Shown here: one piece after another, positions 1 to 64,000 of the stretch | Position numbering within the stretch: the stretch's first letter is position 1 | How the letters are laid out: each line of letters starts with the position of its first letter | Origin: Hyphomicrobiales bacterium | GTDB lineage: Bacteria; Pseudomonadota; Alphaproteobacteria; Rhizobiales; Rhizobiaceae | Assembly (NCBI GenBank): GCA_900474095.1 | Contig: UCOA01000025.1 | Span: forward strand, 1 to 64,000 | Direction: 5' to 3' | Length of the DNA: 64,000 nucleotides | Translations under genes and position numbers: made by a program | The notes under the pieces: generated by a model | Database searches by the model: none | Seen by the model: only the letters and a program-made list of their open reading frames with translations | What the model was told of the DNA's origin: nothing

Positions 1-175
1 AAAAACCCCTCCCCAACCCCTCCCCACAAGGGGGAGGGGCTTACTCTGCCGCAACTGCAATGCTTCAGACATCCACCCAGCTAGGGAGCGCCCGCCCGCA
101 TTTAGCAAATGGGTTGGTGCCACAAGGGTGCTGCGATTTAAGTCCCTTGTGGGGAGGGGTTGGGGAGGGGTCTTT
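1..175. repeat. Long inverted repeat, REP-like intergenic element
   Basis: Two perfect 27-bp inverted arms lie at 6-32 and 144-170, separated by 111 bp. Each arm is made of CCCCTCCCC blocks ending in ACAAGGG, and the outer flanks (AAAAA and TCTTT) extend the symmetry. The element sits just beyond the 3' end of the leftward acyl-CoA dehydrogenase gene. It resembles the GC-rich intergenic palindromes common in rhizobial chromosomes; no coding sequence is evident inside. Whether it acts as a transcription end or is only a repeat cannot be told from one copy. Confidence 0.6.
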
Positions 176-197
176 GTCTCGACGAATATCAACATCC

Positions 198-1358
198 TCA
201 CGCTCCCAGCGGCCGGAGCAGATCGCGGCTGATAATGTGCCGCTGGATTTCCGAGGTGCCGTCCCAGATGCGCTCGACGCGGGCGTCGCGCCAGAAGCGG
301 GCAAGCGGCAGGTCGTCCATCAGTCCCATGCCGCCATAGATCTGGATCGCCTCATCGGTAATGCGGGCAAGCATTTCCGACGCGTAGAGCTTGGCTGACG
401 CGATCTCGCGGTTGGCCGGCAGTTTCTGGTCGAGTCGCCATGCGGCCGCCAGCGTCAGATAGTCGGCGGCGTCGATCTCGGTGATCATGTCGGCGAGCTT
501 GAAGGAGACGCCCTGATTGGCGCCGATCGGTTTGCCGAACTGTTTTCGCTCGGCAGCATAAGGAAGCGCATAATCGAAGACGCGGCGGGCGCGGCCGACG
601 CAGGTAGCGGCAACCGTAATGCGGGTGGCATAAAGCCAGTCATTGGCGATGTCGAAACCCTTGTGGACTTCGCCGAGAATGGCGGAGGAGGGCAGTCGGC
701 AATCGTCGAAGGAGAGGATGCAGTTCTTGTAGCCACGATGTGACACGCTGTCATAGCCGTCGCGGATTTCAAAGCCCGGCATGCCGCGATCGACGAGGAA
801 GCAGGTGATCTTCTTCTTGGGGCCGCGCGGCGTCTCCTCTTCACCTGTGGCGATGAAGACGATGACGAAATCGGCGATGTCGGCATGGCTGATGAAGTGC
901 TTGGTGCCGTTGACGATCCAGTCGTCGCCATCTGGCCGGGCAAAACATTTCATGCCGCGCACGTCGGAACCGGCGTCCGGCTCGGTCATGGCGAGCGCGT
1001 CGAATTTTTCGCCCTTGACCGCCGGGATCAGATATTTTTCGCGCTGGTCTTCATTGCAGGCCATCAGGATGCCGGAGGGGCGGCCGAAGAAGACGGTCAG
1101 TGCCATCGAGCCGCGGCCGAGCTCGCGCTCGACCAGTGTGAAGGTCTGGTGATCGAGCCCCGCGCCGCCAACCTCCTCGGGCATGTTGCAGGCGAAGAAG
1201 CCGAGTTCCTTGCACTTGGCCGCGATCTCCTGGCCGAGTTCGCGCGGCACGACGCCGGTGCGTTCCACCTCGTTCTCGTGCGGATAGATTTCGGTTTCGA
1301 CAAAACCGCGCACGGTGTCGACGATCATCTGCTGTTCTTCGGTCAGTGCGAAATCCAT
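198..1358 (-). CDS. Acyl-CoA dehydrogenase family protein of the carnitine cluster
   Basis: A 386-residue protein of full acyl-CoA dehydrogenase length. It begins MDFALTEEQQMI, typical of the family's N-terminal helical domain, has the flavin-contacting AMTEPDAGSD segment near residue 150, and ends with the IWDGTSEIQRHII segment. In many family members the catalytic base is the Glu of an analogous YEGT motif; here that position is Asp (WDGT), which is odd but tolerated in some subgroups. The ATG at 1358 follows a strong GGAGGG site. It is the last gene of the leftward carnitine operon, so oxidation of an acyl-CoA derived from a trimethylammonium acid is a reasonable inference. The exact substrate is unknown. 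Confidence 0.85.
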   Translation of the reverse strand: MDFALTEEQQMIVDTVRGFVETEIYPHENEVERTGVVPRELGQEIAAKCKELGFFACNMPEEVGGAGLDHQTFTLVERELGRGSMALTVFFGRPSGILMACNEDQREKYLIPAVKGEKFDALAMTEPDAGSDVRGMKCFARPDGDDWIVNGTKHFISHADIADFVIVFIATGEEETPRGPKKKITCFLVDRGMPGFEIRDGYDSVSHRGYKNCILSFDDCRLPSSAILGEVHKGFDIANDWLYATRITVAATCVGRARRVFDYALPYAAERKQFGKPIGANQGVSFKLADMITEIDAADYLTLAAAWRLDQKLPANREIASAKLYASEMLARITDEAIQIYGGMGLMDDLPLARFWRDARVERIWDGTSEIQRHIISRDLLRPLGA

Positions 1359-1416
1359 GCCGAGTTCCCTCCAGTTCTTGTTTGGGGCTTCGGTCTCCTC
1401 AAACCTGCCCCTCTCC

Positions 1417-1498
1417 CTAGCCCTCTCCCCGCAGAGGGGGAGAGGGGACGACGGAGGTTGCCGCTTCTGTCCTTCTCCCCGCCTCGGCGGAGGAAAGG
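1417..1498. repeat. GC-rich palindromes between two carnitine genes
   Basis: Arms CCCTCTCCCC (1421-1430) and GGGGAGAGGG (1437-1446) enclose a 6-nt loop. A second, imperfect palindrome centred on CCGCC-TC-GGCGG follows at about 1471-1498. They lie in the gap between the dehydrogenase-thioesterase gene and the acyl-CoA dehydrogenase gene. They look like rhizobial intergenic repeats and could also attenuate or stabilise the leftward transcript. Confidence 0.5.
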
Positions 1499-1528
1499 TG
1501 CCGGATATGGGGCAACCTTGCCGTCCGT

Positions 1529-3019
1529 TTACCGCTTCTGCCCCACTGATCGGCCAACCCCCTCCGGCCTCGGCAGACTGGCGTGCGCTTCTGCGATCGC
1601 CGTGACCTTGGCAAGCACGGCGGGCAGCGCCGGAACGGCCTTGCTCGCCCTCGAATCCACATGCAGCAGCATCTGCTCGGCGGTGGCGACAGGCTCGTTG
1701 GAAGCCGCGTTGTAGATCGTCGAGAAGATGTGCAGGCGCTTTTCGTCGTGCGAGAGGATCTGGCAGGTCGAGTAAAGCGCGTCGCCGAGCTTGGCCTCAC
1801 CGAGATTGCGGATATGCGTTTCGACCGTGTAGTAGCTGTGGCCGTTCTTCACATAGTCCATATCGACGCCGATCAGACGGAGCAGGCCGTCCGACGTATC
1901 GCCGAAGACCTGCAGGTAGCGGTGTTCGGTCATGTGGCCGTTGTAATCGACCCAGGCGGCGTTGACCTTCGTGTCGAGAATGCGGATCGGTTGCGCTCCA
2001 CCGAGATCGGCCTGCGGCTTTTCGGCGTCGGCCCAGAGGCGCTGTTCGAACTCGGCAAGCAGCTTGCCGGCACCCCAACCCTTGCCGCCGTCGCCGCTTT
2101 TCAGCGCATGCATGATGCCGACGAGGTTTTCGTCTCGGATGCGCTCCAGTTCGCGGATCGAGCGGCCGGCCGCCTGTGCGTCCGACTGGGCGCCGATCTT
2201 CTCGACCAATGCATCGTCGAGATCGACGACGTCGGTGAATTTCGTCCACGGCCATTTCAGGCAGGGGCCGAACTGGGCGAGAAAGTGGCGCATGCCGGCT
2301 TCGCCGCCGGCGATACGGTAGGTCTCGAACAGGCCCATCTGCGCCCAGCGCATGCCGAAGGAATAGCGCATGACATTGTCGAGCGTCTCGGTGTCGCAGA
2401 TGTCGTCCCGGATCAGCCAGAGGGCTTCGCGCCACAGCGCTTCAAGCAGACGGTCGCCGACGAAGGCTTCGATCTCCTTGGCGATGACGACGCCCTTCAT
2501 GCCGATCTGTTCGACGGCAACGCCGGCACGGGCAATGGTTTCCTTCGAGGTCCTCTTGCCGCCGACGAGTTCGACCAGCGGCAGGAGATAGACCGGGTTA
2601 TAGGGATGCGCCACGAACATGCGCTCAGGGTTCTTCATCTCGACCTGCAGGTCGGACGGCATGAGACCCGATGTGGAGGAGCCGATCAGCGCGTCAGGGG
2701 AGGCGGCTGCGTCGATCTGGGTGAGAACACCGCGCTTCAGCTCCAGCCGTTCGGGTACGCTTTCCTGAATCCATTCAGCGCCTTGCACTGCTTCTTCAAT
2801 ACTGTTGCAGAAGGTGAGCGTGCCTTTCTTTGGAAGCGGTGCCATGGTGAGCATGGCATAGGCCTTTTCGGCATTGGCCATGACTTCGCCGATGATACGT
2901 TTTGCTTCCGGATGCGGATCGAACATATTGACGTCGACGCCGGCCAGGACGAAGCGCGCCGCCCAGGCCCCGCCGATAACGCCGCCGCCGATGCAGGCTG
3001 CCTTGGTGATTTTGGTCAT
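1529..3019 (-). CDS. Carnitine 3-dehydrogenase / betainyl-CoA thioesterase fusion
   Basis: A 496-residue two-domain protein. Residues 1 to about 320 form a 3-hydroxyacyl-CoA-dehydrogenase-like NAD domain, with a GGGVIGGAWA dinucleotide loop at the N-terminus and a FVAHPYNPVYLLPLVE active-site segment near residue 135. Residues about 345-470 form a hot-dog thioesterase domain (WVDYNGHMTEHRYLQVF). This fusion is known from rhizobial L-carnitine catabolism: the first half oxidises L-carnitine to 3-dehydrocarnitine, and the second hydrolyses betainyl-CoA to glycine betaine. The intermediate step is catalysed by the next gene upstream. The ATG at 3019 has a GGAA site. The last dozen residues run into repeat-like sequence and may be poorly conserved. 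Confidence 0.9.
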   Translation of the reverse strand: MTKITKAACIGGGVIGGAWAARFVLAGVDVNMFDPHPEAKRIIGEVMANAEKAYAMLTMAPLPKKGTLTFCNSIEEAVQGAEWIQESVPERLELKRGVLTQIDAAASPDALIGSSTSGLMPSDLQVEMKNPERMFVAHPYNPVYLLPLVELVGGKRTSKETIARAGVAVEQIGMKGVVIAKEIEAFVGDRLLEALWREALWLIRDDICDTETLDNVMRYSFGMRWAQMGLFETYRIAGGEAGMRHFLAQFGPCLKWPWTKFTDVVDLDDALVEKIGAQSDAQAAGRSIRELERIRDENLVGIMHALKSGDGGKGWGAGKLLAEFEQRLWADAEKPQADLGGAQPIRILDTKVNAAWVDYNGHMTEHRYLQVFGDTSDGLLRLIGVDMDYVKNGHSYYTVETHIRNLGEAKLGDALYSTCQILSHDEKRLHIFSTIYNAASNEPVATAEQMLLHVDSRASKAVPALPAVLAKVTAIAEAHASLPRPEGVGRSVGQKR

Positions 3020-3058
3020 GAGTTCCGCGTTCCCTCTAGAATTCTGTATTCGGGGTTT

Positions 3059-3103
3059 CCCTCATCCGGCCCGTTGCGCCAGGCCCGAAGGGCCGGATGA
3101 GGG
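3059..3103. repeat. 14-bp perfect palindrome between carnitine genes
   Basis: Arms CCCTCATCCGGCCC (3059-3072) and GGGCCGGATGAGGG (3090-3103) flank a 17-nt loop. It lies in the gap between the 3-dehydrocarnitine cleavage gene and the dehydrogenase-thioesterase gene. The RNA would form a very stable hairpin but no U-tract follows on the leftward transcript, so simple termination is unlikely. It is best read as a REP-like intergenic element that may also affect message stability. Confidence 0.55.
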
Positions 3104-3124
3104 GTCTTCGCCTCATACCCGCAT

Positions 3125-4027
3125 TCAGCGCTTCACCAGCTTCAGCTTTTCGCGCACTTCCGCCGGGCCGATGACCCGCGCGCCCATGCCCTCGATGACC
3201 GTCACGGCCTTTTCGACGAGTTGGGCGTTGGTGGCGAGCTGGCCCTTGCCGACATAGAGGTTGTCTTCAAGCCCGACGCGGACGTTGCCGCCGGCCAACA
3301 CGGCTGCTGCCGGATAGGCGAGCGCATTGCGGCCGATCGAGAAGGCTGAGAAGGTCCAGTTGTTCGGCACGTTGTTGACCATTGCCATGAAGGTGTTGAG
3401 GTCGTCGGGCGCGCCCCACGGAATGCCCATGCAGAGCTGGATGAGAACCGGATCCTCGATCAGGCCTTCCTCGACGAGCTGCTTGGCAAACCACAGGTGG
3501 CCGGTGTCGAAGGCTTCGATTTCCGGGCGGACGCCGAGTGCCGTCATCTGGCGAGCCATTTCGCGCAGCATCGACGGCGTGTTGGTCATGACGTAATCGC
3601 CGAGCGAGAAGTTCATCGTGCCGCAGTCGAGCGTGCAGATTTCCGGCCGGCATTCGGCGACGTGGGCGACGCGTTCGGTGGCGCCGGCCATGTCGGTGCC
3701 CTGCGGATTGAGCGGCAGCGGGCTCTCGACATTACCGAAGATCAGATCGCCGCCCATGCCGGCGGTGAGGTTCAGCACGACGTCGACATCGGCGGAGCGG
3801 ATACGGTCGGTCACTTCCTTGTAGAGGTCGAGGCGGCGGGCGGCGGCTCCAGTTTCCGGATCGCGCACATGGCAATGGGCAACGGCTGCACCCGCCTTGG
3901 CCGCCTCGATCGCCGCATCGGCGATCTGCTTAGGCGTGATCGGCACATGGGATGATTTGGAAACGGTGTCGCCGGACCCGGTCACGGCACAGGTGATGAA
4001 AACGTCGCGGTTCATGCTCAGCGGCAT
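3125..4027 (-). CDS. 3-keto acid cleavage enzyme (BKACE, DUF849), 3-dehydrocarnitine type
   Basis: A 300-residue protein of the beta-keto acid cleavage enzyme family. The zinc-binding HxH appears as VAHCHVRDPETG near residue 50. Family members condense a beta-keto acid with acetyl-CoA to give acetoacetate and a new CoA ester. With 3-dehydrocarnitine this yields betainyl-CoA, which the thioesterase half of the neighbouring fusion would hydrolyse. An in-frame extension to 4066 exists, but the ATG at 4027 is preceded by GGGGAGG at good spacing and the protein then starts as expected (MPLSMNRDVFITCAV). It is the first gene of the leftward operon. Confidence 0.88.
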   Translation of the reverse strand: MPLSMNRDVFITCAVTGSGDTVSKSSHVPITPKQIADAAIEAAKAGAAVAHCHVRDPETGAAARRLDLYKEVTDRIRSADVDVVLNLTAGMGGDLIFGNVESPLPLNPQGTDMAGATERVAHVAECRPEICTLDCGTMNFSLGDYVMTNTPSMLREMARQMTALGVRPEIEAFDTGHLWFAKQLVEEGLIEDPVLIQLCMGIPWGAPDDLNTFMAMVNNVPNNWTFSAFSIGRNALAYPAAAVLAGGNVRVGLEDNLYVGKGQLATNAQLVEKAVTVIEGMGARVIGPAEVREKLKLVKR

Positions 4028-4138
4028 AACAGCCTCCCCTTGTTCTTGTCGTGCATTACGAGCCAAGAACGAGTGCTCTGCTTTTCCTTTTCGGACGTAT
4101 GTTATACATTCTCAGAACACAAAGCCGGAGATGGACGA
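4028..4138. promoter_or_regulatory. Divergent promoter region with inverted repeat, carnitine operon/regulator
   Basis: This 111-bp gap separates the leftward carnitine operon from the rightward GlxA-type regulator. A perfect inverted repeat GTTCTTG (4042-4048) / CAAGAAC (4064-4070) with a 15-bp spacer lies in it, close to the operon's ribosome-binding site. A TATACA hexamer near 4102 could be a -10 element for the regulator gene. Binding by the neighbouring regulator is inferred from position only. Confidence 0.45.
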
Positions 4139-5110
4139 ATGCTTGCCCCACGGGACGAAACTCAGCATATCGATCTACTCGTGTTGCCGGAGACCAATCT
4201 GATCCTCGTCGCATCGGTGATCGAACCCTTGCGCGCCGCAAACCGCATTGCCGGAAAGGCGCTCTACGACTGGGACATCTTCAGTCCGGACGGCAACGCG
4301 ATCGAAACCAAGAGCGGCATTCCGATCCCGGTCGCCGGGCCTTTTCGGCCACAGAAGGAAACTGCACCGCTTTTTGTTCTGTCGAGTTACAACTGGCAGG
4401 CCTATACCACCTCGCATCTGCGCATGCAGCTTTCCCAGACGGCGCGCTATCGCGAGGTAATTGCCGGCATCGAGTCAGGCTCGTGGATGCTGGCCGAGAC
4501 CAGCCTGCTCGATAATTATTCCGCGACGACCCACTGGGAGGATTTCGAGGATTTCACTGGCGCCTATCCGCAGATCACCATGGTGCACGAGCGGTTCGTC
4601 ATCGACGGCAAGCGCATCACCACCGGCGGATCGCTGCCGACGCTCGACCTGATGCTGGAATTGATCCGCCGCCAGCACAGCTATTCGCTGGCGCTCGAAG
4701 TCTCCCGCCTGTTCATCTATGAGCAGGAGCGCACGCGCGGCGACCTCCTGCAGGTGCCCGCGATCGGTAACATGCGTATTCTCGACGCGCGCGTTGGCGC
4801 GGCCGTCAAGCTGATGGAGGAGACGGTCGATGCGCCGCTGACCCTGACGCGTCTCGCCAAGCGGGCTGGCGTCAGCGCTCGTCATCTGCAGGACCTGTTC
4901 CAGGAGACGATGGGTGTCGCGCCGCATGCGCACTATTTGGCGCTGAGGCTGAACGCGGCGCGGCGCAAGGTCATCGAGACGCGGGCCGATTTCGCCGATA
5001 TCGCTGCCGCCACCGGCTTCAACTCATCCTCTGCCTTTTCACGCAGCTACCGCGCCCATTATCGGGAAAGCCCGAGCGAGACGCGCAGGCGACTGAAGCT
5101 CAAGAACTGA
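4139..5110 (+). CDS. GlxA/CdhR-type AraC-family regulator of carnitine catabolism
   Basis: A 323-residue regulator with an N-terminal DJ-1/PfpI-like (class I glutamine amidotransferase-like) domain, residues about 10-180, and a C-terminal AraC HTH domain, residues about 220-320 (LTRLAKRAGVSARHLQDLF, then AATGFNSSSAFSRSYRAHY). This architecture matches regulators of carnitine and betaine catabolism such as CdhR and GbdR. The ATG at 4139 is preceded by GGAG eight bases upstream; longer in-frame starts lack such a site and would overlap the divergent gene's leader. Its divergent position suggests that it activates the carnitine operon when carnitine or a metabolite is present. Confidence 0.82.
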   Translation: MLAPRDETQHIDLLVLPETNLILVASVIEPLRAANRIAGKALYDWDIFSPDGNAIETKSGIPIPVAGPFRPQKETAPLFVLSSYNWQAYTTSHLRMQLSQTARYREVIAGIESGSWMLAETSLLDNYSATTHWEDFEDFTGAYPQITMVHERFVIDGKRITTGGSLPTLDLMLELIRRQHSYSLALEVSRLFIYEQERTRGDLLQVPAIGNMRILDARVGAAVKLMEETVDAPLTLTRLAKRAGVSARHLQDLFQETMGVAPHAHYLALRLNAARRKVIETRADFADIAAATGFNSSSAFSRSYRAHYRESPSETRRRLKLKN

Positions 5111-5125
5111 ATCTGTTCATGCGTC

Positions 5126-5158
5126 GATTCAAGTTGCGAAAGATTTGCGAGTTGAATC
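5126..5158. terminator. Weak inverted repeat between convergent genes
   Basis: GATTCAA (5126-5132) and TTGAATC (5152-5158) flank 19 nt between the ends of the convergent GlxA-type and LysR-type regulator genes; the second arm overlaps the stop region of the LysR-type gene. No long T-run follows on either strand. It may be a weak bidirectional transcript end. Confidence 0.25.
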
Positions 5159-6359
5159 AGCGCTTTGGCGAGTGGCTTGAAGGTTCTGAATCAGAGGGTG
5201 GCGCCGACATCATCGTCAGCATGGCCTCGCCGGCCTGCCGCGACAGGGCGTTTTTCTGCCAGGCGAGCGAAAGGCTTTGCATATAGCCCGGCCCCAGCCT
5301 GCGCATCGCCGGGGCATTTCTGACACGCGCGGCGGAGCTTTCGGGAAGCATCGAAAGATAGCCGTGGTTCATCACCAGGTTGAGGATGACGGGGATGGAA
5401 TCGACCTCGATAACCGTCAGGCGGTTTCGTTCCTGCTCGCCTAAAATTTTGCCAATGAAATGCTCTGCCTGTTGGCGAAGACCGCTCTTCAGGCTGGGAA
5501 CGGCGATCGGGTTGGCTTGAAGCAGCCCACCGATATCCTCGCCGTGCGTGGTAAACAGCGAGGGATGTCCGGCCAACGCCAATGGTGTGCGGGAAATGAG
5601 CCGCCCCTCGAATTCTGCCGGGAATGTTTCGAGATCGAGCAGCACGACGTCGAACCGGCGGCTCTTCAGCCCGGCGATCAACTCATCCGCGGTGGTGCTG
5701 GAGATAAAAAGCGGCTGGCGCGGGCGGGCCCGGTGCCATTCGGCGGTCAGCGCCGCGAGCATGCGGGCGATTTCGCTTTCCGGGCCGAGTGGCATGACCG
5801 AGCCGAAACGCCATGTGGCGGCCGTTCGTCGGAACCGGTCGCCGGACGCACGCGAAAGTCGCCGCCAGATATCAAACAGGCTCTCGGCGATCGGGATCGC
5901 CGCCAGGCCCTCTGGCGTACAAGCGATGCCGGACGGGGAGCGGATCAGCAGATCATAGCCAAGATCCCGTTCGAGCTCGGCCATTTGTCGGGTCAACTGC
6001 GGCTGACCGGCGCCCGCTATCTTTGCAGCGCCACGAATGCTGCCGCTGCGCGCGACGGTGACGAAACGGTCAAGGGCCGCGAGACTGATCGAGGGCACGC
6101 CGACCGATGGTGCGCCGGGCGACAGAAGCGCTTGTACGGCGCGGTTCGCCGCCGCCAGATCGGCCTGCCGGCTTTGTGCCTCCAGCGTCGGCACGAGAAT
6201 GCCGCCCTCGCGCCTGACGAGCGGTACTGCGATTGCGGCTTCGAAACGCTTGAGCGCTGCGCTGACGGTTGCCACCGGTCGGCCTGCGGCCTTTGCGGCC
6301 CGACGAATTCCTCGCTCTTCTAGAATGGCATGAACAAGGGCGAGCGTGGCGGTATCCAT
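5157..6359 (-). CDS. LysR-type regulator with two HTH domains (ergothioneine cluster)
   Basis: About 400 residues, against roughly 300 for a normal LysR protein. A first LysR-like HTH segment is visible at about residues 5-60 (ILEERGIRRAAKAAGRPVAT, then SAALKRFEAAIAVPLVRREG), and a second, canonical one at about 90-150 (LAALDRFVTVARSGSIRGAA, then GQPQLTRQMAELERDLGYDL). A LysR substrate-binding domain follows to the C-terminus. Two tandem HTH units in one LysR chain are unusual. The ATG at 6359 has an AAGGA upstream; an ATG at 6371 is possible but lacks spacing. It is divergent from the ergothioneine-type operon and is therefore its likely regulator. Confidence 0.8.
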   Translation of the reverse strand: MDTATLALVHAILEERGIRRAAKAAGRPVATVSAALKRFEAAIAVPLVRREGGILVPTLEAQSRQADLAAANRAVQALLSPGAPSVGVPSISLAALDRFVTVARSGSIRGAAKIAGAGQPQLTRQMAELERDLGYDLLIRSPSGIACTPEGLAAIPIAESLFDIWRRLSRASGDRFRRTAATWRFGSVMPLGPESEIARMLAALTAEWHRARPRQPLFISSTTADELIAGLKSRRFDVVLLDLETFPAEFEGRLISRTPLALAGHPSLFTTHGEDIGGLLQANPIAVPSLKSGLRQQAEHFIGKILGEQERNRLTVIEVDSIPVILNLVMNHGYLSMLPESSAARVRNAPAMRRLGPGYMQSLSLAWQKNALSRQAGEAMLTMMSAPPSDSEPSSHSPKR

Positions 6360-6499
6360 GATCTGTTTCATCCTTGCGAAGGCAGAGGCGGGACAAAGGC
6401 AGGGTGATCCGAAATGGATATCTCATGTTCCGTTTTTGGGATATATCACAATCGGGAAGATTGGGCATAGCATGTGCGGCATCAAACGTGAGTCAAAGC
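6360..6499. promoter_or_regulatory. Divergent promoter region with LysR-type inverted repeat
   Basis: The gap between the double-HTH regulator and the lyase gene holds an imperfect inverted repeat, ATATCTCA (6418-6425) and TGGGATAT (6437-6444), matching in seven of eight positions with an 11-bp spacer. LysR proteins usually bind such interrupted dyads, so this is the best operator candidate for the regulator and the operon. Confidence 0.4.
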
Positions 6500-8038
6500 A
6501 TGCACGCATCGGTGAAAACCATTACGCTGACTGGCAATCCGCTCGACTTCTCCGCGCTGGAGAAGATCGGTTCCGGCCTCCATATGCCGATGGTGGCCGA
6601 GCAGTCTTTCGCGCGGGTCAAATCCGCACATACGGTCATCGCCGACCGCCTCGCCATGGGATTGCCGGTCTACGGCGCCAACACCGGCGTCGGCTCGATG
6701 AAGGACCGCCTGTGGACGGTCGATGATCTCACGGAGTTCAACGCTGCGCTCGTCAAGGCCCACCATTTCGGCACCGGCGAATTGTTTTCCCAGGCGATCG
6801 TCCGCAAGGCCATCGCCATTCGCATCAATACCGCGCTTGGCGGCCATACCGGCTGCAGCGTCGATCTCGTCAAGGCGTTTCTCGGCCTTCTGGAACGCGG
6901 CGTCGTGCCTGCCGTCCATCGTCATGGTTCGATCGGCTGCGCCGATATCGGTCTGATGGGGCAGGTGGCTTCCGTTTTGATCGGCACGGGTGAGGCATTT
7001 TTCCGTGGTGAGTTGCTGCCCGCCGCCGAAGCCCTGCGCCGCGCCGAGCTTAAGCCCTTCGTCATGCAGCCGCGCGATGCGCTGGCAGCGCTCAGCGTCA
7101 ACGCGACGGCTTTCGCCGCGGCGACCGATGTACTGCGCCAAGCAGCTTCCGCCGTTCGTGTCTCGATGGCGACCGGCCTGATGTCGTCACTCTCCTTGGG
7201 CGCTTCCGCCGATCCGTGGCGGGTTGCCGCGACGCTTGCGACGCGCGGCGAAGCGCTGGTCGGCTCCTGGCTCTACGGCCAGTCCAACGTAGTCGACTGG
7301 CCGCTGCCGACGGCGATCCATGATCCCTTGAGCCTGCGCATGACTGCGCAGGTGTTCGGGGCTGCCGTGGATACGCTTCTCGTCGCCGCCGAACGGTTGG
7401 TCGATGCAACCTATCTGTCCGACGACAATCCGGTGGTGCTCGGCGGCCAGGTGCACGCGTCGGGCGCCTCGCTGCCGCTGACGACCACGCTCTATATCGA
7501 GACGGCGCAGATCGCCTTCTCCCATGTGGCGCGCAACATGCTGAACCGCTGCATCCTGCTCTCGAACGGCGTGCGGCGGAACCTGCCGATCAATCTCGTC
7601 GCTCCCGGTGAGGTGGCGAGCGGACTTGGGCCGCTGATGAAACTGGTCGTCGAACTCTATATGCGCGTCCAGTCGATGGCGGTGCCGCTGTCGGCACAGT
7701 CGATCGTCGTCGCCGGAGGTCTCGAGGAGGAAGCGACCTTCCTGCCGCTCATCGTCGAGCGCATGGAGATGCAGGTGCGCGATCTGCGTCAGATGGCGGC
7801 GATCGAGGCGCTGCTGTCGGCACAGGCGATCGATCTGCTCGGTGACAAGCCTCAGGGCGTGACGCAGATAGCCTATGATTGCGTCCGGGCACTGAGCCCG
7901 GTCTACCTGAAGGATCGGCCGCTCTCAAAGGAGATCGAGGCTCTTCACGAAGTATTTGCATCCGAGGATTTGCTGTTCGCCCTGGTCGCTGCGGCTCCGA
8001 TGCCTGAATTCGACGATTTCTTCGCGCTCGGCCAATAA
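6500..8038 (+). CDS. Ergothionase-like lyase (HAL fold, MIO triad absent)
   Basis: A 512-residue protein of the histidine/phenylalanine ammonia-lyase superfamily. The active-site loop LPVYGANTGVGSM (Tyr58) corresponds to YGVNTGFG of HutH. Where HutH has GSVG-ASG, which cyclises into the MIO electrophile, this protein has GSIG-CAD (Cys147-Ala148-Asp149), so MIO cannot form. Ergothionases are MIO-less members of this fold that eliminate trimethylamine from ergothioneine to give thiourocanate. The four following catabolic genes fit the remaining steps exactly, which makes that assignment much stronger than an ammonia-lyase call. The ATG at 6500 has only a weak site; a GTG at 6488 is an alternative. 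First gene of the operon. Confidence 0.78.
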   Translation: MHASVKTITLTGNPLDFSALEKIGSGLHMPMVAEQSFARVKSAHTVIADRLAMGLPVYGANTGVGSMKDRLWTVDDLTEFNAALVKAHHFGTGELFSQAIVRKAIAIRINTALGGHTGCSVDLVKAFLGLLERGVVPAVHRHGSIGCADIGLMGQVASVLIGTGEAFFRGELLPAAEALRRAELKPFVMQPRDALAALSVNATAFAAATDVLRQAASAVRVSMATGLMSSLSLGASADPWRVAATLATRGEALVGSWLYGQSNVVDWPLPTAIHDPLSLRMTAQVFGAAVDTLLVAAERLVDATYLSDDNPVVLGGQVHASGASLPLTTTLYIETAQIAFSHVARNMLNRCILLSNGVRRNLPINLVAPGEVASGLGPLMKLVVELYMRVQSMAVPLSAQSIVVAGGLEEEATFLPLIVERMEMQVRDLRQMAAIEALLSAQAIDLLGDKPQGVTQIAYDCVRALSPVYLKDRPLSKEIEALHEVFASEDLLFALVAAAPMPEFDDFFALGQ

Positions 8039-8053
8039 CGAAGGGAAGCGCCG

Positions 8054-9433
8054 ATGTCTGATTTCGATCTGGTTCTGAAGGGCACAGTCGTTCTTCCCGA
8101 TCGCCTCGTCGAGGGCGGGCACGTGGCTGTGCGCGATGGCAAGATCGCCTTTGTCGGCCAAGGCGAGATGCCTGCCGCCCGCGAACGTCATGATCTCGGG
8201 CAAGCGCTTATCCTGCCCGGCGCCATCGACGCGCAGGTGCATTCGCTGAGCCAGAAGGATCAGGAGGATTTCATCTGGTCGACGCGCTCCGCTGCCGCTG
8301 GCGGCGTCACAACAATCGTCGACATGCCCTATGACGAGGGCAACTTGGTCTGCTCGGCGCAGGCCGTGAAGCGCAAGATCGCTCACGCCGGCCCGCAGGC
8401 ACGTATCGACTTTGCACTCTACGGCACCATTGACCCCGAGGAAGGTCCGACAAGGATCGGCGAAATGGTCGCTGCCGGCGTCGCGGCCTTCAAGTTCTCG
8501 ACCTTCGGCACCGATCCGAAACGCTTTCCGCGCATCCCGTCGGGTCTTCTCGAAGATTGTTTTCGCGTCATTGCGCCGACCGGGCTGGCGGCGGGTGTCC
8601 ATAACGAGGACGATGAGGCTGTGCGCGCGGCGATCGACAAGGTGCGGGCGGCGGGTATCACCGATTACCGGGCGCATGGCCTGTCGCGGCCGCCGCTGAC
8701 GGAGTTGCTCGCCACCAACCAGATCTATGAAACGGGGGCTGCGACCGGCTGCCCGGCCCATGTGGTGCATTGCTCTGTGGGGCGAGGCTACGAGATTGCC
8801 GCTGCCTACCGGGCGCAGGGATACCGCGCCACCATCGAATGCTGCATTCACTATCTCGTTCTCGACGAGGAGAACGATGTCAAGCGGCTTGGCGGCAAGG
8901 CGAAGATCAATCCGCCGATCCGGCCGCGCGCCGAGGTGGAAAAGCTCTGGCGGCATGTGGCTGACGGCAACGTCACGCTGGTCTCGACCGATCACGTCAG
9001 CTGGTCGGAAAACCGCAAGACCAATCCGGACATGCTGGCTAATGCTTCCGGCGTGCCGGGGCTGGAAGTGATGATCCCGCTCTTCGTCAAGGGTGCGCTG
9101 GAGCGGGGCATTCCTTTGACCCGTGCTGCGGAACTGATGGCGCTCAATCCGGCCCGGCATTTCCGTCTCGATCACCGCAAGGGTGCGCTCGAAGGCGGCA
9201 AGGACGCCGACATCGCCGTTCTGACGCCGGAGCCCTACACCTACGATGCGGCTGAAAGTGGCAACAACGTCGTCGGTTGGTCGCCGTACAACGGCGTCCG
9301 GCTGCCGTGGCGCGTGGCCGCCACCTACAACCGCGGCAGGCTTGTCTTCGACGGCAAGTCCGTGCTCGCCGAGCCGGGGGCCGGCGAGTTTATCCGGCCT
9401 CTGCCGAGCCTGCCGCTGCGCGAGGCCGTGTGA
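8054..9433 (+). CDS. Hydantoinase-like cyclic amidohydrolase (hydantoin propionate step)
   Basis: A 459-residue amidohydrolase of the dihydropyrimidinase/allantoinase group. Visible metal-site elements are IDAQVHS near residue 63, a lysine in AFKFSTFGTD for carbamylation, HNEDDEAV, HVVHCSVG and the aspartate in LVSTDHVSW. The first metal motif is QxH rather than the common HxH, a variant also seen in some dihydroorotases. In this operon it should open the hydantoin ring of hydantoin-5-propionate to give N-carbamoyl-glutamate. GGGAAG precedes the ATG at 8054, 15 nt after the lyase gene. Its stop overlaps the next start. Confidence 0.8.
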   Translation: MSDFDLVLKGTVVLPDRLVEGGHVAVRDGKIAFVGQGEMPAARERHDLGQALILPGAIDAQVHSLSQKDQEDFIWSTRSAAAGGVTTIVDMPYDEGNLVCSAQAVKRKIAHAGPQARIDFALYGTIDPEEGPTRIGEMVAAGVAAFKFSTFGTDPKRFPRIPSGLLEDCFRVIAPTGLAAGVHNEDDEAVRAAIDKVRAAGITDYRAHGLSRPPLTELLATNQIYETGAATGCPAHVVHCSVGRGYEIAAAYRAQGYRATIECCIHYLVLDEENDVKRLGGKAKINPPIRPRAEVEKLWRHVADGNVTLVSTDHVSWSENRKTNPDMLANASGVPGLEVMIPLFVKGALERGIPLTRAAELMALNPARHFRLDHRKGALEGGKDADIAVLTPEPYTYDAAESGNNVVGWSPYNGVRLPWRVAATYNRGRLVFDGKSVLAEPGAGEFIRPLPSLPLREAV

Positions 9434-10701
9434 TGGCGGTGATCGAAACCAATCTACCGGTTGATGCACGCCGCATCGCCGACATCATCAAGGGGCTGGC
9501 GCGGATCACCGAGCCGGACCGTCCGTATACGCGGCGCGCCTTCACGCCGCTGTTTCTGGAGGGGCGAGCCTTTCTCGAGCAGCGCTTCAAGGCCGCCGGT
9601 CTCGAAACCCGGATCGATGCTTCTGGAAACCTGATCGGCCGCCGCAAGGGCCGGAAGTCCGGTCTCGGCACGATCATGCTTGGGTCGCATTCCGACACGG
9701 TGCCGGAGGGTGGAAGGTTCGATGGTATCGCTGGTGTGGCGGCAGCACTCGAGGTCGCGCACGCGTTGAGCGATGCCGGCATCCGGCTCGATCATGATCT
9801 GGAGGTAATCGATTTCCTGGCGGAAGAAGTCTCGGTCTTCGGCGTTTCCTGCATCGGCAGCCGCGGCATGGCGGGGTTGCTACCTGACGGATGGCTCAGC
9901 CGGACTCATGGGGAATTAACGCTGCGGCAAGGCATGGTCGACGCCGGCGGCGATCCGTCGCGCCTGGCCCAGCAAAAGCGGTCCGACATCAAGGCCTTTC
10001 TGGAACTTCATATCGAGCAAGGGCCGGTGCTCGAAGCCGAACGCTGCGACGTCGGGATTGTGACGGCCATTGCCGGGATCACCCGGATCGAAACCTTGTT
10101 CGAGGGCCAGGCTGATCATGCCGGCACCACGCCGATGGGCCGCAGGCGCGACGCGCTGACTGCGGCTGCAAGAATGGTAGGCGAGGTCGAGAGGCTCGGC
10201 ATTGCGTTTTCAATGGGCGAGGGGCATTTCACGGCGACGGTGGGCGAATTTTCGATCGAGCCGAATGCGGCCAATGTCGTGCCGTCCCGAGCCCGGCTGC
10301 TGATCGATGCGCGGGCGGAGCAGCGAGCCGACATGGAGCGCTTCATCGCCGAGATCGACCAGCTCGCCGTCGATATCCAGCGCGACACAGGCGTCTCGAT
10401 TGCCTCGCCAAAATTGATATCGGACAATTTCCCGACGCCCGCCGATCCGCTAGTGCTGAGCAATCTCGAACAAGCCTGCGATCGCTTTGGCGCCAAACAT
10501 CGCCGCATGGCTTCTGGCGCCGGGCATGACACCGCCTGGATGGCGCGGATTTCGAAGGCGGCGATGATCTTCATCGCCTGTCGCGAGGGCCGGTCGCACA
10601 CGCCGGACGAATGGGCCGACAATGACGATATCGCTCTCGGAACGGCGGTGCTGTTCGAGGCCGTCAGGAAACTCGATGCGGATTTACAGGGAGCGCGCTG
10701 A
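9433..10701 (+). CDS. M20-family N-carbamoyl amino acid amidase
   Basis: A 422-residue zinc hydrolase of the M20 / allantoate amidohydrolase-carbamoylase group. The metal ligands are recognisable: HSDTVPEGGRFDG, DFLAEEVSVFG, LHIEQGP and GAGHDTAWMA. The QADHAGTTPMGRRRDAL segment marks the dimerisation-domain boundary. Its expected role here is hydrolysis of N-carbamoyl-L-glutamate to glutamate, ammonia and CO2, the last step of ergothioneine breakdown. The ATG at 9433 overlaps the stop of the hydantoinase gene, and its own stop overlaps the next start, so the three genes are translationally coupled. Confidence 0.82.
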   Translation: MAVIETNLPVDARRIADIIKGLARITEPDRPYTRRAFTPLFLEGRAFLEQRFKAAGLETRIDASGNLIGRRKGRKSGLGTIMLGSHSDTVPEGGRFDGIAGVAAALEVAHALSDAGIRLDHDLEVIDFLAEEVSVFGVSCIGSRGMAGLLPDGWLSRTHGELTLRQGMVDAGGDPSRLAQQKRSDIKAFLELHIEQGPVLEAERCDVGIVTAIAGITRIETLFEGQADHAGTTPMGRRRDALTAAARMVGEVERLGIAFSMGEGHFTATVGEFSIEPNAANVVPSRARLLIDARAEQRADMERFIAEIDQLAVDIQRDTGVSIASPKLISDNFPTPADPLVLSNLEQACDRFGAKHRRMASGAGHDTAWMARISKAAMIFIACREGRSHTPDEWADNDDIALGTAVLFEAVRKLDADLQGAR

Positions 10702-11798
10702 TGGGCCGGGTACTCACAGAAAAAGACGTCGAGGCGGCGGTCAAGGGTGGCTCGGTCTATGCCGCCGGCGGCGGTGGATGGGCGCATCATGGACGTATGC
10801 TCGGCTATGCCGCGGTCTCGATCGGCAAGCCGGAGCTGGTGTCCATCGATGAGCTTGATGCCAATGACTGGGTGGCGACGGCTGCTGCGATCGGTGCGCC
10901 GGCCTCGACCACGCCCTGGGAAATGCGCGGCGTCGATTACGTCAAGGCGGTGCAACTGCTGCAGAAGGCGCTTGGCGAAAAGATCGCCGGGCTGATCGTC
11001 GGTCAGAACGGCAAGTCGTCGACGCTGAACGGCTGGCTGCCGTCGGCCATTCTCGGAACGAAGGTGGTCGATGCCGTCGGTGACATCCGCGCCCATCCGA
11101 CCGGAGACATGGGATCGATCGGTCTTGCTGGTTCGCCCGAGCCGATGATCCAGACGGCGGTCGGCGGCAACCGCGAGGAAAATCGCTATATCGAGCTCGT
11201 CGTGCGCGGCGCGACTGCCAAGGTCTCGCCGATCCTGCGTACAGCCTCCGACATGTCCGGCGGGTTCATCGCGTCGGCTCGCAATCCGGTGCGTGCATCC
11301 TACGTCAAGGCCAATGCGGCGCTCGGCGGCATCTCGCTCGCCCTGACTCTTGGTGAGGCGATCATCGCGGCGGAAGGCAAGGGCGGTAGCGCGATCATCG
11401 ACGCCATCGTCAAGACGACCAATGGCGCGATCCTCGCCAAAGGCACGATTACCGACAAATCGGTCGTCTATACCAAGGAAGCCTTCGATATCGGCACGGT
11501 GACCCTGGGGAAGGGCGATGACTCTACGGTACTCCACGTCATGAACGAATACATGGCGGTGGAGAATGCTGGAGCTGTGCGGCTCGCGACCTTCCCGGAT
11601 GTCATCACGACGCTGTCGCCCGAAGGCGAACCGTTGAGTGTCGGCCAGTTGCAGGTGGGCATGAATATTTTCGTGCTGCATGTGCCGAAGACGGTGATCC
11701 CGCTCGCTTCCAGCGTGCTCGATCCGTCGGTCTATCCGTCGGTCGAAAAGGCCATGGGGATTGAGCTGGCGCGCTATGCTTTGTCCGGCCGGATATAA
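10701..11798 (+). CDS. DUF917 protein, probable thiohydantoin desulfhydrase
   Basis: A 365-residue member of the DUF917 / S-methyl-thiohydantoin desulfurase family, recognised from VYAAGGGGWAHHGRMLGY near the N-terminus and the DAVGDIRAHPTGDMGSIGL segment near residue 125. In known ergothioneine degraders a protein of this family removes sulfur from 3-(5-oxo-2-thioxoimidazolidin-4-yl)propionate to give the hydantoin. The gene overlaps the carbamoylase stop by one base (TGATG), so it belongs to the same operon. The role is inferred from family plus context. Confidence 0.75.
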   Translation: MGRVLTEKDVEAAVKGGSVYAAGGGGWAHHGRMLGYAAVSIGKPELVSIDELDANDWVATAAAIGAPASTTPWEMRGVDYVKAVQLLQKALGEKIAGLIVGQNGKSSTLNGWLPSAILGTKVVDAVGDIRAHPTGDMGSIGLAGSPEPMIQTAVGGNREENRYIELVVRGATAKVSPILRTASDMSGGFIASARNPVRASYVKANAALGGISLALTLGEAIIAAEGKGGSAIIDAIVKTTNGAILAKGTITDKSVVYTKEAFDIGTVTLGKGDDSTVLHVMNEYMAVENAGAVRLATFPDVITTLSPEGEPLSVGQLQVGMNIFVLHVPKTVIPLASSVLDPSVYPSVEKAMGIELARYALSGRI

Positions 11799-11810
11799 GG
11801 AGAGCGAGCC

Positions 11811-12140
11811 ATGTCGCGCGACGCCGGTCTCGAGGAACTGATCAGGCAGGAGCTTGGTGAAAGACCGACGCTTTCCGAAAAGCCGATGTTCGGTGGCCTT
11901 GCCTTTCTCCTCGACGGTAATCTCCTTTGCGGCGCGCGCAACGACGGCATGCTGGTGCGCCTCGGCAAGGGCAATGATGGCTGGGCGCTGGCGCTTGCCG
12001 GCATCGAACCCATGGTGATGGGTGACCGTCAGATGAATGGTTGGGTGCGCGCTGGCGCGAAGGCCTATGGCGACGATGCCCTGCGCAATCGCCTGCTCGA
12101 TGCGGCACTCGCCTATGTTGTCTCCCTGCCGCCGAAGTGA
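11811..12140 (+). CDS. TfoX N-terminal domain protein
   Basis: A 109-residue protein consisting only of a TfoX/Sxy N-terminal domain (SEKPMFGGLAFLLDGNLLCG, then a GWVRAGAKAYGDD-like tail). The domain occurs in competence regulators but also in many short proteins of unknown role. It lies 12 nt after the DUF917 gene, with GGAGAG before its ATG, and ahead of the urocanase-like gene, so it is probably co-transcribed. No function in the pathway can be assigned from sequence. Confidence 0.75.
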   Translation: MSRDAGLEELIRQELGERPTLSEKPMFGGLAFLLDGNLLCGARNDGMLVRLGKGNDGWALALAGIEPMVMGDRQMNGWVRAGAKAYGDDALRNRLLDAALAYVVSLPPK

Positions 12141-12153
12141 ACGACAAACGATG

Positions 12154-12208
12154 CGTACCTCCTCTTCGCGCTAGTTCTTCCGCGGGAGCGGCGCGAGAGA
12201 CAGGTACG
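12154..12208 (+). promoter_or_regulatory. Long hairpin in operon gap before the urocanase-like gene
   Basis: CGTACCT (12154-12160) pairs with AGGTACG (12202-12208), and an inner stem pairs the run around 12162-12171 with GCGCGAGAG (12191-12199). It sits in the only long gap (97 nt) of the operon and ends just before the AAGAAGGAAG ribosome-binding region. There is no T-run, so it may be an mRNA-processing or stability element rather than a terminator. Confidence 0.4.
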
Positions 12209-12237
12209 ATCGCAGATAAGAAGAAGGAAGAACCGCG

Positions 12238-13899
12238 ATGCCGAAACCCAACCCACGCCACCCCAATTTCCCGATCCCCGGCGGCACGGAGTTGCGTGCC
12301 AAGGGCTGGCGGCAGGAGGCGCTGCTGCGGCTTCTGGAAAACGTGCTTTCAGTCGGCGAGGACCCGGACAATCTGATCGTCTATGCGGCGCTCGGCAAGG
12401 CGGCGCGCAACTGGGCGTCCCACAAGGCGATCGTCAAGACGCTTTTGGAAATGGACGAGGACCAGACGCTGGTGATCCAGTCCGGCAAGCCGGTGGGGCT
12501 CTTGAAGACCCATGCGAAGGCGCCGCTCGTCATCATGGCCAATTGCAACATCGTCGGCCAATGGGCGAAGGCCGAGGTGTTCTATGAACTGGAGAGGCAG
12601 GGGCTGATCTGCTGGGGCGGCCTGACCGCCGGCGCCTGGCAGTATATCGGCAGCCAGGGCGTCATCCAGGGTACCTATGAAATCTTCATGCGCATCGCCG
12701 AAAACCGGTTCGGCGGCGATCTCGCCGGCCGTTTCATCCTGACGGCCGGTCTCGGCGGCATGGGTGGCGCACAGCCGCTGGCCGGTCGCATGGCGGGGGC
12801 TGCGATCCTCTGCATCGACGTTGATCCCGTCCGGGCCGAAAAACGCAAGGCCATCGGCTATCTCGAACATGTGGCACCGGATCTCGATACGGCGCTTGCG
12901 ATGATCGATGAGGCGGTCAAGGAAAAGCGCGCCACCTCCATTGGCCTCGTCGGCAATGCAGCGGCGCTCTACCCGGAAATTGCCAAGCGCGGCATCGTGC
13001 CCGATATCGTCACCGACCAGACCTCGGCGCATGATCTGGTCTACGGCTACGTGCCGAAGGGCATGAGTATCGAAGAGGTGAAACGGCTGCGTGTCGAGGG
13101 CCAGGGCCAGTTGATGGCCGCCAGCCGCGCCTCGATCGTCGATCATGTGAGGGCCATGCTGGAGTTTCAGGGGAAGGGCGCGGAAGTCTTCGACAACGGC
13201 AACCTGATCCGCACCCAGGCGCGGGAAGGCGGCGTTGCCAACGCATTCGACATCCGCATTTTCACCGAGGCCTATCTCAGGCCGCTGTTTGCCCGCGCCA
13301 TCGGGCCTTTTCGCTGGATGGCGCTGTCGGGCGAGGAGAGCGACATCGCCCGCATCGACGACCTGCTCCTCACGATGTTTCCGGACAACAAGATCGTCAC
13401 CAACTGGATCCGGCTGGCACGGGAAAACGTGCCCTTCGAGGGCCTGCCCGCCCGCATCGCCTGGCTCGGTCACGGCGCGCGCACGGAACTCGCGCTCGCC
13501 GTCAATACACTGGTCGCTTCCGGCGACCTCAAAGGCCCGATCGCCTTTTCCCGCGACCATCTCGACGCCGGCGCCATGGCGCATCCGAACATCATGACCG
13601 AGCGGATGAAGGACGGCTCCGATGCCATCGCCGACTGGCCGCTGCTTGATGCCATGCTGCTCTGCTCCTCCATGGCCGATCTCGTCGCCGTCCACTCCGG
13701 CGGCGGTGGTTATGCCGGATATATGACCAGCTGCGGCGTGACCGTGGTGGCCGATGGCACGGAGAGCGGAGCGGAACGGCTGAACCATGCGCTGACCAAC
13801 GATACGTCGCTGGGCGTCATCCGTTACGCAGATGCGGGATACGAGGAGTCGATGGACGAGATCGGCAGGAAGGGGATCGGGTATATCGGCTTGAGTTGA
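12238..13899 (+). CDS. Urocanase paralogue, probable thiourocanate hydratase
   Basis: A 553-residue protein of full urocanate-hydratase length, with the NAD-binding ILTAGLGGMGGAQPLAGRM and conserved YIGSQGVIQGTYE and VTDQTSAHDLVYGY motifs. True urocanases have a conserved active-site cysteine in GLPARICW (Cys410 of the Pseudomonas putida enzyme); here the motif is GLPARIAW, with Ala408. The pathway for ergothioneine requires hydration of thiourocanate by a urocanase homologue, and the four other steps are encoded just upstream, so thiourocanate hydratase is the best call. Ordinary HutU of histidine degradation is less likely, since no hut genes lie nearby. Confidence 0.8.
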   Translation: MPKPNPRHPNFPIPGGTELRAKGWRQEALLRLLENVLSVGEDPDNLIVYAALGKAARNWASHKAIVKTLLEMDEDQTLVIQSGKPVGLLKTHAKAPLVIMANCNIVGQWAKAEVFYELERQGLICWGGLTAGAWQYIGSQGVIQGTYEIFMRIAENRFGGDLAGRFILTAGLGGMGGAQPLAGRMAGAAILCIDVDPVRAEKRKAIGYLEHVAPDLDTALAMIDEAVKEKRATSIGLVGNAAALYPEIAKRGIVPDIVTDQTSAHDLVYGYVPKGMSIEEVKRLRVEGQGQLMAASRASIVDHVRAMLEFQGKGAEVFDNGNLIRTQAREGGVANAFDIRIFTEAYLRPLFARAIGPFRWMALSGEESDIARIDDLLLTMFPDNKIVTNWIRLARENVPFEGLPARIAWLGHGARTELALAVNTLVASGDLKGPIAFSRDHLDAGAMAHPNIMTERMKDGSDAIADWPLLDAMLLCSSMADLVAVHSGGGGYAGYMTSCGVTVVADGTESGAERLNHALTNDTSLGVIRYADAGYEESMDEIGRKGIGYIGLS

Positions 13900-13997
13900 A
13901 GCGAGGACCTGCGTCTCGCTCGCGTATGCAGGCCGATAGCTGACGCCTTGGCAAGGATCATGGCACGCGGTAGCATGTCCGTTTGGAGGAGGCTCCC

Positions 13998-14804
13998 ATG
14001 ACGTCGAGCTTCAATGTCCGCAGCGCGTCTGGTTATGAACAGCTCATGGGGCGCTGGAGCCGCCAGCTCGCACCGCTTCTGATCGACTTCGCAGGTCTGT
14101 CGGATGGCGAACGTGTCCTCGACGTGGGGTGCGGGACTGGCAGCCTGACATTTGCGCTTCCGAAAGCTGCCAATGTCAGCGAGATTGCCGCGATCGACTA
14201 TTCGCCTGTCTTTGTCGAGGAAGCGACACGGCGCAACGCCGATCCGCGGATCACCATACAGGAAGCAGATGCGTGCGCCCTTCCGTTCAAGGACGGGTAC
14301 TTCGATCGAGCGCTGTCGCTTCTGGTTCTCCATTTCGTACCCGAGGCGGGAAAGGCGATCTCGGAAATGCGGCGCGTCGTGCGTCCGGGCGGCGTGGTCG
14401 CCGCCGCGGTCTGGGACCACCTCGGCGGCATGCCGGGCATGCGAATGATGGTGGATACCGTGGCCATGCTGGACGAAAATGCGCGCCAACTGCGGAGCCA
14501 CTATTGTTTCCAGCCGATGATGCGGCCGGACGAAATGAAGCAGAGCTTCATCGAGCATGGGCTCACGGAGGTGGAGCAGGCGTCGCTCCTGATCCGAATG
14601 GACTATCAGTCGTTCGAAGATTACTGGGAGCCCATTGCCGCGGGCGAGGGGCCGCTGGGAAAGTATGTGGCTGCGCTTGGCCCTGCACAACGGAGTGTGA
14701 CTGACGCTGCGGTGAAGGCCGCTTATGAGGCGGGTCAGCCGGATGGGCCAAGATCGTTTGCAGCGGTGGCCTGGGCTAGTCGGGGCGTCGTTCCATTCGC
14801 CTGA
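13998..14804 (+). CDS. Class I SAM-dependent methyltransferase
   Basis: A 268-residue Rossmann-type methyltransferase with motif I VLDVGCGTGSLTFAL near residue 47, followed by AIDYSP and EADACALPF. The substrate cannot be told; UbiE/SmtA-like small-molecule methyltransferases look similar. The ATG at 13998 follows GGAGGAGG at ideal spacing. It lies 98 nt after the urocanase-like gene in the same direction, so read-through from the ergothioneine operon is possible, but no link in function is visible. Confidence 0.7.
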   Translation: MTSSFNVRSASGYEQLMGRWSRQLAPLLIDFAGLSDGERVLDVGCGTGSLTFALPKAANVSEIAAIDYSPVFVEEATRRNADPRITIQEADACALPFKDGYFDRALSLLVLHFVPEAGKAISEMRRVVRPGGVVAAAVWDHLGGMPGMRMMVDTVAMLDENARQLRSHYCFQPMMRPDEMKQSFIEHGLTEVEQASLLIRMDYQSFEDYWEPIAAGEGPLGKYVAALGPAQRSVTDAAVKAAYEAGQPDGPRSFAAVAWASRGVVPFA

Positions 14805-14890
14805 TGGACGGCTTTCGGAGCCGCCCTACTACGCGGATGATCGCGATGGCTGCGGCGCGGCACCACTTTCGGGATACCGCGCCGTCCGGA

Positions 14891-15397
<507 letters not shown>

Positions 15398-15466
15398 TCA
15401 ATGATCCCCTTGGGCGAACACGCAGGCGCGGCAACCCCTTGGAAAAAAGGGACCCCCGATCTGCTT

Positions 15467-15626
15467 GCTCTCTTTCATCCGGACTTTAACCGTCGGCTCC
15501 GGAATTCAACCGGATCTGCTGACCTTCATGCGCGTATGCTGGCATACGGCGTCTGAAGCGCTCGCGGGCTCCGGAAATTTCTTCCCGTTACCGCCGGTGG
15601 GGAGTTTCACCCCGCCCTGAGAACGT
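15467..15626 (-). ncRNA. FMN riboswitch (RFN element) upstream of ribH2
   Basis: Read on the minus strand, the leader begins with CAGGGCGGGGTGAAACTCCC, then ACCGGCGGTA and the GAGCCCGCGAGCGC segment, and closes with GTCAGCAGATCCGGTTGAA, GAGCCGACGGTTAAAGTCC and GGATGAAAGAG. These are the conserved blocks of the six-helix FMN-sensing RNA in the right order. Between it and the gene, CCCTT followed by two copies of CCAAGGGG could let the SD sequence be hidden when FMN is bound, favouring translational control, but this is inference. Confidence 0.93.
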
Positions 15627-15752
15627 GCGAGGCTGACTATAAGGATCGGCGTGCGGGCGTCAAATGCGGTGTGCGACGCGCGCAGCGAAAAAGGCGACAG
15701 ATTTTCCAATCAATCTGTCGCCTGGAGCAATTTTTTTCGGGATAGCCGGTGG

Positions 15753-16814
15753 TTATTCGCGAATGATCAGGAGATCGCTTGCCGTGAAGCGCAGCGTAAC
15801 GACCTCGCCCACGGCGGGCGGGTTGCGGCCCGGTGCGTTGAACATGTCGAAGGAGATGACGGGCTCGCCCACCTTCATGCGCGTGCGGATGACCGAACCG
15901 AGGAAGTTGCTGGAGATGACCTGCCCGGTCAGTGCCGTATCGCCCCGCGCACCTTCAGCAATCGAGCCCGCTTCCGGCCGCAGCGCCAGCGAAACCTTGT
16001 CGCCGGCCTTTGCCGGGCCGAGTGGCTCCCGCAGCGTGATATCCTGGTCTCCGATCGAGATGCGATTTGCCGTGGGATCGACGACCGTGCCTTCGATCAG
16101 GTTCAGCGTGCCGACAAAGGAGGCGACGAAGCGGGTCGCCGGTCTGTTGTAGATGTCGAACGGCGTGCCGATCTGGTCGGCGCGGCCGGCGTTCATGACG
16201 ACGATTCGGTCGGAGATCGACAGCGCCTCTTCCTGGTCGTGCGTGACGAAGACGGTGGTGATGCCGAGCTGCTGCTGGATCATCCGGATTTCCTCGCGCA
16301 GGGAGACGCGGATCTTGGCGTCGAGGGCCGACAGCGGCTCGTCGAGCAGAAGCACCTGAGGTTTCGGTGCCAGCGCACGGGCGAGCGCCACGCGCTGCTG
16401 CTGGCCGCCGGACATCTGGTAGGGAAAGCGGTCGGCAAGGTGGCCGAGATGGATGAGCCCCAGCATTTCCTTGACGCGGGCATCGATGGCCGCCTTGTCC
16501 ATGCCGGCGACCTTCAGGCCGAAGGCAACGTTGTCGTGCACGGTCATGTTCGGGAACAGCGCATAGGCCTGGAAGACCATGCCGATATTGCGTTGGTTCG
16601 GCTTCAGTTCGTTCTGGTTGCGGCCATTGATGACGATCGTTCCCGCAGATGGCGCCTCAAAGCCGGCGACCATGCGCAGGACGGTGGTCTTGCCACAGCC
16701 CGACGGACCGAGAAAGGAGACGAATTCTCCCTTTTCGATCGCCATGTCGAAATCCTTGACGACCTGAACGGGACCGAAGCTCTTCTGAATGCCGGTAAGT
16801 GTGAGAAAGGACAT
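15753..16814 (-). CDS. ABC transporter ATPase (PotA/FbpC-like)
   Basis: A 353-residue ATP-binding subunit with Walker A GPSGCGKTT near residue 38, signature MSGGQQQRVALARAL, Walker B VLLLDEPLSALD and the switch histidine in FVTHDQEEAL. A C-terminal TOBE-like regulatory domain (about 280-350) is present. The subfamily serves Fe3+, spermidine/putrescine or 2-aminoethylphosphonate importers. It is the last gene of a leftward operon encoding a binding protein and two permeases. The real substrate is not readable from sequence. Confidence 0.88.
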   Translation of the reverse strand: MSFLTLTGIQKSFGPVQVVKDFDMAIEKGEFVSFLGPSGCGKTTVLRMVAGFEAPSAGTIVINGRNQNELKPNQRNIGMVFQAYALFPNMTVHDNVAFGLKVAGMDKAAIDARVKEMLGLIHLGHLADRFPYQMSGGQQQRVALARALAPKPQVLLLDEPLSALDAKIRVSLREEIRMIQQQLGITTVFVTHDQEEALSISDRIVVMNAGRADQIGTPFDIYNRPATRFVASFVGTLNLIEGTVVDPTANRISIGDQDITLREPLGPAKAGDKVSLALRPEAGSIAEGARGDTALTGQVISSNFLGSVIRTRMKVGEPVISFDMFNAPGRNPPAVGEVVTLRFTASDLLIIRE

Positions 16815-16828
16815 GGACGATCAATACC

Positions 16829-17617
16829 TCAGGGCCTGGAAGGAGCCGATTTGTTGAGACGGGAGGCGAGCTGCAAAAGCGCCATCGACAGCCAGGTGAT
16901 GGCAAAGGCGATGATCGCAAGCGCCGGCGGCTCATAGGCGCGGTTGGCGCCGATCAGCTGCAGATAGGGACCGAAAGCCGGGCGGTTGAGCAGCGATGGC
17001 ATGGTGAATTCGCCGATGACGATGGCAAAGGTGATGAAGGCGCCGGAGAGAACACCGCTCATGACGTTCGGAAAGATGCATTTGAACATGATCGTCGGCC
17101 AGGATGCGCCGAGGCTCTGGGCCGCTTCCGTCAGGGTGCCGACATCGATGGTGCGCATAGCGGTATCGACCGAGCGATACATGTAAGGCAGCGACAGCGT
17201 CATGAACGAGAACATCAGAAGGGCATCGGTGCCGCGCGCCGAACCGGTAAAGGGGATGAAGGACGAGGAGTTGTAGAGACGCAGATAGCCGAAAACGATG
17301 ACGATTGCCGGAATGACCAGCGGCATCAGGGTGATGAACTCAACGACCGGCCTCATCTGCGGCAGGCGCAGGCGGACCCAGTAGGCCGTCGGCACCACCA
17401 GCAGAACGCCGAAGATGATGGTGAGGATTGCCATGACGATCGAGTAGCTGAAGGATTCACGGAACTGGACATCCGAGAACACCGAGCGATAGGCGTCGAA
17501 GGAATATTCTCCGCGGCGCATGCGCAGCGAGAATTCGAACGTCGCGATCAGCGGAACGACGAAATAGGAGGCGCCGAAAAGGATGGCGATCCAGGCGCCG
17601 ATTTTCTGTGTCTTCAT
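16829..17617 (-). CDS. ABC transporter permease (second subunit)
   Basis: A 262-residue inner-membrane permease with about six transmembrane segments and the cytoplasmic EAA loop (LTEAAQSLGASWPTIMFKC), which contacts the ATPase. It is homologous to PotC/FbpB-type subunits. The ATG at 17617 overlaps the stop of the preceding permease gene (ATGA), pointing to translational coupling; a GTG at 17626 is an alternative start. It is separated from the ATPase gene by 14 nt. Confidence 0.85.
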   Translation of the reverse strand: MKTQKIGAWIAILFGASYFVVPLIATFEFSLRMRRGEYSFDAYRSVFSDVQFRESFSYSIVMAILTIIFGVLLVVPTAYWVRLRLPQMRPVVEFITLMPLVIPAIVIVFGYLRLYNSSSFIPFTGSARGTDALLMFSFMTLSLPYMYRSVDTAMRTIDVGTLTEAAQSLGASWPTIMFKCIFPNVMSGVLSGAFITFAIVIGEFTMPSLLNRPAFGPYLQLIGANRAYEPPALAIIAFAITWLSMALLQLASRLNKSAPSRP

Positions 17618-18486
17618 TTCTGCCACCGTTCGGCGCGCATGCGGAGCCAGATATAGATGAGGTTGGAAATGCCGGTGATGACGATCATGCCGAGCGCCAA
17701 AGCGTAGCCGAGGTTCGGATTGTGCAGCACGTCGCCGCGGATCTGGGCGTAGAGCTGGATCGGCACGATGTTGAAAGTCGAACCGGTCAGCGAATAGGCG
17801 GTCGCGATGGCGCCGAACGAGTTGGCGAACAGAAGCAGCGTCGTGCCGAGGATGCTAGGAAACAGGATCGGCAGCGCCACTTTCATCCAGTATTGCGTGT
17901 TGGTCGCGCCAAGGATCTCAGCCGCTTCGCGCCATTCCTTCTTCAGCCCGTCGAGCGCAGGCGTGATGATCAGCACCATCAGCGGAATCTGGAAGTACAT
18001 GTAGGTGATGGTCAGGCCAAGGAAGCTCAACAGATTGAAGCCCGTGGCGTAGAGATTGATACCGAACCAGTCACGCAGCAAAATCGTCACGAGGCCGGTG
18101 CGGCCGAGCGTGGCGAGAAAGGCAAAGGCCAGCGGCACGCCGGCGAAGTTCGAGGCGACACCGGAAAAGGTCAGGAGCGAGGAGCGGATCCAGGAGGGCA
18201 GGCCGCCGAGCACGACGGCCCAGGCAAGGAAGAAGCCGATGAATGCACCGCCCAGTGACGAAGCCAGGCTGACTTTTATCGAAATCCAGTAGGAGGCAAT
18301 AATCTTGTCGGTGAAAAGGCCCCGGATGTTGTCGAAGGTGAATTCTCCGGCCGGATTGAGAAAGGCACCGGTGACCAGATAGAGCGTCGGGGCGATCAGG
18401 AACATGACTGCGAAGAGCAGGAAAGGTGTGATGCCGAGCCAATCGATGGCCGTTTTCTTCAAATCAATGGCCTGTTTGGCGCTCAT
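17614..18486 (-). CDS. ABC transporter permease (first subunit)
   Basis: A 290-residue permease of the PotB/FbpB type, with several hydrophobic segments beginning near residue 15 (WLGITPFLLFAVMFLIAPTL) and the EAA loop REAAEILGATNTQYWMKVAL near residue 205. It pairs with the next permease to form the membrane channel of the importer. A strong hairpin separates it from the upstream binding-protein gene, which may lower its expression relative to that protein. Confidence 0.85.
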   Translation of the reverse strand: MSAKQAIDLKKTAIDWLGITPFLLFAVMFLIAPTLYLVTGAFLNPAGEFTFDNIRGLFTDKIIASYWISIKVSLASSLGGAFIGFFLAWAVVLGGLPSWIRSSLLTFSGVASNFAGVPLAFAFLATLGRTGLVTILLRDWFGINLYATGFNLLSFLGLTITYMYFQIPLMVLIITPALDGLKKEWREAAEILGATNTQYWMKVALPILFPSILGTTLLLFANSFGAIATAYSLTGSTFNIVPIQLYAQIRGDVLHNPNLGYALALGMIVITGISNLIYIWLRMRAERWQK

Positions 18487-18509
18487 CCTGAAACCGTTCG
18501 GTAAAATTG

Positions 18510-18542
18510 AAAAACAGCCTTCCCGCGCGGTCGCGGGAAGGC
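18510..18542 (-). terminator. Intra-operon hairpin after the binding-protein gene
   Basis: GCCTTCCCGCG (18517-18527) and CGCGGGAAGGC (18532-18542) form an 11-bp stem with a 4-nt loop; on the minus strand it is followed by TGTTTTTC. It stands between the binding-protein and first permease genes. Such partial terminators are common in ABC operons and give an excess of binding protein. Confidence 0.65.
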
Positions 18543-18558
18543 CTTGGTAGGTCAGGTC

Positions 18559-19662
18559 TTACTGCACGTTGGCGCCGACGACGCTGTCCCAGCCCTTGGT
18601 GATGACTTCCTTGTAGGCTTCCTGTTCTTCGAGCGTCGGGAACACGGCCTTTTCATAGGATGCGGCCGGCGGCAGCTTGGCGAGCAGGTCCTGCGGGATC
18701 TTGCCGTTCTTGGCGAGATCGTTGAAGCGGATCGGGTGGCAATAGCCCTTCAGCCAGCCGAGCTGACCTTCGTCGGAATAAAGGTATTCCATCCACAGCT
18801 TGGCAGCATTCGGGTGGGGGGCGTAGGCCGAGATCGCCTGGACGTAGACACCGGCGACAACGCCGGTCGCCGGGACGACGACGTCGACCGGCGGGTTTCC
18901 GGCAAGCGTGTCGCGGTCGGCGAGCGCGTTGTAGTCCCAGCGCAGGATGATCGGCGTCGTGCCCTGGGCGAGCGGAGCGGACTTGCCGATGACTGGGACG
19001 AAGTTACCCTTCGAGTTCAGTTCCTTGAAGAAGGCAAGGCCCGCTTCGCCGGCCTTGGCGACGTCGCCGCCAGCAGCCGAAAGACCGGCTGCGAAAACGC
19101 CGGAGATGGCCTGGTTTGCGGTGCGCGGGTCACCGGCAAGGGCGACCATGTTGGCGAATTCAGGCTTCAGGAGGTCGGCCCAGTCCTTCGGGCTTTCCTT
19201 GACGAGGTCCTTGTTCACTTCGAAGGCCATAACGCCATAATAGTCGCCATACCAGTAGCCTTCAGCGTCCTTGGCCGAATCCGGGATCGTGTCCCAGGTT
19301 TCCACCTTGTAAGGCTGGATGAGCTTTTCAGCCTTTGCGGACGGGCCGAAGGAGAGGCCGACGTCGATAACGTCCGGTGCCTGGTCGCCCTTGTTGTCCT
19401 TGTTGGCCTTGATGGCTTCGATTTCGTCACCCGAACCGGCGTCCGGGTTGAGTTCGTTAACGGTCAGGCCGTACTTGGCCTTGAAGCCTTCGATGACGCC
19501 GCCGTAGCCGCACCAGTCGTGGGGCAGGGCGATCGTGGTCAGCGTGCCTTCTGCCTTGGCAGCAGCAATCAGTTCGGCGCTCGGTTCGGCGGCGGCAATG
19601 GCGGTCGATGCCATGACCATGGCGGTCGAAAGCGAAAGCAGGCGGCGTATATGTGAAATCAC
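18559..19662 (-). CDS. Periplasmic substrate-binding protein of ABC importer
   Basis: A 367-residue extracellular solute-binding protein of the family-1/PotD-AfuA kind. An N-terminal signal peptide is visible (basic start, hydrophobic core, cleavage near AIAAAEP at about residue 25). Conserved lobes include DVIDVGLSFGPSAKAEKLI and YWYGDYYGVMAFEVN. It should capture a small solute, such as a polyamine, Fe3+ complex or related compound, in the periplasm for the permease pair encoded downstream. It is the first gene of the leftward operon, with AGAGGAG before the ATG. Confidence 0.85.
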   Translation of the reverse strand: MISHIRRLLSLSTAMVMASTAIAAAEPSAELIAAAKAEGTLTTIALPHDWCGYGGVIEGFKAKYGLTVNELNPDAGSGDEIEAIKANKDNKGDQAPDVIDVGLSFGPSAKAEKLIQPYKVETWDTIPDSAKDAEGYWYGDYYGVMAFEVNKDLVKESPKDWADLLKPEFANMVALAGDPRTANQAISGVFAAGLSAAGGDVAKAGEAGLAFFKELNSKGNFVPVIGKSAPLAQGTTPIILRWDYNALADRDTLAGNPPVDVVVPATGVVAGVYVQAISAYAPHPNAAKLWMEYLYSDEGQLGWLKGYCHPIRFNDLAKNGKIPQDLLAKLPPAASYEKAVFPTLEEQEAYKEVITKGWDSVVGANVQ

Positions 19663-19903
19663 TGGTCTTCTCCTCTTGTGGTTATATCAGGCAGCTTCGA
19701 TGGAAGCTGATACTGGGGTCCGATGAAGCTTATGTGACAGGTGATGTCCTCTTTGCGACCAGACATTCGCAGCCAGAACACCTTCATTTTATTTTAAAAA
19801 TTCAATCCGACCCGATGCAGGCGGCAATTATACCACTTATTGAATTGCGGTTCGCGACATCCTTCGTCAGGGGCCGCCACGGTGTTTATGTCCCCTACTC
19901 CTC
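19663..19903 (-). promoter_or_regulatory. Promoter region of the ABC importer operon
   Basis: On the minus strand a perfect TATAAT (19827-19832 region) lies within a small dyad, GCAATT (19824-19829) / AATTGC (19843-19848). A TGTGACAG octamer at 19733-19740 repeats the arm sequence of the inverted repeat found in front of the RpiR-type gene. This shared octamer suggests that the neighbouring regulator controls the operon. No coding sequence is seen here. Confidence 0.4.
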
Positions 19904-20776
19904 CTAAAGCGGCTTGCGGAAAAGCCGTGTTGAATCGAACAGACCCTCGAGCGTTTTCATGCGGCCGCGCGTCTCGTCCCAGATGGAACTCTGCACGGCC
20001 TCGATCAGCGCTTCGACGGCAAAAAGAATGACGACCGAACTGTCCCAGGCGGAGGGTGCTTCGATCTGGATGCGGAAAACACGTCGAGCCGACTTGGCAA
20101 TCGGAGAGCTCCACTGATCGGTGAAGAGAATGATTTCGACGCCGCGCTCGCGGGCGATGCGGGCCAGCGTCTCCATTTCCTGCTCATAGCGGCGAATATC
20201 GAACATGATCAGGACGTCGCCCTTTTTCATGTCGAGTACGTAATGCGGCCAGGAGCTGGAATTGGCTGCGATCTGGGTGACGCCGGAGCGGATGACCTGC
20301 AGATGCGTAAAGAAATAATCGGCAAGAGCGCGGGTGATGCGGCCGCCAACCAGATAGATATTGCGCTTTCGGTCGGCAATCGTCGCGGCCGCACCATCGA
20401 ACTCAGCCGTCTCGAGCTGAGCGAGGCTGGCGCGCAAGTTGTTCATCGTCGCGTCGGCGAAGCGGTTGAGGATATGCGTGCCGGGTGCATTGGCGGCCCA
20501 GCGATCGTGCTTGCTGATCGGATTGGAGATCGTCGCTTCGAGTTCCTGGTGGAGTCGCTGCTGGAAATCGGGAAACCCGCGGAAGCCGATCTTCTGCACC
20601 ATGCGGGCAACAGTCGGCGTCGACACGCCTGCGTTCTCGGCAACAGTCGTGATGCTGCCGAGTCCGGAAACCGGGTAATTGTCGAGAAGCGTCGCCGCCA
20701 ACTGCTTTTCCGCGCGCGTCAGCACGGAGAAATGGGCGTTGATCACATCCGACACGGTGCCTTCAGAGCTTGTCAA
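19904..20776 (-). CDS. RpiR-family transcriptional regulator
   Basis: About 290 residues, with an N-terminal RpiR HTH domain (GSITTVAENAGVSTPTVARM, then VQKIGFRGFPDFQQRLHQEL) and a C-terminal SIS sugar-phosphate-type domain (residues about 130-260; NIYLVGGRITRALADYFF, GDVLIMFDIRRYEQEM). The reading frame stays open much further upstream, but the TTG at 20776 has AGGGGA seven bases before it and gives the normal family length, so it is the preferred start; an ATG at 20823 lacks a site. It likely controls the adjacent ABC operon and itself. Confidence 0.82.
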   Translation of the reverse strand: MTSSEGTVSDVINAHFSVLTRAEKQLAATLLDNYPVSGLGSITTVAENAGVSTPTVARMVQKIGFRGFPDFQQRLHQELEATISNPISKHDRWAANAPGTHILNRFADATMNNLRASLAQLETAEFDGAAATIADRKRNIYLVGGRITRALADYFFTHLQVIRSGVTQIAANSSSWPHYVLDMKKGDVLIMFDIRRYEQEMETLARIARERGVEIILFTDQWSSPIAKSARRVFRIQIEAPSAWDSSVVILFAVEALIEAVQSSIWDETRGRMKTLEGLFDSTRLFRKPL

Positions 20777-20806
20777 AATCGATCCCCTAGCTGGTCTTTG
20801 CCAGCT

Positions 20807-20835
20807 TTGTGACAGAGTAAACATCGCTGTCACAA
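20807..20835. promoter_or_regulatory. Perfect inverted repeat, candidate RpiR operator
   Basis: TTGTGACAG (20807-20815) and CTGTCACAA (20827-20835) are perfect 9-bp inverted arms with an 11-bp spacer, about 30 bp upstream of the RpiR-type start codon. Position suits autoregulation. The octamer TGTGACAG recurs at 19733-19740 before the binding-protein gene. Confidence 0.55.
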
Positions 20836-20987
20836 TTCGAGTCAATGGCCTTTTTGAAGAGATCGTTTCAGTTTTCGGTTGACATGGGTAAAATCGTGAA
20901 GAATTCTTTTCATTAACCAGTGCTTGTAGGCTCCTTTCCCGGGTATGGCTTTCAGTTCTGACGGGCAACTGAAGAGGAAAACGCATT

Positions 20988-21755
20988 TTGACGGGGCTTT
21001 TGACCGAGGCGGATGGCGCGCCTGTCGCAGTGGAAAACCGAGAGGCATCAAGCCCGGTTCTCTTGATTTGCGAGCATGCGTCACGCCGCCTTCCGGAGAA
21101 AATGGGCACGCTCGGTCTTTCGCCCGAGGCCCTGTCCAGCCACATCGCCTGGGATCCGGGGGCGCTTTCTGTGTGCCAGCTCTTGGTGAGAAGCATTGAT
21201 GCTGCGCTGATCTATCAGCGCTTTTCACGCCTGGCCTATGATTGCAATCGCCCTCCGGAGGCGGAAGCTGCCATGCCGCCCGTCAGCGAAGTGTTCGAGA
21301 TACCGGGCAATGCCGCGATTTCAGCGTCAGAGCGCCGGGTAAGGACCGAGGCGCTTTACGTTCCCTTCCGTGACGAACTCGAGGATTTTATCGCCGCGCG
21401 TAAGGCGAGTGGCCGACCGCCTGTGCTTGTGACGATGCATACCTTCACACCCGTCTATCACGGCAGGCAGCGGGATGTCGAAGTCGGTATCCTGCACGAC
21501 ACGGACAAAAGGCTGGCCGACCGCATGCTTTCGGTCGCCGGGAAAACGAAACGCTACGATGTCCGCCGCAACGAGCCCTATGGGCCGGCCGACGGCGTCA
21601 CGCATACACTCATCGAGCATGGCTTGAAGAATGGCCTGCTCAACGTAATGATCGAGATCCGCAACGATCTCGTTTTGGATGAAGTCGGTCAAAAGGTCAT
21701 GGCCGATTATCTGACAGGCCTGCTGGGTGAAAGCCTGGCGTCACTGTCGCAATAA
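20988..21755 (+). CDS. N-formylglutamate amidohydrolase family protein
   Basis: A 255-residue protein of the N-formylglutamate amidohydrolase family (VLLICEHASRRLPEKMG, then HIAWDPGAL, YDCNRPPEA and VTMHTFTPVY carry the zinc-site residues). The classical enzyme ends histidine degradation, but many relatives have other amide substrates. Here it precedes a permease and a glutamine-synthetase-like ligase, so hydrolysis of a gamma-glutamyl or N-acyl intermediate is conceivable; that is inference. The start appears to be TTG at 20988, with AGAGGA upstream. It is divergent from the RpiR-type gene. Confidence 0.78.
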   Translation: MTGLLTEADGAPVAVENREASSPVLLICEHASRRLPEKMGTLGLSPEALSSHIAWDPGALSVCQLLVRSIDAALIYQRFSRLAYDCNRPPEAEAAMPPVSEVFEIPGNAAISASERRVRTEALYVPFRDELEDFIAARKASGRPPVLVTMHTFTPVYHGRQRDVEVGILHDTDKRLADRMLSVAGKTKRYDVRRNEPYGPADGVTHTLIEHGLKNGLLNVMIEIRNDLVLDEVGQKVMADYLTGLLGESLASLSQ

Positions 21756-21867
21756 AAAGACCTGGGGAGCGGCATGTCCGCGGAGATTGGTCCATGAACT
21801 TCCATGGACACCGGCACTTCAGCCGACCGGCAATACCGCCGGAGGCTGGTCGATACAGGGGAAAAAA

Positions 21868-23415
21868 ATGTCAGACTATACTGATACAGACAAGCACGAG
21901 GACATGCAGGTCCTCCATTCGATGGGCTATGCACAGGAACTTGAACGGCGCATGAGCTCGTTCTCGAACTTCGCCGTATCCTTTTCAATTATCTGCATTC
22001 TTTCGGGCGGCATCAACTCGCTGGCACAGGCGACGTCCGGGGCCGGTGGCGCTGCGATCGGCATCGGCTGGCCGCTCGGCTGCTTCATCTCTCTGGTCTT
22101 TGCCGTTGCGATGGCGCAGATCAGCTCGGCCTATCCGACCGCGGGCGGCCTCTATCACTGGGGCTCCATCCTCGGCAATCGCTTCACCGGCTGGGTGACC
22201 GCCTGGTTCAACCTGCTCGGCCTAGTCACGGTTCTCGGCGCGATCAACGTCGGTACCTACTATTTCTTCATGGGCTCGTTCGGTGCCAGCTATTTCGGCC
22301 TCGAGGATAGCACCTTTGTGCGCATCCTGTTCCTGGTCATCATTACCGGCCTGCAGGCGATCGTGAACCACATGGGCATCGGCCTGACCGCAAAGCTCAC
22401 CGACTTCTCCGGCTACCTGATCTTCGCGACTGCCATCGCGCTGTCCGTGGTATGCTTGGCCGCGGCGGACGCCTTCGAGTTCGGTCGCCTGTTCACATTC
22501 GCCAACTATTCGGGTGAAACGGGCGGCAACGTCTGGCCGGCAACCTCGGGTACCTGGGTGTTCCTGCTCGGCCTGCTGCTGCCGATCTACACGATTACCG
22601 GCTACGATGCCTCGGCGCACACCTCGGAAGAGACCGTGAAGGCGGCAACGTCGGTGCCGCGCGGTATGATCTCATCGGTATTGTGGTCGGCCCTGTTCGG
22701 CTACATCATGCTGTGCAGCTTCGTTTTGATGCTCCCCAGCATGGATGACGCTGCGAAGCAGGGCTGGAACGTGTTCTTCTGGGCAATGGACGCTCAGGTC
22801 AATCCGCTGATCAAGGATATCCTCTACCTCGCCATCTTCATCAGCCAGTGGCTGTGTGGCCTTGCGACCGTCACCTCGGTCTCTCGCATGATCTTCGCCT
22901 TCTCGCGTGATGGCGGCCTGCCGGCATCGAAGGCGCTGGCGAAGGTCAGCCCGACCTATCGCACGCCGGTCGCGGCGATCTGGACCGGTTCGATCCTGTC
23001 CGTGCTGTTCGTTTGGGGTTCGTCGCTGGTGACGATCGGCGAGACGCCGGTATACACCATCGTCGTTTCCTGCACGGTCATCTTCCTGTTCTTCTCCTTC
23101 GCGATCCCGATCACGCTGGGTCTCTTTGCCTGGGGCACGTCGAAGTGGGACAAGATGGGTCCGTGGAATCTTGGCGAAGGCATGTTCAAGCTATTCGCAG
23201 TTCTGACGATCCTGGCGATGATCCTGATCTTCGTACTTGGCGTTCAGCCACCGAACGGTCCGGCTCTCTACGTGACGGTCGGGTTCCTGATCCTGACCGG
23301 CATTGTCTGGTTCGGTTTCGAAAACCGCCGCTTCAAGGGCCCGCCGATTGGCGATGAGGTTGCCCGTCGCGCGGCTGAAATCGCGGCGGCCGAACGGGCC
23401 GTCGGAGAGAAGTGA
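21868..23415 (+). CDS. APC-superfamily amino acid/amine permease
   Basis: A 515-residue integral membrane protein with about 12 hydrophobic segments. The N-terminal signature (RRMSSFSNFAVSFSIICILS) and the QISSAYPTAGGLYHWGSIL stretch are typical of the amino acid/choline/GABA transporter branch of the APC superfamily. The ATG at 21868 follows AGGGGA. Next to a glutamine-synthetase-like ligase it most probably imports the amine or amino acid used by this cluster, much as PuuP does for putrescine in E. coli. Confidence 0.85.
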   Translation: MSDYTDTDKHEDMQVLHSMGYAQELERRMSSFSNFAVSFSIICILSGGINSLAQATSGAGGAAIGIGWPLGCFISLVFAVAMAQISSAYPTAGGLYHWGSILGNRFTGWVTAWFNLLGLVTVLGAINVGTYYFFMGSFGASYFGLEDSTFVRILFLVIITGLQAIVNHMGIGLTAKLTDFSGYLIFATAIALSVVCLAAADAFEFGRLFTFANYSGETGGNVWPATSGTWVFLLGLLLPIYTITGYDASAHTSEETVKAATSVPRGMISSVLWSALFGYIMLCSFVLMLPSMDDAAKQGWNVFFWAMDAQVNPLIKDILYLAIFISQWLCGLATVTSVSRMIFAFSRDGGLPASKALAKVSPTYRTPVAAIWTGSILSVLFVWGSSLVTIGETPVYTIVVSCTVIFLFFSFAIPITLGLFAWGTSKWDKMGPWNLGEGMFKLFAVLTILAMILIFVLGVQPPNGPALYVTVGFLILTGIVWFGFENRRFKGPPIGDEVARRAAEIAAAERAVGEK

Positions 23416-23430
23416 CCCAGTAAAGACAGC

Positions 23431-23458
23431 GCGGAAGCCGCCTCGGCGCGGCTTCCGC
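23431..23458 (+). other. Hairpin between permease and ligase genes
   Basis: GCGGAAGCCG (23431-23440) and CGGCTTCCGC (23449-23458) form a 10-bp perfect stem with an 8-nt loop. No T-run follows, so it probably modulates message stability or expression ratio rather than ending transcription. Confidence 0.4.
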
Positions 23459-23518
23459 CAGACGTCCAGCAAACGGGCCGCGCAAGGCTTCGTTACGATC
23501 AAGCACGGGATTTTTACC

Positions 23519-24889
23519 ATGAGCGCGAGCTACTCGTTTGAGGAATTGAAGAAGGATGTTGCCGAAGGCCGCATCGATACGGTTCTGGCCTGCCAGGTCG
23601 ACATGCAGGGACGCCTGATGGGCAAGCGTTTTCACGCGCAGTTCTTCGTCGACAGCGCCTGGGAGGAGACCCATAGCTGCAACTACCTGCTGGCGACCGA
23701 CATGGAGATGGAAACCGTTTCCGGCTACAAGTCGACCAGTTGGGAAGCGGGCTACGGCGACTATACGATGAAGCCGGACCTTTCGACGCTTCGCCGCATT
23801 CCATGGCTTGAAGGCACGGCGCTGGTTCTCTGCGACATGCTCGACCATCACACTCACGAGGAAGTGCCGCATTCGCCGCGCGCTATCCTCAAGCGGCAGA
23901 TCGCCCGGCTCGAAGCCATGGGGCTCAAGGCCTATATGGCGACGGAACTCGAATTCTTCCTGTTCGACCAGAGCTATGACGCTGCGCGCGAAAGCGGCTA
24001 CCGCGATCTGAAGCTGGTCAGCGGTTACAACGAGGACTACCACATCTTCCAGACGACCAAGGAAGAGGATGTGATGCGGGCGATCCGCAACGGCCTGCAG
24101 GGTGCCGGCATTCCGGTTGAAAATTCCAAAGGCGAAGCGTCCGCCGGCCAGGAAGAAATCAACGTCCGCTATGCCGATGCGCTGACCATGGCCGACCGCC
24201 ACGTCATCATCAAGAATGGCTGCAAGGAAATAGCCTGGTCGCGCGGCAAGGCGATCACCTTCCTCGCCAAGTGGAACTATCATGCCGCCGGCTCGTCGTC
24301 GCATATCCATCAGTCGCTCTGGAGCCTTGACGGCAAGACGTCGCAATTCTTCGACAAGGAAGCGAAATACGGCATGTCGGACACGATGCGCCACTACGTC
24401 GCCGGCCTTCTGACGCATGCGAGCGAGATCACATATTTCCTCGCGCCGTACATCAACTCATACAAGCGCTTCATGGCCGGAACCTTCGCGCCCACCAAGG
24501 CCGTCTGGAGCAAGGACAACCGCACCGCCGGCTACCGGCTCTGCGGCGAGGGCACCAAGGCGATCCGCATCGAATGCCGCGTCGGCGGCTCCGACCTCAA
24601 TCCCTACCTTGCCATGGCAGCCCTGATCGCCGCCGGCATTGCCGGTATCGAGGGCAAGCTGGAACTGGAAGCCCCGTTCGTCGGCGATGCTTATGGCGGC
24701 AAGAACATCCGCGAAATACCCGGCACGCTACGCGATGCGACGCAGGCGATGAACTCCTCGAAGATGCTGCTGGAGGCCTTCGGAGAAGAGGTCATCGAAC
24801 ATTATACCCGGGCTGCCGAATGGGAGCAGGAGGAATACGACCGCCGTGTGACCGATTGGGAAGTTGCACGGGGATTCGAGAGGGCGTAA
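23519..24889 (+). CDS. Glutamine-synthetase-like ligase (gamma-glutamylamine synthetase type)
   Basis: A 456-residue member of the glutamine synthetase family, of the short alpha-type group that includes PuuA-like and other gamma-glutamyl-amine ligases. Visible active-site segments are ATELEFFLFD, GQEEINVRYADAL, SSHIHQSLW, NSYKRFMAGTFAPT, NRTAGYRLCG and RIECRVGGSDLNPYLA. It would use ATP to couple glutamate to an amine. The neighbouring permease, aldehyde dehydrogenase and nearby FAD amine oxidase support an amine-catabolic role rather than ammonia assimilation. The amine is unknown. Confidence 0.82.
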   Translation: MSASYSFEELKKDVAEGRIDTVLACQVDMQGRLMGKRFHAQFFVDSAWEETHSCNYLLATDMEMETVSGYKSTSWEAGYGDYTMKPDLSTLRRIPWLEGTALVLCDMLDHHTHEEVPHSPRAILKRQIARLEAMGLKAYMATELEFFLFDQSYDAARESGYRDLKLVSGYNEDYHIFQTTKEEDVMRAIRNGLQGAGIPVENSKGEASAGQEEINVRYADALTMADRHVIIKNGCKEIAWSRGKAITFLAKWNYHAAGSSSHIHQSLWSLDGKTSQFFDKEAKYGMSDTMRHYVAGLLTHASEITYFLAPYINSYKRFMAGTFAPTKAVWSKDNRTAGYRLCGEGTKAIRIECRVGGSDLNPYLAMAALIAAGIAGIEGKLELEAPFVGDAYGGKNIREIPGTLRDATQAMNSSKMLLEAFGEEVIEHYTRAAEWEQEEYDRRVTDWEVARGFERA

Positions 24890-24979
24890 CGCCATAACCC
24901 GGAATCGGCTCGAACCCGGTAGGTGCCCGATAGGGCGGTGCCGGATCACAATTTTTGACGACAGAACAGGAAAACGATC

Positions 24980-26359
24980 ATGACCGTGATCCAATGCATT
25001 TCCCCGGTGAACGGGGAGGTTTACGCCGAGCGCCCCGCTGTCGATGCGGCCACCGCTGCGGCTGCGGTAGCCCGCGCGCGGGCGGCTCAGAAGAGCTGGG
25101 CGAAACGGCCGGTCGAAGATCGTGTAAATCTGGTGCTGGCCGGCGTTGCGCGGCTGAACGAGATGGTTGACGAGGTCGTGCCGGAACTCGCCTGGCAGAT
25201 GGGGCGGCCGGTGCGCTACGGCGGCGAATTCCGCGGCTTCAACGAGCGTTCGAACTATGTCGCCTCAATCGCTGCGGACGCGCTTGCGCCGATCGTCGTC
25301 GAGGACAGCGCCAGCTTCGAGCGCCGCATCGAGCGTGTCGCGCACGGTGTCGTCTTCGTCATCGCGCCGTGGAATTATCCCTATATGACGGCGATCAACA
25401 CGGTCGCGCCGGCGTTGATGGCGGGCAATGCCGTCATCCTCAAACATGCGAGCCAGACGATCCTCGTCGGTGAGCGCATGGTCCGCGCCTTCGTCGAAGC
25501 AGGCGTTCCGGATGATGTCTTCCAGAACATCTTCCTCGACCATTCCACGACCTCGGCGCTGATCGCGGCCAAGAGCTTCGATTTCGTCAATTTCACCGGC
25601 TCCGTCGAGGGCGGCCGGTCGATCGAGCGGGCCGCTGCCGGTACGTTTACCGGCCTTGGCCTTGAGCTCGGCGGCAAGGATCCGGGCTATGTCATGGAAG
25701 ACGCCGATCTCGATGCTGCCGTCGATACGCTGATGGACGGCGCAATGTTCAATTCCGGGCAATGCTGCTGCGGCATAGAGCGCATCTATGTGAACGAGAA
25801 ACTCTATGACGATTTCGTCGAAAAGGCCGTCGCCTTTGCCTCCGCCTACAAGCTCGGCAATCCGCTCGAGCAGGAAACGTCGCTCGGCCCGATGGCGCAT
25901 AAGCGGTTTGCCGCAGAGGTCCGCGCCCAGACGGCCGAGGCCGTTGCCAAGGGCGCCAAAGCGCTGGTCGACCCGAAGCTGTTCCCGCAGGATGACGGTG
26001 GCGCCTATCTTGCGCCGCAGGTGCTTGTCGATGTCGATCACTCCATGAAGGTGATGACGGAAGAAAGCTTCGGCCCGGTCGTTGGCATCATGAAGGTGAG
26101 GACCGACGAAGAAGCGCTGGCTTTGATGAATGACTGCAAGTACGGGCTTACGGTGTCTCTTTGGACGAAGGACTCCGAACGCGCTGTCCGTATCGGCAAT
26201 GACCTTGAAACCGGCACGGTCTTCATGAACCGCGCTGATTATCTCGACCCGGCGCTGTGCTGGACCGGCGTTAAAGAAACCGGCCGCGGCGGCTCGCTCT
26301 CCGTCATCGGTTTCCAGAACCTGACCCGCCCGAAATCCTACCATCTGAAGAAAGCCTGA
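24980..26359 (+). CDS. Aldehyde dehydrogenase
   Basis: A 459-residue NAD(P)-dependent aldehyde dehydrogenase with the APWNYPYM segment near residue 132, the general-base glutamate in LELGGKDPGYV and the nucleophile within FNSGQCCCGIERIYV. The triple cysteine makes the exact nucleophile the middle one by alignment logic. It would oxidise the aldehyde released from an oxidised gamma-glutamylamine, as PuuC does. AGGAAAACGATC precedes the ATG. Confidence 0.88.
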   Translation: MTVIQCISPVNGEVYAERPAVDAATAAAAVARARAAQKSWAKRPVEDRVNLVLAGVARLNEMVDEVVPELAWQMGRPVRYGGEFRGFNERSNYVASIAADALAPIVVEDSASFERRIERVAHGVVFVIAPWNYPYMTAINTVAPALMAGNAVILKHASQTILVGERMVRAFVEAGVPDDVFQNIFLDHSTTSALIAAKSFDFVNFTGSVEGGRSIERAAAGTFTGLGLELGGKDPGYVMEDADLDAAVDTLMDGAMFNSGQCCCGIERIYVNEKLYDDFVEKAVAFASAYKLGNPLEQETSLGPMAHKRFAAEVRAQTAEAVAKGAKALVDPKLFPQDDGGAYLAPQVLVDVDHSMKVMTEESFGPVVGIMKVRTDEEALALMNDCKYGLTVSLWTKDSERAVRIGNDLETGTVFMNRADYLDPALCWTGVKETGRGGSLSVIGFQNLTRPKSYHLKKA

Positions 26360-26362
26360 ACG

Positions 26363-27508
26363 ATGACCATCACAGCCAACTGGAGCTATCCGACCGCCAT
26401 CAAATTCGGGGCGGGGCGGATCAAGGAACTTGCCGATCATTGCAGGGCGCTTGGTATCAAGAAGCCGCTTCTCGTAACCGACCGCGGCCTCGCGCCGATG
26501 CCGATCACGCAGAACGCACTCAGTATCCTCGATGCGGCCGGGCTCGGCCGGGCGCTGTTCAGCGATGTCGATTCCAACCCAACCGACGTCAACCTCGCGG
26601 CCGGGGTCAAGGCCTTCAAGGACGGCGGCCATGACGGCGTGATTGCTTTCGGCGGCGGCTCGGGGCTTGATCTCGGCAAATGCGTCGCGTTCATGGCCGG
26701 TCAGACGCGGCCGGTCTGGGATTTCGAGGATGTCGGCGACTGGTGGAAGCGAGCCAGCGTCGAGGGTATCGCGCCGATCATCGCCGTGCCGACGACGGCA
26801 GGCACCGGCTCTGAAGTCGGCCGCGCCTCGGTCATCACCAATTCGCAGACGCACACGAAGAAGGTGATCTTCCATCCGAAGTTCCTGCCGGCTGTGACGA
26901 TCTGCGATCCGGAACTGACCGTCGGCATGCCGAAGGTGATCACCGCCGGTACCGGCATGGACGCCTTCGCCCACTGCCTGGAAGCCTATTCCTCGCCGTT
27001 CTACCATCCGATGTCGGCCGGCATCGCGCTCGAAGGCTTGCGGCTGGTCAAGGAATACCTGCCGCGCGCCTACAAGGACGGCACGGATATCGAGGCCCGC
27101 GCCCATATGATGAGTGCGGCCGCCATGGGCGCCGTCGCCTTCCAGAAGGGGCTTGGCGCCATCCACTCGCTGTCGCATCCGGTCGGCGCAATCTACAACA
27201 CGCATCACGGCATGACCAATGCTGTCGTCATGCCGCCGGTGCTGCGCTTCAACCGCCCGGCCATCGAGGACAAGATCGGCATGGCCGCCGCCTATCTCGG
27301 TATCTCCGGTGGCTTTGACGGCTTCTATGACTATGTCTTGAAGCTGCGCGAAGAGCTGGGCGTGCCGGACAAGCTGTCTGCGCTCGGCGTCGGCACCGAT
27401 CGCATCGACGAGATGGCCGCAATGGCGATCGTCGATCCGACAGCAGGCGGCAATCCGGTCGAACTGACGCTTGATGCCGCCAAGCAACTCTTCAAAGAGT
27501 GCATCTAA
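26363..27508 (+). CDS. Iron-containing alcohol dehydrogenase
   Basis: A 381-residue group III alcohol dehydrogenase with the nucleotide loop GGGSGLDLGKCVA near residue 98 and PTTAGTGSEVGR. Metal ligands fall in GMDAFAHCLEAYSS and IHSLSHPVGAIYNTHHGMTN. It starts 3 nt after the aldehyde dehydrogenase stop, so the two are co-translated. It may interconvert a hydroxy-intermediate and aldehyde in the same route; the substrate cannot be named. A clear terminator follows. Confidence 0.88.
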   Translation: MTITANWSYPTAIKFGAGRIKELADHCRALGIKKPLLVTDRGLAPMPITQNALSILDAAGLGRALFSDVDSNPTDVNLAAGVKAFKDGGHDGVIAFGGGSGLDLGKCVAFMAGQTRPVWDFEDVGDWWKRASVEGIAPIIAVPTTAGTGSEVGRASVITNSQTHTKKVIFHPKFLPAVTICDPELTVGMPKVITAGTGMDAFAHCLEAYSSPFYHPMSAGIALEGLRLVKEYLPRAYKDGTDIEARAHMMSAAAMGAVAFQKGLGAIHSLSHPVGAIYNTHHGMTNAVVMPPVLRFNRPAIEDKIGMAAAYLGISGGFDGFYDYVLKLREELGVPDKLSALGVGTDRIDEMAAMAIVDPTAGGNPVELTLDAAKQLFKECI

Positions 27509-27562
27509 GCGGGGGCGTGTCGCTTTTTCCAGAAAGCGTCACTCATTCGTAGTCACCATTGG

Positions 27563-27595
27563 AATGGAGCGATCCGGCGGTTGCTCCATTTTTTT
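27563..27595 (+). terminator. Intrinsic terminator of the amine cluster
   Basis: AATGGAGC (27563-27570) and GCTCCATT (27583-27590) form an 8-bp stem with a 12-nt loop, followed by a T-run of seven in all. It ends the rightward cluster after the alcohol dehydrogenase gene. Confidence 0.85.
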
Positions 27596-27716
27596 GTTTT
27601 CCGGCTAATGATTTGTTTGCCGTTCGTTAACGCTGATTTGCAAGCTTGTATGGCAGCGCGTGCCCTTGCGTGAAGGCAGTAACGATGGCAGCAGGCGACA
27701 TGCCGGCAGGAATGAT

Positions 27717-28511
27717 ATGGCTATAATTTCAATTGCGAACGCCAAGGGTGGAGCGGGCAAGACGACGGTGGCATTGCTTCTGGCGACAGAGTTTGCGCGG
27801 AGGGGCGAGACTGTCGTCATTTTCGACTGCGACCCGCTCGAATTTGCAGCCAAGTGGCGCGGTTTGCCCGGTGCAGTCGAACGTATCTCCGTTGTGACGG
27901 GTGTGACATTTGCCAATCTCGGTAGCAATCTGCGGGCTCAACAGGGCCAGGCCAATCAGGTCATCATCGATCTTTCCGGAGCACGCGACGCGCTGATTGC
28001 CCTGGTCGCCGGTCTTTCCGACCTCATGCTCATCCCTGTGCAGGGCTGTGCCATGGACGCGCAGGGCGCTGCGCACGTGCTCGACATCATAGGACAGGTG
28101 GAAAACAACGCGCGGAGCCACATCAATCATGCCGTGGTCCTCACTCGTGTCAGTTCTTTCGTGACGACACGCGCCATCCGCAGCGTCAAGGCGCTTCTTG
28201 CCCAGCGCAATGTGGCGCTGCTCTCCACGCCCATCATTGAGCGCAGCGCTTACCGCGACATGTTCGAACATGGGGGCACGCTCTATACGATCGATGAAGC
28301 GAAGCTCACAAACCTCGCCAAGGCGCAGCGAAACATGCAAGGACTTGCAACGGAAGTCCTGCACCTGGTGTGCCGGCAGCCGCATCTGCAATCGAGCGGT
28401 TCGCTTGGGCGAATCTGCTACAAGGCGCCGGAACGTATCCCGCACTCGGAAAATCCCGTGCGCGCCGCTCTGCCCTTGGAGCGCGGCGCGATACACGCTG
28501 ATCGCCCATAA
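27717..28511 (+). CDS. ParA/VirC1-like P-loop ATPase (copy 1)
   Basis: A 264-residue ATPase with a deviant Walker A motif (NAKGGAGKTTVAL) at the N-terminus, DCDPLEFAAKW as the switch region and QVIIDLSGARDALIALV as Walker B. Such proteins dimerise on ATP and position DNA or protein complexes. Unlike true plasmid or chromosome partition loci, there is no parB next to it. A shorter paralogue follows 198 nt downstream. The C-terminus carries about 40 residues absent from the paralogue. The ATG at 27717 has AGGA upstream. Confidence 0.8.
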   Translation: MAIISIANAKGGAGKTTVALLLATEFARRGETVVIFDCDPLEFAAKWRGLPGAVERISVVTGVTFANLGSNLRAQQGQANQVIIDLSGARDALIALVAGLSDLMLIPVQGCAMDAQGAAHVLDIIGQVENNARSHINHAVVLTRVSSFVTTRAIRSVKALLAQRNVALLSTPIIERSAYRDMFEHGGTLYTIDEAKLTNLAKAQRNMQGLATEVLHLVCRQPHLQSSGSLGRICYKAPERIPHSENPVRAALPLERGAIHADRP

Positions 28512-28709
28512 TCCAGAAAGTCTTGTCGCGAGATTTGCCTACCTCTGGCGCACTTTCATGTCATCCGGGCCAGCATCGTTAATTCTAGCGAGGGGCGTGT
28601 TTAGATTTTCTTAACCACGATCTGAAAGGTTTGATTAACGGAGCGCGATGGGCTTTGCGCTTTGCGGGAGCCATGCCGGGGGCTCGGACGTTTTCAGACA
28701 GGGACAGCA

Positions 28710-29402
28710 ATGCCAGTCATCACTTTTGCAAATACCAAGGGCGGTGCGGGCAAGACAACCGCAGCACTTATCCTTGCGGCGGAGCTCGCACGCTGCGGTG
28801 CACGCGTCACCATCCTCGATGCCGATCCGCAGCACTGGATCACCCACTGGCATGAGATTTCGGGAAAAGTTCCCAACATCGAGGTCATTTCGCATGTGAC
28901 CATGGCGTCGATCCAGACGCATATCAGCGAAAACAAAGCTCGGACGGACTATTTCATCATCGATCTCGCCGGTGCCCGCAATACGCTAATGGCAACAGCG
29001 ATCGGCCTTTCCGACCATGTCATGATCCCGGTCCAGGGGTGTGCGATGGATGCCAAAGGCGGCGCCCAGGTGCTCGAGTTGCTCTGTCACCTCCACGAGA
29101 AGGCCGGTATTCGGATCAACCATTCAGTGGTGTTGACCCGGGTCAACTCGCTGGTGACGACACGGGCGCTACAGGTGGTAAAGCAGTTGCTGAGCGAGCG
29201 TGCCGTCCCCGTGCTTGACACGCCGATCATCGAACGTGCCGCTTTCCGCGACATTTTCGACTGTGGCGGTACCCTGCAAACGATGGACGAGAGCCGGGTC
29301 AGCAATCTCGACAAGGCTCGCGAAAATGCCCGCGCCTTCGCCGACGAAGTGCGCAAGCTTGTTCCGCTTCGGCTGGTCAACCGGGCGCGCCGGGCAGCCT
29401 GA
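28710..29402 (+). CDS. ParA/VirC1-like P-loop ATPase (copy 2)
   Basis: A 230-residue paralogue of the preceding protein, with NTKGGAGKTTAALILAAELA, DADPQHWITHW and YFIIDLAGARNTLMATA. The two share the order of all motifs and long stretches such as IPVQGCAMDA and DTPIIERAAFRD, so they arose by tandem duplication. It has its own upstream region, so it may be expressed separately. No partner protein is visible. Confidence 0.8.
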   Translation: MPVITFANTKGGAGKTTAALILAAELARCGARVTILDADPQHWITHWHEISGKVPNIEVISHVTMASIQTHISENKARTDYFIIDLAGARNTLMATAIGLSDHVMIPVQGCAMDAKGGAQVLELLCHLHEKAGIRINHSVVLTRVNSLVTTRALQVVKQLLSERAVPVLDTPIIERAAFRDIFDCGGTLQTMDESRVSNLDKARENARAFADEVRKLVPLRLVNRARRAA

Positions 29403-29438
29403 TCGCGACGCCGCGCAGGAAAAAGCTTGCAATGACGG

Positions 29439-29687
29439 TTATCCTTGAGAATCACCGTCCTTCATGTCACGCGGATCGTAGTTCAGGTCCCATTCCTTGC
29501 CTGGCTTTTTTTGGCCGGGCGGGGTTTTATGAGCCGTGGCGTCGTCCGATCCGGTGATCACGCGGGGCTTGGCGCTGGCGACGCCACTGTTGTCGCTGCG
29601 TCTTTTCGACCCGGCAAACTGACCTTCGGCATCCTTGCGAATAACGCTTTTCCCGCCCGAGCGAGGCGGATTGTCCCGGATGGTCAT
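29439..29687 (-). CDS. Small hydrophilic protein, unknown
   Basis: An 82-residue, highly charged and proline/glycine-rich protein with no hydrophobic segment (MTIRDNPPRSGGKSVIRKDA at the start, many Lys/Asp at the end); probably disordered. Not recognised. Its ATG overlaps the stop of the gene upstream (TGATG), which supports real translation and coupling. Confidence 0.5.
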   Translation of the reverse strand: MTIRDNPPRSGGKSVIRKDAEGQFAGSKRRSDNSGVASAKPRVITGSDDATAHKTPPGQKKPGKEWDLNYDPRDMKDGDSQG

Positions 29688-29890
29688 CAGCGATCACCCT
29701 TTGTCTTCCCGGCGTCGGAGAGCTTGTTGCGGTCCGGGTCATTCAGGTTTTCGCCATGAGCATCGCGTGCAATGGCAGGGTTGTCCTTTGCAGGCAGGTA
29801 TCCGCGCGGTCGGGTCTCTTCAGGTCCTTCCCAGCGCGGCGACTGTTCGGTTGTTCCGGCAGGGCCGGGTTTGGGTGTTTTCTGTTTCAT
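29687..29890 (-). CDS. Small hydrophilic protein, unknown
   Basis: A 67-residue polar protein (MKQKTPKPGPAGTTEQSPRW at the start) rich in Pro, Asp, Lys and Asn, likely disordered. Not recognised. The ATG at 29890 is preceded by AGAGGAG at good spacing, while longer in-frame starts run back into the neighbouring oxidase gene and lack a site. It is coupled to the next small gene by a TGATG overlap, forming a two-gene unit. Confidence 0.5.
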   Translation of the reverse strand: MKQKTPKPGPAGTTEQSPRWEGPEETRPRGYLPAKDNPAIARDAHGENLNDPDRNKLSDAGKTKGDR

Positions 29891-29994
29891 GTCTGGCTCC
29901 TCTTGCGTCTCGTCCTCAACCGGACAACCGTTGAAAGGTTCCATCTCGTGGGAAATAGGCGTCTCGCTGGCCGAACTTTTTGGCCGGCTTCTTG

Positions 29995-31284
29995 TCAGAA
30001 ACGACGGTCGATGAAGTGTTTGGCCTGTGCGCCCGCATGGTAGAATGCCGACTTGAGGCTGCGCCATGGGTCGGGCGCCAAGGGCGTTTCGGCAAGTGGC
30101 AGGGCGTTCGGCTCGCCCATCACATGATTGGCGAGCGCCCGGCCGAAGACCGTGCCCGGCGCGATGCCGCGGCCGTTATAGCCGCTGATCGAAAAGACGT
30201 TCGGCGCCATCACGTGCATCTGCGGCAGGTGGTTGGTGGTCATGCCGATGCGGCCGTCCCACCAGTATTCGAGGCGGACGTCGCCGATCATCGGGAAAAG
30301 CTTGCGCAGCGAGCGCTTGACGAAAGCCCGGTGCGTTCCCTTCGCAACTGCGTCCAGCCGACCGATGCTGCCGAAGATCATCCGGTTCTGTTCGTCCATG
30401 CGAAAGGACGTCATCACGAGGCCGGTATCCCAGCAACCCTGGCGTTCCGGCAGAATGCTGCGTGCGACATTGTCGCTGAGCGGTTGGGTGGCGAACTGGA
30501 AAAAGGGCAGGATGGTCAGTTCTTCCGTGTGGGCCGACCAGGGCGTGCGCTCGATGAGCTTGCCATAGGCATTGGTGGCAAGGATCACGCTTCTCGCGGT
30601 GATCGAGCCGCCAGGCATCGTCAAGATCCAGACATCGCCCTTTCGCTCGGCGGCAAGAAGAGGCGTCTCGGTGTATATCTCGGCGCCGGCTGCGAGGGCT
30701 GCGCGGGCAAGGCCGCGGGCATAGGCGAGCGGCTGGATCGTGCCGGCGCGCCGGTCGAGCAGGGCGCCGGCGAACCCTTCCGCACCGGTCAGTGACTTGG
30801 CGCGCGCGGCCGACAGCACCTCGACGGGTGCGCCGAATTTCTTCCATTGTGCCTCCCGGTCCCTGAGCTCCGCCAGGCCCTCGGCGCCGACGGCCATGTG
30901 CAGAGTGCCGTTGCGCACGGCCTCGCATTGGATCGCGTGCCTGGCGACCAAGTCGTAGACGACAGACGGCCCATCGCCGAGTTCGGTGAGCAGCCGATTA
31001 CCGGCATCAACGCCGAGCGTGGCGATCAGGTCGTCGGGTTTCGTCCACATGCCGGCGTTGACAAGGCCCACATTGCGGCCGGAACCGCCGAAGCCGATCA
31101 TCTTCGCCTCAGCAACAGCGACCTTCACGCCCTTTTCGGCAAGATGAAGAGCCGCGGAAAGACCGGTGAAGCCGCCCCCGATCACCGCGACATCGACGCT
31201 GATGTCGCTTGCAAGCGACCGGGTCTCGGGTGCCGCAGGCGCCGTGGCATGCCAGAGGTTGGGAAGGGAGCGTTCGGCGGCCAT
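29995..31284 (-). CDS. FAD-dependent amine oxidase (DAO family, PuuB-like)
   Basis: A 429-residue flavoprotein of the glycine oxidase/D-amino acid oxidase fold. The FAD dinucleotide motif VAVIGGGFTGLSAALHLAE is at residues about 32-50, with GFGGSGRNVGLVNAG just after, and a C-terminal FSISGYNGRGIAPGTVFGRA. The pattern closely resembles gamma-glutamylputrescine oxidase (PuuB). Together with the glutamine-synthetase-like ligase and aldehyde dehydrogenase encoded to the left it completes a gamma-glutamylamine route, though it is on the opposite strand and separated by the ParA pair. Confidence 0.82.
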   Translation of the reverse strand: MAAERSLPNLWHATAPAAPETRSLASDISVDVAVIGGGFTGLSAALHLAEKGVKVAVAEAKMIGFGGSGRNVGLVNAGMWTKPDDLIATLGVDAGNRLLTELGDGPSVVYDLVARHAIQCEAVRNGTLHMAVGAEGLAELRDREAQWKKFGAPVEVLSAARAKSLTGAEGFAGALLDRRAGTIQPLAYARGLARAALAAGAEIYTETPLLAAERKGDVWILTMPGGSITARSVILATNAYGKLIERTPWSAHTEELTILPFFQFATQPLSDNVARSILPERQGCWDTGLVMTSFRMDEQNRMIFGSIGRLDAVAKGTHRAFVKRSLRKLFPMIGDVRLEYWWDGRIGMTTNHLPQMHVMAPNVFSISGYNGRGIAPGTVFGRALANHVMGEPNALPLAETPLAPDPWRSLKSAFYHAGAQAKHFIDRRF

Positions 31285-31634
31285 CGCGGCATTCCTCGTC
31301 TGTCGGGATTGAACTTACTTTCTTCCGACAGATAAAGCATTGCGGCAATGTTTTTAATGACAAAGGATGATGACGTCATGAAGCGAAGGGATGTGCGAGA
31401 AGCCCTGAAACGGCTGGGGCCGCGGCGCTTCCAAGCTAAGCACCACGGCCCCGATTTCCATCTCGCGAAATGTGCCCATTACTCCATTGGCCGGCGGTAG
31501 AACCCGTCCGGTGAATGTTTTCGTGCTGAAAACGCCGGGCTGCGCTGCGGTCTGACCGCAGGCTCCAGACACCCCTTATTTTTAACAGTTTTTTTGCGTC
31601 TTCACTCCCCCAAATGGGGGATGTCGCGCATTTT
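31285..31634. other. Intergenic region with an unassigned plus-strand hairpin/T-run
   Basis: 350 bp between the FAD oxidase and L,D-transpeptidase genes, both leftward. Short frames here lack ribosome-binding sites. Near the right edge, TCCCCC (31606-31611) and GGGGGA (31616-31621) form a hairpin, with outer TGCG/CGCA pairing and TTTTTT at 31631-31636 on the plus strand. No annotated plus-strand gene ends here, so a small RNA is possible. Confidence 0.3.
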
Positions 31635-33002
31635 TTAGTCGAGGAATTCGACGGTGGTTCCGACGCTGACCATCTTGGCGAGTTCGGTCGCGTCCCAGTT
31701 GGTCAGGCGTACGCAGCCGTGGCTCTGGGTCTTGCCGATCTTTGACGGTTCCGGCGTCCCGTGAACGCCGTAAGTCGGCTTCGACAGCGCGATCCAAACT
31801 GTGCCGACGGGGCCGTTCGGACCGGGCTGCAGGGTCAGTATCTTGTCGTTCTCGCCCTGCTTGAAGTTGATCTTCGGATTGTAGGTATAGCCGGGATCGA
31901 ATGCGATACGATCGACCTGCACCGTGCCGGAGGGCGATGGCGTATCGGACGAACCGATCGTCGCCGGATATGCGGCGATCAGCGTGCCGGCCTCGTCATA
32001 TGCAAAGACCTGCTTGCGGTATTTGTCGGCGACGATGCGGGCAACCTTGCCCTTCTTCATTTCGCTGGGGTTGATCACCTTGATGATCGAGCCGGGGACA
32101 GTGAAATCGACGCCCGGGTTCAATTCCCGCAGATAAGCCTCGTCCATGTGGAACTTTTCGCCGAGCATCTCCACGGTCGAGGTGAAGGACAGGTGCGGTA
32201 GGGCGGCCTTGTGTGCGTAATCTTCCGGAATGGAGGCGACATAGGGACCGGCGGCATCCGCCGCCGTGATCGTATAGCTGGTAATCGGCAGCCCGCCGGA
32301 GAAGCGCAGCCGCTCCATGATGTCGTCGGTGTTGTTCGGGTCGAGCGTTTCGCCGGTCGCCTGCTGCCAGGCCTCGATAGCCTTGGTGACGTTGGAGCCG
32401 CTCCTGCCGTCGATCACGCCCGGCGAAAACCCTTCGCGATCGAGAAATACCTGCAGGGCGGTGATTTCGGCGCTGGATTTCTTGGTAATCTGCGCGGCGG
32501 GAGGCAGGGTCTGGCGTTCCTCCCGCGGTAGGGCTTCCATGTCGTTTTCGTCCGGGAGCGCCGAGTACTCGTCCGGCAGTTCCTGGCGCTCGACACTTGG
32601 CGGCGTCGCATCGCGGTAATCGGGGACGGAGCCGGTTACATCGCCGGGTTCGGAAAAACCCTGTTCTGGGTACCCCTGCTCGGAAAAACCAAAGCCCTGA
32701 TCGGAGTAGTAGTCACGGTTCATGTCGCGGCGGCGAGCCTCGTTGCGCTGCCTGCCGCTGCCCATCACCGTCGCCACCACATTGCCCCAGGAATCGACCA
32801 GCACGGTCCTGCCGCGGCGGTCGCGCATCATCTGCACGTCACCCGATTCAGGCAGGTAATCGAGGATTTCACCCTGTGGCGTCACCAGAACCGCGTCTGC
32901 CGGCAAGCGGCCGAGGCTGTCCTGGGCCTTTGCCGCACCGGTAAAGGCCAGCATGCTGGCGGCAGCGAGGAGGGCTAATCCGGTTCGGGAAACAAACGTC
33001 AC
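31635..33002 (-). CDS. L,D-transpeptidase (YkuD family) with peptidoglycan-binding domain
   Basis: A 455-residue exported enzyme. A signal peptide (residues 1-26, ending AKAQD) leads into a low-complexity region rich in Gly, Glu and Tyr. A PG-binding-like repeat lies at about 190-230 (ALQVFLDREGFSPGVIDGRSG) and the catalytic YkuD domain at about 310-455, with VHGTPEPSKIGKTQSHGCVR holding the active-site His and Cys. It forms 3-3 crosslinks in peptidoglycan or anchors envelope proteins to it, a prominent activity in Rhizobiales. Confidence 0.9.
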   Translation of the reverse strand: MTFVSRTGLALLAAASMLAFTGAAKAQDSLGRLPADAVLVTPQGEILDYLPESGDVQMMRDRRGRTVLVDSWGNVVATVMGSGRQRNEARRRDMNRDYYSDQGFGFSEQGYPEQGFSEPGDVTGSVPDYRDATPPSVERQELPDEYSALPDENDMEALPREERQTLPPAAQITKKSSAEITALQVFLDREGFSPGVIDGRSGSNVTKAIEAWQQATGETLDPNNTDDIMERLRFSGGLPITSYTITAADAAGPYVASIPEDYAHKAALPHLSFTSTVEMLGEKFHMDEAYLRELNPGVDFTVPGSIIKVINPSEMKKGKVARIVADKYRKQVFAYDEAGTLIAAYPATIGSSDTPSPSGTVQVDRIAFDPGYTYNPKINFKQGENDKILTLQPGPNGPVGTVWIALSKPTYGVHGTPEPSKIGKTQSHGCVRLTNWDATELAKMVSVGTTVEFLD

Positions 33003-33218
33003 GAGGAAACCTATGGTCTAGCAGTTGCGTTCGGGCCTACAAATCAAATGGGACGGTAATATGAATAAACTGAATTCATCATGAACAGTTCCCTAAAATC
33101 CATTTAATTCGGTGGGTTGCCAGTTGCAAGGTGCAGATTTGGCGCTTTCTATGAGTTAGATTCCGCGGATAGTTTGCCGGCGGTTATCGCCGATTCAAGC
33201 GCTTCGGAGAGATGTTCA

Positions 33219-34073
33219 ATGCCGATCACGATATCCGGCGGGGAAAGGCCAGGAAAATTCCAGATTCTGCTCGACCGCCAGTCGGCGCTGGATATCGGTG
33301 CCTTCGTCGTCGATGGCGTCGATATTTCACCGGGCGCGGCGATCCCCTCGGACGGCGACCGGCGCATCGACCAGGCGCTGCAGGGCTTCTTTTTCACTTG
33401 CGGACCGGACCATATCCGCCATCCAGAGCCGATCGATGGCTTTGATGACGGGCGAAGGTTTCCGTTGCATGGTTCGCTTTGCGGCACGCCGGTACGGCGG
33501 ACGGAGATGTCGGAGCCGGGCGAACCGCCTGGATGTTTTGCGGAAATCGAGGTTCCGCTTGCCAATGGCGGAACGGCTCTGGTGTCGCGGCGCTGGGCGA
33601 TCAGCCAGGATGGATCAGAGATACTCCTGTCGGACCGGGTGACCAACACGGGCGCCAAACCGTTTGCTCCGATGCTGATGTATCACATGAATATGGGCGG
33701 CTGGATGCTTGGCGACGACACTCATATTGCCGGAACGATGTTCGGCAACGAGCGATGGCCGTGGCGCTTCGGTGATGGCGAAAGCGCACACTTCTGTCTG
33801 CCGGCCGCGCCGACAGCCCGGGACGGCTGGGCGCAGGTGGCCCTCGGTCCGTTCGAGGCCGTGTGCGGCCGCTCGCTGATCGTCCGGTTCGAGGCGGCAA
33901 CCCTGCCGTTTCTCCAGATGTGGCGATGCCGGCGCGGCTCGGCTAACGTCATCAGCATCGAGCCGGTGTCTCACCGGATTGCCAAACGGACCGATCTTGC
34001 CGCTGCGGGTGAACTGCCGTTGCTCGCGCCGGGAGAAACGGTGGATTACGCACTGGCATTCCAGATCCGCTAA
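33219..34073 (+). CDS. Aldose 1-epimerase-like protein (DUF4432)
   Basis: A 284-residue protein of the DUF4432/galactose-mutarotase-like fold. Recognisable segments are GFDDGRRFPLHGSLCGTPVR near residue 80 and MLMYHMNMGGWMLG near 155, where mutarotase histidines cluster. A carbohydrate-related role is likely but no substrate can be given. The ATG at 33219 follows GGAGAG; an upstream in-frame ATG lacks a site. Confidence 0.7.
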   Translation: MPITISGGERPGKFQILLDRQSALDIGAFVVDGVDISPGAAIPSDGDRRIDQALQGFFFTCGPDHIRHPEPIDGFDDGRRFPLHGSLCGTPVRRTEMSEPGEPPGCFAEIEVPLANGGTALVSRRWAISQDGSEILLSDRVTNTGAKPFAPMLMYHMNMGGWMLGDDTHIAGTMFGNERWPWRFGDGESAHFCLPAAPTARDGWAQVALGPFEAVCGRSLIVRFEAATLPFLQMWRCRRGSANVISIEPVSHRIAKRTDLAAAGELPLLAPGETVDYALAFQIR

Positions 34074-34148
34074 AACCGGCTTTCCGATTGACGCCTTGCG
34101 CCGCCGGTCCTACATCAATGCGGACACCGTTTTCAGGAAGGTTTTCCC

Positions 34149-34487
34149 ATGGACATTCGCCAGATCAACGATGAATATTCGGTCACCGGACAGATCTCCG
34201 TCGAAGACCTCGATGCGATCAAGGCGATGGGTTTCAGGTCCATCGTCTGCCACCGCCCGGACTTCGAGCAGCCGGACCAGCCGCAGTTTGAAACCATCGC
34301 CGCACGCGCCAAGGAACTCGGCCTCGACATCACCCATATCCCGGTCGGCCCGATGGGCGTGACGGCAGACGCCGTGCGCGACATGGTCGACGCGCTGGAT
34401 ACGTTCGAACGGCCGATGCTCGGCTATTGCCGTTCCGGCGCCCGCTCGACCAATGTGTACCAGCAGACCCAGCACATTCGCGGCTAA
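34149..34487 (+). CDS. TIGR01244 / DUF442 phosphatase-like protein
   Basis: A 112-residue protein of the beta-lactamase-hydrolase-like (Blh N-domain) family, which has a dual-specificity-phosphatase fold. The P-loop CRSGARS lies near residue 95 (Cys-x5-Arg), and SIVCHRPDFEQPDQP near residue 32 is typical. In some relatives this domain is fused to a persulfide dioxygenase and linked to sulfide handling. Here it stands alone. AGGAAGG precedes the ATG. Confidence 0.8.
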   Translation: MDIRQINDEYSVTGQISVEDLDAIKAMGFRSIVCHRPDFEQPDQPQFETIAARAKELGLDITHIPVGPMGVTADAVRDMVDALDTFERPMLGYCRSGARSTNVYQQTQHIRG

Positions 34488-34544
34488 TGCGTTTTTGCCA
34501 ACGGCGTGCGTTTCGATTGCGCGCCGTTCGGCGCTTCAAGGAAC

Positions 34545-36191
34545 TTAGCCGTTTCGGATCTGGCTCAGAGTTCGCGTCGGCGTGATCGCCTCGGGATCAA
34601 GCCGGATCTCGATGATCGACGGTTTGCCGCTCTGCCGGGCACGCTCGAAAGCGCCGGCAAACTCCTCGGTCTTTTCCACCAGTTCGCCATGGCCGCCATA
34701 GGCGCGGGCGAAGGCTCCAAAGTCCGGATTGGTGAGATCGGTTCCGCTCACCCGGCCCGGATAGTCCCGCTCCTGATGCATGCGGATGGTGCCGTAGATG
34801 CCGTTGTTGATCACCAGCGTAATGATTGGCAGGTTGTAGCGGACCGCCGTTGCGAACTCCTGCCCGTGCATCATGAAGCAGCCGTCACCGGCAAAGCAGA
34901 TGACCTCGCGCTCTGGGAACAGATGTTTTGCAGCGACAGCCGCAGGCAGGCCGTAGCCCATCGAGCCGGACGTCGGCGCCGCCTGCGTGTTGAAGCGGCG
35001 AAACCGGTGGAAGCGATGCAGCCAGGTCGCGTAGTTACCCGCGCCGTTGGTGAAGATCGTGTCCGCGGCCGTATTCGCTTCGATGAACCGCATGATCGGT
35101 CCCATCTGCACATCGCCGGGGCCGGCTTCCGGCGGCGTGGACCAGGCGAGATAGGCCTGATGCATCGCCTTGGTGCGATCGCTCCATGGCGGCGAGGCGG
35201 CGGGCATCATCGCTTCCAAGGCAGCTGCAAAATCGGCAGGCGCCGCCACGACAGGCAAATCCGGTCGGTAAACGCGGCCGAGTTCGCCGGGATCGGGATG
35301 GACATGCACCAGCGTCTGGCGCGGGTAGGGCACATCCAGCAGCGTATAGCCGGACGAAGGCATTTCGGAGAAGCGACCGCCGATCAGCAGCACAAGATCC
35401 GCCTCGCGGATTTCCTTGGCGAGCGCTGGATTGACGCCGATGCCGACATCGCCGGCATAGCTCGGATGAAGATGATCAAACAGCATCTGTCGGCGGAAGG
35501 AGCAGCCGACCGGCAGATCGAACCGCTCAGCGAAGGCCTGGAATTGCCGGACTGCTCGCTCGTCCCAGCGCGTGCCGCCGAGAATGGCGATCGGTCGCCT
35601 GGCCGTTGCCAGCATGCCTTCGAGCGCCGTGATCTGGCTTGCGCCGGGATGGCTCTCAACAGGCTGGTAGGGCTTGGCTGCCGGAGCCTCGGTCTTATCG
35701 GTCAGCATATCTTCCGGCAAAATCAGGACCACAGGCCCCGGGCGGCCCGAGGTCGCGATCGAGAAAGCGCGGGTGACGAATTCCGGAATTCTGGCAGGGT
35801 CATCAATCTCGCCGACCCATTTGGCGATTTCGGTGAAGGCGCGGCGATACTCGATTTCCTGGAAGGCCTCGCGCTCGCGGGCGTCGCGCTGCACTTGGCC
35901 GATGAACAGGATCATCGGGATCGAATCCTGGCGGGAGATATGCAGGCCGGCGGACGCGTTCATGGCGCCGGGGCCGCGGGTCACCATGCAGATGCCGGGT
36001 TCGCCGGTAAGACGGCCCCAGGCATCCGCCATCATCGCCGCGCCGCCTTCCTGGCGGCAGACCACGACATCGATGTCCGTGTCGTAAAGCGCGTCGAGCA
36101 CAGCGAGATAGCTCTCGCCCGGCACACAGGAGATGCGCTTCACGCCGTTCGCCTTCAGCGCCTCGACGATCAGTTCTCCACCTGTCTTCAT
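34545..36191 (-). CDS. Thiamine-diphosphate enzyme, acetolactate-synthase-like
   Basis: A 548-residue three-domain TPP enzyme. The activating glutamate is in VVVCRQEGGAAMMADAWGRL near residue 50, a central DHS-like domain follows, and the TPP-binding motif GDGCFMMHGQEFATAVRYNL lies near residue 430, with NNGIYGTIR. It groups with acetolactate synthase and related decarboxylases, but no small regulatory subunit is nearby and it is a single gene, so the reaction is uncertain. The ATG at 36191 is preceded by GGGAGGAG; a start at 36206 is less likely. Confidence 0.82.
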   Translation of the reverse strand: MKTGGELIVEALKANGVKRISCVPGESYLAVLDALYDTDIDVVVCRQEGGAAMMADAWGRLTGEPGICMVTRGPGAMNASAGLHISRQDSIPMILFIGQVQRDAREREAFQEIEYRRAFTEIAKWVGEIDDPARIPEFVTRAFSIATSGRPGPVVLILPEDMLTDKTEAPAAKPYQPVESHPGASQITALEGMLATARRPIAILGGTRWDERAVRQFQAFAERFDLPVGCSFRRQMLFDHLHPSYAGDVGIGVNPALAKEIREADLVLLIGGRFSEMPSSGYTLLDVPYPRQTLVHVHPDPGELGRVYRPDLPVVAAPADFAAALEAMMPAASPPWSDRTKAMHQAYLAWSTPPEAGPGDVQMGPIMRFIEANTAADTIFTNGAGNYATWLHRFHRFRRFNTQAAPTSGSMGYGLPAAVAAKHLFPEREVICFAGDGCFMMHGQEFATAVRYNLPIITLVINNGIYGTIRMHQERDYPGRVSGTDLTNPDFGAFARAYGGHGELVEKTEEFAGAFERARQSGKPSIIEIRLDPEAITPTRTLSQIRNG

Positions 36192-36324
36192 GTCCGCTCC
36201 TCCCAAAGCCTGTGAAAACTAGTTTGTCGCCTGCAGGCGATGCCGGCGCCACGCTGGCGCTCTTGTTGATACTGCATTGCCTGCCAGATAATGTGGCCGG
36301 ACATTTCGGTCATGCCATGCCTTG

Positions 36325-37260
36325 TTATATCCGCCGTTCCACGACAGCGAGGCACCAGGCGGCAAAATCCCGCATGGCGCTGTCGCGTTCCGTTTCATTC
36401 AGCGTCTCGTGGCGCATCGTCGGGTAGACGACCGTCGTCACGCCTTTCAGCCCCACCGATTGCATCCGCCTAGCCAGCCACTTGATTTCCCGGGCGCCAT
36501 TGGTGGCCGGGTCCTCGCCGCCGCCGACGAGATGGATTGGCAGCCGTTGAGGCAGCCGTTGCAGGCGATCCTGGCGCGCGCCTTGAAACGTCAGTTCGAA
36601 GAGGTCTGTCCACAGCGAGACGCTGGCGTCAAAACCGCAGAGCGGGTCCCCGACATATTTTGCAACTTCGGCGTCATCGTGCGAGAGCCAATCGAACTCG
36701 GTCCTGCTGTTCTTGATAGAGCGGCCCCAGGCGGCGAAGGTCAGTTTCGGCAGGAGGCGGCTTGGTACGTCGGAGCCTTTCAGCATCTTTTCAACGGCCA
36801 GAATGACCTGCGCGGCGCGGCCGGCAAGGCCCGGATTGAAGTTCGAGTTCCATACCGCCAACCCGTCATAAAGGCCGGGCTCGCTCTCCGCGGCGTTGAG
36901 CGCGATCAGCCCGCCCATCGAATGGCCAAACAGGATTATGGGAAGGCCGGGATGATTGGCCGCTGCCATGTCGCGTATCGTCCGGATGTCGGACAGCACC
37001 TTGTCGATGCCTTGCCGGTGTGCATACCGGCCAAGCGGTGCATCATCGGCTTTGGTTACGCCATGCCCGCGATGGTCGTGCGCATAGACGTGAAAGCCGT
37101 GACCGGCCATGAATTCAGCGAAACGGGCATAGCGGGCGGAATGTTCGGCAAGGCCGTGGCTGACGATCAGGACGCCCTTTTCTGGCGCGGCAGCCGGCCA
37201 GTGGCGCCAGGCGAGGGCGGCTCCGCTCGGGCTTTGCAACGTTTCGACCTTGGCAAACAC
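36325..37260 (-). CDS. Alpha/beta hydrolase, lysophospholipase/monoglyceride-lipase-like
   Basis: A 311-residue alpha/beta hydrolase of the serine aminopeptidase S33 / PldB group. LIVSHGLAEHSARYARFAEF supplies the oxyanion region, ILFGHSMGGLIALNA the nucleophile elbow (Gly-His-Ser-Met-Gly), and VGGGEDPATNGA with TTVVYPTMRHETLNE the acid and histidine. There is no signal peptide. It probably hydrolyses monoacyl lipids. Confidence 0.8.
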   Translation of the reverse strand: MFAKVETLQSPSGAALAWRHWPAAAPEKGVLIVSHGLAEHSARYARFAEFMAGHGFHVYAHDHRGHGVTKADDAPLGRYAHRQGIDKVLSDIRTIRDMAAANHPGLPIILFGHSMGGLIALNAAESEPGLYDGLAVWNSNFNPGLAGRAAQVILAVEKMLKGSDVPSRLLPKLTFAAWGRSIKNSRTEFDWLSHDDAEVAKYVGDPLCGFDASVSLWTDLFELTFQGARQDRLQRLPQRLPIHLVGGGEDPATNGAREIKWLARRMQSVGLKGVTTVVYPTMRHETLNETERDSAMRDFAAWCLAVVERRI

Positions 37261-37451
37261 CCAGACCCTCCCAAGCGAAGTTCCACCACGTCATGTTATC
37301 AACTTGATTTGTTGGCGAAAGGCAATCTCCGCTTGGTGCCCGTTTCGCATCAGGTCAGGAAATATTGGTCGGACAGGGATTACAGGTTGCATTTTTCCCG
37401 TTTTAGTCTCTAAATGAGCTTGTTTTGTTCTGTTTTCAGGAGGGGCTTTTC

Positions 37452-38210
37452 ATGCAAGCGAATATCTTTATGCCATTTCTGCGCCGTCTGGGTTTTGCCG
37501 TATTGGCCGCTATGGCCGCGTCCCCGGTATTGGCCGATGGAGAGGCGGCATTGTCGAAAGGAAAGACCGAGTATATTCTCGCCGTCAGCTGGCAGCCGGG
37601 TTTCTGCGAGGTGCGGCCGAAGCGCAAGGAGTGCGTCGGGCAGACGGCGGAGCGCCACGACGCGACGCATTTTTCCCTGCATGGCCTTTGGCCGATGAAG
37701 AAGAGCTATTGCGGCGTCGCAGCGGATATTCGCGCGCGCGACAAGAAGGGCGATTGGTTGGAACTGCCGCAACTGGCAATGGCCGAAGAAACGGCGGCGA
37801 AGCTCTTGATCGCCATGCCGGGAACGCAATCGGGTCTCGACCGGCATCAATGGCTTCGCAGCGGCACCTGCCAGGGCGGCACTGCGCAGGACTATTTTGC
37901 CGTCCAGCTCCGTCTTCTCGACGAGCTCAACGGCTCGGCAGTGCGAAGCCTGTTCGCCGAACGCCTCGGACGAGAGGTCACGGAGGGCGAGGTCAAGCGG
38001 GCTTTCGACGCGAGTTTCGGAAAGGGTGCGGGCGACCGGGTGCGGATGCGCTGCCAGAAGGCGGGTTCCCGCAGCGTCATCACGGGATTGACGATCGGGC
38101 TTTCGGGGAATGTCTCGGCCAGTGCTGGCCTGTCGCCCCTGATCCTTGCCGCCGGAGAGACCGATTTCAAATGCGGCAGCGGCATCGTTGACGCCGCCGG
38201 CATCGAGTGA
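37452..38210 (+). CDS. Secreted ribonuclease T2 family protein
   Basis: A 252-residue protein with a signal peptide (residues 1-28, ending SPVLADG). The two catalytic segments of RNase T2 are visible: FSLHGLWPMKKSY near residue 75, and a diverged DRHQWLRSGTCQGG near residue 135 in place of the usual HEWxKHG. It cleaves RNA in the periplasm or outside the cell, serving nucleotide scavenging. The ATG at 37452 follows AGGAGGGG. Confidence 0.85.
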   Translation: MQANIFMPFLRRLGFAVLAAMAASPVLADGEAALSKGKTEYILAVSWQPGFCEVRPKRKECVGQTAERHDATHFSLHGLWPMKKSYCGVAADIRARDKKGDWLELPQLAMAEETAAKLLIAMPGTQSGLDRHQWLRSGTCQGGTAQDYFAVQLRLLDELNGSAVRSLFAERLGREVTEGEVKRAFDASFGKGAGDRVRMRCQKAGSRSVITGLTIGLSGNVSASAGLSPLILAAGETDFKCGSGIVDAAGIE

Positions 38211-38303
38211 ATGGCTGAGTTAAAGCCGGTTTCTTCATTGCTCCGCCGGGATAATTCGCCTACATAGCGGGCAAAATCCCATTCCCGTCGGAGCAGTCTC
38301 TTT

Positions 38304-39953
38304 ATGGCACGTCAATTCATCTATCATATGTCCGGGCTGAACAAGTCCTACGGCACCAAGAAGGTGCTGGAGAATGTCAATCTTTCCTTCTACCCGGACG
38401 CCAAGATCGGTATCCTCGGCCCGAACGGCGCCGGTAAGTCGACCGTGTTGCGCATCATGGCCGGCCTTGACAAGGAATATACCGGTGAAGCCTGGGTCGC
38501 CGAAGGTGCGACCGTCGGTTACCTGGCGCAGGAGCCGCAACTCGACCCAACCAAGACGGCGATGGAAAACGTCATGGAAGGCGTTGCCGACAAGACGGCC
38601 ATCCTCGAGCGTTACAACGAACTGATGATGAACTATTCCGACGAGACGGCGGAAGAGGGCGCCAAGCTCCAGGATATCATCGACGGCCAGAACCTCTGGG
38701 ATCTGGAGAGCCAGGTCGAGATGGCCATGGACGCGCTGCGCTGCCCGCCGGGGGACGGCGACGTGACGAGCCTGTCGGGCGGTGAGCGCCGTCGTCTGGC
38801 GCTCTGCAAGCTTTTGCTCTCCAAGCCTGATCTGCTTCTGCTCGACGAACCGACCAACCATCTGGACGCCGAAACAATCGGCTGGCTGGAAAACCATCTG
38901 CGCCTGTATCCGGGCGCCGTGATGATGATCACCCACGACCGCTACTTCCTCGACAACGTTACGGGCTGGATCCTCGAACTCGACCGCGGCCGCAGCATTC
39001 CCTATGAGGGCAACTATTCGGCCTACCTCCTTGCCAAGGCCAAGCGCATGCAGCAGGAAAACCGCGAAGACGCCTCCCGCCAGAAGGCGATCAGCCGCGA
39101 GCAGGAATGGATCGCTTCCAGCCCGAAGGCCCGTCAGGCGAAATCCAAGGCGCGTATCAAGGCCTATGACGAACTGGTCGATGCAGCCGACAAGATGCGT
39201 CTTGGCGATGCGCAGATCATCATTCCGATCGGTGAACGTCTCGGTCAGGTCGTTATCGAGGCCGAGAACATCACCAAGGGTTACGGCGATCGCGTCTTGA
39301 TCGACGATCTGTCGATCAAGCTGCCGCCGGGCGGCATCGTTGGTGTCATCGGACCGAACGGCGCTGGCAAGACCACGCTGTTCCGGATGATCACCGGTCA
39401 GGAGAAGCCGGATAGCGGCAGCTTCCGCGTCGGCGATTCCGTCAAGCTTGGTTATGTCGACCAGAGCCGCGATGCGCTGGATGGCAACAAGACAGTCTGG
39501 GAAGAGATTTCCGGCGGTGCCGAAGTCATCAAGCTCGGCAAGCTCGAAATGAACTCGCGCGCCTATTGCGGCGCATTCAACTTCAAGGGCACAGATCAGC
39601 AGCAGAAGGTCGGAAACCTTTCCGGCGGTCAGCGCAACCGCGTCCACCTTGCCAAGATGCTGAAGGCCGGCGGCAACGTTCTCCTGCTCGACGAACCGAC
39701 CAACGACCTCGATACGGAAACATTGGCGGCGCTCGAAATCGCGCTGGAAAACTTCGCCGGCTGCGCCGTCATCATCAGCCACGATCGTATGTTCCTCGAT
39801 CGTCTCGCGACCCACATCCTGGCCTTCGAGGGCGATAGCCACGTGGAATGGTTCGAGGGCAACTTCGAAGACTACGAGAAGGACAAGATCCGGCGCCTGG
39901 GCCCGGAATCGGTCAACCCGAGCCGCGTCAGCTACAAGCGTCTGACCCGCTAA
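38304..39953 (+). CDS. ettA: Energy-dependent translational throttle protein EttA
   Basis: A 549-residue ABC-F protein with two ATPase domains: Walker A GPNGAGKST near residue 45 with SLSGGERRRLALCKLLL, and a second GPNGAGKTT near residue 350 with LSGGQRNRVHLAKML. Between them lies the charged linker (residues about 240-310) and, within domain 1, the short arm typical of EttA. It binds the ribosomal E site and gates translation according to energy state. A terminator follows at 40003-40034. Confidence 0.92.
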   Translation: MARQFIYHMSGLNKSYGTKKVLENVNLSFYPDAKIGILGPNGAGKSTVLRIMAGLDKEYTGEAWVAEGATVGYLAQEPQLDPTKTAMENVMEGVADKTAILERYNELMMNYSDETAEEGAKLQDIIDGQNLWDLESQVEMAMDALRCPPGDGDVTSLSGGERRRLALCKLLLSKPDLLLLDEPTNHLDAETIGWLENHLRLYPGAVMMITHDRYFLDNVTGWILELDRGRSIPYEGNYSAYLLAKAKRMQQENREDASRQKAISREQEWIASSPKARQAKSKARIKAYDELVDAADKMRLGDAQIIIPIGERLGQVVIEAENITKGYGDRVLIDDLSIKLPPGGIVGVIGPNGAGKTTLFRMITGQEKPDSGSFRVGDSVKLGYVDQSRDALDGNKTVWEEISGGAEVIKLGKLEMNSRAYCGAFNFKGTDQQQKVGNLSGGQRNRVHLAKMLKAGGNVLLLDEPTNDLDTETLAALEIALENFAGCAVIISHDRMFLDRLATHILAFEGDSHVEWFEGNFEDYEKDKIRRLGPESVNPSRVSYKRLTR

Positions 39954-40002
39954 GTGCTTGCCGAGGGTGGCCTCTCAGGCGCCTCGTGGTAAAACTCAAT
40001 GG

Positions 40003-40034
40003 AAAGGCGGCTCCAGTGGCCGCCTTTTCCTTTT
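40003..40034 (+). terminator. Intrinsic terminator after ettA
   Basis: AAAGGCGGC (40003-40011) and GCCGCCTTT (40019-40027) form a 9-bp stem with a 7-nt loop and a T-rich tail (TTTTCCTTTT). It lies about 50 nt after the ettA stop. Confidence 0.85.
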
Positions 40035-40083
40035 GTGGACGTTGCGGCTGCGTCACATTTCATCTTGCAGCACTCACCAAAAT

Positions 40084-40105
40084 CACATAAACATATCTTT
40101 ATGTG
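40084..40105. promoter_or_regulatory. 22-bp palindromic operator before the metF operon
   Basis: CACATAAA (40084-40091) and TTTATGTG (40098-40105) are perfect 8-bp arms around CATATC; only one base pair in the centre breaks full symmetry. It ends 15 bp before the start codon of the ArsR-methyltransferase regulator, overlapping where the promoter must be. Palindromes with ATAAA..TTTAT arms fit ArsR-family, SahR-like regulation of methionine genes, so autorepression of this operon is likely. Confidence 0.65.
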
Positions 40106-40120
40106 TTGATGAGGTTTACG

Positions 40121-41149
40121 ATGGCAAGAGATCAGGGGCTGGGACTGGACGCATTGGTAGACGTCCTCAAGGCGGCGGGAGAGCCGACGCGCATGCGTCT
40201 TCTGGCCCTTTTGGCCGCCGGCGACCTCACCGTTACCGATCTTACCGAAATTCTCGGTCAATCGCAGCCCCGAATTTCCCGCCACCTGAAACTGCTCGCC
40301 GAGGTCGCGCTGATCGATCGTTACCAGGAAGGTGCCTGGGCCTATTTTCGCCTGAGAGGCGAAGGGGCTGGTGTCGCACTTGTGCGCGATTTGCTCGCCG
40401 CTTCCGACCTCTCCGATGCGGTGCTGACGCGGGATGGCGAGCGGCTGACGGCGCTCAAGCAAGCGCGCTCGGAGAAGGCGCAGGCCTATTTCAGCCGCAA
40501 TGCCGCCGAATGGGACGAACTGCGCCGCCTGCATGTCAGCGAGGCGGATGTCGAGGCTGCGCTGAAAAAGGTCGTCGGCATCGAGCCGGTCGATGGGCTG
40601 CTCGATCTCGGCACCGGCACCGGCCGCATTCTGCAACTGTTCGAGGGGCTGTACCGGCGCGGCGTCGGCGTTGATGCCAGCCGTGACATGCTCGCGGTCG
40701 CCCGCGCCAATCTGGATCGGGCCGGCATCACCAAGGCATCGATCAGGCATGGCGATATCTTCAACCTGCCGCTGGATGGACGCCAGTTCGACTTGGTGAC
40801 CATCCATCAGGTTCTGCATTTCCTGCAGCAGCCGGAGGCGGCTATTATCGAAGCGGCCCGCATGCTGTCGCCTGGCGGCCGGCTGGCGATCATCGATCTC
40901 GCCCCGCACACGCTGGAATATCTGCGCGACGAGCATGCCCATATGCGCCTCGGCTTTTCGCGCCAGACCATGGCGGAATGGCTGGAAAAGGCCGGGCTCA
41001 GTGTCGAGGAGGTCGTCGATCTCGCTCCGGAAAAGGATCGAGACCGGCAGTTGATTGTGACCATATGGCTTGCGCGCAACCAGCGGCAGGCCGCCGCTGC
41101 CGATTTATCCGAGGGCGGCAGGACCCTTGCCTATGCCGGGAGGACATGA
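40121..41149 (+). CDS. ArsR-family regulator fused to SAM-methyltransferase domain (SahR-like)
   Basis: A 342-residue two-domain protein. Residues about 10-95 form an ArsR winged HTH (LTVTDLTEILGQSQPRISRH, then LKLLAEVALI); residues about 150-330 form a class I SAM-binding domain with motif I LLDLGTGTGRILQLFEG. Regulators of this layout next to metF (SahR) sense S-adenosylhomocysteine and control the methionine cycle. The next gene is metF, one base after the stop, so the two form an operon. The ATG at 40121 has GAGG upstream. Confidence 0.82.
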   Translation: MARDQGLGLDALVDVLKAAGEPTRMRLLALLAAGDLTVTDLTEILGQSQPRISRHLKLLAEVALIDRYQEGAWAYFRLRGEGAGVALVRDLLAASDLSDAVLTRDGERLTALKQARSEKAQAYFSRNAAEWDELRRLHVSEADVEAALKKVVGIEPVDGLLDLGTGTGRILQLFEGLYRRGVGVDASRDMLAVARANLDRAGITKASIRHGDIFNLPLDGRQFDLVTIHQVLHFLQQPEAAIIEAARMLSPGGRLAIIDLAPHTLEYLRDEHAHMRLGFSRQTMAEWLEKAGLSVEEVVDLAPEKDRDRQLIVTIWLARNQRQAAAADLSEGGRTLAYAGRT

Positions 41150-41150
41150 C

Positions 41151-42077
41151 ATGGCGATACACACCCTTTACCCGGCGGAACGCGGCAATCTCAGACTCTC
41201 CTTCGAATATTTCCCGCCGAAGAACGATGAGATGGAAACGCAACTATTCCAGACCGTCGAAGACCTTGCGGTCTTCAATCCGGCCTTCGTGACGATGACC
41301 TATGGCGCCGGCGGCTCCACCAAGGCGCGCTCCCTGACGGCCGTGCGGCGGATGATCCATCAGGCCGGCTTCCCGAACACGGCCGCGCATTTGACCTGCG
41401 TCGGCGCGGCCAAGGACGAGGTGGATGCGATCGTCTGCGAGTTCATCGACGGCGGCGTGCAGCATTTCGTGGCCTTGCGTGGCGACCCTCAGGGCGGGAT
41501 CGGCGCCCGTTACGAGCCCTTTCCCGGCGGTTATGAAAACGCGGCCGCTCTTGTCGCGGCGATCCGGGGCAGGGGCGACTTCGAGATTTCCGTGTCCGCT
41601 TATCCGGAAAAGCATCCCGAAAGCCCGGACGTCACTACCGATATCGACATGCTAAAGCGCAAGGTCGACAGCGGAGCAACCCGCGCACTGACACAGTTCT
41701 TCTTCGACAACAACGATTTCGAGCGCTATCTCGAGCGTGTCCGGCGTGCTGGTATCACCATCCCTGTCGTTCCTGGGATTTTGCCGATCAACAACCTGAC
41801 GCAGGTCAGCAAGTTTGCCGGATTGTGCGGTGCACGGGTTCCGGAGGCGATCGTCACCCGGCTGGTCCATCTCGCCGAGCGCCCCGAGGAACGCTTCAAG
41901 GAAGCGACCCATATCGCTGCCGAGCAGATCGTTGATCTCGCCCGGCGCGGTGTCCGTGATTTCCACGTCTACACGATGAACCGGTCGCCGCTTGTCGCCG
42001 CTGTCTGCGATCTCGTCGGATTCGAGCGGGACACCTCTGCGGCCATTCCTTCCCATGCGGCGGGCGCTGCGGCCTGA
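41151..42077 (+). CDS. metF: 5,10-methylenetetrahydrofolate reductase
   Basis: A 308-residue FAD-dependent reductase that makes 5-methyl-tetrahydrofolate for methionine synthesis. The family's N-terminal LRLSFEYFPPKNDEME, VTMTYGAGGSTKARSL near residue 45, HLTCVGA and FVALRGDPQGG are all present. The ATG at 41151 is preceded by GGGAGGAC. It directly follows the ArsR-methyltransferase regulator gene. Confidence 0.93.
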   Translation: MAIHTLYPAERGNLRLSFEYFPPKNDEMETQLFQTVEDLAVFNPAFVTMTYGAGGSTKARSLTAVRRMIHQAGFPNTAAHLTCVGAAKDEVDAIVCEFIDGGVQHFVALRGDPQGGIGARYEPFPGGYENAAALVAAIRGRGDFEISVSAYPEKHPESPDVTTDIDMLKRKVDSGATRALTQFFFDNNDFERYLERVRRAGITIPVVPGILPINNLTQVSKFAGLCGARVPEAIVTRLVHLAERPEERFKEATHIAAEQIVDLARRGVRDFHVYTMNRSPLVAAVCDLVGFERDTSAAIPSHAAGAAA

Positions 42078-42100
42078 GTCTGAACGGATGGCGATGCGCC

Positions 42101-42140
42101 AATAAAAAAGCCCTTGAGACCGGAAGGTTTCAAGGGCTTT
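42101..42140. terminator. Bidirectional intrinsic terminator after metF
   Basis: AAAGCCCTTGA (42107-42117) and TCAAGGGCTTT (42130-42140) form an 11-bp perfect stem with a 12-nt loop. On the minus strand the stem is followed by six T residues, on the plus strand by TTTGTT. It can stop metF transcription and the leftward transcript of the small membrane gene. Confidence 0.8.
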
Positions 42141-42259
42141 GTTCGCCACGCATACTAGCTTCGCAGTGCTCGGTAGAGCGACTAACTTGCTCGATCCTGC
42201 TGCAATTGGTTTACGGTATTATAGTCCTTTTTTACCGATTGGACTGTTCGCTGACGTTT

Positions 42260-42337
42260 TCAGATGAAAAGCATGGTTGCTACGAAAACGAACGCTGCAC
42301 TTATCATGAGGACATTCAACGAATGTGTAATTCCCAT
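42260..42337 (-). CDS. 25-residue single-span membrane peptide
   Basis: A tiny gene encoding 25 residues: a short polar start (MGITHSLN) and then a continuous hydrophobic segment to the end, enough for one membrane span. It is preceded by AAGGAGGG at 6-nt spacing, about the best ribosome-binding site in the window, in a 520-bp gap that has no other gene. A terminator with a minus-strand T-run lies downstream at 42101-42140. The function is unknown; small single-span proteins often modulate larger membrane proteins. Confidence 0.65.
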   Translation of the reverse strand: MGITHSLNVLMISAAFVFVATMLFI

Positions 42338-42597
42338 AATCGGCCCTCCTTGCGTTAACGACCGAAACATAGGGTGAAAATGTCACGGTTGAAAGGAAAA
42401 GTTATGCTGCGGTGCAGTAGACGAAGCCTGAAAAATGGTTATACACAGGCTTAACTAACTGATTAAAAAAGACTTAATCGCTGCCACATTTTTTTCACAA
42501 TGTCTTCGATCTGGTTAATGTAACGCACTGAAATGCGCCGTGAGTGGCCGAATAGACACATTCGGATTCCCAGCGGACAGTTCCGATTCCCCTTCCT

Positions 42598-43533
42598 TCA
42601 GGTTCGCCGGCTAGGCAGGATGCGGCCGTCGAGAACGACCAATCCGCCGGCAATCAGCAGCATGCCGGCGGCGTCCGTCGGTTCAAGCGTTTCGCCGAGG
42701 AACAGGAAACCGAGCAGGATTGCGCTTGGCGGCACCAACAGCGTCACCAGCGACGTGTTCGTCGCACCCGCGCGGCTCATGATGCGGAAGAACAGGATAT
42801 AGCCGTAGGCCGTGGACAGCAGCGCCAGGGCAAGCACGGCGAGAACCGAGGTGATCGGCGGCACCGGAAGCTGCCAGGGCTTGTCGATGACCAGGGCGAG
42901 CGGCAACATGATCAATGTCGAAGCGGTCAGCTGCCCCGCTGCGGTCACGGGCGCCGCCAGCCCCCTGAAGCTCTTGCCGTAGGTCGCGGCGAAACCGTAG
43001 CTGATCGCCGCGATAACCGGGAAGAGCAGCGCCCAGAGCGGGATTTTGCTGCCCGACTGCATCAGGCCAGGCAAGGCACTCGGGCCGATCAGAACCACCG
43101 TTCCCGCAAGGCCAAGCAGGCAGCCGGAGATCTTGGAAAGGCTCAGCTTCTCGTCATGCGTCAGGGTATTGGCGATCAAGACGGTCCAGACCGGTGTCGT
43201 CGCGTTGAGGATGGCGGCGAGGCCGGCGCCGATCTGCGTCTGGCCGAGAAAGATGAATGTATGCGGGATGGCGTTGTTGATCAGCCCCAGCAGCAGGAAT
43301 TGCGGCCAGCGGGCTCTAAGCTCGCGGTAGATGTCGTAGCGGCCAAAGACATAGACATGCAGGGCCAGAGCCGCTAGGCCCACCCGCAGGAGCACGAGCG
43401 TAAAGGCCGGCACATGCTGGATTGCGATGCGCGCGAAGAAGAATGAACCGCCCCAGATCAGCCCGAGCAGCGCCAGCAGGCCCCAGGTGGCAAGCGTCAT
43501 CCGATGCTGCAGACCATCCGTTTTTGCGTGCAT
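42598..43533 (-). CDS. EamA/DMT-family transporter
   Basis: A 311-residue membrane protein with about ten hydrophobic segments and two EamA repeats (LLALLGLIWGGSFFFARIAI at the start of the first, and ALLFPVIAAISYGFAATYGK of the second). The drug/metabolite transporter superfamily usually exports amino acids or other metabolites. Substrate unknown. Confidence 0.85.
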   Translation of the reverse strand: MHAKTDGLQHRMTLATWGLLALLGLIWGGSFFFARIAIQHVPAFTLVLLRVGLAALALHVYVFGRYDIYRELRARWPQFLLLGLINNAIPHTFIFLGQTQIGAGLAAILNATTPVWTVLIANTLTHDEKLSLSKISGCLLGLAGTVVLIGPSALPGLMQSGSKIPLWALLFPVIAAISYGFAATYGKSFRGLAAPVTAAGQLTASTLIMLPLALVIDKPWQLPVPPITSVLAVLALALLSTAYGYILFFRIMSRAGATNTSLVTLLVPPSAILLGFLFLGETLEPTDAAGMLLIAGGLVVLDGRILPSRRT

Positions 43534-43587
43534 ACGACTTGACCTTGCCCTGCCTCATTCGGAACATAACGACGGTTAAGGCTTGGG

Positions 43588-45036
43588 GTGGGATTTATCC
43601 ACCCGATTCTTGAACATAGCCTCATCGACATGAAGGATGATCTGCTGGAGCCGCTGACGACACAATCCATAGCCGCTGCCGCGCATGAAGGGCAGGGGCT
43701 CATTCCCATCGCGATCGTGGTGGCGGTCGCAGCACTTCTCGGGCTCGGCTTTCTGCGTTTGCGCCAGCCGCCGTTGGTCGGCTTCATCCTGGCAGGCGTG
43801 GCGCTTGGCCCGACCGGCTTCGGCTTCATCTCCTCGAGCGGCAATGTCACGCTGCTTGCCGAGATGGGCGTCGTCGTGCTGTTGTTCTTCATCGGCATGG
43901 AACTCTCGATCAAGGCCTTCGTGCTCAGCCTGCGGCAGGCACTGCTCGTCGCAGCCGGTCAGGTTATCGCTGCCATCCTGGCCGCTGGGCTGATTGCCTT
44001 GATTACCGGGGCAAGCCTGGCCGAAGGGCTGATCCTCGGTTTCGTCATCGCCATGTCGTCTACCGTCGTTGCCATGAAGATGCTCGAGGACATGGGCGAA
44101 CTGCGCAGCGAAACCGGGCGGATTGCCGTTGGCGTACTGATCGCCCAGGATATCGCGGTCGTGCCCATGCTGATCCTGGTCTCGAGCCTGGGAGGCGAGG
44201 AGGCGCGCATCGGCACGATCGCAGTCAAGATGCTGATCGCCATCACCATTCTTTCCGCGTTGCTATGGTGGTTCGGCCGGCACGGGAAACTTAGAATTCC
44301 TTTCAGCGAAGCGGTCGAAGACAAGGTCGAAATTCTGGCGCTGGGTGCGCTCGCAGTCTGTTTCGGCGCCGCGGCGGTTTCCGGTCTTGCCGGTATGTCG
44401 CCCGCCTATGGCGCCTTCCTGTCCGGCATCGTCATCGGCAATTCCACCCTGCGCAGCCGCGTCATCCCGGTAATCGAGCCGATCCAGAGTGTCTTGCTGG
44501 TGGTCTTCTTCCTGTCGATCGGGTTGCTGATCGACCTGACCTTCATCGGCGAGAATTTCTGGTCGGTGCTGAGTGCGGCGCTGATCGTCATCGCCGCCAA
44601 GACAGTGCTCAACATCTTCCTGCTGCGCCAGACTGGATCGTCACCGCAGATCGCCTTGATCGCCGGCCTGTCGATGGCGCAGATCGGCGAATTCTCCTTC
44701 GTGTTGGCGGCTGCGGGCTTGGGCGCCGGCGTGCTGCAATTCGACACCTACAAGGTGGCGATCGCCGTCACGGCCGTCACGCTTCTGGTCTCTCCGCTGT
44801 GGGTCAGCATGATGCACCGCCTGGAGAGCATCGCGTCCGAACATCTCTCGACCTACCGCGAGGCTTTTGCGGTCGCCTATGCGCGCGAGCTAAGCGAGGT
44901 GTCGAAAGGTGGCGCAGCGCTTGCCGGCGCCCGCTGGTCGCTGAGGCTGCGGTATCGTGCCTTCCGGCTTGCCCGCCACCACCGGCGGCGGGCGCGTTTG
45001 CAGGGCGAGCGCGAGGCAGACGTTAAAGAGCGTTGA
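43588..45036 (+). CDS. Monovalent cation:proton antiporter (CPA2, KefB-like)
   Basis: A protein of up to 482 residues with a 12-span Na+/H+ exchanger domain (PPLVGFILAGVALGPTGFGF, VVLLFFIGMELSIKAF, LGFVIAMSSTVVAMKMLEDM). Many KefB/KefC relatives carry a C-terminal TrkA-N (RCK) domain; here the domain ends and only a short, very basic tail follows, so that domain is absent. The GTG at 43588 (TAAGG upstream) or the ATG at 43630 may be the start. Its 3' end overlaps the convergent MltB-like gene by 14 bp. Confidence 0.82.
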   Translation: MGFIHPILEHSLIDMKDDLLEPLTTQSIAAAAHEGQGLIPIAIVVAVAALLGLGFLRLRQPPLVGFILAGVALGPTGFGFISSSGNVTLLAEMGVVVLLFFIGMELSIKAFVLSLRQALLVAAGQVIAAILAAGLIALITGASLAEGLILGFVIAMSSTVVAMKMLEDMGELRSETGRIAVGVLIAQDIAVVPMLILVSSLGGEEARIGTIAVKMLIAITILSALLWWFGRHGKLRIPFSEAVEDKVEILALGALAVCFGAAAVSGLAGMSPAYGAFLSGIVIGNSTLRSRVIPVIEPIQSVLLVVFFLSIGLLIDLTFIGENFWSVLSAALIVIAAKTVLNIFLLRQTGSSPQIALIAGLSMAQIGEFSFVLAAAGLGAGVLQFDTYKVAIAVTAVTLLVSPLWVSMMHRLESIASEHLSTYREAFAVAYARELSEVSKGGAALAGARWSLRLRYRAFRLARHHRRRARLQGEREADVKER

Positions 45037-46231
45037 GAACGGCTTCCGTCGCCCAGCCGTCGGCAGGCAGGCCGAGGCGCAGCTGTTCCTTCTGGAGCGC
45101 GGTACGCGTACCGGAGCCGAGGATGCCATCGATCTTGCCGACATCGTGACCCATGGTCTGCAGCTTCGCCTGCAGCGCCTTCATGCTTTCGTCGCTCAGG
45201 CCTTGTTCAGGGTTGCCGCTCTCATAGGGGGGGGCGCCGGCAAGGCGGGTGGCGAAATAGGCGGCGGAGGTTGTGTAGATGAACGACTGGTTCCATTCGA
45301 GATAGATGTTGAAATTCGGATAGGTCATGAAGGCGGCGCCATGGCGCCCCTGAGGGATGACGATTGAGGCAGGGAGCTGAGCGAACGCGGTGCTGCCGTC
45401 GCGCGGCTTGACGCCGAGTGCGAACCAGTCGCCGGCGGTCATGCCGGACTGCAGCCCGGTCTTCTGCCAGGGCAGATTCTCAGGCAGGACGACCTCCTGG
45501 ATCCAAGGCTGGCCGGCGGTGAAGCCGAGGCTCTTGATGAATTTCGCAGCCGTCAGGATCGCATCCGGCGAGCTTTGCTTCAGGTTCACATGGCCGTCAC
45601 CGTCGCCATCGACGCCTTGCGCGATGATATCTTTTGGCAGCATTTGCACCTGTCCGATTTCACCGGCCCAGGCGCCCGTGGTCACTGCCGGATCGAGATC
45701 GCCGTGCTGGACCATCTCGATTGCGGCGATCAGTTGCGGGCGGAACATGTCCGGGCGGCGGCAGTCATGCGCCAGCGTGACGAGCGCGTTGCGGGTGTTG
45801 AAATCCCCCTGAACGGCGCCGAAATCCGTCTCCATCGCCCAGAAGGCCGTGATCACCGGGGCTGGAACGCCAAATTCCTTTTCGGCGCGATTGAAGACGG
45901 CGGCATATTCCGTCATCTTCTTCGCGCCTATATCCAGACGCGCCTTGCTGACGGTGCGCTGGGAGAATTCAGTAAAACTCTGCTTGAAGACGCCCTGCGC
46001 CCGGTCGCGGCTCAGCACCTTCTCGGAAATCGCCGCACCGGCGAGTGCGCGGTCGACTGCGTCTGCCGGGATACCCTTGGCAATCGCCTCGGCCTTGACG
46101 CCTTGCAGGAAGGAAGCGAGATCCCCGCCGCAGGGCGCAGCGGGCGTCATCGCTTGCTGCGCAAGGGCAGACGAGGTCAAAAGGGTGAGAAAGCCGATCG
46201 AAAGAACGGAGCGCAGTGTGCCGCGTGTCAT
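45023..46231 (-). CDS. Lytic murein transglycosylase, MltB-like, with PG-binding domain
   Basis: A 402-residue exported protein: signal peptide (1-24, ending SALAQQ), SLT_2 transglycosylase domain (about 35-330; catalytic glutamate in ITAFWAMETDFGAVQGDFN), and a C-terminal PG_binding_1 domain (about 345-400; LQAKLQTMGHDVGKIDGILG). It cleaves glycan strands to 1,6-anhydro products. The ATG at 46231 with AAGGAC gives a proper signal peptide; the frame remains open upstream, but without a good site. Confidence 0.9.
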   Translation of the reverse strand: MTRGTLRSVLSIGFLTLLTSSALAQQAMTPAAPCGGDLASFLQGVKAEAIAKGIPADAVDRALAGAAISEKVLSRDRAQGVFKQSFTEFSQRTVSKARLDIGAKKMTEYAAVFNRAEKEFGVPAPVITAFWAMETDFGAVQGDFNTRNALVTLAHDCRRPDMFRPQLIAAIEMVQHGDLDPAVTTGAWAGEIGQVQMLPKDIIAQGVDGDGDGHVNLKQSSPDAILTAAKFIKSLGFTAGQPWIQEVVLPENLPWQKTGLQSGMTAGDWFALGVKPRDGSTAFAQLPASIVIPQGRHGAAFMTYPNFNIYLEWNQSFIYTTSAAYFATRLAGAPPYESGNPEQGLSDESMKALQAKLQTMGHDVGKIDGILGSGTRTALQKEQLRLGLPADGWATEAVLNAL

Positions 46232-46364
46232 CGCAAGTCCTTGTTGTCGGGCCGGAACCGGCCGGATGCAACCCGAAAACGGGTTGCCACGGTTGGGAGA
46301 AATATGGGAGTGGCTGTCGCACGGCAATGGGGCGGAAAGAAGAAAAAACGCAGGTCTTAGCGAC

Positions 46365-47165
46365 TCAATTCTCGGCCTGTTCGCGCGTTTTCGAAACGGC
46401 GGCAACCCAGTTTTTCCAGTTCTTGGGCGATCCTGCAAAAACGTTGATGTCGGCATTGCCGTCAATGCCGGGGATGACGCCCGTGCTGGTATATTGCCAG
46501 AAGGCCCAGCGGCGCTCCGGGTAGATTTCCGTCGGGTGCTTGGCGACCGAACGAACCCAAAAATGATAGTCGTTGAACTGGCCGACAAGATTGTCGCGGT
46601 GGAAATCGACCGAGGTGTAGATGATCGGGCGTTTGCCGTAATGCTGTTCCAGCCGGTCCATGAAGCGCTTCATTTCGGTCTGTACGGTCAGCGGCGAAGG
46701 CCGATAGCGGCAGGTCTTTGATTCGCCGTTCCATTCGACATCGACAACCGGCGGCAGATGGACGGCACTCTTCGGCACGTTGGCGATGAACCAGTCGGCC
46801 TGCTGGTCGGCCGTCGAGCAGAAATAGTAGAAATGATAGGGCGCATAAGGCAGGCCGGCGGCGCGGGCTCGCTGCCAGTATTCGTTGAACCGCGCGTCTA
46901 CCCGGTCCTTGCCTTCCGTCGCCTTGATGAAGGCGAACGAAACCCCGGATCCCTTCACCTTGACCCAGTCGATATCGCCCTGCCACTTGGACACGTCGAC
47001 ACCGTGGATATTGTGATTATACGGCGTGCGTTTGCCGAAATCCTGCGGATCCTTGTCGTGGAACTTGGGCGGGATCGATGCGGTGGAAACGAGATCGTAA
47101 TCTGTCGACGTACAGCCGGAAAGAAGAGTCACAATAGGCAGAAGAGCCAGGAATAGCCGGCGCAT
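46365..47165 (-). CDS. GH25 muramidase-like lipoprotein
   Basis: A 266-residue protein with a lipoprotein signal (LPIVTLLSGC, lipidated Cys near residue 18) and a glycoside hydrolase 25 domain: IHGVDVSKWQGDIDW, VSFAFIKATEG, PPVVDVEWNGE and FWQYTSTGVIPGID carry the acidic active-site residues. It likely trims peptidoglycan from the inner face of the outer membrane. The ATG at 47165 puts the lipobox at the expected place. Confidence 0.87.
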   Translation of the reverse strand: MRRLFLALLPIVTLLSGCTSTDYDLVSTASIPPKFHDKDPQDFGKRTPYNHNIHGVDVSKWQGDIDWVKVKGSGVSFAFIKATEGKDRVDARFNEYWQRARAAGLPYAPYHFYYFCSTADQQADWFIANVPKSAVHLPPVVDVEWNGESKTCRYRPSPLTVQTEMKRFMDRLEQHYGKRPIIYTSVDFHRDNLVGQFNDYHFWVRSVAKHPTEIYPERRWAFWQYTSTGVIPGIDGNADINVFAGSPKNWKNWVAAVSKTREQAEN

Positions 47166-47204
47166 GAGGTTCCCGTTCTGAAACGATCGACGATGCTGCC
47201 TCAC

Positions 47205-47268
47205 ACGATGATATCCGCTGATGTGAATCCCCCGGGAGGCGTGAACCTCATTTTCACCATATCATCGT
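47205..47268. repeat. Perfect 10-bp inverted repeat, intergenic
   Basis: ACGATGATAT (47205-47214) and ATATCATCGT (47259-47268) flank 44 bp that contain an inner GTGAA/TTCAC pairing. It stands upstream of the GH25 gene and downstream of btaB. It may be a regulator-binding dyad or an RNA hairpin; no T-run supports a terminator. Confidence 0.4.
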
Positions 47269-47374
47269 AAAAATTGAGTTAGTTTCAAGCACCAATTGTC
47301 CGGGCTGCACCGAAACGCGGAGCTAATGTCGATCCGACTTTACAACAGGATCGTTATGCGGACCTTGCGCCAGC

Positions 47375-48043
47375 TTATTTCGGCAAGCGCGTGTAGGTGA
47401 AAAGCCAGGCATAGCCGCGGCCGATCGACCGGTGCTCGACCGTGTCGCCGAATTGTGCGGCCTTGCCCCTCAGCACTGTTACCATCGTCTTGCGCGGCGT
47501 CACATGAAAGCGTTTCAACCAGGCCTGGAGCCCGCGCTGGAACAGGCGCGGCAGGCGTTCCTGCTGGCCGAAATCGGCGATATGGAGCGAGCCGCCGGGA
47601 TTGAGTGCTGCAATCGCTGCGTCGATCGCTTTTTCCCAGTCAGGTATCATCGAAAGCGCATAGGAAATGACGATGCGGTCGAAGCCGCTTTCGCCGAATT
47701 CTGAAGGCTGGAAATCAGTCGCGTCGGCGACGCGCAGAATCGTCCTTGTGCGCCCGGGCCGGCCCAGTTTCGCCTCAGCCGAGACGAGCATTTCAGCCGA
47801 GATGTCCAGCCCGAAAAGACGCGCTTGCGGAAACCGCCGTCCGATCAGCGCCAGGTTGCGGCCCGTGCCGCAGCCAACCTCCAGCACGCTGCCGCCGATC
47901 GGCGCCTCAAGTTCCCGGATCAGCGTGTCGCGGCCGAAGAGATAATATTTGCGGGTCAGATCGTAGAAATGCCGCTGCGTGCGATACATTCGGTCCATGC
48001 GCTCGGCATGGATGGTGTTTACGCCGGTATTGATCGCCGTCAT
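47375..48043 (-). CDS. btaB: Betaine-lipid N-methyltransferase BtaB
   Basis: A 222-residue SAM-dependent methyltransferase with motif I GSVLEVGCGTGRNLALIG near residue 50. It lies directly after btaA (ATGA overlap) and would methylate diacylglyceryl-homoserine three times to give the trimethylhomoserine betaine lipid DGTS. This phosphorus-free lipid replaces phospholipids under phosphate limitation in rhizobia. The ATG at 48043 with AGGA eight bases upstream is the start. Confidence 0.88.
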   Translation of the reverse strand: MTAINTGVNTIHAERMDRMYRTQRHFYDLTRKYYLFGRDTLIRELEAPIGGSVLEVGCGTGRNLALIGRRFPQARLFGLDISAEMLVSAEAKLGRPGRTRTILRVADATDFQPSEFGESGFDRIVISYALSMIPDWEKAIDAAIAALNPGGSLHIADFGQQERLPRLFQRGLQAWLKRFHVTPRKTMVTVLRGKAAQFGDTVEHRSIGRGYAWLFTYTRLPK

Positions 48044-49290
48044 GCCGTATTCCTGTAGATATGGAAGCCGCCATAGATGGCGGAGCGATCCTTGAGGTTC
48101 AGGGCCTGCGACTTGTCTTGATCGTAGTGCCACTGACCGAGCAGGGCCTGCGACACACGGCCCTCCAGGATGCTGGCTTCGGCAGCGGTGCGGAAGATCA
48201 CGACTGCACCTTCTGCCGACGTTCGGGTAATTTCGGTCCACAGGTCGTTGAGCTGGCGGTCGCTCATCCAATCCTGCGCATCGAGCAGAACGTAGCGATC
48301 GACGGATCCGGCCGGCTTCTTCGCCAGAAGTTCGGTGAAGCTGGCGTGGTGCACATGGACGCGTTCGGCATTGTTGCGGATCGTCTCGTGACGGCTGGCC
48401 TGCAGGTAGACGGGTAGTTCGCCCTCATGCGGCATCGGATAGCGGCGCGCGAAAGCCTGCCAGGCGAAATAGTTTTCCTTCAGCGGAAAATGGCAGGAGA
48501 GCTTTTCCAGACGCTGGCGCAGCACGCCTGCGAGCGACTTTTCGTCGCTGAGGCTCGCAAGCTCGTCGAACTGTTGTGGCGGAATGCCAAGCCCGAACAG
48601 CGAGCTCTTGCGGCCGGTAATCCAGCGAATGACCGGGCGATCGAACAGGGGGGCGAGCCGCTCGTCGAAGAACTGGCGCTGTTCGCGCATCGAGCGGGCA
48701 TTGGCGAGCTCGCTCGGATCGACGCCGTGCAGCCGTGCCAGGAGATGGCCGAGCCCGATGAAGCGGCCGAGCAGGCCGGTGCGATAGATGTTCCTGCCGA
48801 AAACCCGGATGCGGCGCTGGCCCGTCAGGCCACGGCCGTTCCAGTATTTCCGCGTCGCATTGTCGAGTTTGGGGCCGATGAACATGTCGAAGGCCTGCAC
48901 GTTGCTGGCAATATCATGCCGGGCAAGGAAACGGACAATGTCGGCATGGCCGGGCAGGTGCCGGAAGGCAGCGAGCTTCAGCCGGTTGAGCGCGATGTGA
49001 TGCGGATTGAGATCGACCACGTCGATCCGCTCGGGTGCCGCGGAGAGGTAGGCGAGCATGTTGCAGCCGCCGGAGCCGATGGTGACGATATGGTGTTCCG
49101 GCCGGATTTGCATAGCCTCCATGTCGACGGCCGGGTCCTCCCAGATCTGCGGATAGACGAGACCGGTGAAAAGCAACCCGAAAAGCCGTTCCGATAAACC
49201 GTCGAGAGTCAGCGCCTTGTGCTGAATCAGAGCGGTTTTAAGCTTGCGGTTCTTTTTGCCGTAGCCTGCATCGGGGGCGAGATCGGTCAT
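48040..49290 (-). CDS. btaA: Diacylglycerol homoserine transferase BtaA
   Basis: A 416-residue DUF3419 protein that transfers the 3-amino-3-carboxypropyl group of S-adenosylmethionine to diacylglycerol, the first step of betaine-lipid synthesis. Typical segments are LTGLVYPQIWEDPAVDMEAM-like text near residue 45, HIVTIGSGGCNMLAYLSA near 70 and DRYVLLDAQDWMSDRQLNDL near 335. Co-transcribed with btaB. In relatives the pair is induced by PhoB; no clear Pho box pair was seen here. Confidence 0.9.
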   Translation of the reverse strand: MTDLAPDAGYGKKNRKLKTALIQHKALTLDGLSERLFGLLFTGLVYPQIWEDPAVDMEAMQIRPEHHIVTIGSGGCNMLAYLSAAPERIDVVDLNPHHIALNRLKLAAFRHLPGHADIVRFLARHDIASNVQAFDMFIGPKLDNATRKYWNGRGLTGQRRIRVFGRNIYRTGLLGRFIGLGHLLARLHGVDPSELANARSMREQRQFFDERLAPLFDRPVIRWITGRKSSLFGLGIPPQQFDELASLSDEKSLAGVLRQRLEKLSCHFPLKENYFAWQAFARRYPMPHEGELPVYLQASRHETIRNNAERVHVHHASFTELLAKKPAGSVDRYVLLDAQDWMSDRQLNDLWTEITRTSAEGAVVIFRTAAEASILEGRVSQALLGQWHYDQDKSQALNLKDRSAIYGGFHIYRNTA

Positions 49291-49631
49291 GTCAGCCTGC
49301 CATCTGTTGAAGTTGGAAGGCTTCTAAGACGAGTCCGCTACACTTTGATGACGGACGGCTTATACAAACTCCCATTCTGGAAAATCGTTTGCGTTCGGAC
49401 ATGTTAGATGAAGTCATCCTGCCCGGCCGCGAACATGATGGGAAAGGTCCGTTCTGATTCCTGACCCGTTTCAGCCGCTGACATGATCGCCATTTGATGG
49501 TGCGAACAGACCAGGGTTGCGGCGCGATCAATAGGTTAGAAACATTTCTCGCACCAAAGTGATCGCCATAAACCCTTCCTAAAAACATGGAATCCTGTTT
49601 TTGTGTCGGGGGCGAAGCAGAGGCGATGCGT
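49291..49631. other. Intergenic region between btaA and serine hydrolase
   Basis: 341 bp holding the divergent promoters of btaA and the serine-hydrolase gene. A half-match to a Pho box is present (ATGACGG near 49349), but without a second repeat. A small AT-rich stem, AAAAACA (49581-49587) / TGTTTTT (49596-49602), lies close to the hydrolase gene. No gene is seen. Confidence 0.35.
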
Positions 49632-50981
49632 ATGCGCAGAAGATTGTTATGGCTTGCGGGCTCGGTGTCGGTTGCCGTTGCAGCGATTGCCGGCTGGCTT
49701 GTCGTCATGCCGCCCGAACTGCTGCGCGTCGGCGATGGCTATGCTGCCAAGATCGTCTGCTCGAATGTTTTCGTTGCCGGCAGAGACGTCGATGCGGTGC
49801 TTGCCGAGGACGTTCAGGCGCCCGGGCACCCCCTTCTGCGCCTTGTGCGAATATCAGTCGATGAAACCCGCAAGACGGTGACCGCCCGCATGTTCGGCTT
49901 TGCTGCTCCGGGCCACGCGATCTACCGCGAAGGTCTCGGATGCACCAATGTCACCGAGGGCGAGTTCGCCGCGTTCCCCGGCAACCGGCAGCTTCGCCGC
50001 AGGCCGCCGCAATCGGATGAGGGTAAACCCTGGCCCGACGGTAGCGGCACGAACGTCAATCCTGCGGTGCAGACGCTTCTGACGGATCCGCAGCTTGCCG
50101 GGCCTGGCATGCGAGCAATCGTTGTCGTCAAGGATGGCAAAATCGTTGCGGAAAGTTATGGCGAAGGCTTCAACAGTTCGACACCGCTGCTCGGCTGGTC
50201 GATGACCAAGGCGGTGACGGCCGCATTGATCGGCTTGCGAATCAGGGATGGGCAGATGGCGCTCGATCGGGCGGAGCTCCTGCCGCAATGGCGAAACGAC
50301 CCGCGCAGGCAGATAAGGCTCGCCGATCTTCTCGCCATGCAGAGCGGTCTGCAGTTCAACGAGGATTACGGCGATGTGACGGACGTCACCCGGATGCTGT
50401 TCCTCGAGGGTGACATGGCGAATTTTTCGGCCTCGAAGCCGCTCGAGGCGCGGCCGGGCGAACGCTTCAGGTATTCCAGCGGCACGTCGACGATTCTTTC
50501 GCGGCTCTGGATGAATACCTTCAGCAGCATCCGCGAGGCTCTTACCTTTCCACGCGTAGCGCTGTTTCGGCCGCTCGGGATGACGAGCGCGGTGCTGGAG
50601 CCGGATGCGCGCGGCACTTTTGTCGGCTCTTCCTACATGTATGCGACGGCGCGAGACTGGGCCCGGTTTGGGCTCTTCCTGCTGCAGAACGGCAACTGGA
50701 ATGGCGAGCAGATCCTGCCGCCGGACTTTGTTACCTTCATGCGCACGCCCACCAAGGCATCAAACGGACGCTATGGGGCGGGGCATGTCTGGACGAAGTT
50801 TGGAAAGGATGGCGGGCCGTCGTTGCCTGCGGATGCCTACTGGCTGCAGGGCCATGACGGGCAGACCGCCATGCTCGTGCCCTCCCTTGGGCTTGCCGTC
50901 GTTCGCCTGGGGCTCACGCCGTCGAACTCGGGCTACGACGTGCGCATGCTTGAGGCGAAAATAGTCGAGGCGGTCCATTGA
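49632..50981 (+). CDS. Beta-lactamase-related serine hydrolase
   Basis: About 449 residues: an N-terminal signal anchor (RRRLLWLAGSVSVAVAAIAG), then a class C beta-lactamase/DD-peptidase-like domain (about 150-440) with the active serine in GWSMTKAVTAAL (Ser-x-x-Lys), the Tyr motif as RYSSGTS and HDGQTAMLVPSLGL in the third-motif position. It may be a periplasmic esterase or peptidase rather than a true lactamase. The ATG at 49632 has AGAGG eight bases upstream. Confidence 0.82.
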   Translation: MRRRLLWLAGSVSVAVAAIAGWLVVMPPELLRVGDGYAAKIVCSNVFVAGRDVDAVLAEDVQAPGHPLLRLVRISVDETRKTVTARMFGFAAPGHAIYREGLGCTNVTEGEFAAFPGNRQLRRRPPQSDEGKPWPDGSGTNVNPAVQTLLTDPQLAGPGMRAIVVVKDGKIVAESYGEGFNSSTPLLGWSMTKAVTAALIGLRIRDGQMALDRAELLPQWRNDPRRQIRLADLLAMQSGLQFNEDYGDVTDVTRMLFLEGDMANFSASKPLEARPGERFRYSSGTSTILSRLWMNTFSSIREALTFPRVALFRPLGMTSAVLEPDARGTFVGSSYMYATARDWARFGLFLLQNGNWNGEQILPPDFVTFMRTPTKASNGRYGAGHVWTKFGKDGGPSLPADAYWLQGHDGQTAMLVPSLGLAVVRLGLTPSNSGYDVRMLEAKIVEAVH

Positions 50982-51024
50982 CCGGCTCTGAAGTAATCCG
51001 GTGACATCGGTTGGGTGAGAGGCT

Positions 51025-52023
51025 TTATTTCATGCCCAGCGTTTCAAGCAGGCCCTTGCGCTTGGCGTGGTAATAATAGCCGCTCGCATAGAGCTTGACG
51101 GCGCCGTCGTTCTGGTTGTCGGCTACCATCCACGCGCCGGCCAGATACTTCGTCGCATATTTTAGATTGGTCTCTGCGTCGAAGAGGCCCTCGGCCGGAC
51201 CTTCATAACCGAGGCCTTTGGCCGTGTTGTAGCGGATCTGCATCAGGCCGTAGTTGCCGGCATGATAGGCGCGCGGATTGTAGGTGCTTTCGCGTTTCAC
51301 GACGCGATGCACCAGCTCTTCCGGAATATTGTTGAGTTTGGCGTAATAGGCGATCAGGCGGTCAAGCTCAGGGCGCGAGCTGGTCGGCTTTTCCGCCCCG
51401 GTCAGCGACGCAAGCATGTCCTTGGCCCCGCCAAGTGCGGCCGCCGCCATCGAAGGCTTCTGCACCGGCACGATCATGCGCTTGGCGACCAAGGTCTCGA
51501 GGCCAACCGGTTCGCCGGTATCGAAATCCGATTCCATCGCGGCCATCATCATGCCTTCGGGAATCTGTGGAGACAGGGCAGTGGCGGTCTCGCCAGCGGT
51601 CGGAGCGACCATAGCGCTCGCCGCTTGCGGCAGAGCAGACGGTGTCGCGGCCTGTCCCGTCGCGGATGCCTGAGGGGTGACGAGCGGATTTGCCGTCGGA
51701 ACGGCTAACGCCTGCTGAGCGGCAGCCGGGATGCCTTCGTTGTTGGCACCGACCAACATTGCCGACGGATTCTCGCCGGGCGTCATCATCGCGGTTTCGG
51801 CTGCAAGCGCAGCGGCTGTCGCGGTCGCTGCGCCATCCGGGGTCGGCAGAGCGTAAGCCGTCATTTCCGTTCCGGGCTTCGGCAGAGGCGTTACCGTCTG
51901 CACGGCCATCAACTGTTCCATCGGTGTTCGCTCGACACTCGAGCATCCGCCGGCAAGCGCCACCGAAACCAGAGTGCAAACCGTAACAGCCGGTTTCGAA
52001 ACGGAAAAACGGAAATTAGCCAT
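51025..52023 (-). CDS. Lytic transglycosylase lipoprotein (SLT domain)
   Basis: A 332-residue protein with a lipobox (VSVALAGGC, Cys near residue 27), a long low-complexity Ala/Thr/Pro-rich spacer (about 30-200) and a C-terminal SLT domain. The catalytic glutamate lies in VVKRESTYNPRAYHAGNYGL, followed by MQIRYNTAKGLGYEG. The spacer would let the domain reach peptidoglycan from the outer membrane. Confidence 0.87.
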   Translation of the reverse strand: MANFRFSVSKPAVTVCTLVSVALAGGCSSVERTPMEQLMAVQTVTPLPKPGTEMTAYALPTPDGAATATAAALAAETAMMTPGENPSAMLVGANNEGIPAAAQQALAVPTANPLVTPQASATGQAATPSALPQAASAMVAPTAGETATALSPQIPEGMMMAAMESDFDTGEPVGLETLVAKRMIVPVQKPSMAAAALGGAKDMLASLTGAEKPTSSRPELDRLIAYYAKLNNIPEELVHRVVKRESTYNPRAYHAGNYGLMQIRYNTAKGLGYEGPAEGLFDAETNLKYATKYLAGAWMVADNQNDGAVKLYASGYYYHAKRKGLLETLGMK

Positions 52024-52139
52024 GCTGTCGCTTTCGTGCTGTCAGGCCCCGCAGCCCTTGCAAATCAGCAGCCAAAAGCCGCCCCGTGCAAAACTTCATT
52101 AACTCATGGGGCAGGGAACCGCAAGCACGGGACGGCTTT

Positions 52140-52775
52140 TCAGGCGCCCGCACGCCGCAGGCCCGCCGTCAGAAGGCCTGCGCCGATCAGCAGGGAGCCG
52201 CCGGTGCGGTTGACGATGGCCTGAACCTTCGGCTTTCGAATCGTTTTGCGTGCGGCGGAAGCCATCAGCGCATAGGCAGCTGCATTGATGGTGGCGAGCA
52301 CCAGAAATGTCGTTTCAAAGATCAGCATCTGGTTGAAAAGCGGGCGGTTGAGATCGAGAAACTGCGGCAGGAAGGCGACGAAGAACACGATACTTTTCGG
52401 GTTTAGCGCCGTGACGACGTAGGTGTGCAGGAAAATTCGCAACGGCTGCTCCGCCGGAACCGCCATCGTCCCGTCCGTTGCCTCGGCCGCGAGCGGCGTG
52501 CGCCACAGCTTGATGCCAAGCCAGATGAGGTAGGCGGCCCCCACCCATTTCAGAACCGTGAAGATCGCAGCCGACGTGGCGAGCAGGGCGCCGAGGCCGA
52601 GCATCGAGGCGGTCATTGCAGTAAAATCGCCAAGCGCCACACCGGCAACGGTCGCGCTCGCGACCTTGCGTCCGTGCCCGAGCGCGTAGGAGATCACCAG
52701 GAGAATGGTCGGGCCGGGAATCGCAAGCAGAATGGACGAGGCGGCGACGAAGGCCAGCCAATGTTCGATCGACAT
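52140..52775 (-). CDS. LysE/RhtB-family exporter
   Basis: A 211-residue membrane protein with six hydrophobic segments and the family signature near the start (LLAIPGPTILLVISYALGHG, then GVALGDFTAM). It exports amino acids or derivatives. The ATG at 52775 follows GGAGC; in-frame sequence upstream is not family-like. Confidence 0.87.
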   Translation of the reverse strand: MSIEHWLAFVAASSILLAIPGPTILLVISYALGHGRKVASATVAGVALGDFTAMTASMLGLGALLATSAAIFTVLKWVGAAYLIWLGIKLWRTPLAAEATDGTMAVPAEQPLRIFLHTYVVTALNPKSIVFFVAFLPQFLDLNRPLFNQMLIFETTFLVLATINAAAYALMASAARKTIRKPKVQAIVNRTGGSLLIGAGLLTAGLRRAGA

Positions 52776-52857
52776 GAAAAAAGCTCCGTTTGACGTGGCG
52801 TTCCATCGAGGAAGCCATGCGCAAACGGAGCCGTCAATAGGCCTTGTCAGTAGCGGA

Positions 52858-54072
52858 TCAGGACGCCGGTGACCACTTCTGGCCGATGACGTCCATGACT
52901 TCGCCGAACCACCTCGCCGACGTATCGAAATGCTTGCCGCCGCGAATGCGCGGGAATTCGATTGTCCGCAGCTTGCCACCCTGGTCCTCGTCATGCCCGG
53001 TGACGCCGGAGACCTTGTTCAGCGCGCTTTCGACAGCGAGATCGACCATGCCCTGTATAAGGCGCAGATCGTCCACGTTGGCAGGCGCCGAGCGGGCGTA
53101 GTAGCCGGATTTCTGCACCATCGAGCGCTCGGCGCCGAGAAGGGCCGCGAACTGCTTGGAGAACCAGCCGCCGACATTGATCGTGTCGATCTTCACATGG
53201 CCGAATGCGTCGCGTTTCACGGTTTCGCCCGCAGCTTCGCGTTCGGCGACGACGGCGTCGAGGCAGGCGCCTTCGCTGACGAACAGGGTGACGAAGCCTG
53301 CCTTGTCCATCGTCGCGCGCAGCCGCTCGGCCTCGGCTTCGAGATTGAAGGCTGTTTCGGGCAGGTAGAGGCCATCGATGTTCTTCAGCTTGGTGTCCAT
53401 CATAAAGCCGTCGACGAATTCCTTCTCGCCGGTCATCTGGATATAGGCGCGCGCAGTCGCGGCCGTCAGCCAGCCGCAGTGGCGGCCCATAACTTCATGC
53501 ACCACCAGGGTACGGGGTGCGGCACTCTGTTCATTGCTTACATTGTCAAAGAACCTGGCGCCGTATTCGGCGGCCGTCCAGGCGCCGAGCGACTGGCGAA
53601 TCGGCACCACGTCGTTATCGACGGTCTTCGGCAGGCCGACGACGGTCAGGTCGTAGCCATTGGCGCCGAGATAGGCAGCGAGATCAGCTGCCGTCGTATT
53701 GGTGTCGTCACCGCCGATCGTGTGCAGAATAGTGATTCCATCGGCAGCCAGCTGCTCGGCAGCGACCCGCAGGGGGTTCTGGCCATCCTTGACCAGGCCG
53801 CGCTTGACGCAGTCTGCGGCGTTGGTGAGCTTGACGCGGCTGTTGCCGATCGGCGAGCCGCCATGGCGGTGCAGGATATGGGCTTTATCGCGCATGTCGC
53901 GGGTGATTTCTATGCGGTCGGCGAGAAGAAGACCCTGATAGCCGGAGCGATAGGCAACGAGCTCAATATCCGGCGCGATGTCGGTGTAACGTTCGATCAG
54001 GCCACCAACGGCGGAGGACAAGCAGGGGGCGAGGCCGCCTGCGGTCAGCATTGCAACTTTCTGTTTGGGCAT
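52858..54072 (-). CDS. pfp: Pyrophosphate-dependent 6-phosphofructokinase
   Basis: A 404-residue phosphofructokinase. TIGGDDTNTTAADLAAYLG near residue 108 has GGDD, where ATP-dependent enzymes have GGDG; together with LPKTVDNDV this marks the PPi-dependent type. MGRHCGWLTAATA is the fructose-6-phosphate loop. It reversibly phosphorylates fructose-6-phosphate with PPi, in organisms where the Entner-Doudoroff path dominates. GAGGAG precedes the ATG. Confidence 0.92.
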   Translation of the reverse strand: MPKQKVAMLTAGGLAPCLSSAVGGLIERYTDIAPDIELVAYRSGYQGLLLADRIEITRDMRDKAHILHRHGGSPIGNSRVKLTNAADCVKRGLVKDGQNPLRVAAEQLAADGITILHTIGGDDTNTTAADLAAYLGANGYDLTVVGLPKTVDNDVVPIRQSLGAWTAAEYGARFFDNVSNEQSAAPRTLVVHEVMGRHCGWLTAATARAYIQMTGEKEFVDGFMMDTKLKNIDGLYLPETAFNLEAEAERLRATMDKAGFVTLFVSEGACLDAVVAEREAAGETVKRDAFGHVKIDTINVGGWFSKQFAALLGAERSMVQKSGYYARSAPANVDDLRLIQGMVDLAVESALNKVSGVTGHDEDQGGKLRTIEFPRIRGGKHFDTSARWFGEVMDVIGQKWSPAS

Positions 54073-54554
54073 GAATTTCTCCTCGGGATTTCGGCAAGAT
54101 CGTCGGAGGTCTCTCTAGCGCAATTCCCATAGAAGTTAAATGACATGCGGCCAATTCGACCGGATTGCCTGTGCGATGCCCGCGCTGCGACCGAGCCAGG
54201 GCGATGAGCACCGGGCCGGCATTCCAGAAGACGACGCCGCCGAACATCGACATCAGATTCAACTTTCGATCGCATCCCGAAGGGATGAAGGTCAAATTCA
54301 TTTGCATGGTCGACCGATAATCCCGACGAGTGAAAAATAGTGAGGTGCCATCACAAATTCGTCATCCGGGTCGATTCGGCGGGCTGTATGCCTTGCAATC
54401 CGCGACAACATCTGGTCATGCTGTTCTTTGAGCTGCCCGCCTATTGCGGCCGCACCGCTGTGTCTGCCTCTTTGCACCTGCGCATGGGCGCCTTGCCCAT
54501 GCGGCCGCCTCCCGAAAGCAATGTGGATCAGCAACCAAGGGAAAGAACGTGCCT
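54073..54554. other. Intergenic region with hairpin before the TerB-DnaJ gene
   Basis: 482 bp between divergent pfp and the TerB-DnaJ gene. A perfect hairpin, CGCATGGGC (54481-54489) and GCCCATGCG (54495-54503) with a 5-nt loop, lies 50 nt before the rightward start. Open frames inside lack ribosome-binding sites and known motifs. Nothing else convincing is seen. Confidence 0.4.
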
Positions 54555-55262
54555 ATGTCCTTCTGGGATCGCATCCTCAGCATCGTCACCGCGACGGGCA
54601 ATGCGCTTGCCGGCGTTGTCGAGGCGATCAGGACGCTGTTTGAAGGCGACCCGGAGACGCGCCGCAAGGTGGCCTTTTCCGTCGCCATGATCGCGCTGTC
54701 CGCCAAGATGGCAAAAGCCGACGGTATCGTCACCGAGGCCGAGGTGTCTGCTTTCCGCGATATCTTCAAGTTTCCCGACGATCAGGCGCAGAACGTCGCG
54801 CGGCTCTATAATCTCGCCCGCCAGGACGTTGCCGGTTACGAGGCCTATGCCGAGAAGATGGCGTCGCTCTGCGCTTCCTGCGATGAGAACTGCCCAGTGC
54901 TGGAAGACATCATCGACGGGCTCTTTCATATTGCCAAGTCGGATGGCGCCCTGCACGAAAAGGAGATCGGGTTCCTCGCGCGTGTGGCGGAAATCTTCCA
55001 CATGGAAGAAGAGCGGTTTCAGGAGATCATGGCCCGCCATGTTCACGCGTCCGATGCCAACCCTTACGAAGTGCTCGGGGTCTCTCCGAAGGACGACTTC
55101 TCGATGATCCGCAAGCGCTACCGCGTGCTCGTATCGGAAAATCATCCCGATATGCTGGTCGCCCGCGGCGTGCCGGAAGAATTGCACGCGATCGCCAATG
55201 ATCGCATGGCGGCACTCAACGCTGCCTATGAGGCGATCGAGAAAGAACGCCGCGCCGCATGA
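54555..55262 (+). CDS. DjlA-like protein: TerB domain plus DnaJ domain
   Basis: A 235-residue protein with a TerB-like helical domain (about 35-150; IALSAKMAKADGIVTEAEVS, DGLFHIAKSDGALHEKEIG) and a C-terminal J-domain (about 165-230), whose HPD motif appears as VLVSENHPDMLVARG. It is a likely co-chaperone for DnaK. Unlike E. coli DjlA, no clear N-terminal membrane span is seen. A GTG at 54549 with AAGGGA is an alternative start. Its stop overlaps the amidase start. Confidence 0.83.
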   Translation: MSFWDRILSIVTATGNALAGVVEAIRTLFEGDPETRRKVAFSVAMIALSAKMAKADGIVTEAEVSAFRDIFKFPDDQAQNVARLYNLARQDVAGYEAYAEKMASLCASCDENCPVLEDIIDGLFHIAKSDGALHEKEIGFLARVAEIFHMEEERFQEIMARHVHASDANPYEVLGVSPKDDFSMIRKRYRVLVSENHPDMLVARGVPEELHAIANDRMAALNAAYEAIEKERRAA

Positions 55263-56023
55263 CGCACTTCGTCTGTGACTACCCGGCTGCGCGCGCCGTG
55301 CCATCGCCCAATCATGGGGAGCGGGCAAGCGGGCAGAAGCCGGACATGATCATTCTGCACTATACCGGCATGGAGACGGCGCAAGCCGCGCTCCACTGGC
55401 TCTGTCGCGAGGAGAGCCAGGTTTCGAGCCACTATTTCGTCCATGAGGACGGTTGCGTTGATCAGCTCGTCGCCGAGGATCGTCGCGCGTGGCATGCCGG
55501 CAAGAGCGTCTGGAAAGGCGAAACAGACATCAATTCCCGCTCGATCGGCATCGAGATCGCCAATGCTGGCCACCTCGCCGGACTTCCGGACTTTCCCCCC
55601 GCGCAGATCGACGCGGTCGCTGAATTGTGTCGGGACTGTGGCAAACGCTGGTCTATTGCCCCCGAAAGGGTACTTGCGCACAGCGATGTGGCCCCCATTC
55701 GCAAGGTGGATCCGGGAGAAAAATTTCCTTGGGAAAAGCTCCATTCCAAGGGTGTCGGGCACTGGGTTCCGCCAAGCCCGATCGGCGGCGGACGATTTTT
55801 CCAAAGGGGCGATCAAGGCCAGCCCGTCGAAGCGGTCCAGACCATGCTGTCCCTCTATGGCTACGGAATTGAAGTGACAGGCATTTTTTGCGAGAAGACG
55901 GAGGGTGCGGTTGCCGCCTTCCAGCGCCATTTCCGCCAGTCCCAGGTCGACGGCATCGCCGATATTTCGACCCTTGATACGCTCCACAGGCTCTTGTCCG
56001 CGCTGCCGAATTTCAGCCGCTGA
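55259..56023 (+). CDS. N-acetylmuramoyl-L-alanine amidase (AmiD/AmpD-like)
   Basis: A 254-residue zinc amidase: amidase_2 domain (about 20-165; MIILHYTGMETAQAALHWLC, SSHYFVHEDG, ARAWHAGKS-like text and VLAHSDVAPIRKVDPGEKFP hold the zinc ligands) plus a C-terminal PG_binding_1 domain (about 185-250). No signal peptide is visible, suggesting a cytoplasmic role in muropeptide recycling as for AmpD. The ATG at 55259 overlaps the upstream stop (ATGA). Confidence 0.88.
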   Translation: MTHFVCDYPAARAVPSPNHGERASGQKPDMIILHYTGMETAQAALHWLCREESQVSSHYFVHEDGCVDQLVAEDRRAWHAGKSVWKGETDINSRSIGIEIANAGHLAGLPDFPPAQIDAVAELCRDCGKRWSIAPERVLAHSDVAPIRKVDPGEKFPWEKLHSKGVGHWVPPSPIGGGRFFQRGDQGQPVEAVQTMLSLYGYGIEVTGIFCEKTEGAVAAFQRHFRQSQVDGIADISTLDTLHRLLSALPNFSR

Positions 56024-56252
56024 ACGGGCTTCCCGGCACGGTTTTTGAAGATCGCCTGAAGCCTTCCTGTTACAAAATTTGTGCACTGCCACATGATCGT
56101 CACTATGCCGGGGTCTTTTGCAGCCGTACCGAATTGCAGGTGATTTCGAGGCGCAACGCCTCCTCCTGCTGATGACGAAGATCGGACTGCAGGACGGCAG
56201 GGCGGGGTGCGCCCACATGCTGCTGTGCCCGAAAGTGGAGATTTCAAGCTAA

Positions 56253-56780
56253 ATGAGACTATCGCATCTTGCTGCGACTGCGGCATGCTTCTGCATGCTC
56301 TTTTCCGGGGTTGAAATGTCGTATGCCGCCGGTATCGACAAGACCATCACTTCCTCCATCAAGCCAATCACGAGAACCACGGGTTATCCGGCGCCGGGCG
56401 CCTCTCTCGAGACGACAGCCTATAGCGGCCTGATCCAGACCTATGCGAAGCAGTACGGCGTTCCAGTCGATCTCGCCCACGCCGTCGTCAAGGTCGAAAG
56501 CAATTTCAATCCCAAGGCACGCGGCAGCGCCGGCGAAATCGGCCTGATGCAGATCAAACCGGCGACAGCCCGGATGATGGGCTATACCGGGGGCAAGGGC
56601 GGCCTGTTCGATCCCGAGACCAACATCAAGTTCGGTATGAAATATCTTTCCGTGGCGCATGAACTGTCCGGCGGTTTCACCTGCGGTACGATCCTTCGCT
56701 ACAATGCCGGCCACGGCGCCAAGAAGATGAATCCGGTGTCGCGCCGCTATTGCGGCAAGGTCCAGAGCATCATCAACTGA
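56253..56780 (+). CDS. Small lytic transglycosylase (SLT domain)
   Basis: A 175-residue exported protein: signal peptide (1-25, ending SYAAG) and an SLT domain with the catalytic glutamate in HAVVKVESNFNPKARGSAGE, then IGLMQIKPATARMMGYTGG and ILRYNAGHG. It cleaves peptidoglycan glycan chains; short, virB1-like proteins of this kind often open the wall locally. A terminator follows. Confidence 0.88.
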   Translation: MRLSHLAATAACFCMLFSGVEMSYAAGIDKTITSSIKPITRTTGYPAPGASLETTAYSGLIQTYAKQYGVPVDLAHAVVKVESNFNPKARGSAGEIGLMQIKPATARMMGYTGGKGGLFDPETNIKFGMKYLSVAHELSGGFTCGTILRYNAGHGAKKMNPVSRRYCGKVQSIIN

Positions 56781-56790
56781 GCCGTCCGGG

Positions 56791-56822
56791 TGCCGGATAA
56801 GGTTTTGAGTACCGGCATTTTT
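56791..56822 (+). terminator. Intrinsic terminator after the SLT gene
   Basis: TGCCGG (56791-56796) and CCGGCA (56812-56817) form a short stem, followed by TTTTT (56818-56822). Confidence 0.65.
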
Positions 56823-56890
56823 CAAGTTCGCAGATGCCAGCCGACGAATGCCATGCTATTTCCGCCAGATTGGCTACGAGGACGGCAGGC

Positions 56891-57337
56891 ATGGCGGAAG
56901 CATTTGATTGCATCATTGTAGGCAAGGGCATGATGGGCGCAGCTGCTGCCCGTCATCTGTCCTGCAGCGGCGCCAAGATTGCGCTGATCGGGCCGGACGA
57001 GCCGGAAGACTGGTCGAGCCACGGCGGAGTTTTCAGCAGCCACTACGACAATGGCCGCATTACCCGCACGATCGATTCCGATCCCGTTTGGGCGCTGCTG
57101 GCCCGGCGCTCCATCCGTCTCGGCGTCGATGCGCCGTTCGTCGGGGAACACGCCCTCGCCGATCGATTTCCCTGGTTCCGCTTCCCGGCTGGCTACGCCG
57201 GCGTGTTCGAACCCCGGAACGCCGGCTATATCAACCCGCGTGCGCTAGTCACGGCCCAGGCTCGGCGCGATATTGATCGAGAGGGTCAACTGGATGCGCC
57301 GGAATACGAGACGGATTTTTCCGTTTGCTACGGGTAG
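56891..57337 (+). pseudogene. Truncated FAD-dependent oxidoreductase
   Basis: A 148-residue remnant with an intact FAD-binding start (FDCIIVGKGMMGAAAARHLS) and the beginning of a DAO-type oxidoreductase domain, ending abruptly at a stop some 70 bp before rnpB. Full relatives are about 370-400 residues. No continuation was found in other frames downstream, because rnpB occupies that space. It is therefore a 3'-truncated gene fragment, probably non-functional. Confidence 0.65.
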
Positions 57338-57409
57338 AATTACCGGCGCCGGCACCTTATTTTCTTTTGGCTATGGCAATTGGCGGATGCGTCGGTTATG
57401 CACCGCCTG

Positions 57410-57804
57410 CCAGTTGGCCGGGCAGCCGCTCTCCGCTAGGGCCGAAAGGCTGCGGGGGGAGGAAAGTCCGGGCTCCACGGAAAAACGGTGCCGGATAACG
57501 TCCGGCGGGGGCGACCCCAGGGAAAGTGCCACAGAGAGGAAACCGCCTGCCTCGAGCAGGTAAGGGTGAAAGGGTGGGGTAAGAGCCCACCGCGCGCATG
57601 GCAACATGGGTGGCAAGGCAAACCCCACCGGGAGCAAGACCGAATAGGGATGACGTGGATCGCGCAAGCGGTCCGGCCGTTTCCGGGCCAGTCATCCGGG
57701 TGGGTTGCAGGAGGCAGCGCGCAAGCGTTGTCCCAGATGAATGGCTGCCACGTTCCGGCTTTCGGGCCGGAGCCATACAGAACCCGGCTTACAGGCCAAC
57801 TGGC
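57410..57804 (+). ncRNA. rnpB: RNase P RNA (class A)
   Basis: The catalytic RNA of RNase P. The 5' strand CCAGTTGGCCGGGCAGCCGC pairs with GGCCAACTGG at 57794-57803, closing helix P1/P2. GAGGAAAGTCCGGGCTCCAC and GACCCCAGGGAAAGTGCCAC, ACAGAGAGGAAACCGCC, GGTAAGGGTGAAAGGGTGGG and GCAAACCCCACC-type conserved blocks occur in the normal order. Length of about 395 nt fits alphaproteobacterial class A RNAs. Ends are placed from the closing helix. Confidence 0.95.
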
Positions 57805-58228
57805 AAATTTTCCTTTTCCTTGATCTGGGCAACGCGATTTCAAAATCGCGTATCCGCTTGAATGTTTATTTTTATTATATATTGCTAATATATAAAATAA
57901 ATCATTTTGCCGGAGGTGATTCGATAGTGAATCCAAAGTGTTGAGGGGGCTGTCGTAACCATTTGTTAAACTTAACGGACTATCAATATTTGCTGACGAC
58001 GCGTGCTGAAATAGAGCAAATCCCATTGACGCCCATATGGTCCCATGTTATCCCAATCATGCACAATACACGGGCTGATTCAGGCCGATTCACCGCAAGT
58101 TTCGGGACCTCCCTTCGGAGGGTTTTCGAACGGGCATGTCGCCCGCTGGTGGAGTGTTGCGCTTTGTTTTGAAGGTGTGCGCGGGCCGTTGGGGCTTGCG
58201 CGTTTACCGGAAACGGCAGTATCGCGTC
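57805..58228 (+). promoter_or_regulatory. rnpB-mraZ intergenic region, long dcw leader
   Basis: 424 bp without a gene. ACGCGATTT (57832-57840) / AAATCGCGT (57843-57851) is a tight hairpin that may end rnpB transcription. An AT-rich block at 57861-57900 contains TTATATATT (57875-57883) / AATATATAA (57887-57895). Close to mraZ, ACCTCC (58107-58112) / GGAGGGT (58117-58123) with TTTT resembles a weak terminator or attenuator. The promoter of the dcw cluster must lie here. Confidence 0.5.
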
Positions 58229-58669
58229 ATGAACCGCTTCCTATCGCATGCGACAAACCGGATCGATGCAAAGGGGCGGGTTTCCGTTCCTTCGATGTTT
58301 CGCTCTGTTCTGTCGGCGCTCGATATTCGGGAGCTTTATTGCTTTCAGGATTTCGTCTTTCCGGCTATCAGCGCCGGCGGTCCGGAATTGTTGGATCGTT
58401 TCGAAAGGCAAATCGGCGGCGAGGATCCGTTTTCGCCGCAGGCCAATCAGATGTCGCTCCTGATTCATGGGGGCGGGGTCTTCATGAAGCTCGACCAGGA
58501 AGGCCGATTGATGGTTACGGATTTGATCCGCGACTTCACCGGAATTACCACGGAAGTCACCTTCGTGGGGCGAGCGGATCATTTTCAGTTGTGGGCGCCG
58601 CAGGTGTTTCTGGAAACACAAGCGGCGGCGCGGGAAGAACGCAGGTTGCGAGGTCGGCGTTCGGACTAG
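58229..58669 (+). CDS. mraZ: MraZ, transcriptional regulator of the dcw cluster
   Basis: A 146-residue MraZ with two SpoVT/AbrB-like half-domains ([19 protein letters not shown] near residue 9, and [19 protein letters not shown] near residue 88). MraZ binds repeats in front of its own gene and tunes division and wall genes downstream. The ATG at 58229 gives the normal family start ([10 protein letters not shown]). It is followed by rsmH after 14 nt. Confidence 0.92.
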
Positions 58670-58683
58670 AGTGGAGAAGCGGA

Positions 58684-59709
58684 ATGATGGCGGATCAAGG
58701 CGAAGGTTTACCCGATGCCGATGGCGGACCGGTCCGTCACATTCCGGTTCTTCTTCCAGAGGTTCTTGCGAGCCTTAATCTCGCCCCCGGTAAGATCATC
58801 CTCGATGGCACCTTTGGTGCCGGTGGCTATACCTCTGCCATTCTGGCGACCGGTGCCGATGTGATCGCGCTCGATCGTGATCCGGCGGCCATTCAAGCCG
58901 GACAGCCGCTGGTCGCCGCCAGCAACGGCCACCTCACCCTGGTGCATTCGCGTTTCTCCAACCTTGCGAAATATGCCCCGGAGGGCGGACTTGACGGGGT
59001 CGTGCTCGATATCGGCGTTTCCTCCATGCAGATCGACGAAGCGGAGCGTGGCTTCTCCTTCCAGAAGCGCGGGCCGCTCGACATGCGCATGTCGTTGGAT
59101 GGTGTTTCCGCGGCAGACGTCGTCAACAGGGCCAAGGTTTCGGACCTTACGCGCATCTTCGGCTTTCTCGGTGAAGAGCCGCAATCCGGCCGGATCGCTC
59201 GCGCCATTGAGAAACGCCGTCTCGAAGAGCCTTTCGTCACGACGCGTGACCTTGCTGGCCTGATCGAGATCGTCACGCCGCGAAAAGCGAAGGACAAGAT
59301 TCATCCCGCCACCCGTGTGTTCCAGGCGCTGCGCATCTTCGTCAACGACGAGCTGGGCGAACTCGCCAGGGCGCTGTTTGCCGCCGAGCGCGTGCTGAAG
59401 CCGGGCGGGCGGCTGACGGTCGTCACCTTCCATTCGCTGGAAGACCGGATCGTCAAGAAATTCTTCCAGGATCGCGCCGGCAAGGCCTCCGGTTCGCGTC
59501 ACCTGCCGCTGGTGCACGAGCGTGCGGCAACTTTCGCACCAGTTGGCAAATCTATGGTGGCGGCCAGCGAAGAAGAAGCGTCCCGCAATCCGCGCGCCCG
59601 GTCTGCCAAGATGCGGGTCGGAGCCCGTACTGATGCCCCGCCCGAAGCAGATGATCTGTCTATCTTCGATTTGCCGAACCTTGCGAGCCTTGGAAAGATG
59701 GGGGGCTGA
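58684..59709 (+). CDS. rsmH: 16S rRNA m4C1402 methyltransferase RsmH
   Basis: A 341-residue methyltransferase (formerly MraW). [20 protein letters not shown] at the start, [16 protein letters not shown] as motif [15 protein letters not shown] and [16 protein letters not shown] are diagnostic. It methylates N4 of C1402 in 16S rRNA. Two adjacent ATGs (58684 and 58687) could serve as start. Part of the dcw operon. Confidence 0.95.
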
Positions 59710-59712
59710 GAC

Positions 59713-60111
59713 ATGTTGCGAACCTTTGACGTTGTCCTGATCGTCGTCATGACGGCCGCTGCGACGGTCACCTACACGATCAAGCACCGGGCGGAAAACA
59801 AGCTGGAAGAAGTGCGCAAGCTGGAGGCGGAGATAAAGCTCGAGGAAGATACGATCGACCTTCTGCGCGCCGACTGGGCGCTGCTCACCCAGCCCAACCG
59901 CCTCGAGAAGCTCGTCACCGTCTACCAGCAGGACCTGCAGCTCGCGCCCACCGTCTCGACCCAGCTCGCGCGCCCGGAAGAGTTGCCGATGCTCAAGGCC
60001 GATCTGCCGCCGCCGCAGGATGTCCTCGAAGTGATGGGCATGGCCAAGGGCAAGTCGAAAAAGCCGCTAGCGAAGACGGATAACATTGCAACAGGTTCGG
60101 TGGCACGCTGA
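59713..60111 (+). CDS. ftsL: Cell division protein FtsL
   Basis: A 132-residue protein with an N-terminal membrane span (VVLIVVMTAAATVTYTI) and a coiled-coil-like periplasmic stretch (residues about 28-70, many Glu/Lys/Leu). Sequence alone is weakly diagnostic; the place between rsmH and ftsI and the topology identify FtsL, a partner of FtsB and FtsQ at the divisome. Its stop overlaps the ftsI start. Confidence 0.85.
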   Translation: MLRTFDVVLIVVMTAAATVTYTIKHRAENKLEEVRKLEAEIKLEEDTIDLLRADWALLTQPNRLEKLVTVYQQDLQLAPTVSTQLARPEELPMLKADLPPPQDVLEVMGMAKGKSKKPLAKTDNIATGSVAR

Positions 60112-61856
60112 TGTCTTTTCTGTCCCGCATCATGGTCGTCAAGAGCAAGGCCCACTTCTCCGCGGGTGGCAACAATCATCCCGGCGATATGGGAATGCCG
60201 TTCGAAGGTACGCGCAAGAAGAGCAGCAGCCAGGCGCGCAGCCGTGTCGCGATCGTCATTATCAGCTTCACCGCGGTCTATTGCGTGATCGGCGGACGGC
60301 TCGTGCAATATGGGCTTGCAAAGCCCGACACGGTTTCCAGCATCGGCCGCGCCGACAATCTGATGGCCTCGCGCCCTGATATTCTCGACCGTAACGGTGA
60401 AATCCTCGCGACCGACATTCGCACGGTCTCGCTCTATGCCGAGCCGCACAAGATCGTCGATGCCGATGAAGCGGTCGAGCAATTGTCGACCGTCCTGCCC
60501 AATCTCAATGTCGCGGATATCTACAACAAGCTGAAATCCAAATCACGGTTCCAGTGGCTGCGCCGTCAGCTCACGCCGAAACAGCAGAGTGAAATACTGG
60601 CGCTCGGCATTCCCGGCATCGGCTTTCGGCCGGAGAAACGCCGCTTCTACCCGGGCGGTGCCACCGCCTCGCATATCGTCGGCCACGTCAACGTCGACAA
60701 CCGCGGCATTGCCGGCATGGAACGCTGGATCGACAACCAGGGACTAGCCGATCTGGCCGCCATCGGCATGACGAGCGATGCGAAGATCGAGCCGGTCAAG
60801 CTCTCGATCGACCTGCGTGTGCAGAACATCCTGCGCGACGTCGTCGTCGATGCCATGGAAAATTTCAAGTCGATTGCCGCAGGCGGCGTGGTGATGGATG
60901 TCAAGACCGGCGAAATTCTCGCTATGGTGTCCTATCCCGATTATGATCCAAACAAGCCCGCCGATGGCGCCAAGGAAGGCTGGATGAACCGCATGTCGAA
61001 CGGCACGTTCGAGATGGGGTCGACCTTCAAATCGTTTACGACCGCGATGGCGCTCGATTCCGGCAAGGTGACGTTAAAAGACAGCTTCGATGCCCGCTTC
61101 CCGATCAGAATCGGCGGCTTCACGATCAAGGATTTCCACGGCAAGCATCGTGTTCTGACGGTGCCGGAGATTTTCCAGTATTCATCGAATATCGGAACGG
61201 CCAAGATGGCCGATATCGTTGGCATCGCGGGTCACAAGGAGTTCCTGACCAGGATTGGCCTGCTCTCCAAGATGCAGACGGAACTGCCCGAAGTGAAGAC
61301 GCCGAGCCAGCCGCGGGAATGGAAGAAGATCAACTCGATCACCATCTCCTTCGGTCACGGCGTCTCCACGACGCCGCTGCAGACGGCAGTTGCCGGTGCA
61401 GCCCTGTTGAACGGCGGGCACCTCATCGAACCGACCTTCCTGCCGCGCACCGCGCAGGAGGCAGAGGCTGCCTCGACGACGGTCATCAAAAAATCGACCA
61501 GCGACGATATGCGCTACCTGTTCCGTTGGAATGCCGTCAATGGTTCCGGCAAGAACGCGCGTGTGCCTGGCTTCAATGTAGGCGGCAAGACCGGGACCGC
61601 AGACAAGGTCGTCAACGGTCGCTATTCGAATGACGCCAATTTCAACGCTTTTCTGGCCGGCTTCCCGATCGATGATCCGCGCTATGTGGTCCTGACCTTC
61701 ATCGACGAACCGAAAACAGACAAGGGCAATGGCGCAGCACTTGCAGGCAATACGGCAGCCCCGATGGTGCGCGACATCATCAGCCGCTCTGCACCGCTTC
61801 TTGGCGTGGAGCCGAAGTTCGGTGAAGACGGTTCTGCCTTGCTTGTGTCTTATTGA
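60111..61856 (+). CDS. ftsI: Septal peptidoglycan transpeptidase FtsI (PBP3)
   Basis: A 581-residue class B penicillin-binding protein: N-terminal membrane anchor (near residue 45), pedestal domain, and transpeptidase domain with the active serine in GSTFKSFTTAM (Ser-x-x-Lys, near residue 305), the SSN motif in FQYSSNIGTAK and the KTG motif in VGGKTGTADKV. It crosslinks septal peptidoglycan. The ATG overlaps the ftsL stop. Confidence 0.95.
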   Translation: MSFLSRIMVVKSKAHFSAGGNNHPGDMGMPFEGTRKKSSSQARSRVAIVIISFTAVYCVIGGRLVQYGLAKPDTVSSIGRADNLMASRPDILDRNGEILATDIRTVSLYAEPHKIVDADEAVEQLSTVLPNLNVADIYNKLKSKSRFQWLRRQLTPKQQSEILALGIPGIGFRPEKRRFYPGGATASHIVGHVNVDNRGIAGMERWIDNQGLADLAAIGMTSDAKIEPVKLSIDLRVQNILRDVVVDAMENFKSIAAGGVVMDVKTGEILAMVSYPDYDPNKPADGAKEGWMNRMSNGTFEMGSTFKSFTTAMALDSGKVTLKDSFDARFPIRIGGFTIKDFHGKHRVLTVPEIFQYSSNIGTAKMADIVGIAGHKEFLTRIGLLSKMQTELPEVKTPSQPREWKKINSITISFGHGVSTTPLQTAVAGAALLNGGHLIEPTFLPRTAQEAEAASTTVIKKSTSDDMRYLFRWNAVNGSGKNARVPGFNVGGKTGTADKVVNGRYSNDANFNAFLAGFPIDDPRYVVLTFIDEPKTDKGNGAALAGNTAAPMVRDIISRSAPLLGVEPKFGEDGSALLVSY

Positions 61857-61919
61857 CCATGGAATGACAATCTGGAGGATTCGCCGCCCGGCGTGTCGTT
61901 ATAACTGAAAAGTGCATCC

Positions 61920-63380
61920 ATGAAGATCAAAGACCTGATCGGGAAGGATTTCCCGGAAATTGCCGCGCAGTTGAACGCCGCCGCCGGCGATATCGATATT
62001 GCCGCCATCACCGCCGATAGCCGGCAGGTCGTCCCAGGCGCGCTTTTCGTGGCCCTTTCGGGAAGCAGGGCGGACGGCAAGGCCTTCATTGATGACGCAA
62101 TTGCGCGCGGCGCCGCAGCCGTGGTTGCAGGCGCAAAACCCTCGGACGATGTTTCAGCGCCGGTTTTTGCCGCTTCGACACCCCGCCGTGTGCTTGCGCT
62201 CGCAGCCGCAAACTTCTACGGGCGCCAGCCCCACACGATGGTGGCCGTAACAGGCACGGCCGGAAAGACTTCGGTTGCCTCGTTCACCCGCCAGATATGG
62301 GCGCATTCCGGTTTCGCCGCTGCAATGATCGGCACGACCGGCGTCATCGCGCCGGGTCGCAACGATTATGGCTCGCTGACGACACCGGATCCGGTTTCGC
62401 TGCACAAGCTGCTCGCTGAACTCACCGATGCCGGCGTCAGCCACGCGGCCATGGAGGCTTCCAGCCACGGGCTCGACCAGAGCCGGCTCGACGGTGTCCG
62501 CCTTGCCGCCGCCGGTTTCACCAATCTCGGCCGCGATCATATGGATTACCACCCGACCGTCGAGGACTATCTGGCGGCCAAGATGCGGCTGTTCGAGGGG
62601 GTGTTGCCGAAGGGGTCGCCGGCGGTGATCTTCGCCGACGACGCCTGGTCGGCGCCGGCGATCGCTGCAGCCCGAGCTACCGGTCACGAGGTTCTGACCG
62701 TCGGGCGCAAGGGCGACTATCTGAGCCTCAAGCGCGTCGAACATTTCCGTCACAAGCAGATCGCCGAAGTTCATGTCGGTGACGAGATCTTCGAGGTGCA
62801 CGTACCGCTGGCCGGCGACTTCCAGATTTCCAACGCACTGGTCGCGGCGGGCCTCGCCATGGCCACCGGCGTCAGCGCCAAAGCGGCGATGGCGGCGCTT
62901 GAAAAGCTTCAGGGTGCTTCAGGTCGTCTCGAACTGGTCGGCCATACCACGGACGGTGCACTCGCCTATGTCGATTATGCGCACAAGCCGGATGCGCTGG
63001 AAAACGTCCTGACATCCGTGCGTCCCTTTACCACCGGCCGGATCATCGTGGTCTTCGGTTGTGGCGGTGATCGCGACAAGGGCAAGCGCCCGATCATGGG
63101 CGAGATCGCCACACGGCTTGCCGACGTGGTGATCGTGACCGACGACAATCCGCGCTCGGAAGTTCCCGAGACCATTCGCAGCGAGATCATGGCTGCTGCC
63201 AAGGGCGCGACCGAAATCGGCGACCGTGCGGAAGCGATCAAGGCTGCCGTCGCTCTGTTGAAATCCGGTGATACCCTGATCGTCGCTGGCAAGGGACACG
63301 AGGAGGGGCAGACGATCGGCTCCGTAACTTTGCCTTTCTCCGACCATGCCGAGCTCCGAAAAGCATTGGGAGGTCAATGA
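61920..63380 (+). CDS. murE: UDP-MurNAc-tripeptide ligase MurE
   Basis: A 486-residue Mur ligase adding meso-diaminopimelate to UDP-MurNAc-L-Ala-D-Glu. The ATP loop reads [13 protein letters not shown] (most MurE have GTNGKTT), and DNPRSE near residue 410 is the signature of meso-DAP specificity. Further motifs are [12 protein letters not shown] and [15 protein letters not shown]. It lies 63 nt after ftsI. Confidence 0.94.
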
Positions 63381-63381
63381 T

Positions 63382-64000
63382 TTGAGCGTTCTCTGGACAG
63401 TTAGCGACCTGATGGCGGCCATGCACGGGCGACCGATGGGAAACCTGCCTGAAGGCATTACCGGGATCTCGATCGACAGCCGCTCCATCGCCAAGGGCGA
63501 AGCATTCTTCGCGATCAAGGGCGACAGGGTCGATGGCCACGATTATGCCGGCATCGCGATTGCCAATGGCGCAGAACTGCTCGTCGTCAGCGAGGCGAAA
63601 CTGCCGGCGCTCGGGCGTCTGATCGCGCCGATGATCGTCGTCGACGACGTGCTGGAGGCCATGGTGCGGCTCGGCTGCGCCGCTCGAGACCGTAGTGCCG
63701 CGAGGATCATCGCGGTGACCGGTTCCGTCGGCAAGACCACCACGAAGGAGATGCTGCGCCACCTGTTGTCGCCGTCCGGCCGGGTGCATGCGTCGGTTGC
63801 CTCGTTCAATAATCATTGGGGCGTGCCGCTGACCCTGTCCCGCATGCCGGAAAACACTGATTTCGGCATCTTCGAGATCGGCATGAACCACCCCGACGAG
63901 ATTCGGCCGCTGGTCAGGATGGTTCGCCCGCATGTGGCTGTTATCACCACGATCGCCGCCGCTCATCTCGGCAATTTCAAGGATCTCGACGAAATCGCCG
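63382..64000 (+). CDS. murF: UDP-MurNAc-pentapeptide synthetase MurF (partial)
   Basis: The first 206 residues of MurF; the gene runs past the window end. It probably starts at TTG 63382, with GGGAGG eight bases upstream, giving MSVLWTVSDLMAAMHG. The ATP loop VTGSVGKTTTKEML and the SFNNHWGVPLTLSRMP segment are typical. It adds D-Ala-D-Ala to the MurE product. One base separates it from the murE stop. Confidence 0.92.
   Translation, partial: MSVLWTVSDLMAAMHGRPMGNLPEGITGISIDSRSIAKGEAFFAIKGDRVDGHDYAGIAIANGAELLVVSEAKLPALGRLIAPMIVVDDVLEAMVRLGCAARDRSAARIIAVTGSVGKTTTKEMLRHLLSPSGRVHASVASFNNHWGVPLTLSRMPENTDFGIFEIGMNHPDEIRPLVRMVRPHVAVITTIAAAHLGNFKDLDEIA

Follow-up and report, generated by a model that had tools for sequence, protein, structure and literature searches.

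The bacterial catabolism of ergothioneine, an antioxidant of mushrooms, is an already known pathway of five steps, reportedly reconstituted in vitro by Beliaeva, Leisinger and Seebeck (ACS Chem Biol, 2021). The S-methyl-ergothioneine route (NF058531, NF058532) employs paralogous enzymes, and in histidine utilisation (hut) a HAL-fold lyase is likewise followed by a urocanase-fold hydratase. The first-step enzyme of T. denticola, ergothionase, is represented in the PDB by 6s7j and 6s7q, and a report of ergothionase activity exists for Agrobacterium radiobacter (as cited by PMC13405746).

Here we describe a locus within a window of 64,000 nucleotides (the whole stretch of DNA analysed) that holds the same five enzyme classes, four of them scoring over equivalog cut-offs (NF058530, NF058529, NF058538, NF058540). 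Judged from sequence, it is very likely an ergothioneine-utilisation operon – a five-step route to glutamate under a divergent two-module LysR-type regulator, probably acting via a composite site. The locus departs from the described pathway in the tandem modules of its LysR regulator, in a TfoX_N gene within the operon, and in a lyase that is divergent from the T. denticola enzyme. Unlike hut, its lyase is without the MIO triad and no imidazolonepropionase was recognised among the scanned cluster genes; a canonical HAL and a canonical urocanase are found elsewhere in the genome, on a different contig.

Organization and conservation of the operon

The five enzyme genes are intact and all on the forward strand, in the order given by the initial annotation, whose coordinates are exact (lyase ATG at 6500, hydratase stop at 13899). 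The genes run in one direction as lyase, hydantoinase, carbamoylase, DUF917 protein, TfoX-domain protein and urocanase paralogue, with the regulator divergent:

5157–6359, − strand: LysR-type regulator; likely start MDTATL at 6359 (the 404-aa frame spans 5157–6371)
6500–8038, + strand: MIO-less HAL-fold lyase, putative ergothionase, step 1 (PF00221, 256.3 bits)
8054–9433, + strand: ErtD, predicted hydantoin-5-propionate amidohydrolase, step 4 (NF058538, 797.7 bits; cut-off 600)
9433–10701, + strand: ErtE, predicted N-carbamoyl-L-glutamate amidohydrolase, step 5 (NF058540, 610.6 bits; cut-off 520)
10701–11798, + strand: DUF917/S-Me-THD protein, predicted thiohydantoin desulfurase, step 3 (NF058529, 594.0 bits; cut-off 440)
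11811–12140, + strand: TfoX_N-domain small protein within the operon (PF04993, 40.8 bits; matched in 32 of 46 loci)
12238–13899, + strand: urocanase paralogue, predicted thiourocanate hydratase, step 2 (NF058530, 1041.9 bits; cut-off 930)

The initial annotation had proposed that five enzymes form a single co-directional operon beside a divergent regulator. The reading frames, the Pfam matches (Lyase_aromatic, amidohydrolase, Peptidase_M20, the N and C domains of S-Me-THD (DUF917), and the N, central and C domains of urocanase) and the tight junctions bear this out. ErtD/ErtE and ErtE/DUF917 overlap as TGATG, and the remaining gaps measure 15 bp (lyase–ErtD), 12 bp (DUF917–TfoX) and 97 bp (TfoX–hydratase). 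When 46 loci from other genomes were compared, 45 had the five genes in identical order and orientation, and the remaining one, L063, is interrupted by a contig end. By a scripted criterion a LysR gene is adjacent and divergent in 44 of the 46. The cluster is thus not a product of chance. The initial annotation mentioned neither the TfoX_N gene nor the fact that the regulator has its DNA-binding module twice.

The assignment of one enzyme to each step was likewise upheld at the level of sequence: four of the five proteins pass ergothioneine-specific NCBIfam equivalogs, and the lyase has no MIO triad and shares lysines with the characterized enzyme (below). The expectation that generic annotation would scatter all five no longer holds, as NCBIfam now names four. 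ErtE also exceeds the cut-off of NF009531 (682.9; cut-off 486), and a generic Zn-dependent hydrolase model outscores the ErtE model. The second urocanase of the genome reaches 680.8 on NF058530, under the cut-off that the operon's paralogue passes.

A methyltransferase gene at 13998–14804 was considered as an operon member; it was matched behind the hydratase in 10 of 46 loci and was excluded from the core. We also rejected the ABC transporter at 15753–19662 (SBP_bac_6 type) as a dedicated transporter: its ATPase was located downstream in only 13 of 46 loci, a lower bound because flanks are cut. An OsmF-type betaine ABC transporter lies between lyase and ErtD in 7 of 16 loci from the order. 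No match to the EgtD family (PF10017) was found in the genome, and ergothioneine is therefore probably supplied from outside.

A lyase without the MIO triad

In the window lyase GSIGCA-DIG stands where the Ala-Ser-Gly (ASG) triad would be, as expected of the MIO-less HAL-fold enzyme initially proposed. The triad is missing from all cluster-linked lyases in which the motif is covered (it is uncovered in L097) and is present in canonical HALs. The hutH model gives 207.4 bits against a cut-off of 539.15; on this score and the missing triad we reject a canonical histidine or aromatic amino-acid lyase. No ergothionase model was found among the NCBIfam equivalogs.

By sequence the best PDB match is 6s7j, the T. 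denticola ergothionase. A fold search also placed 6s7j in the top row, with a Z of 33.1 and an rmsd of 3.2 across 471 residues, although HALs, with Z of 32, are effectively level with it. The alignment with the Treponema enzyme, which the initial annotation had suggested, shows about 26% identity, and the two proteins are alike in the MIO-less HAL fold and in Lys68 and Lys381, both of which are missing from the three canonical HALs aligned. Position 68 may be Lys or Arg in this group. The window lyase also has Glu409, but Tyr58 and Glu409 are common to all aligned sequences and therefore do not discriminate. The lyase tree separates the alphaproteobacterial enzymes, with support, from the T. 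denticola enzyme, which sits on a long branch, so that the window lyase is at most a putative orthologue.

A LysR-type regulator with two DNA-binding modules

The regulator contains two complete DNA-binding modules, at about residues 5–83 and 97–177 of the 404-aa frame, and one effector-binding domain. Pfam assigns PF00126 (HTH_1) to two stretches, both above cut-off (module 1, 38.9 bits; module 2, 54.8 bits), together with PF03466 (LysR_substrate), and the AlphaFold model has two units of wHTH plus linker helix. By sequence and model the protein is of LysR type (wHTH, linker helix and LysR effector domain), but departs from the usual plan of one module per subunit in carrying an additional N-terminal wHTH and linker helix. 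Scoring of 150 of the 184 candidates in the genome gave 75 matching frames, of which this is the only one with two HTH_1 matches.

The matches listed by a structure search cover only residues about 90–395, the part from module 2 to the effector domain, which aligns with BenM, CbnR and other LysR structures of full length. A PDB sequence search with the N-terminal module gave weak LysR-type matches only (E 0.23 and worse). Two modules are present in 66 of 72 regulator rows (a set that includes the window protein and in which G236 and G207 are each entered twice), whereas seven of seven ordinary LysR proteins have one. The rows without two modules at E < 0.01 are L097 (a cut frame), L037, L145, L147, L154 and L156; module 1 is very weak in L037 and is out of frame in G210. 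Across 27 aligned regulators, S37, A38, A39, R42 and E44 in the recognition-helix region of module 1 are invariant.

A putative composite operator ahead of the lyase

Two features were located between the regulator and the lyase:

6418–6444, + strand: putative composite operator, consisting of a GCAT-like element (ATAT here), N4, TGTTC (6426–6430), N4 and TTTGGGATAT (6435–6444)
6465–6473, + strand: GCATAGCAT, probably a promoter element; conserved in the intergenic alignment of Rhizobium, Ensifer and Shinella loci at a nearly fixed distance to the operator

The nine-base core TTGGGATAT occurs once per locus in all 46 related loci (960 kb), every time immediately 5' of the lyase, including L097, where the lyase match starts late. 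The composite operator is conserved across the 46 loci and in distant families, and GCAT-N4-YGTNC forms a second conserved element of the site, at fixed spacing. The operator is the single genome-wide match to GTTCN{3,5}TTTGGGATAT. Of 22 genomes searched, 7 contain a longer operator pattern, each as a single copy that precedes the lyase, while the exact pattern is missing in 15. The strict pattern matches 39 of 75 entries (74 different sequences, as L160 is entered twice). On inspection, G207 showed no operator, and neither G119 nor G288 showed a clear one; L037, with its weak module 1, still carries two copies. Scans for sigma-70 promoters and terminators gave nothing above shuffle level.

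Co-occurrence and variant gene sets

Among 297 genomes sampled from the order, the regulator was found in 18 and the hydratase in 17, with both in 15. The two hydratase genomes without a regulator match at 1e-20 are G244 and G294, the latter having a weaker match beside the genes. In a sample of 398 genomes from the phylum, seven carry the regulator, which is present in all six hydratase genomes. These counts are not independent trials, because the two samples share genomes, the genomes are kin by descent, and only the best four to six candidates per genome were scored in the regulator searches. In three genomes a related regulator adjoins a variant set of lyase, UbiD decarboxylase, ErtD and ErtE, with UbiX in two; these sets contain no hydratase and no desulfurase.

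Discussion

We propose that the lyase would convert ergothioneine to thiourocanate and trimethylamine, that the urocanase paralogue would hydrate thiourocanate to the thiohydantoin, and that the DUF917 protein would release sulfur to give hydantoin-5-propionate, whose ring ErtD would open before ErtE frees glutamate. That the operon instead degrades S-methyl-ergothioneine might be argued from its hydratase and desulfurase, which are paralogous to the enzymes of that route and also give matches to the S-methyl models; both models stay below cut-off (hydratase, NF058531, 744.1 of 880; desulfurase, NF058532, 282.2 of 450) while the ergothioneine models pass, and on these scores we reject the S-methyl route as highly improbable. 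It is also unlikely, if a little less so, that the lyase feeds the pathway from some other betaine or 2-thio-imidazole, such as 2-thiohistidine. Its modest identity to the characterized ergothionase, its own group in the tree, and certain clusters without such a lyase alongside would be consistent with a different substrate, but the downstream enzymes pass ergothioneine models, sister operons contain a betaine-type transporter, and loss of the MIO triad suits a better leaving group than ammonia.

The divergent LysR-type regulator would control operon expression, switched on by ergothioneine or thiourocanate binding to the effector domain. It would most likely bind GCAT-N4-YGTNC-N4-WWTGGGATAT ahead of the lyase, presumably with one element per module. 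Whether such proteins constitute a distinct LysR class, in which two modules per subunit read two elements (GCAT-N4-YGTNC and TTGGGATATCCCA) of one composite operator and so attain near single-site specificity amid more than 70 HTH_1-bearing frames, is in our estimate close to an even question, leaning slightly against; the class would be carried with ergothioneine catabolism, a betaine-type transporter and the hydratase-free UbiD variant set. A plausible, if not favored, alternative is that module 1 is a relic that no longer touches DNA, so that the site would be an ordinary LysR operator, accompanied by promoter elements and read by module 2 alone. The lower score of module 1, its very weak match in L037 (which keeps two operator copies), its being out of frame in G210, and the fit of TTGGGATATCCCA on its own to the T-N11-A LysR box all point this way. 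Against it stand the invariant residues of module 1, its retention in most regulator rows, and the second conserved element at fixed spacing.

No tandem-module LysR protein appeared by title in the literature searched, a search with most subscription journals outside its scope and hence no proof of absence; the relevant wording in PMC6018408 concerns MarR and AraC proteins.

The variant set of lyase, UbiD, ErtD and ErtE may be an unrecognized route into hydantoin-5-propionate. For plant- and soil-associated Rhizobiaceae, the locus extends the gene inventory of a known pathway and supplies a regulator for it, and this regulator with its short, genome-unique site offers a sequence handle for locating ergothioneine-responsive genes. 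If the two modules do read two elements, they would represent a novel means by which LysR-type proteins achieve specificity.

The probable ergothioneine operon and its neighbours

The operon occupies exactly the coordinates, and follows the gene order, of the initial annotation; its five enzyme genes were correctly listed, although the TfoX_N gene was overlooked.

6500-13899, + strand: operon of six genes (HAL-fold lyase, amidohydrolase, M20-fold amidase, DUF917/S-Me-THD, TfoX_N, urocanase paralogue)
5157-6359, divergent from the operon: LysR-family gene

TGATG overlaps at the ErtD/ErtE and ErtE/DUF917 junctions are compatible with a single transcript. A scan of genome contigs returned 46 loci from Rhizobium, Pararhizobium, Sinorhizobium/Ensifer, Shinella and other Rhizobiales (lyase identity 68-94%): the five-gene order is kept in 45, and the LysR gene is divergent and adjacent in 44. 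The TfoX_N-domain gene (11811-12140), between the DUF917 and hydratase genes, is retained in 32 of the 46; we know of no role for its product in the ergothioneine pathway. A SAM-dependent methyltransferase gene 3' of the hydratase (13998-14804) recurs in 10, and the annotation of L037 (Rhizobium SL42) also places a class I methyltransferase close to the lyase. Mutually divergent genes for a BKACE (beta-keto acid cleavage) protein and an AraC-family regulator adjoin the operon (3125-5110), and both are present in the flanks examined of all 46 loci. The best NCBIfam match of the AraC-family gene is GbdR, at 212 bits (below the cut-off of 480); a link of this pair to betaine or carnitine metabolism is putative.

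Enzyme assignments

ErtD (797.7 bits, cut-off 600), ErtE (610.6, cut-off 520), thiohydantoin desulfurase (594.0, cut-off 440) and thiourocanate hydratase (1041.9, cut-off 930) all exceed their NCBIfam thresholds, with ErtE scoring higher still on a generic Zn-dependent hydrolase model (682.9, cut-off 486). Operon proteins fall under the cut-off of both NCBIfam S-methyl models, and the lyase matches only HAL-type NCBIfam models, every one below cut-off.

The Ala-Ser-Gly (ASG) triad is absent from the lyase, which has GSIGCA-DIG at that place, and from the cluster-linked lyases of other genomes (the L097 match leaves the motif region uncovered), but is kept in canonical HALs. By sequence, the closest solved relative is the T. 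denticola ergothionase (E 9.5e-57); in a fold search with a model of mean pLDDT 70.4 the same protein came top but tied (Z 33.1, rmsd 3.2, 471 aligned; HAL 32.2). The lyase and the T. denticola enzyme have in common Lys68 (in relatives either Lys or Arg) and Lys381, positions at which the three aligned canonical HALs carry other residues; Tyr58 and Glu409 are present in all. In a tree, the lyases of Alphaproteobacteria fall into a single supported group apart from the long-branched T. denticola sequence, so assignment to step 1 is supported by motif, fold and context rather than by orthology. Two more HAL-fold lyases, L116 (genome G294; GSIGAG-DLGLCAH) and L119 (G281; GSIGAA-DLAPLAH), also lack the triad; they share ~30% identity with the window lyase and lie on contigs other than that of the hydratase.

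Elsewhere in the genome of the window, contig C236 carries a urocanase paralogue together with a HAL of canonical type. Near them lies a second HAL paralogue (L055:9420-10859) with GSAGY---LTHNAH in place of the MIO triad; it is present in relatives as well (L130, L131). The EgtD family (PF10017) has no match in the genome; on this gene content the host looks like an ergothioneine consumer rather than a producer. Ergothionase is listed from several bacteria, including Agrobacterium radiobacter, and its induction is described in Burkholderia growing with ergothioneine as sole nitrogen source (PMC13405746).

The operon enzymes, whose function we infer, are a further example of a pathway already known. 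Its five steps have reportedly been reconstituted.

Distribution and transport

Hydratase scores above cut-off in 17 of 297 genomes of the order. An OsmF-type betaine ABC transporter lies between lyase and ErtD in 7 of 16 order loci examined; in two others of the 16 the transporter is present and the sequence ends before any lyase. The best whole-genome lyase matches of G207 and G236 all bear the ASG triad, and that of G294 is the divergent L116.

Three hydratase and DUF917 clusters (L043, L045, L052) are accompanied by an ABC transporter of the polar-amino-acid type and lack an adjacent lyase resembling ergothionase; such clusters could possibly scavenge thiourocanate that others release. An ert-like cluster on a Rhizobium sp. 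CC-CFT758 plasmid (L035:11693-12735) has hutC and an amino-acid ABC transporter and no lyase alongside; its DUF917 gene, matched as two pieces, is possibly broken.

A regulator with two DNA-binding modules

The 404-aa LysR frame contains two HTH_1 matches, both above cut-off (54.8 and 38.9 bits), and is the only frame with such a pair among 75 HTH_1 matches (150 of 184 genome candidates scored). Its predicted structure (mean pLDDT 78, pTM 0.48) has two complete units, each with three helices, a wing and a linker helix, followed by an effector domain; the part from residue 95 to 394 can be aligned to LysR structures of full length. Seven ordinary LysR proteins from the genome were used to build a profile, which found two modules in 66 of 72 regulator rows (62 at first pass, four more on full frames). 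The ordinary proteins gave one module each (7/7); since the same seven built the profile, this is a control for module number and no more.

With the best few candidates scored per genome, the regulator was found at E 1e-20 in 18 of the 297 order genomes, 15 of them within the 17 with hydratase. In ten of these 15 it lies beside the lyase; in G207 it adjoins DUF917-hydratase, in G236 it heads a transporter-ErtD-DUF917-hydratase run, and in G187, G023 and G281 it is divergent from an OsmF-type transporter. Regulator without a hydratase above cut-off is seen in three genomes: in G119 it adjoins a lyase of 36% identity, in G050 and in G087 it adjoins ErtD. In a phylum sample of 398 genomes, likewise with the best few candidates scored in each, six have the hydratase and seven the regulator; six are common to both and the seventh regulator genome is G591.

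Alignment of the LysR-lyase intergenic region reveals a conserved TTTGGGATAT, with GTTC upstream and GCATAGCAT downstream, the remainder having diverged. TTGGGATAT occurs exactly once per locus, on the lyase strand, in 46/46 loci (960,325 bases), in 45 of them no more than 400 bp ahead of the lyase match; in L097, whose lyase match begins late, it is at 9941, the equivalent place. GTTC-N3-5-TTTGGGATAT is single-copy in 7 of 22 genomes, each time immediately upstream of the lyase, with zero occurrences in the reversed control. In G187 and G023 the site precedes the lyase though the regulator gene is on a different contig. Relaxed forms occur at matching promoters of distant clusters (Paracoccus L036, G210, G282, G567, G236), twice in L037 (before lyase and before ErtD) and, by eye, in G155, G243, G050, G087, G591 and three transporter loci. 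None was recognised in G207, and the module-2 recognition helix of G207 differs (TQPTLGRR versus GQPQLTRQ); G119 and G288 gave no clear copy. The underlying LysR type is known; the tandem-module regulator and its composite operator, to which we assign function by inference, are a new form of it.

A variant gene set with a UbiD-family decarboxylase

Beside related tandem-module LysR genes are three variant clusters, each with a HAL-fold lyase, a UbiD decarboxylase and ErtD:

L159:10785-16962, with UbiX and ErtE in addition
L158:9428-14909
L179:8311-15515, with UbiX and ErtE in addition

Divergent from the G087 regulator are genes for ErtD (777.6 bits), a HAL-fold lyase, UbiD (289.9, cut-off 244.85), the flavin prenyltransferase UbiX, and ErtE (568.1, cut-off 520); in G050 ErtD, lyase and UbiD lie beside the regulator. 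In G591, of the window's own family, the regulator is flanked by lyase (79%), UbiD (80%) and UbiX on one side, with ErtD and ErtE on the other. UbiD was found at 1e-80 in two of five genomes examined of G087's family. Neither the ASG triad nor the second lysine is present in the lyases of G050 and G087. Neither hydratase nor DUF917 matched within the variant stretches of G087, G050 and G591, and in all three genomes hydratase scores above cut-off are absent. Judged by co-occurrence, a prenylated-flavin step might possibly stand in place of hydration and desulfurisation. The variant cluster may represent an unrecognised route into hydantoin-5-propionate.
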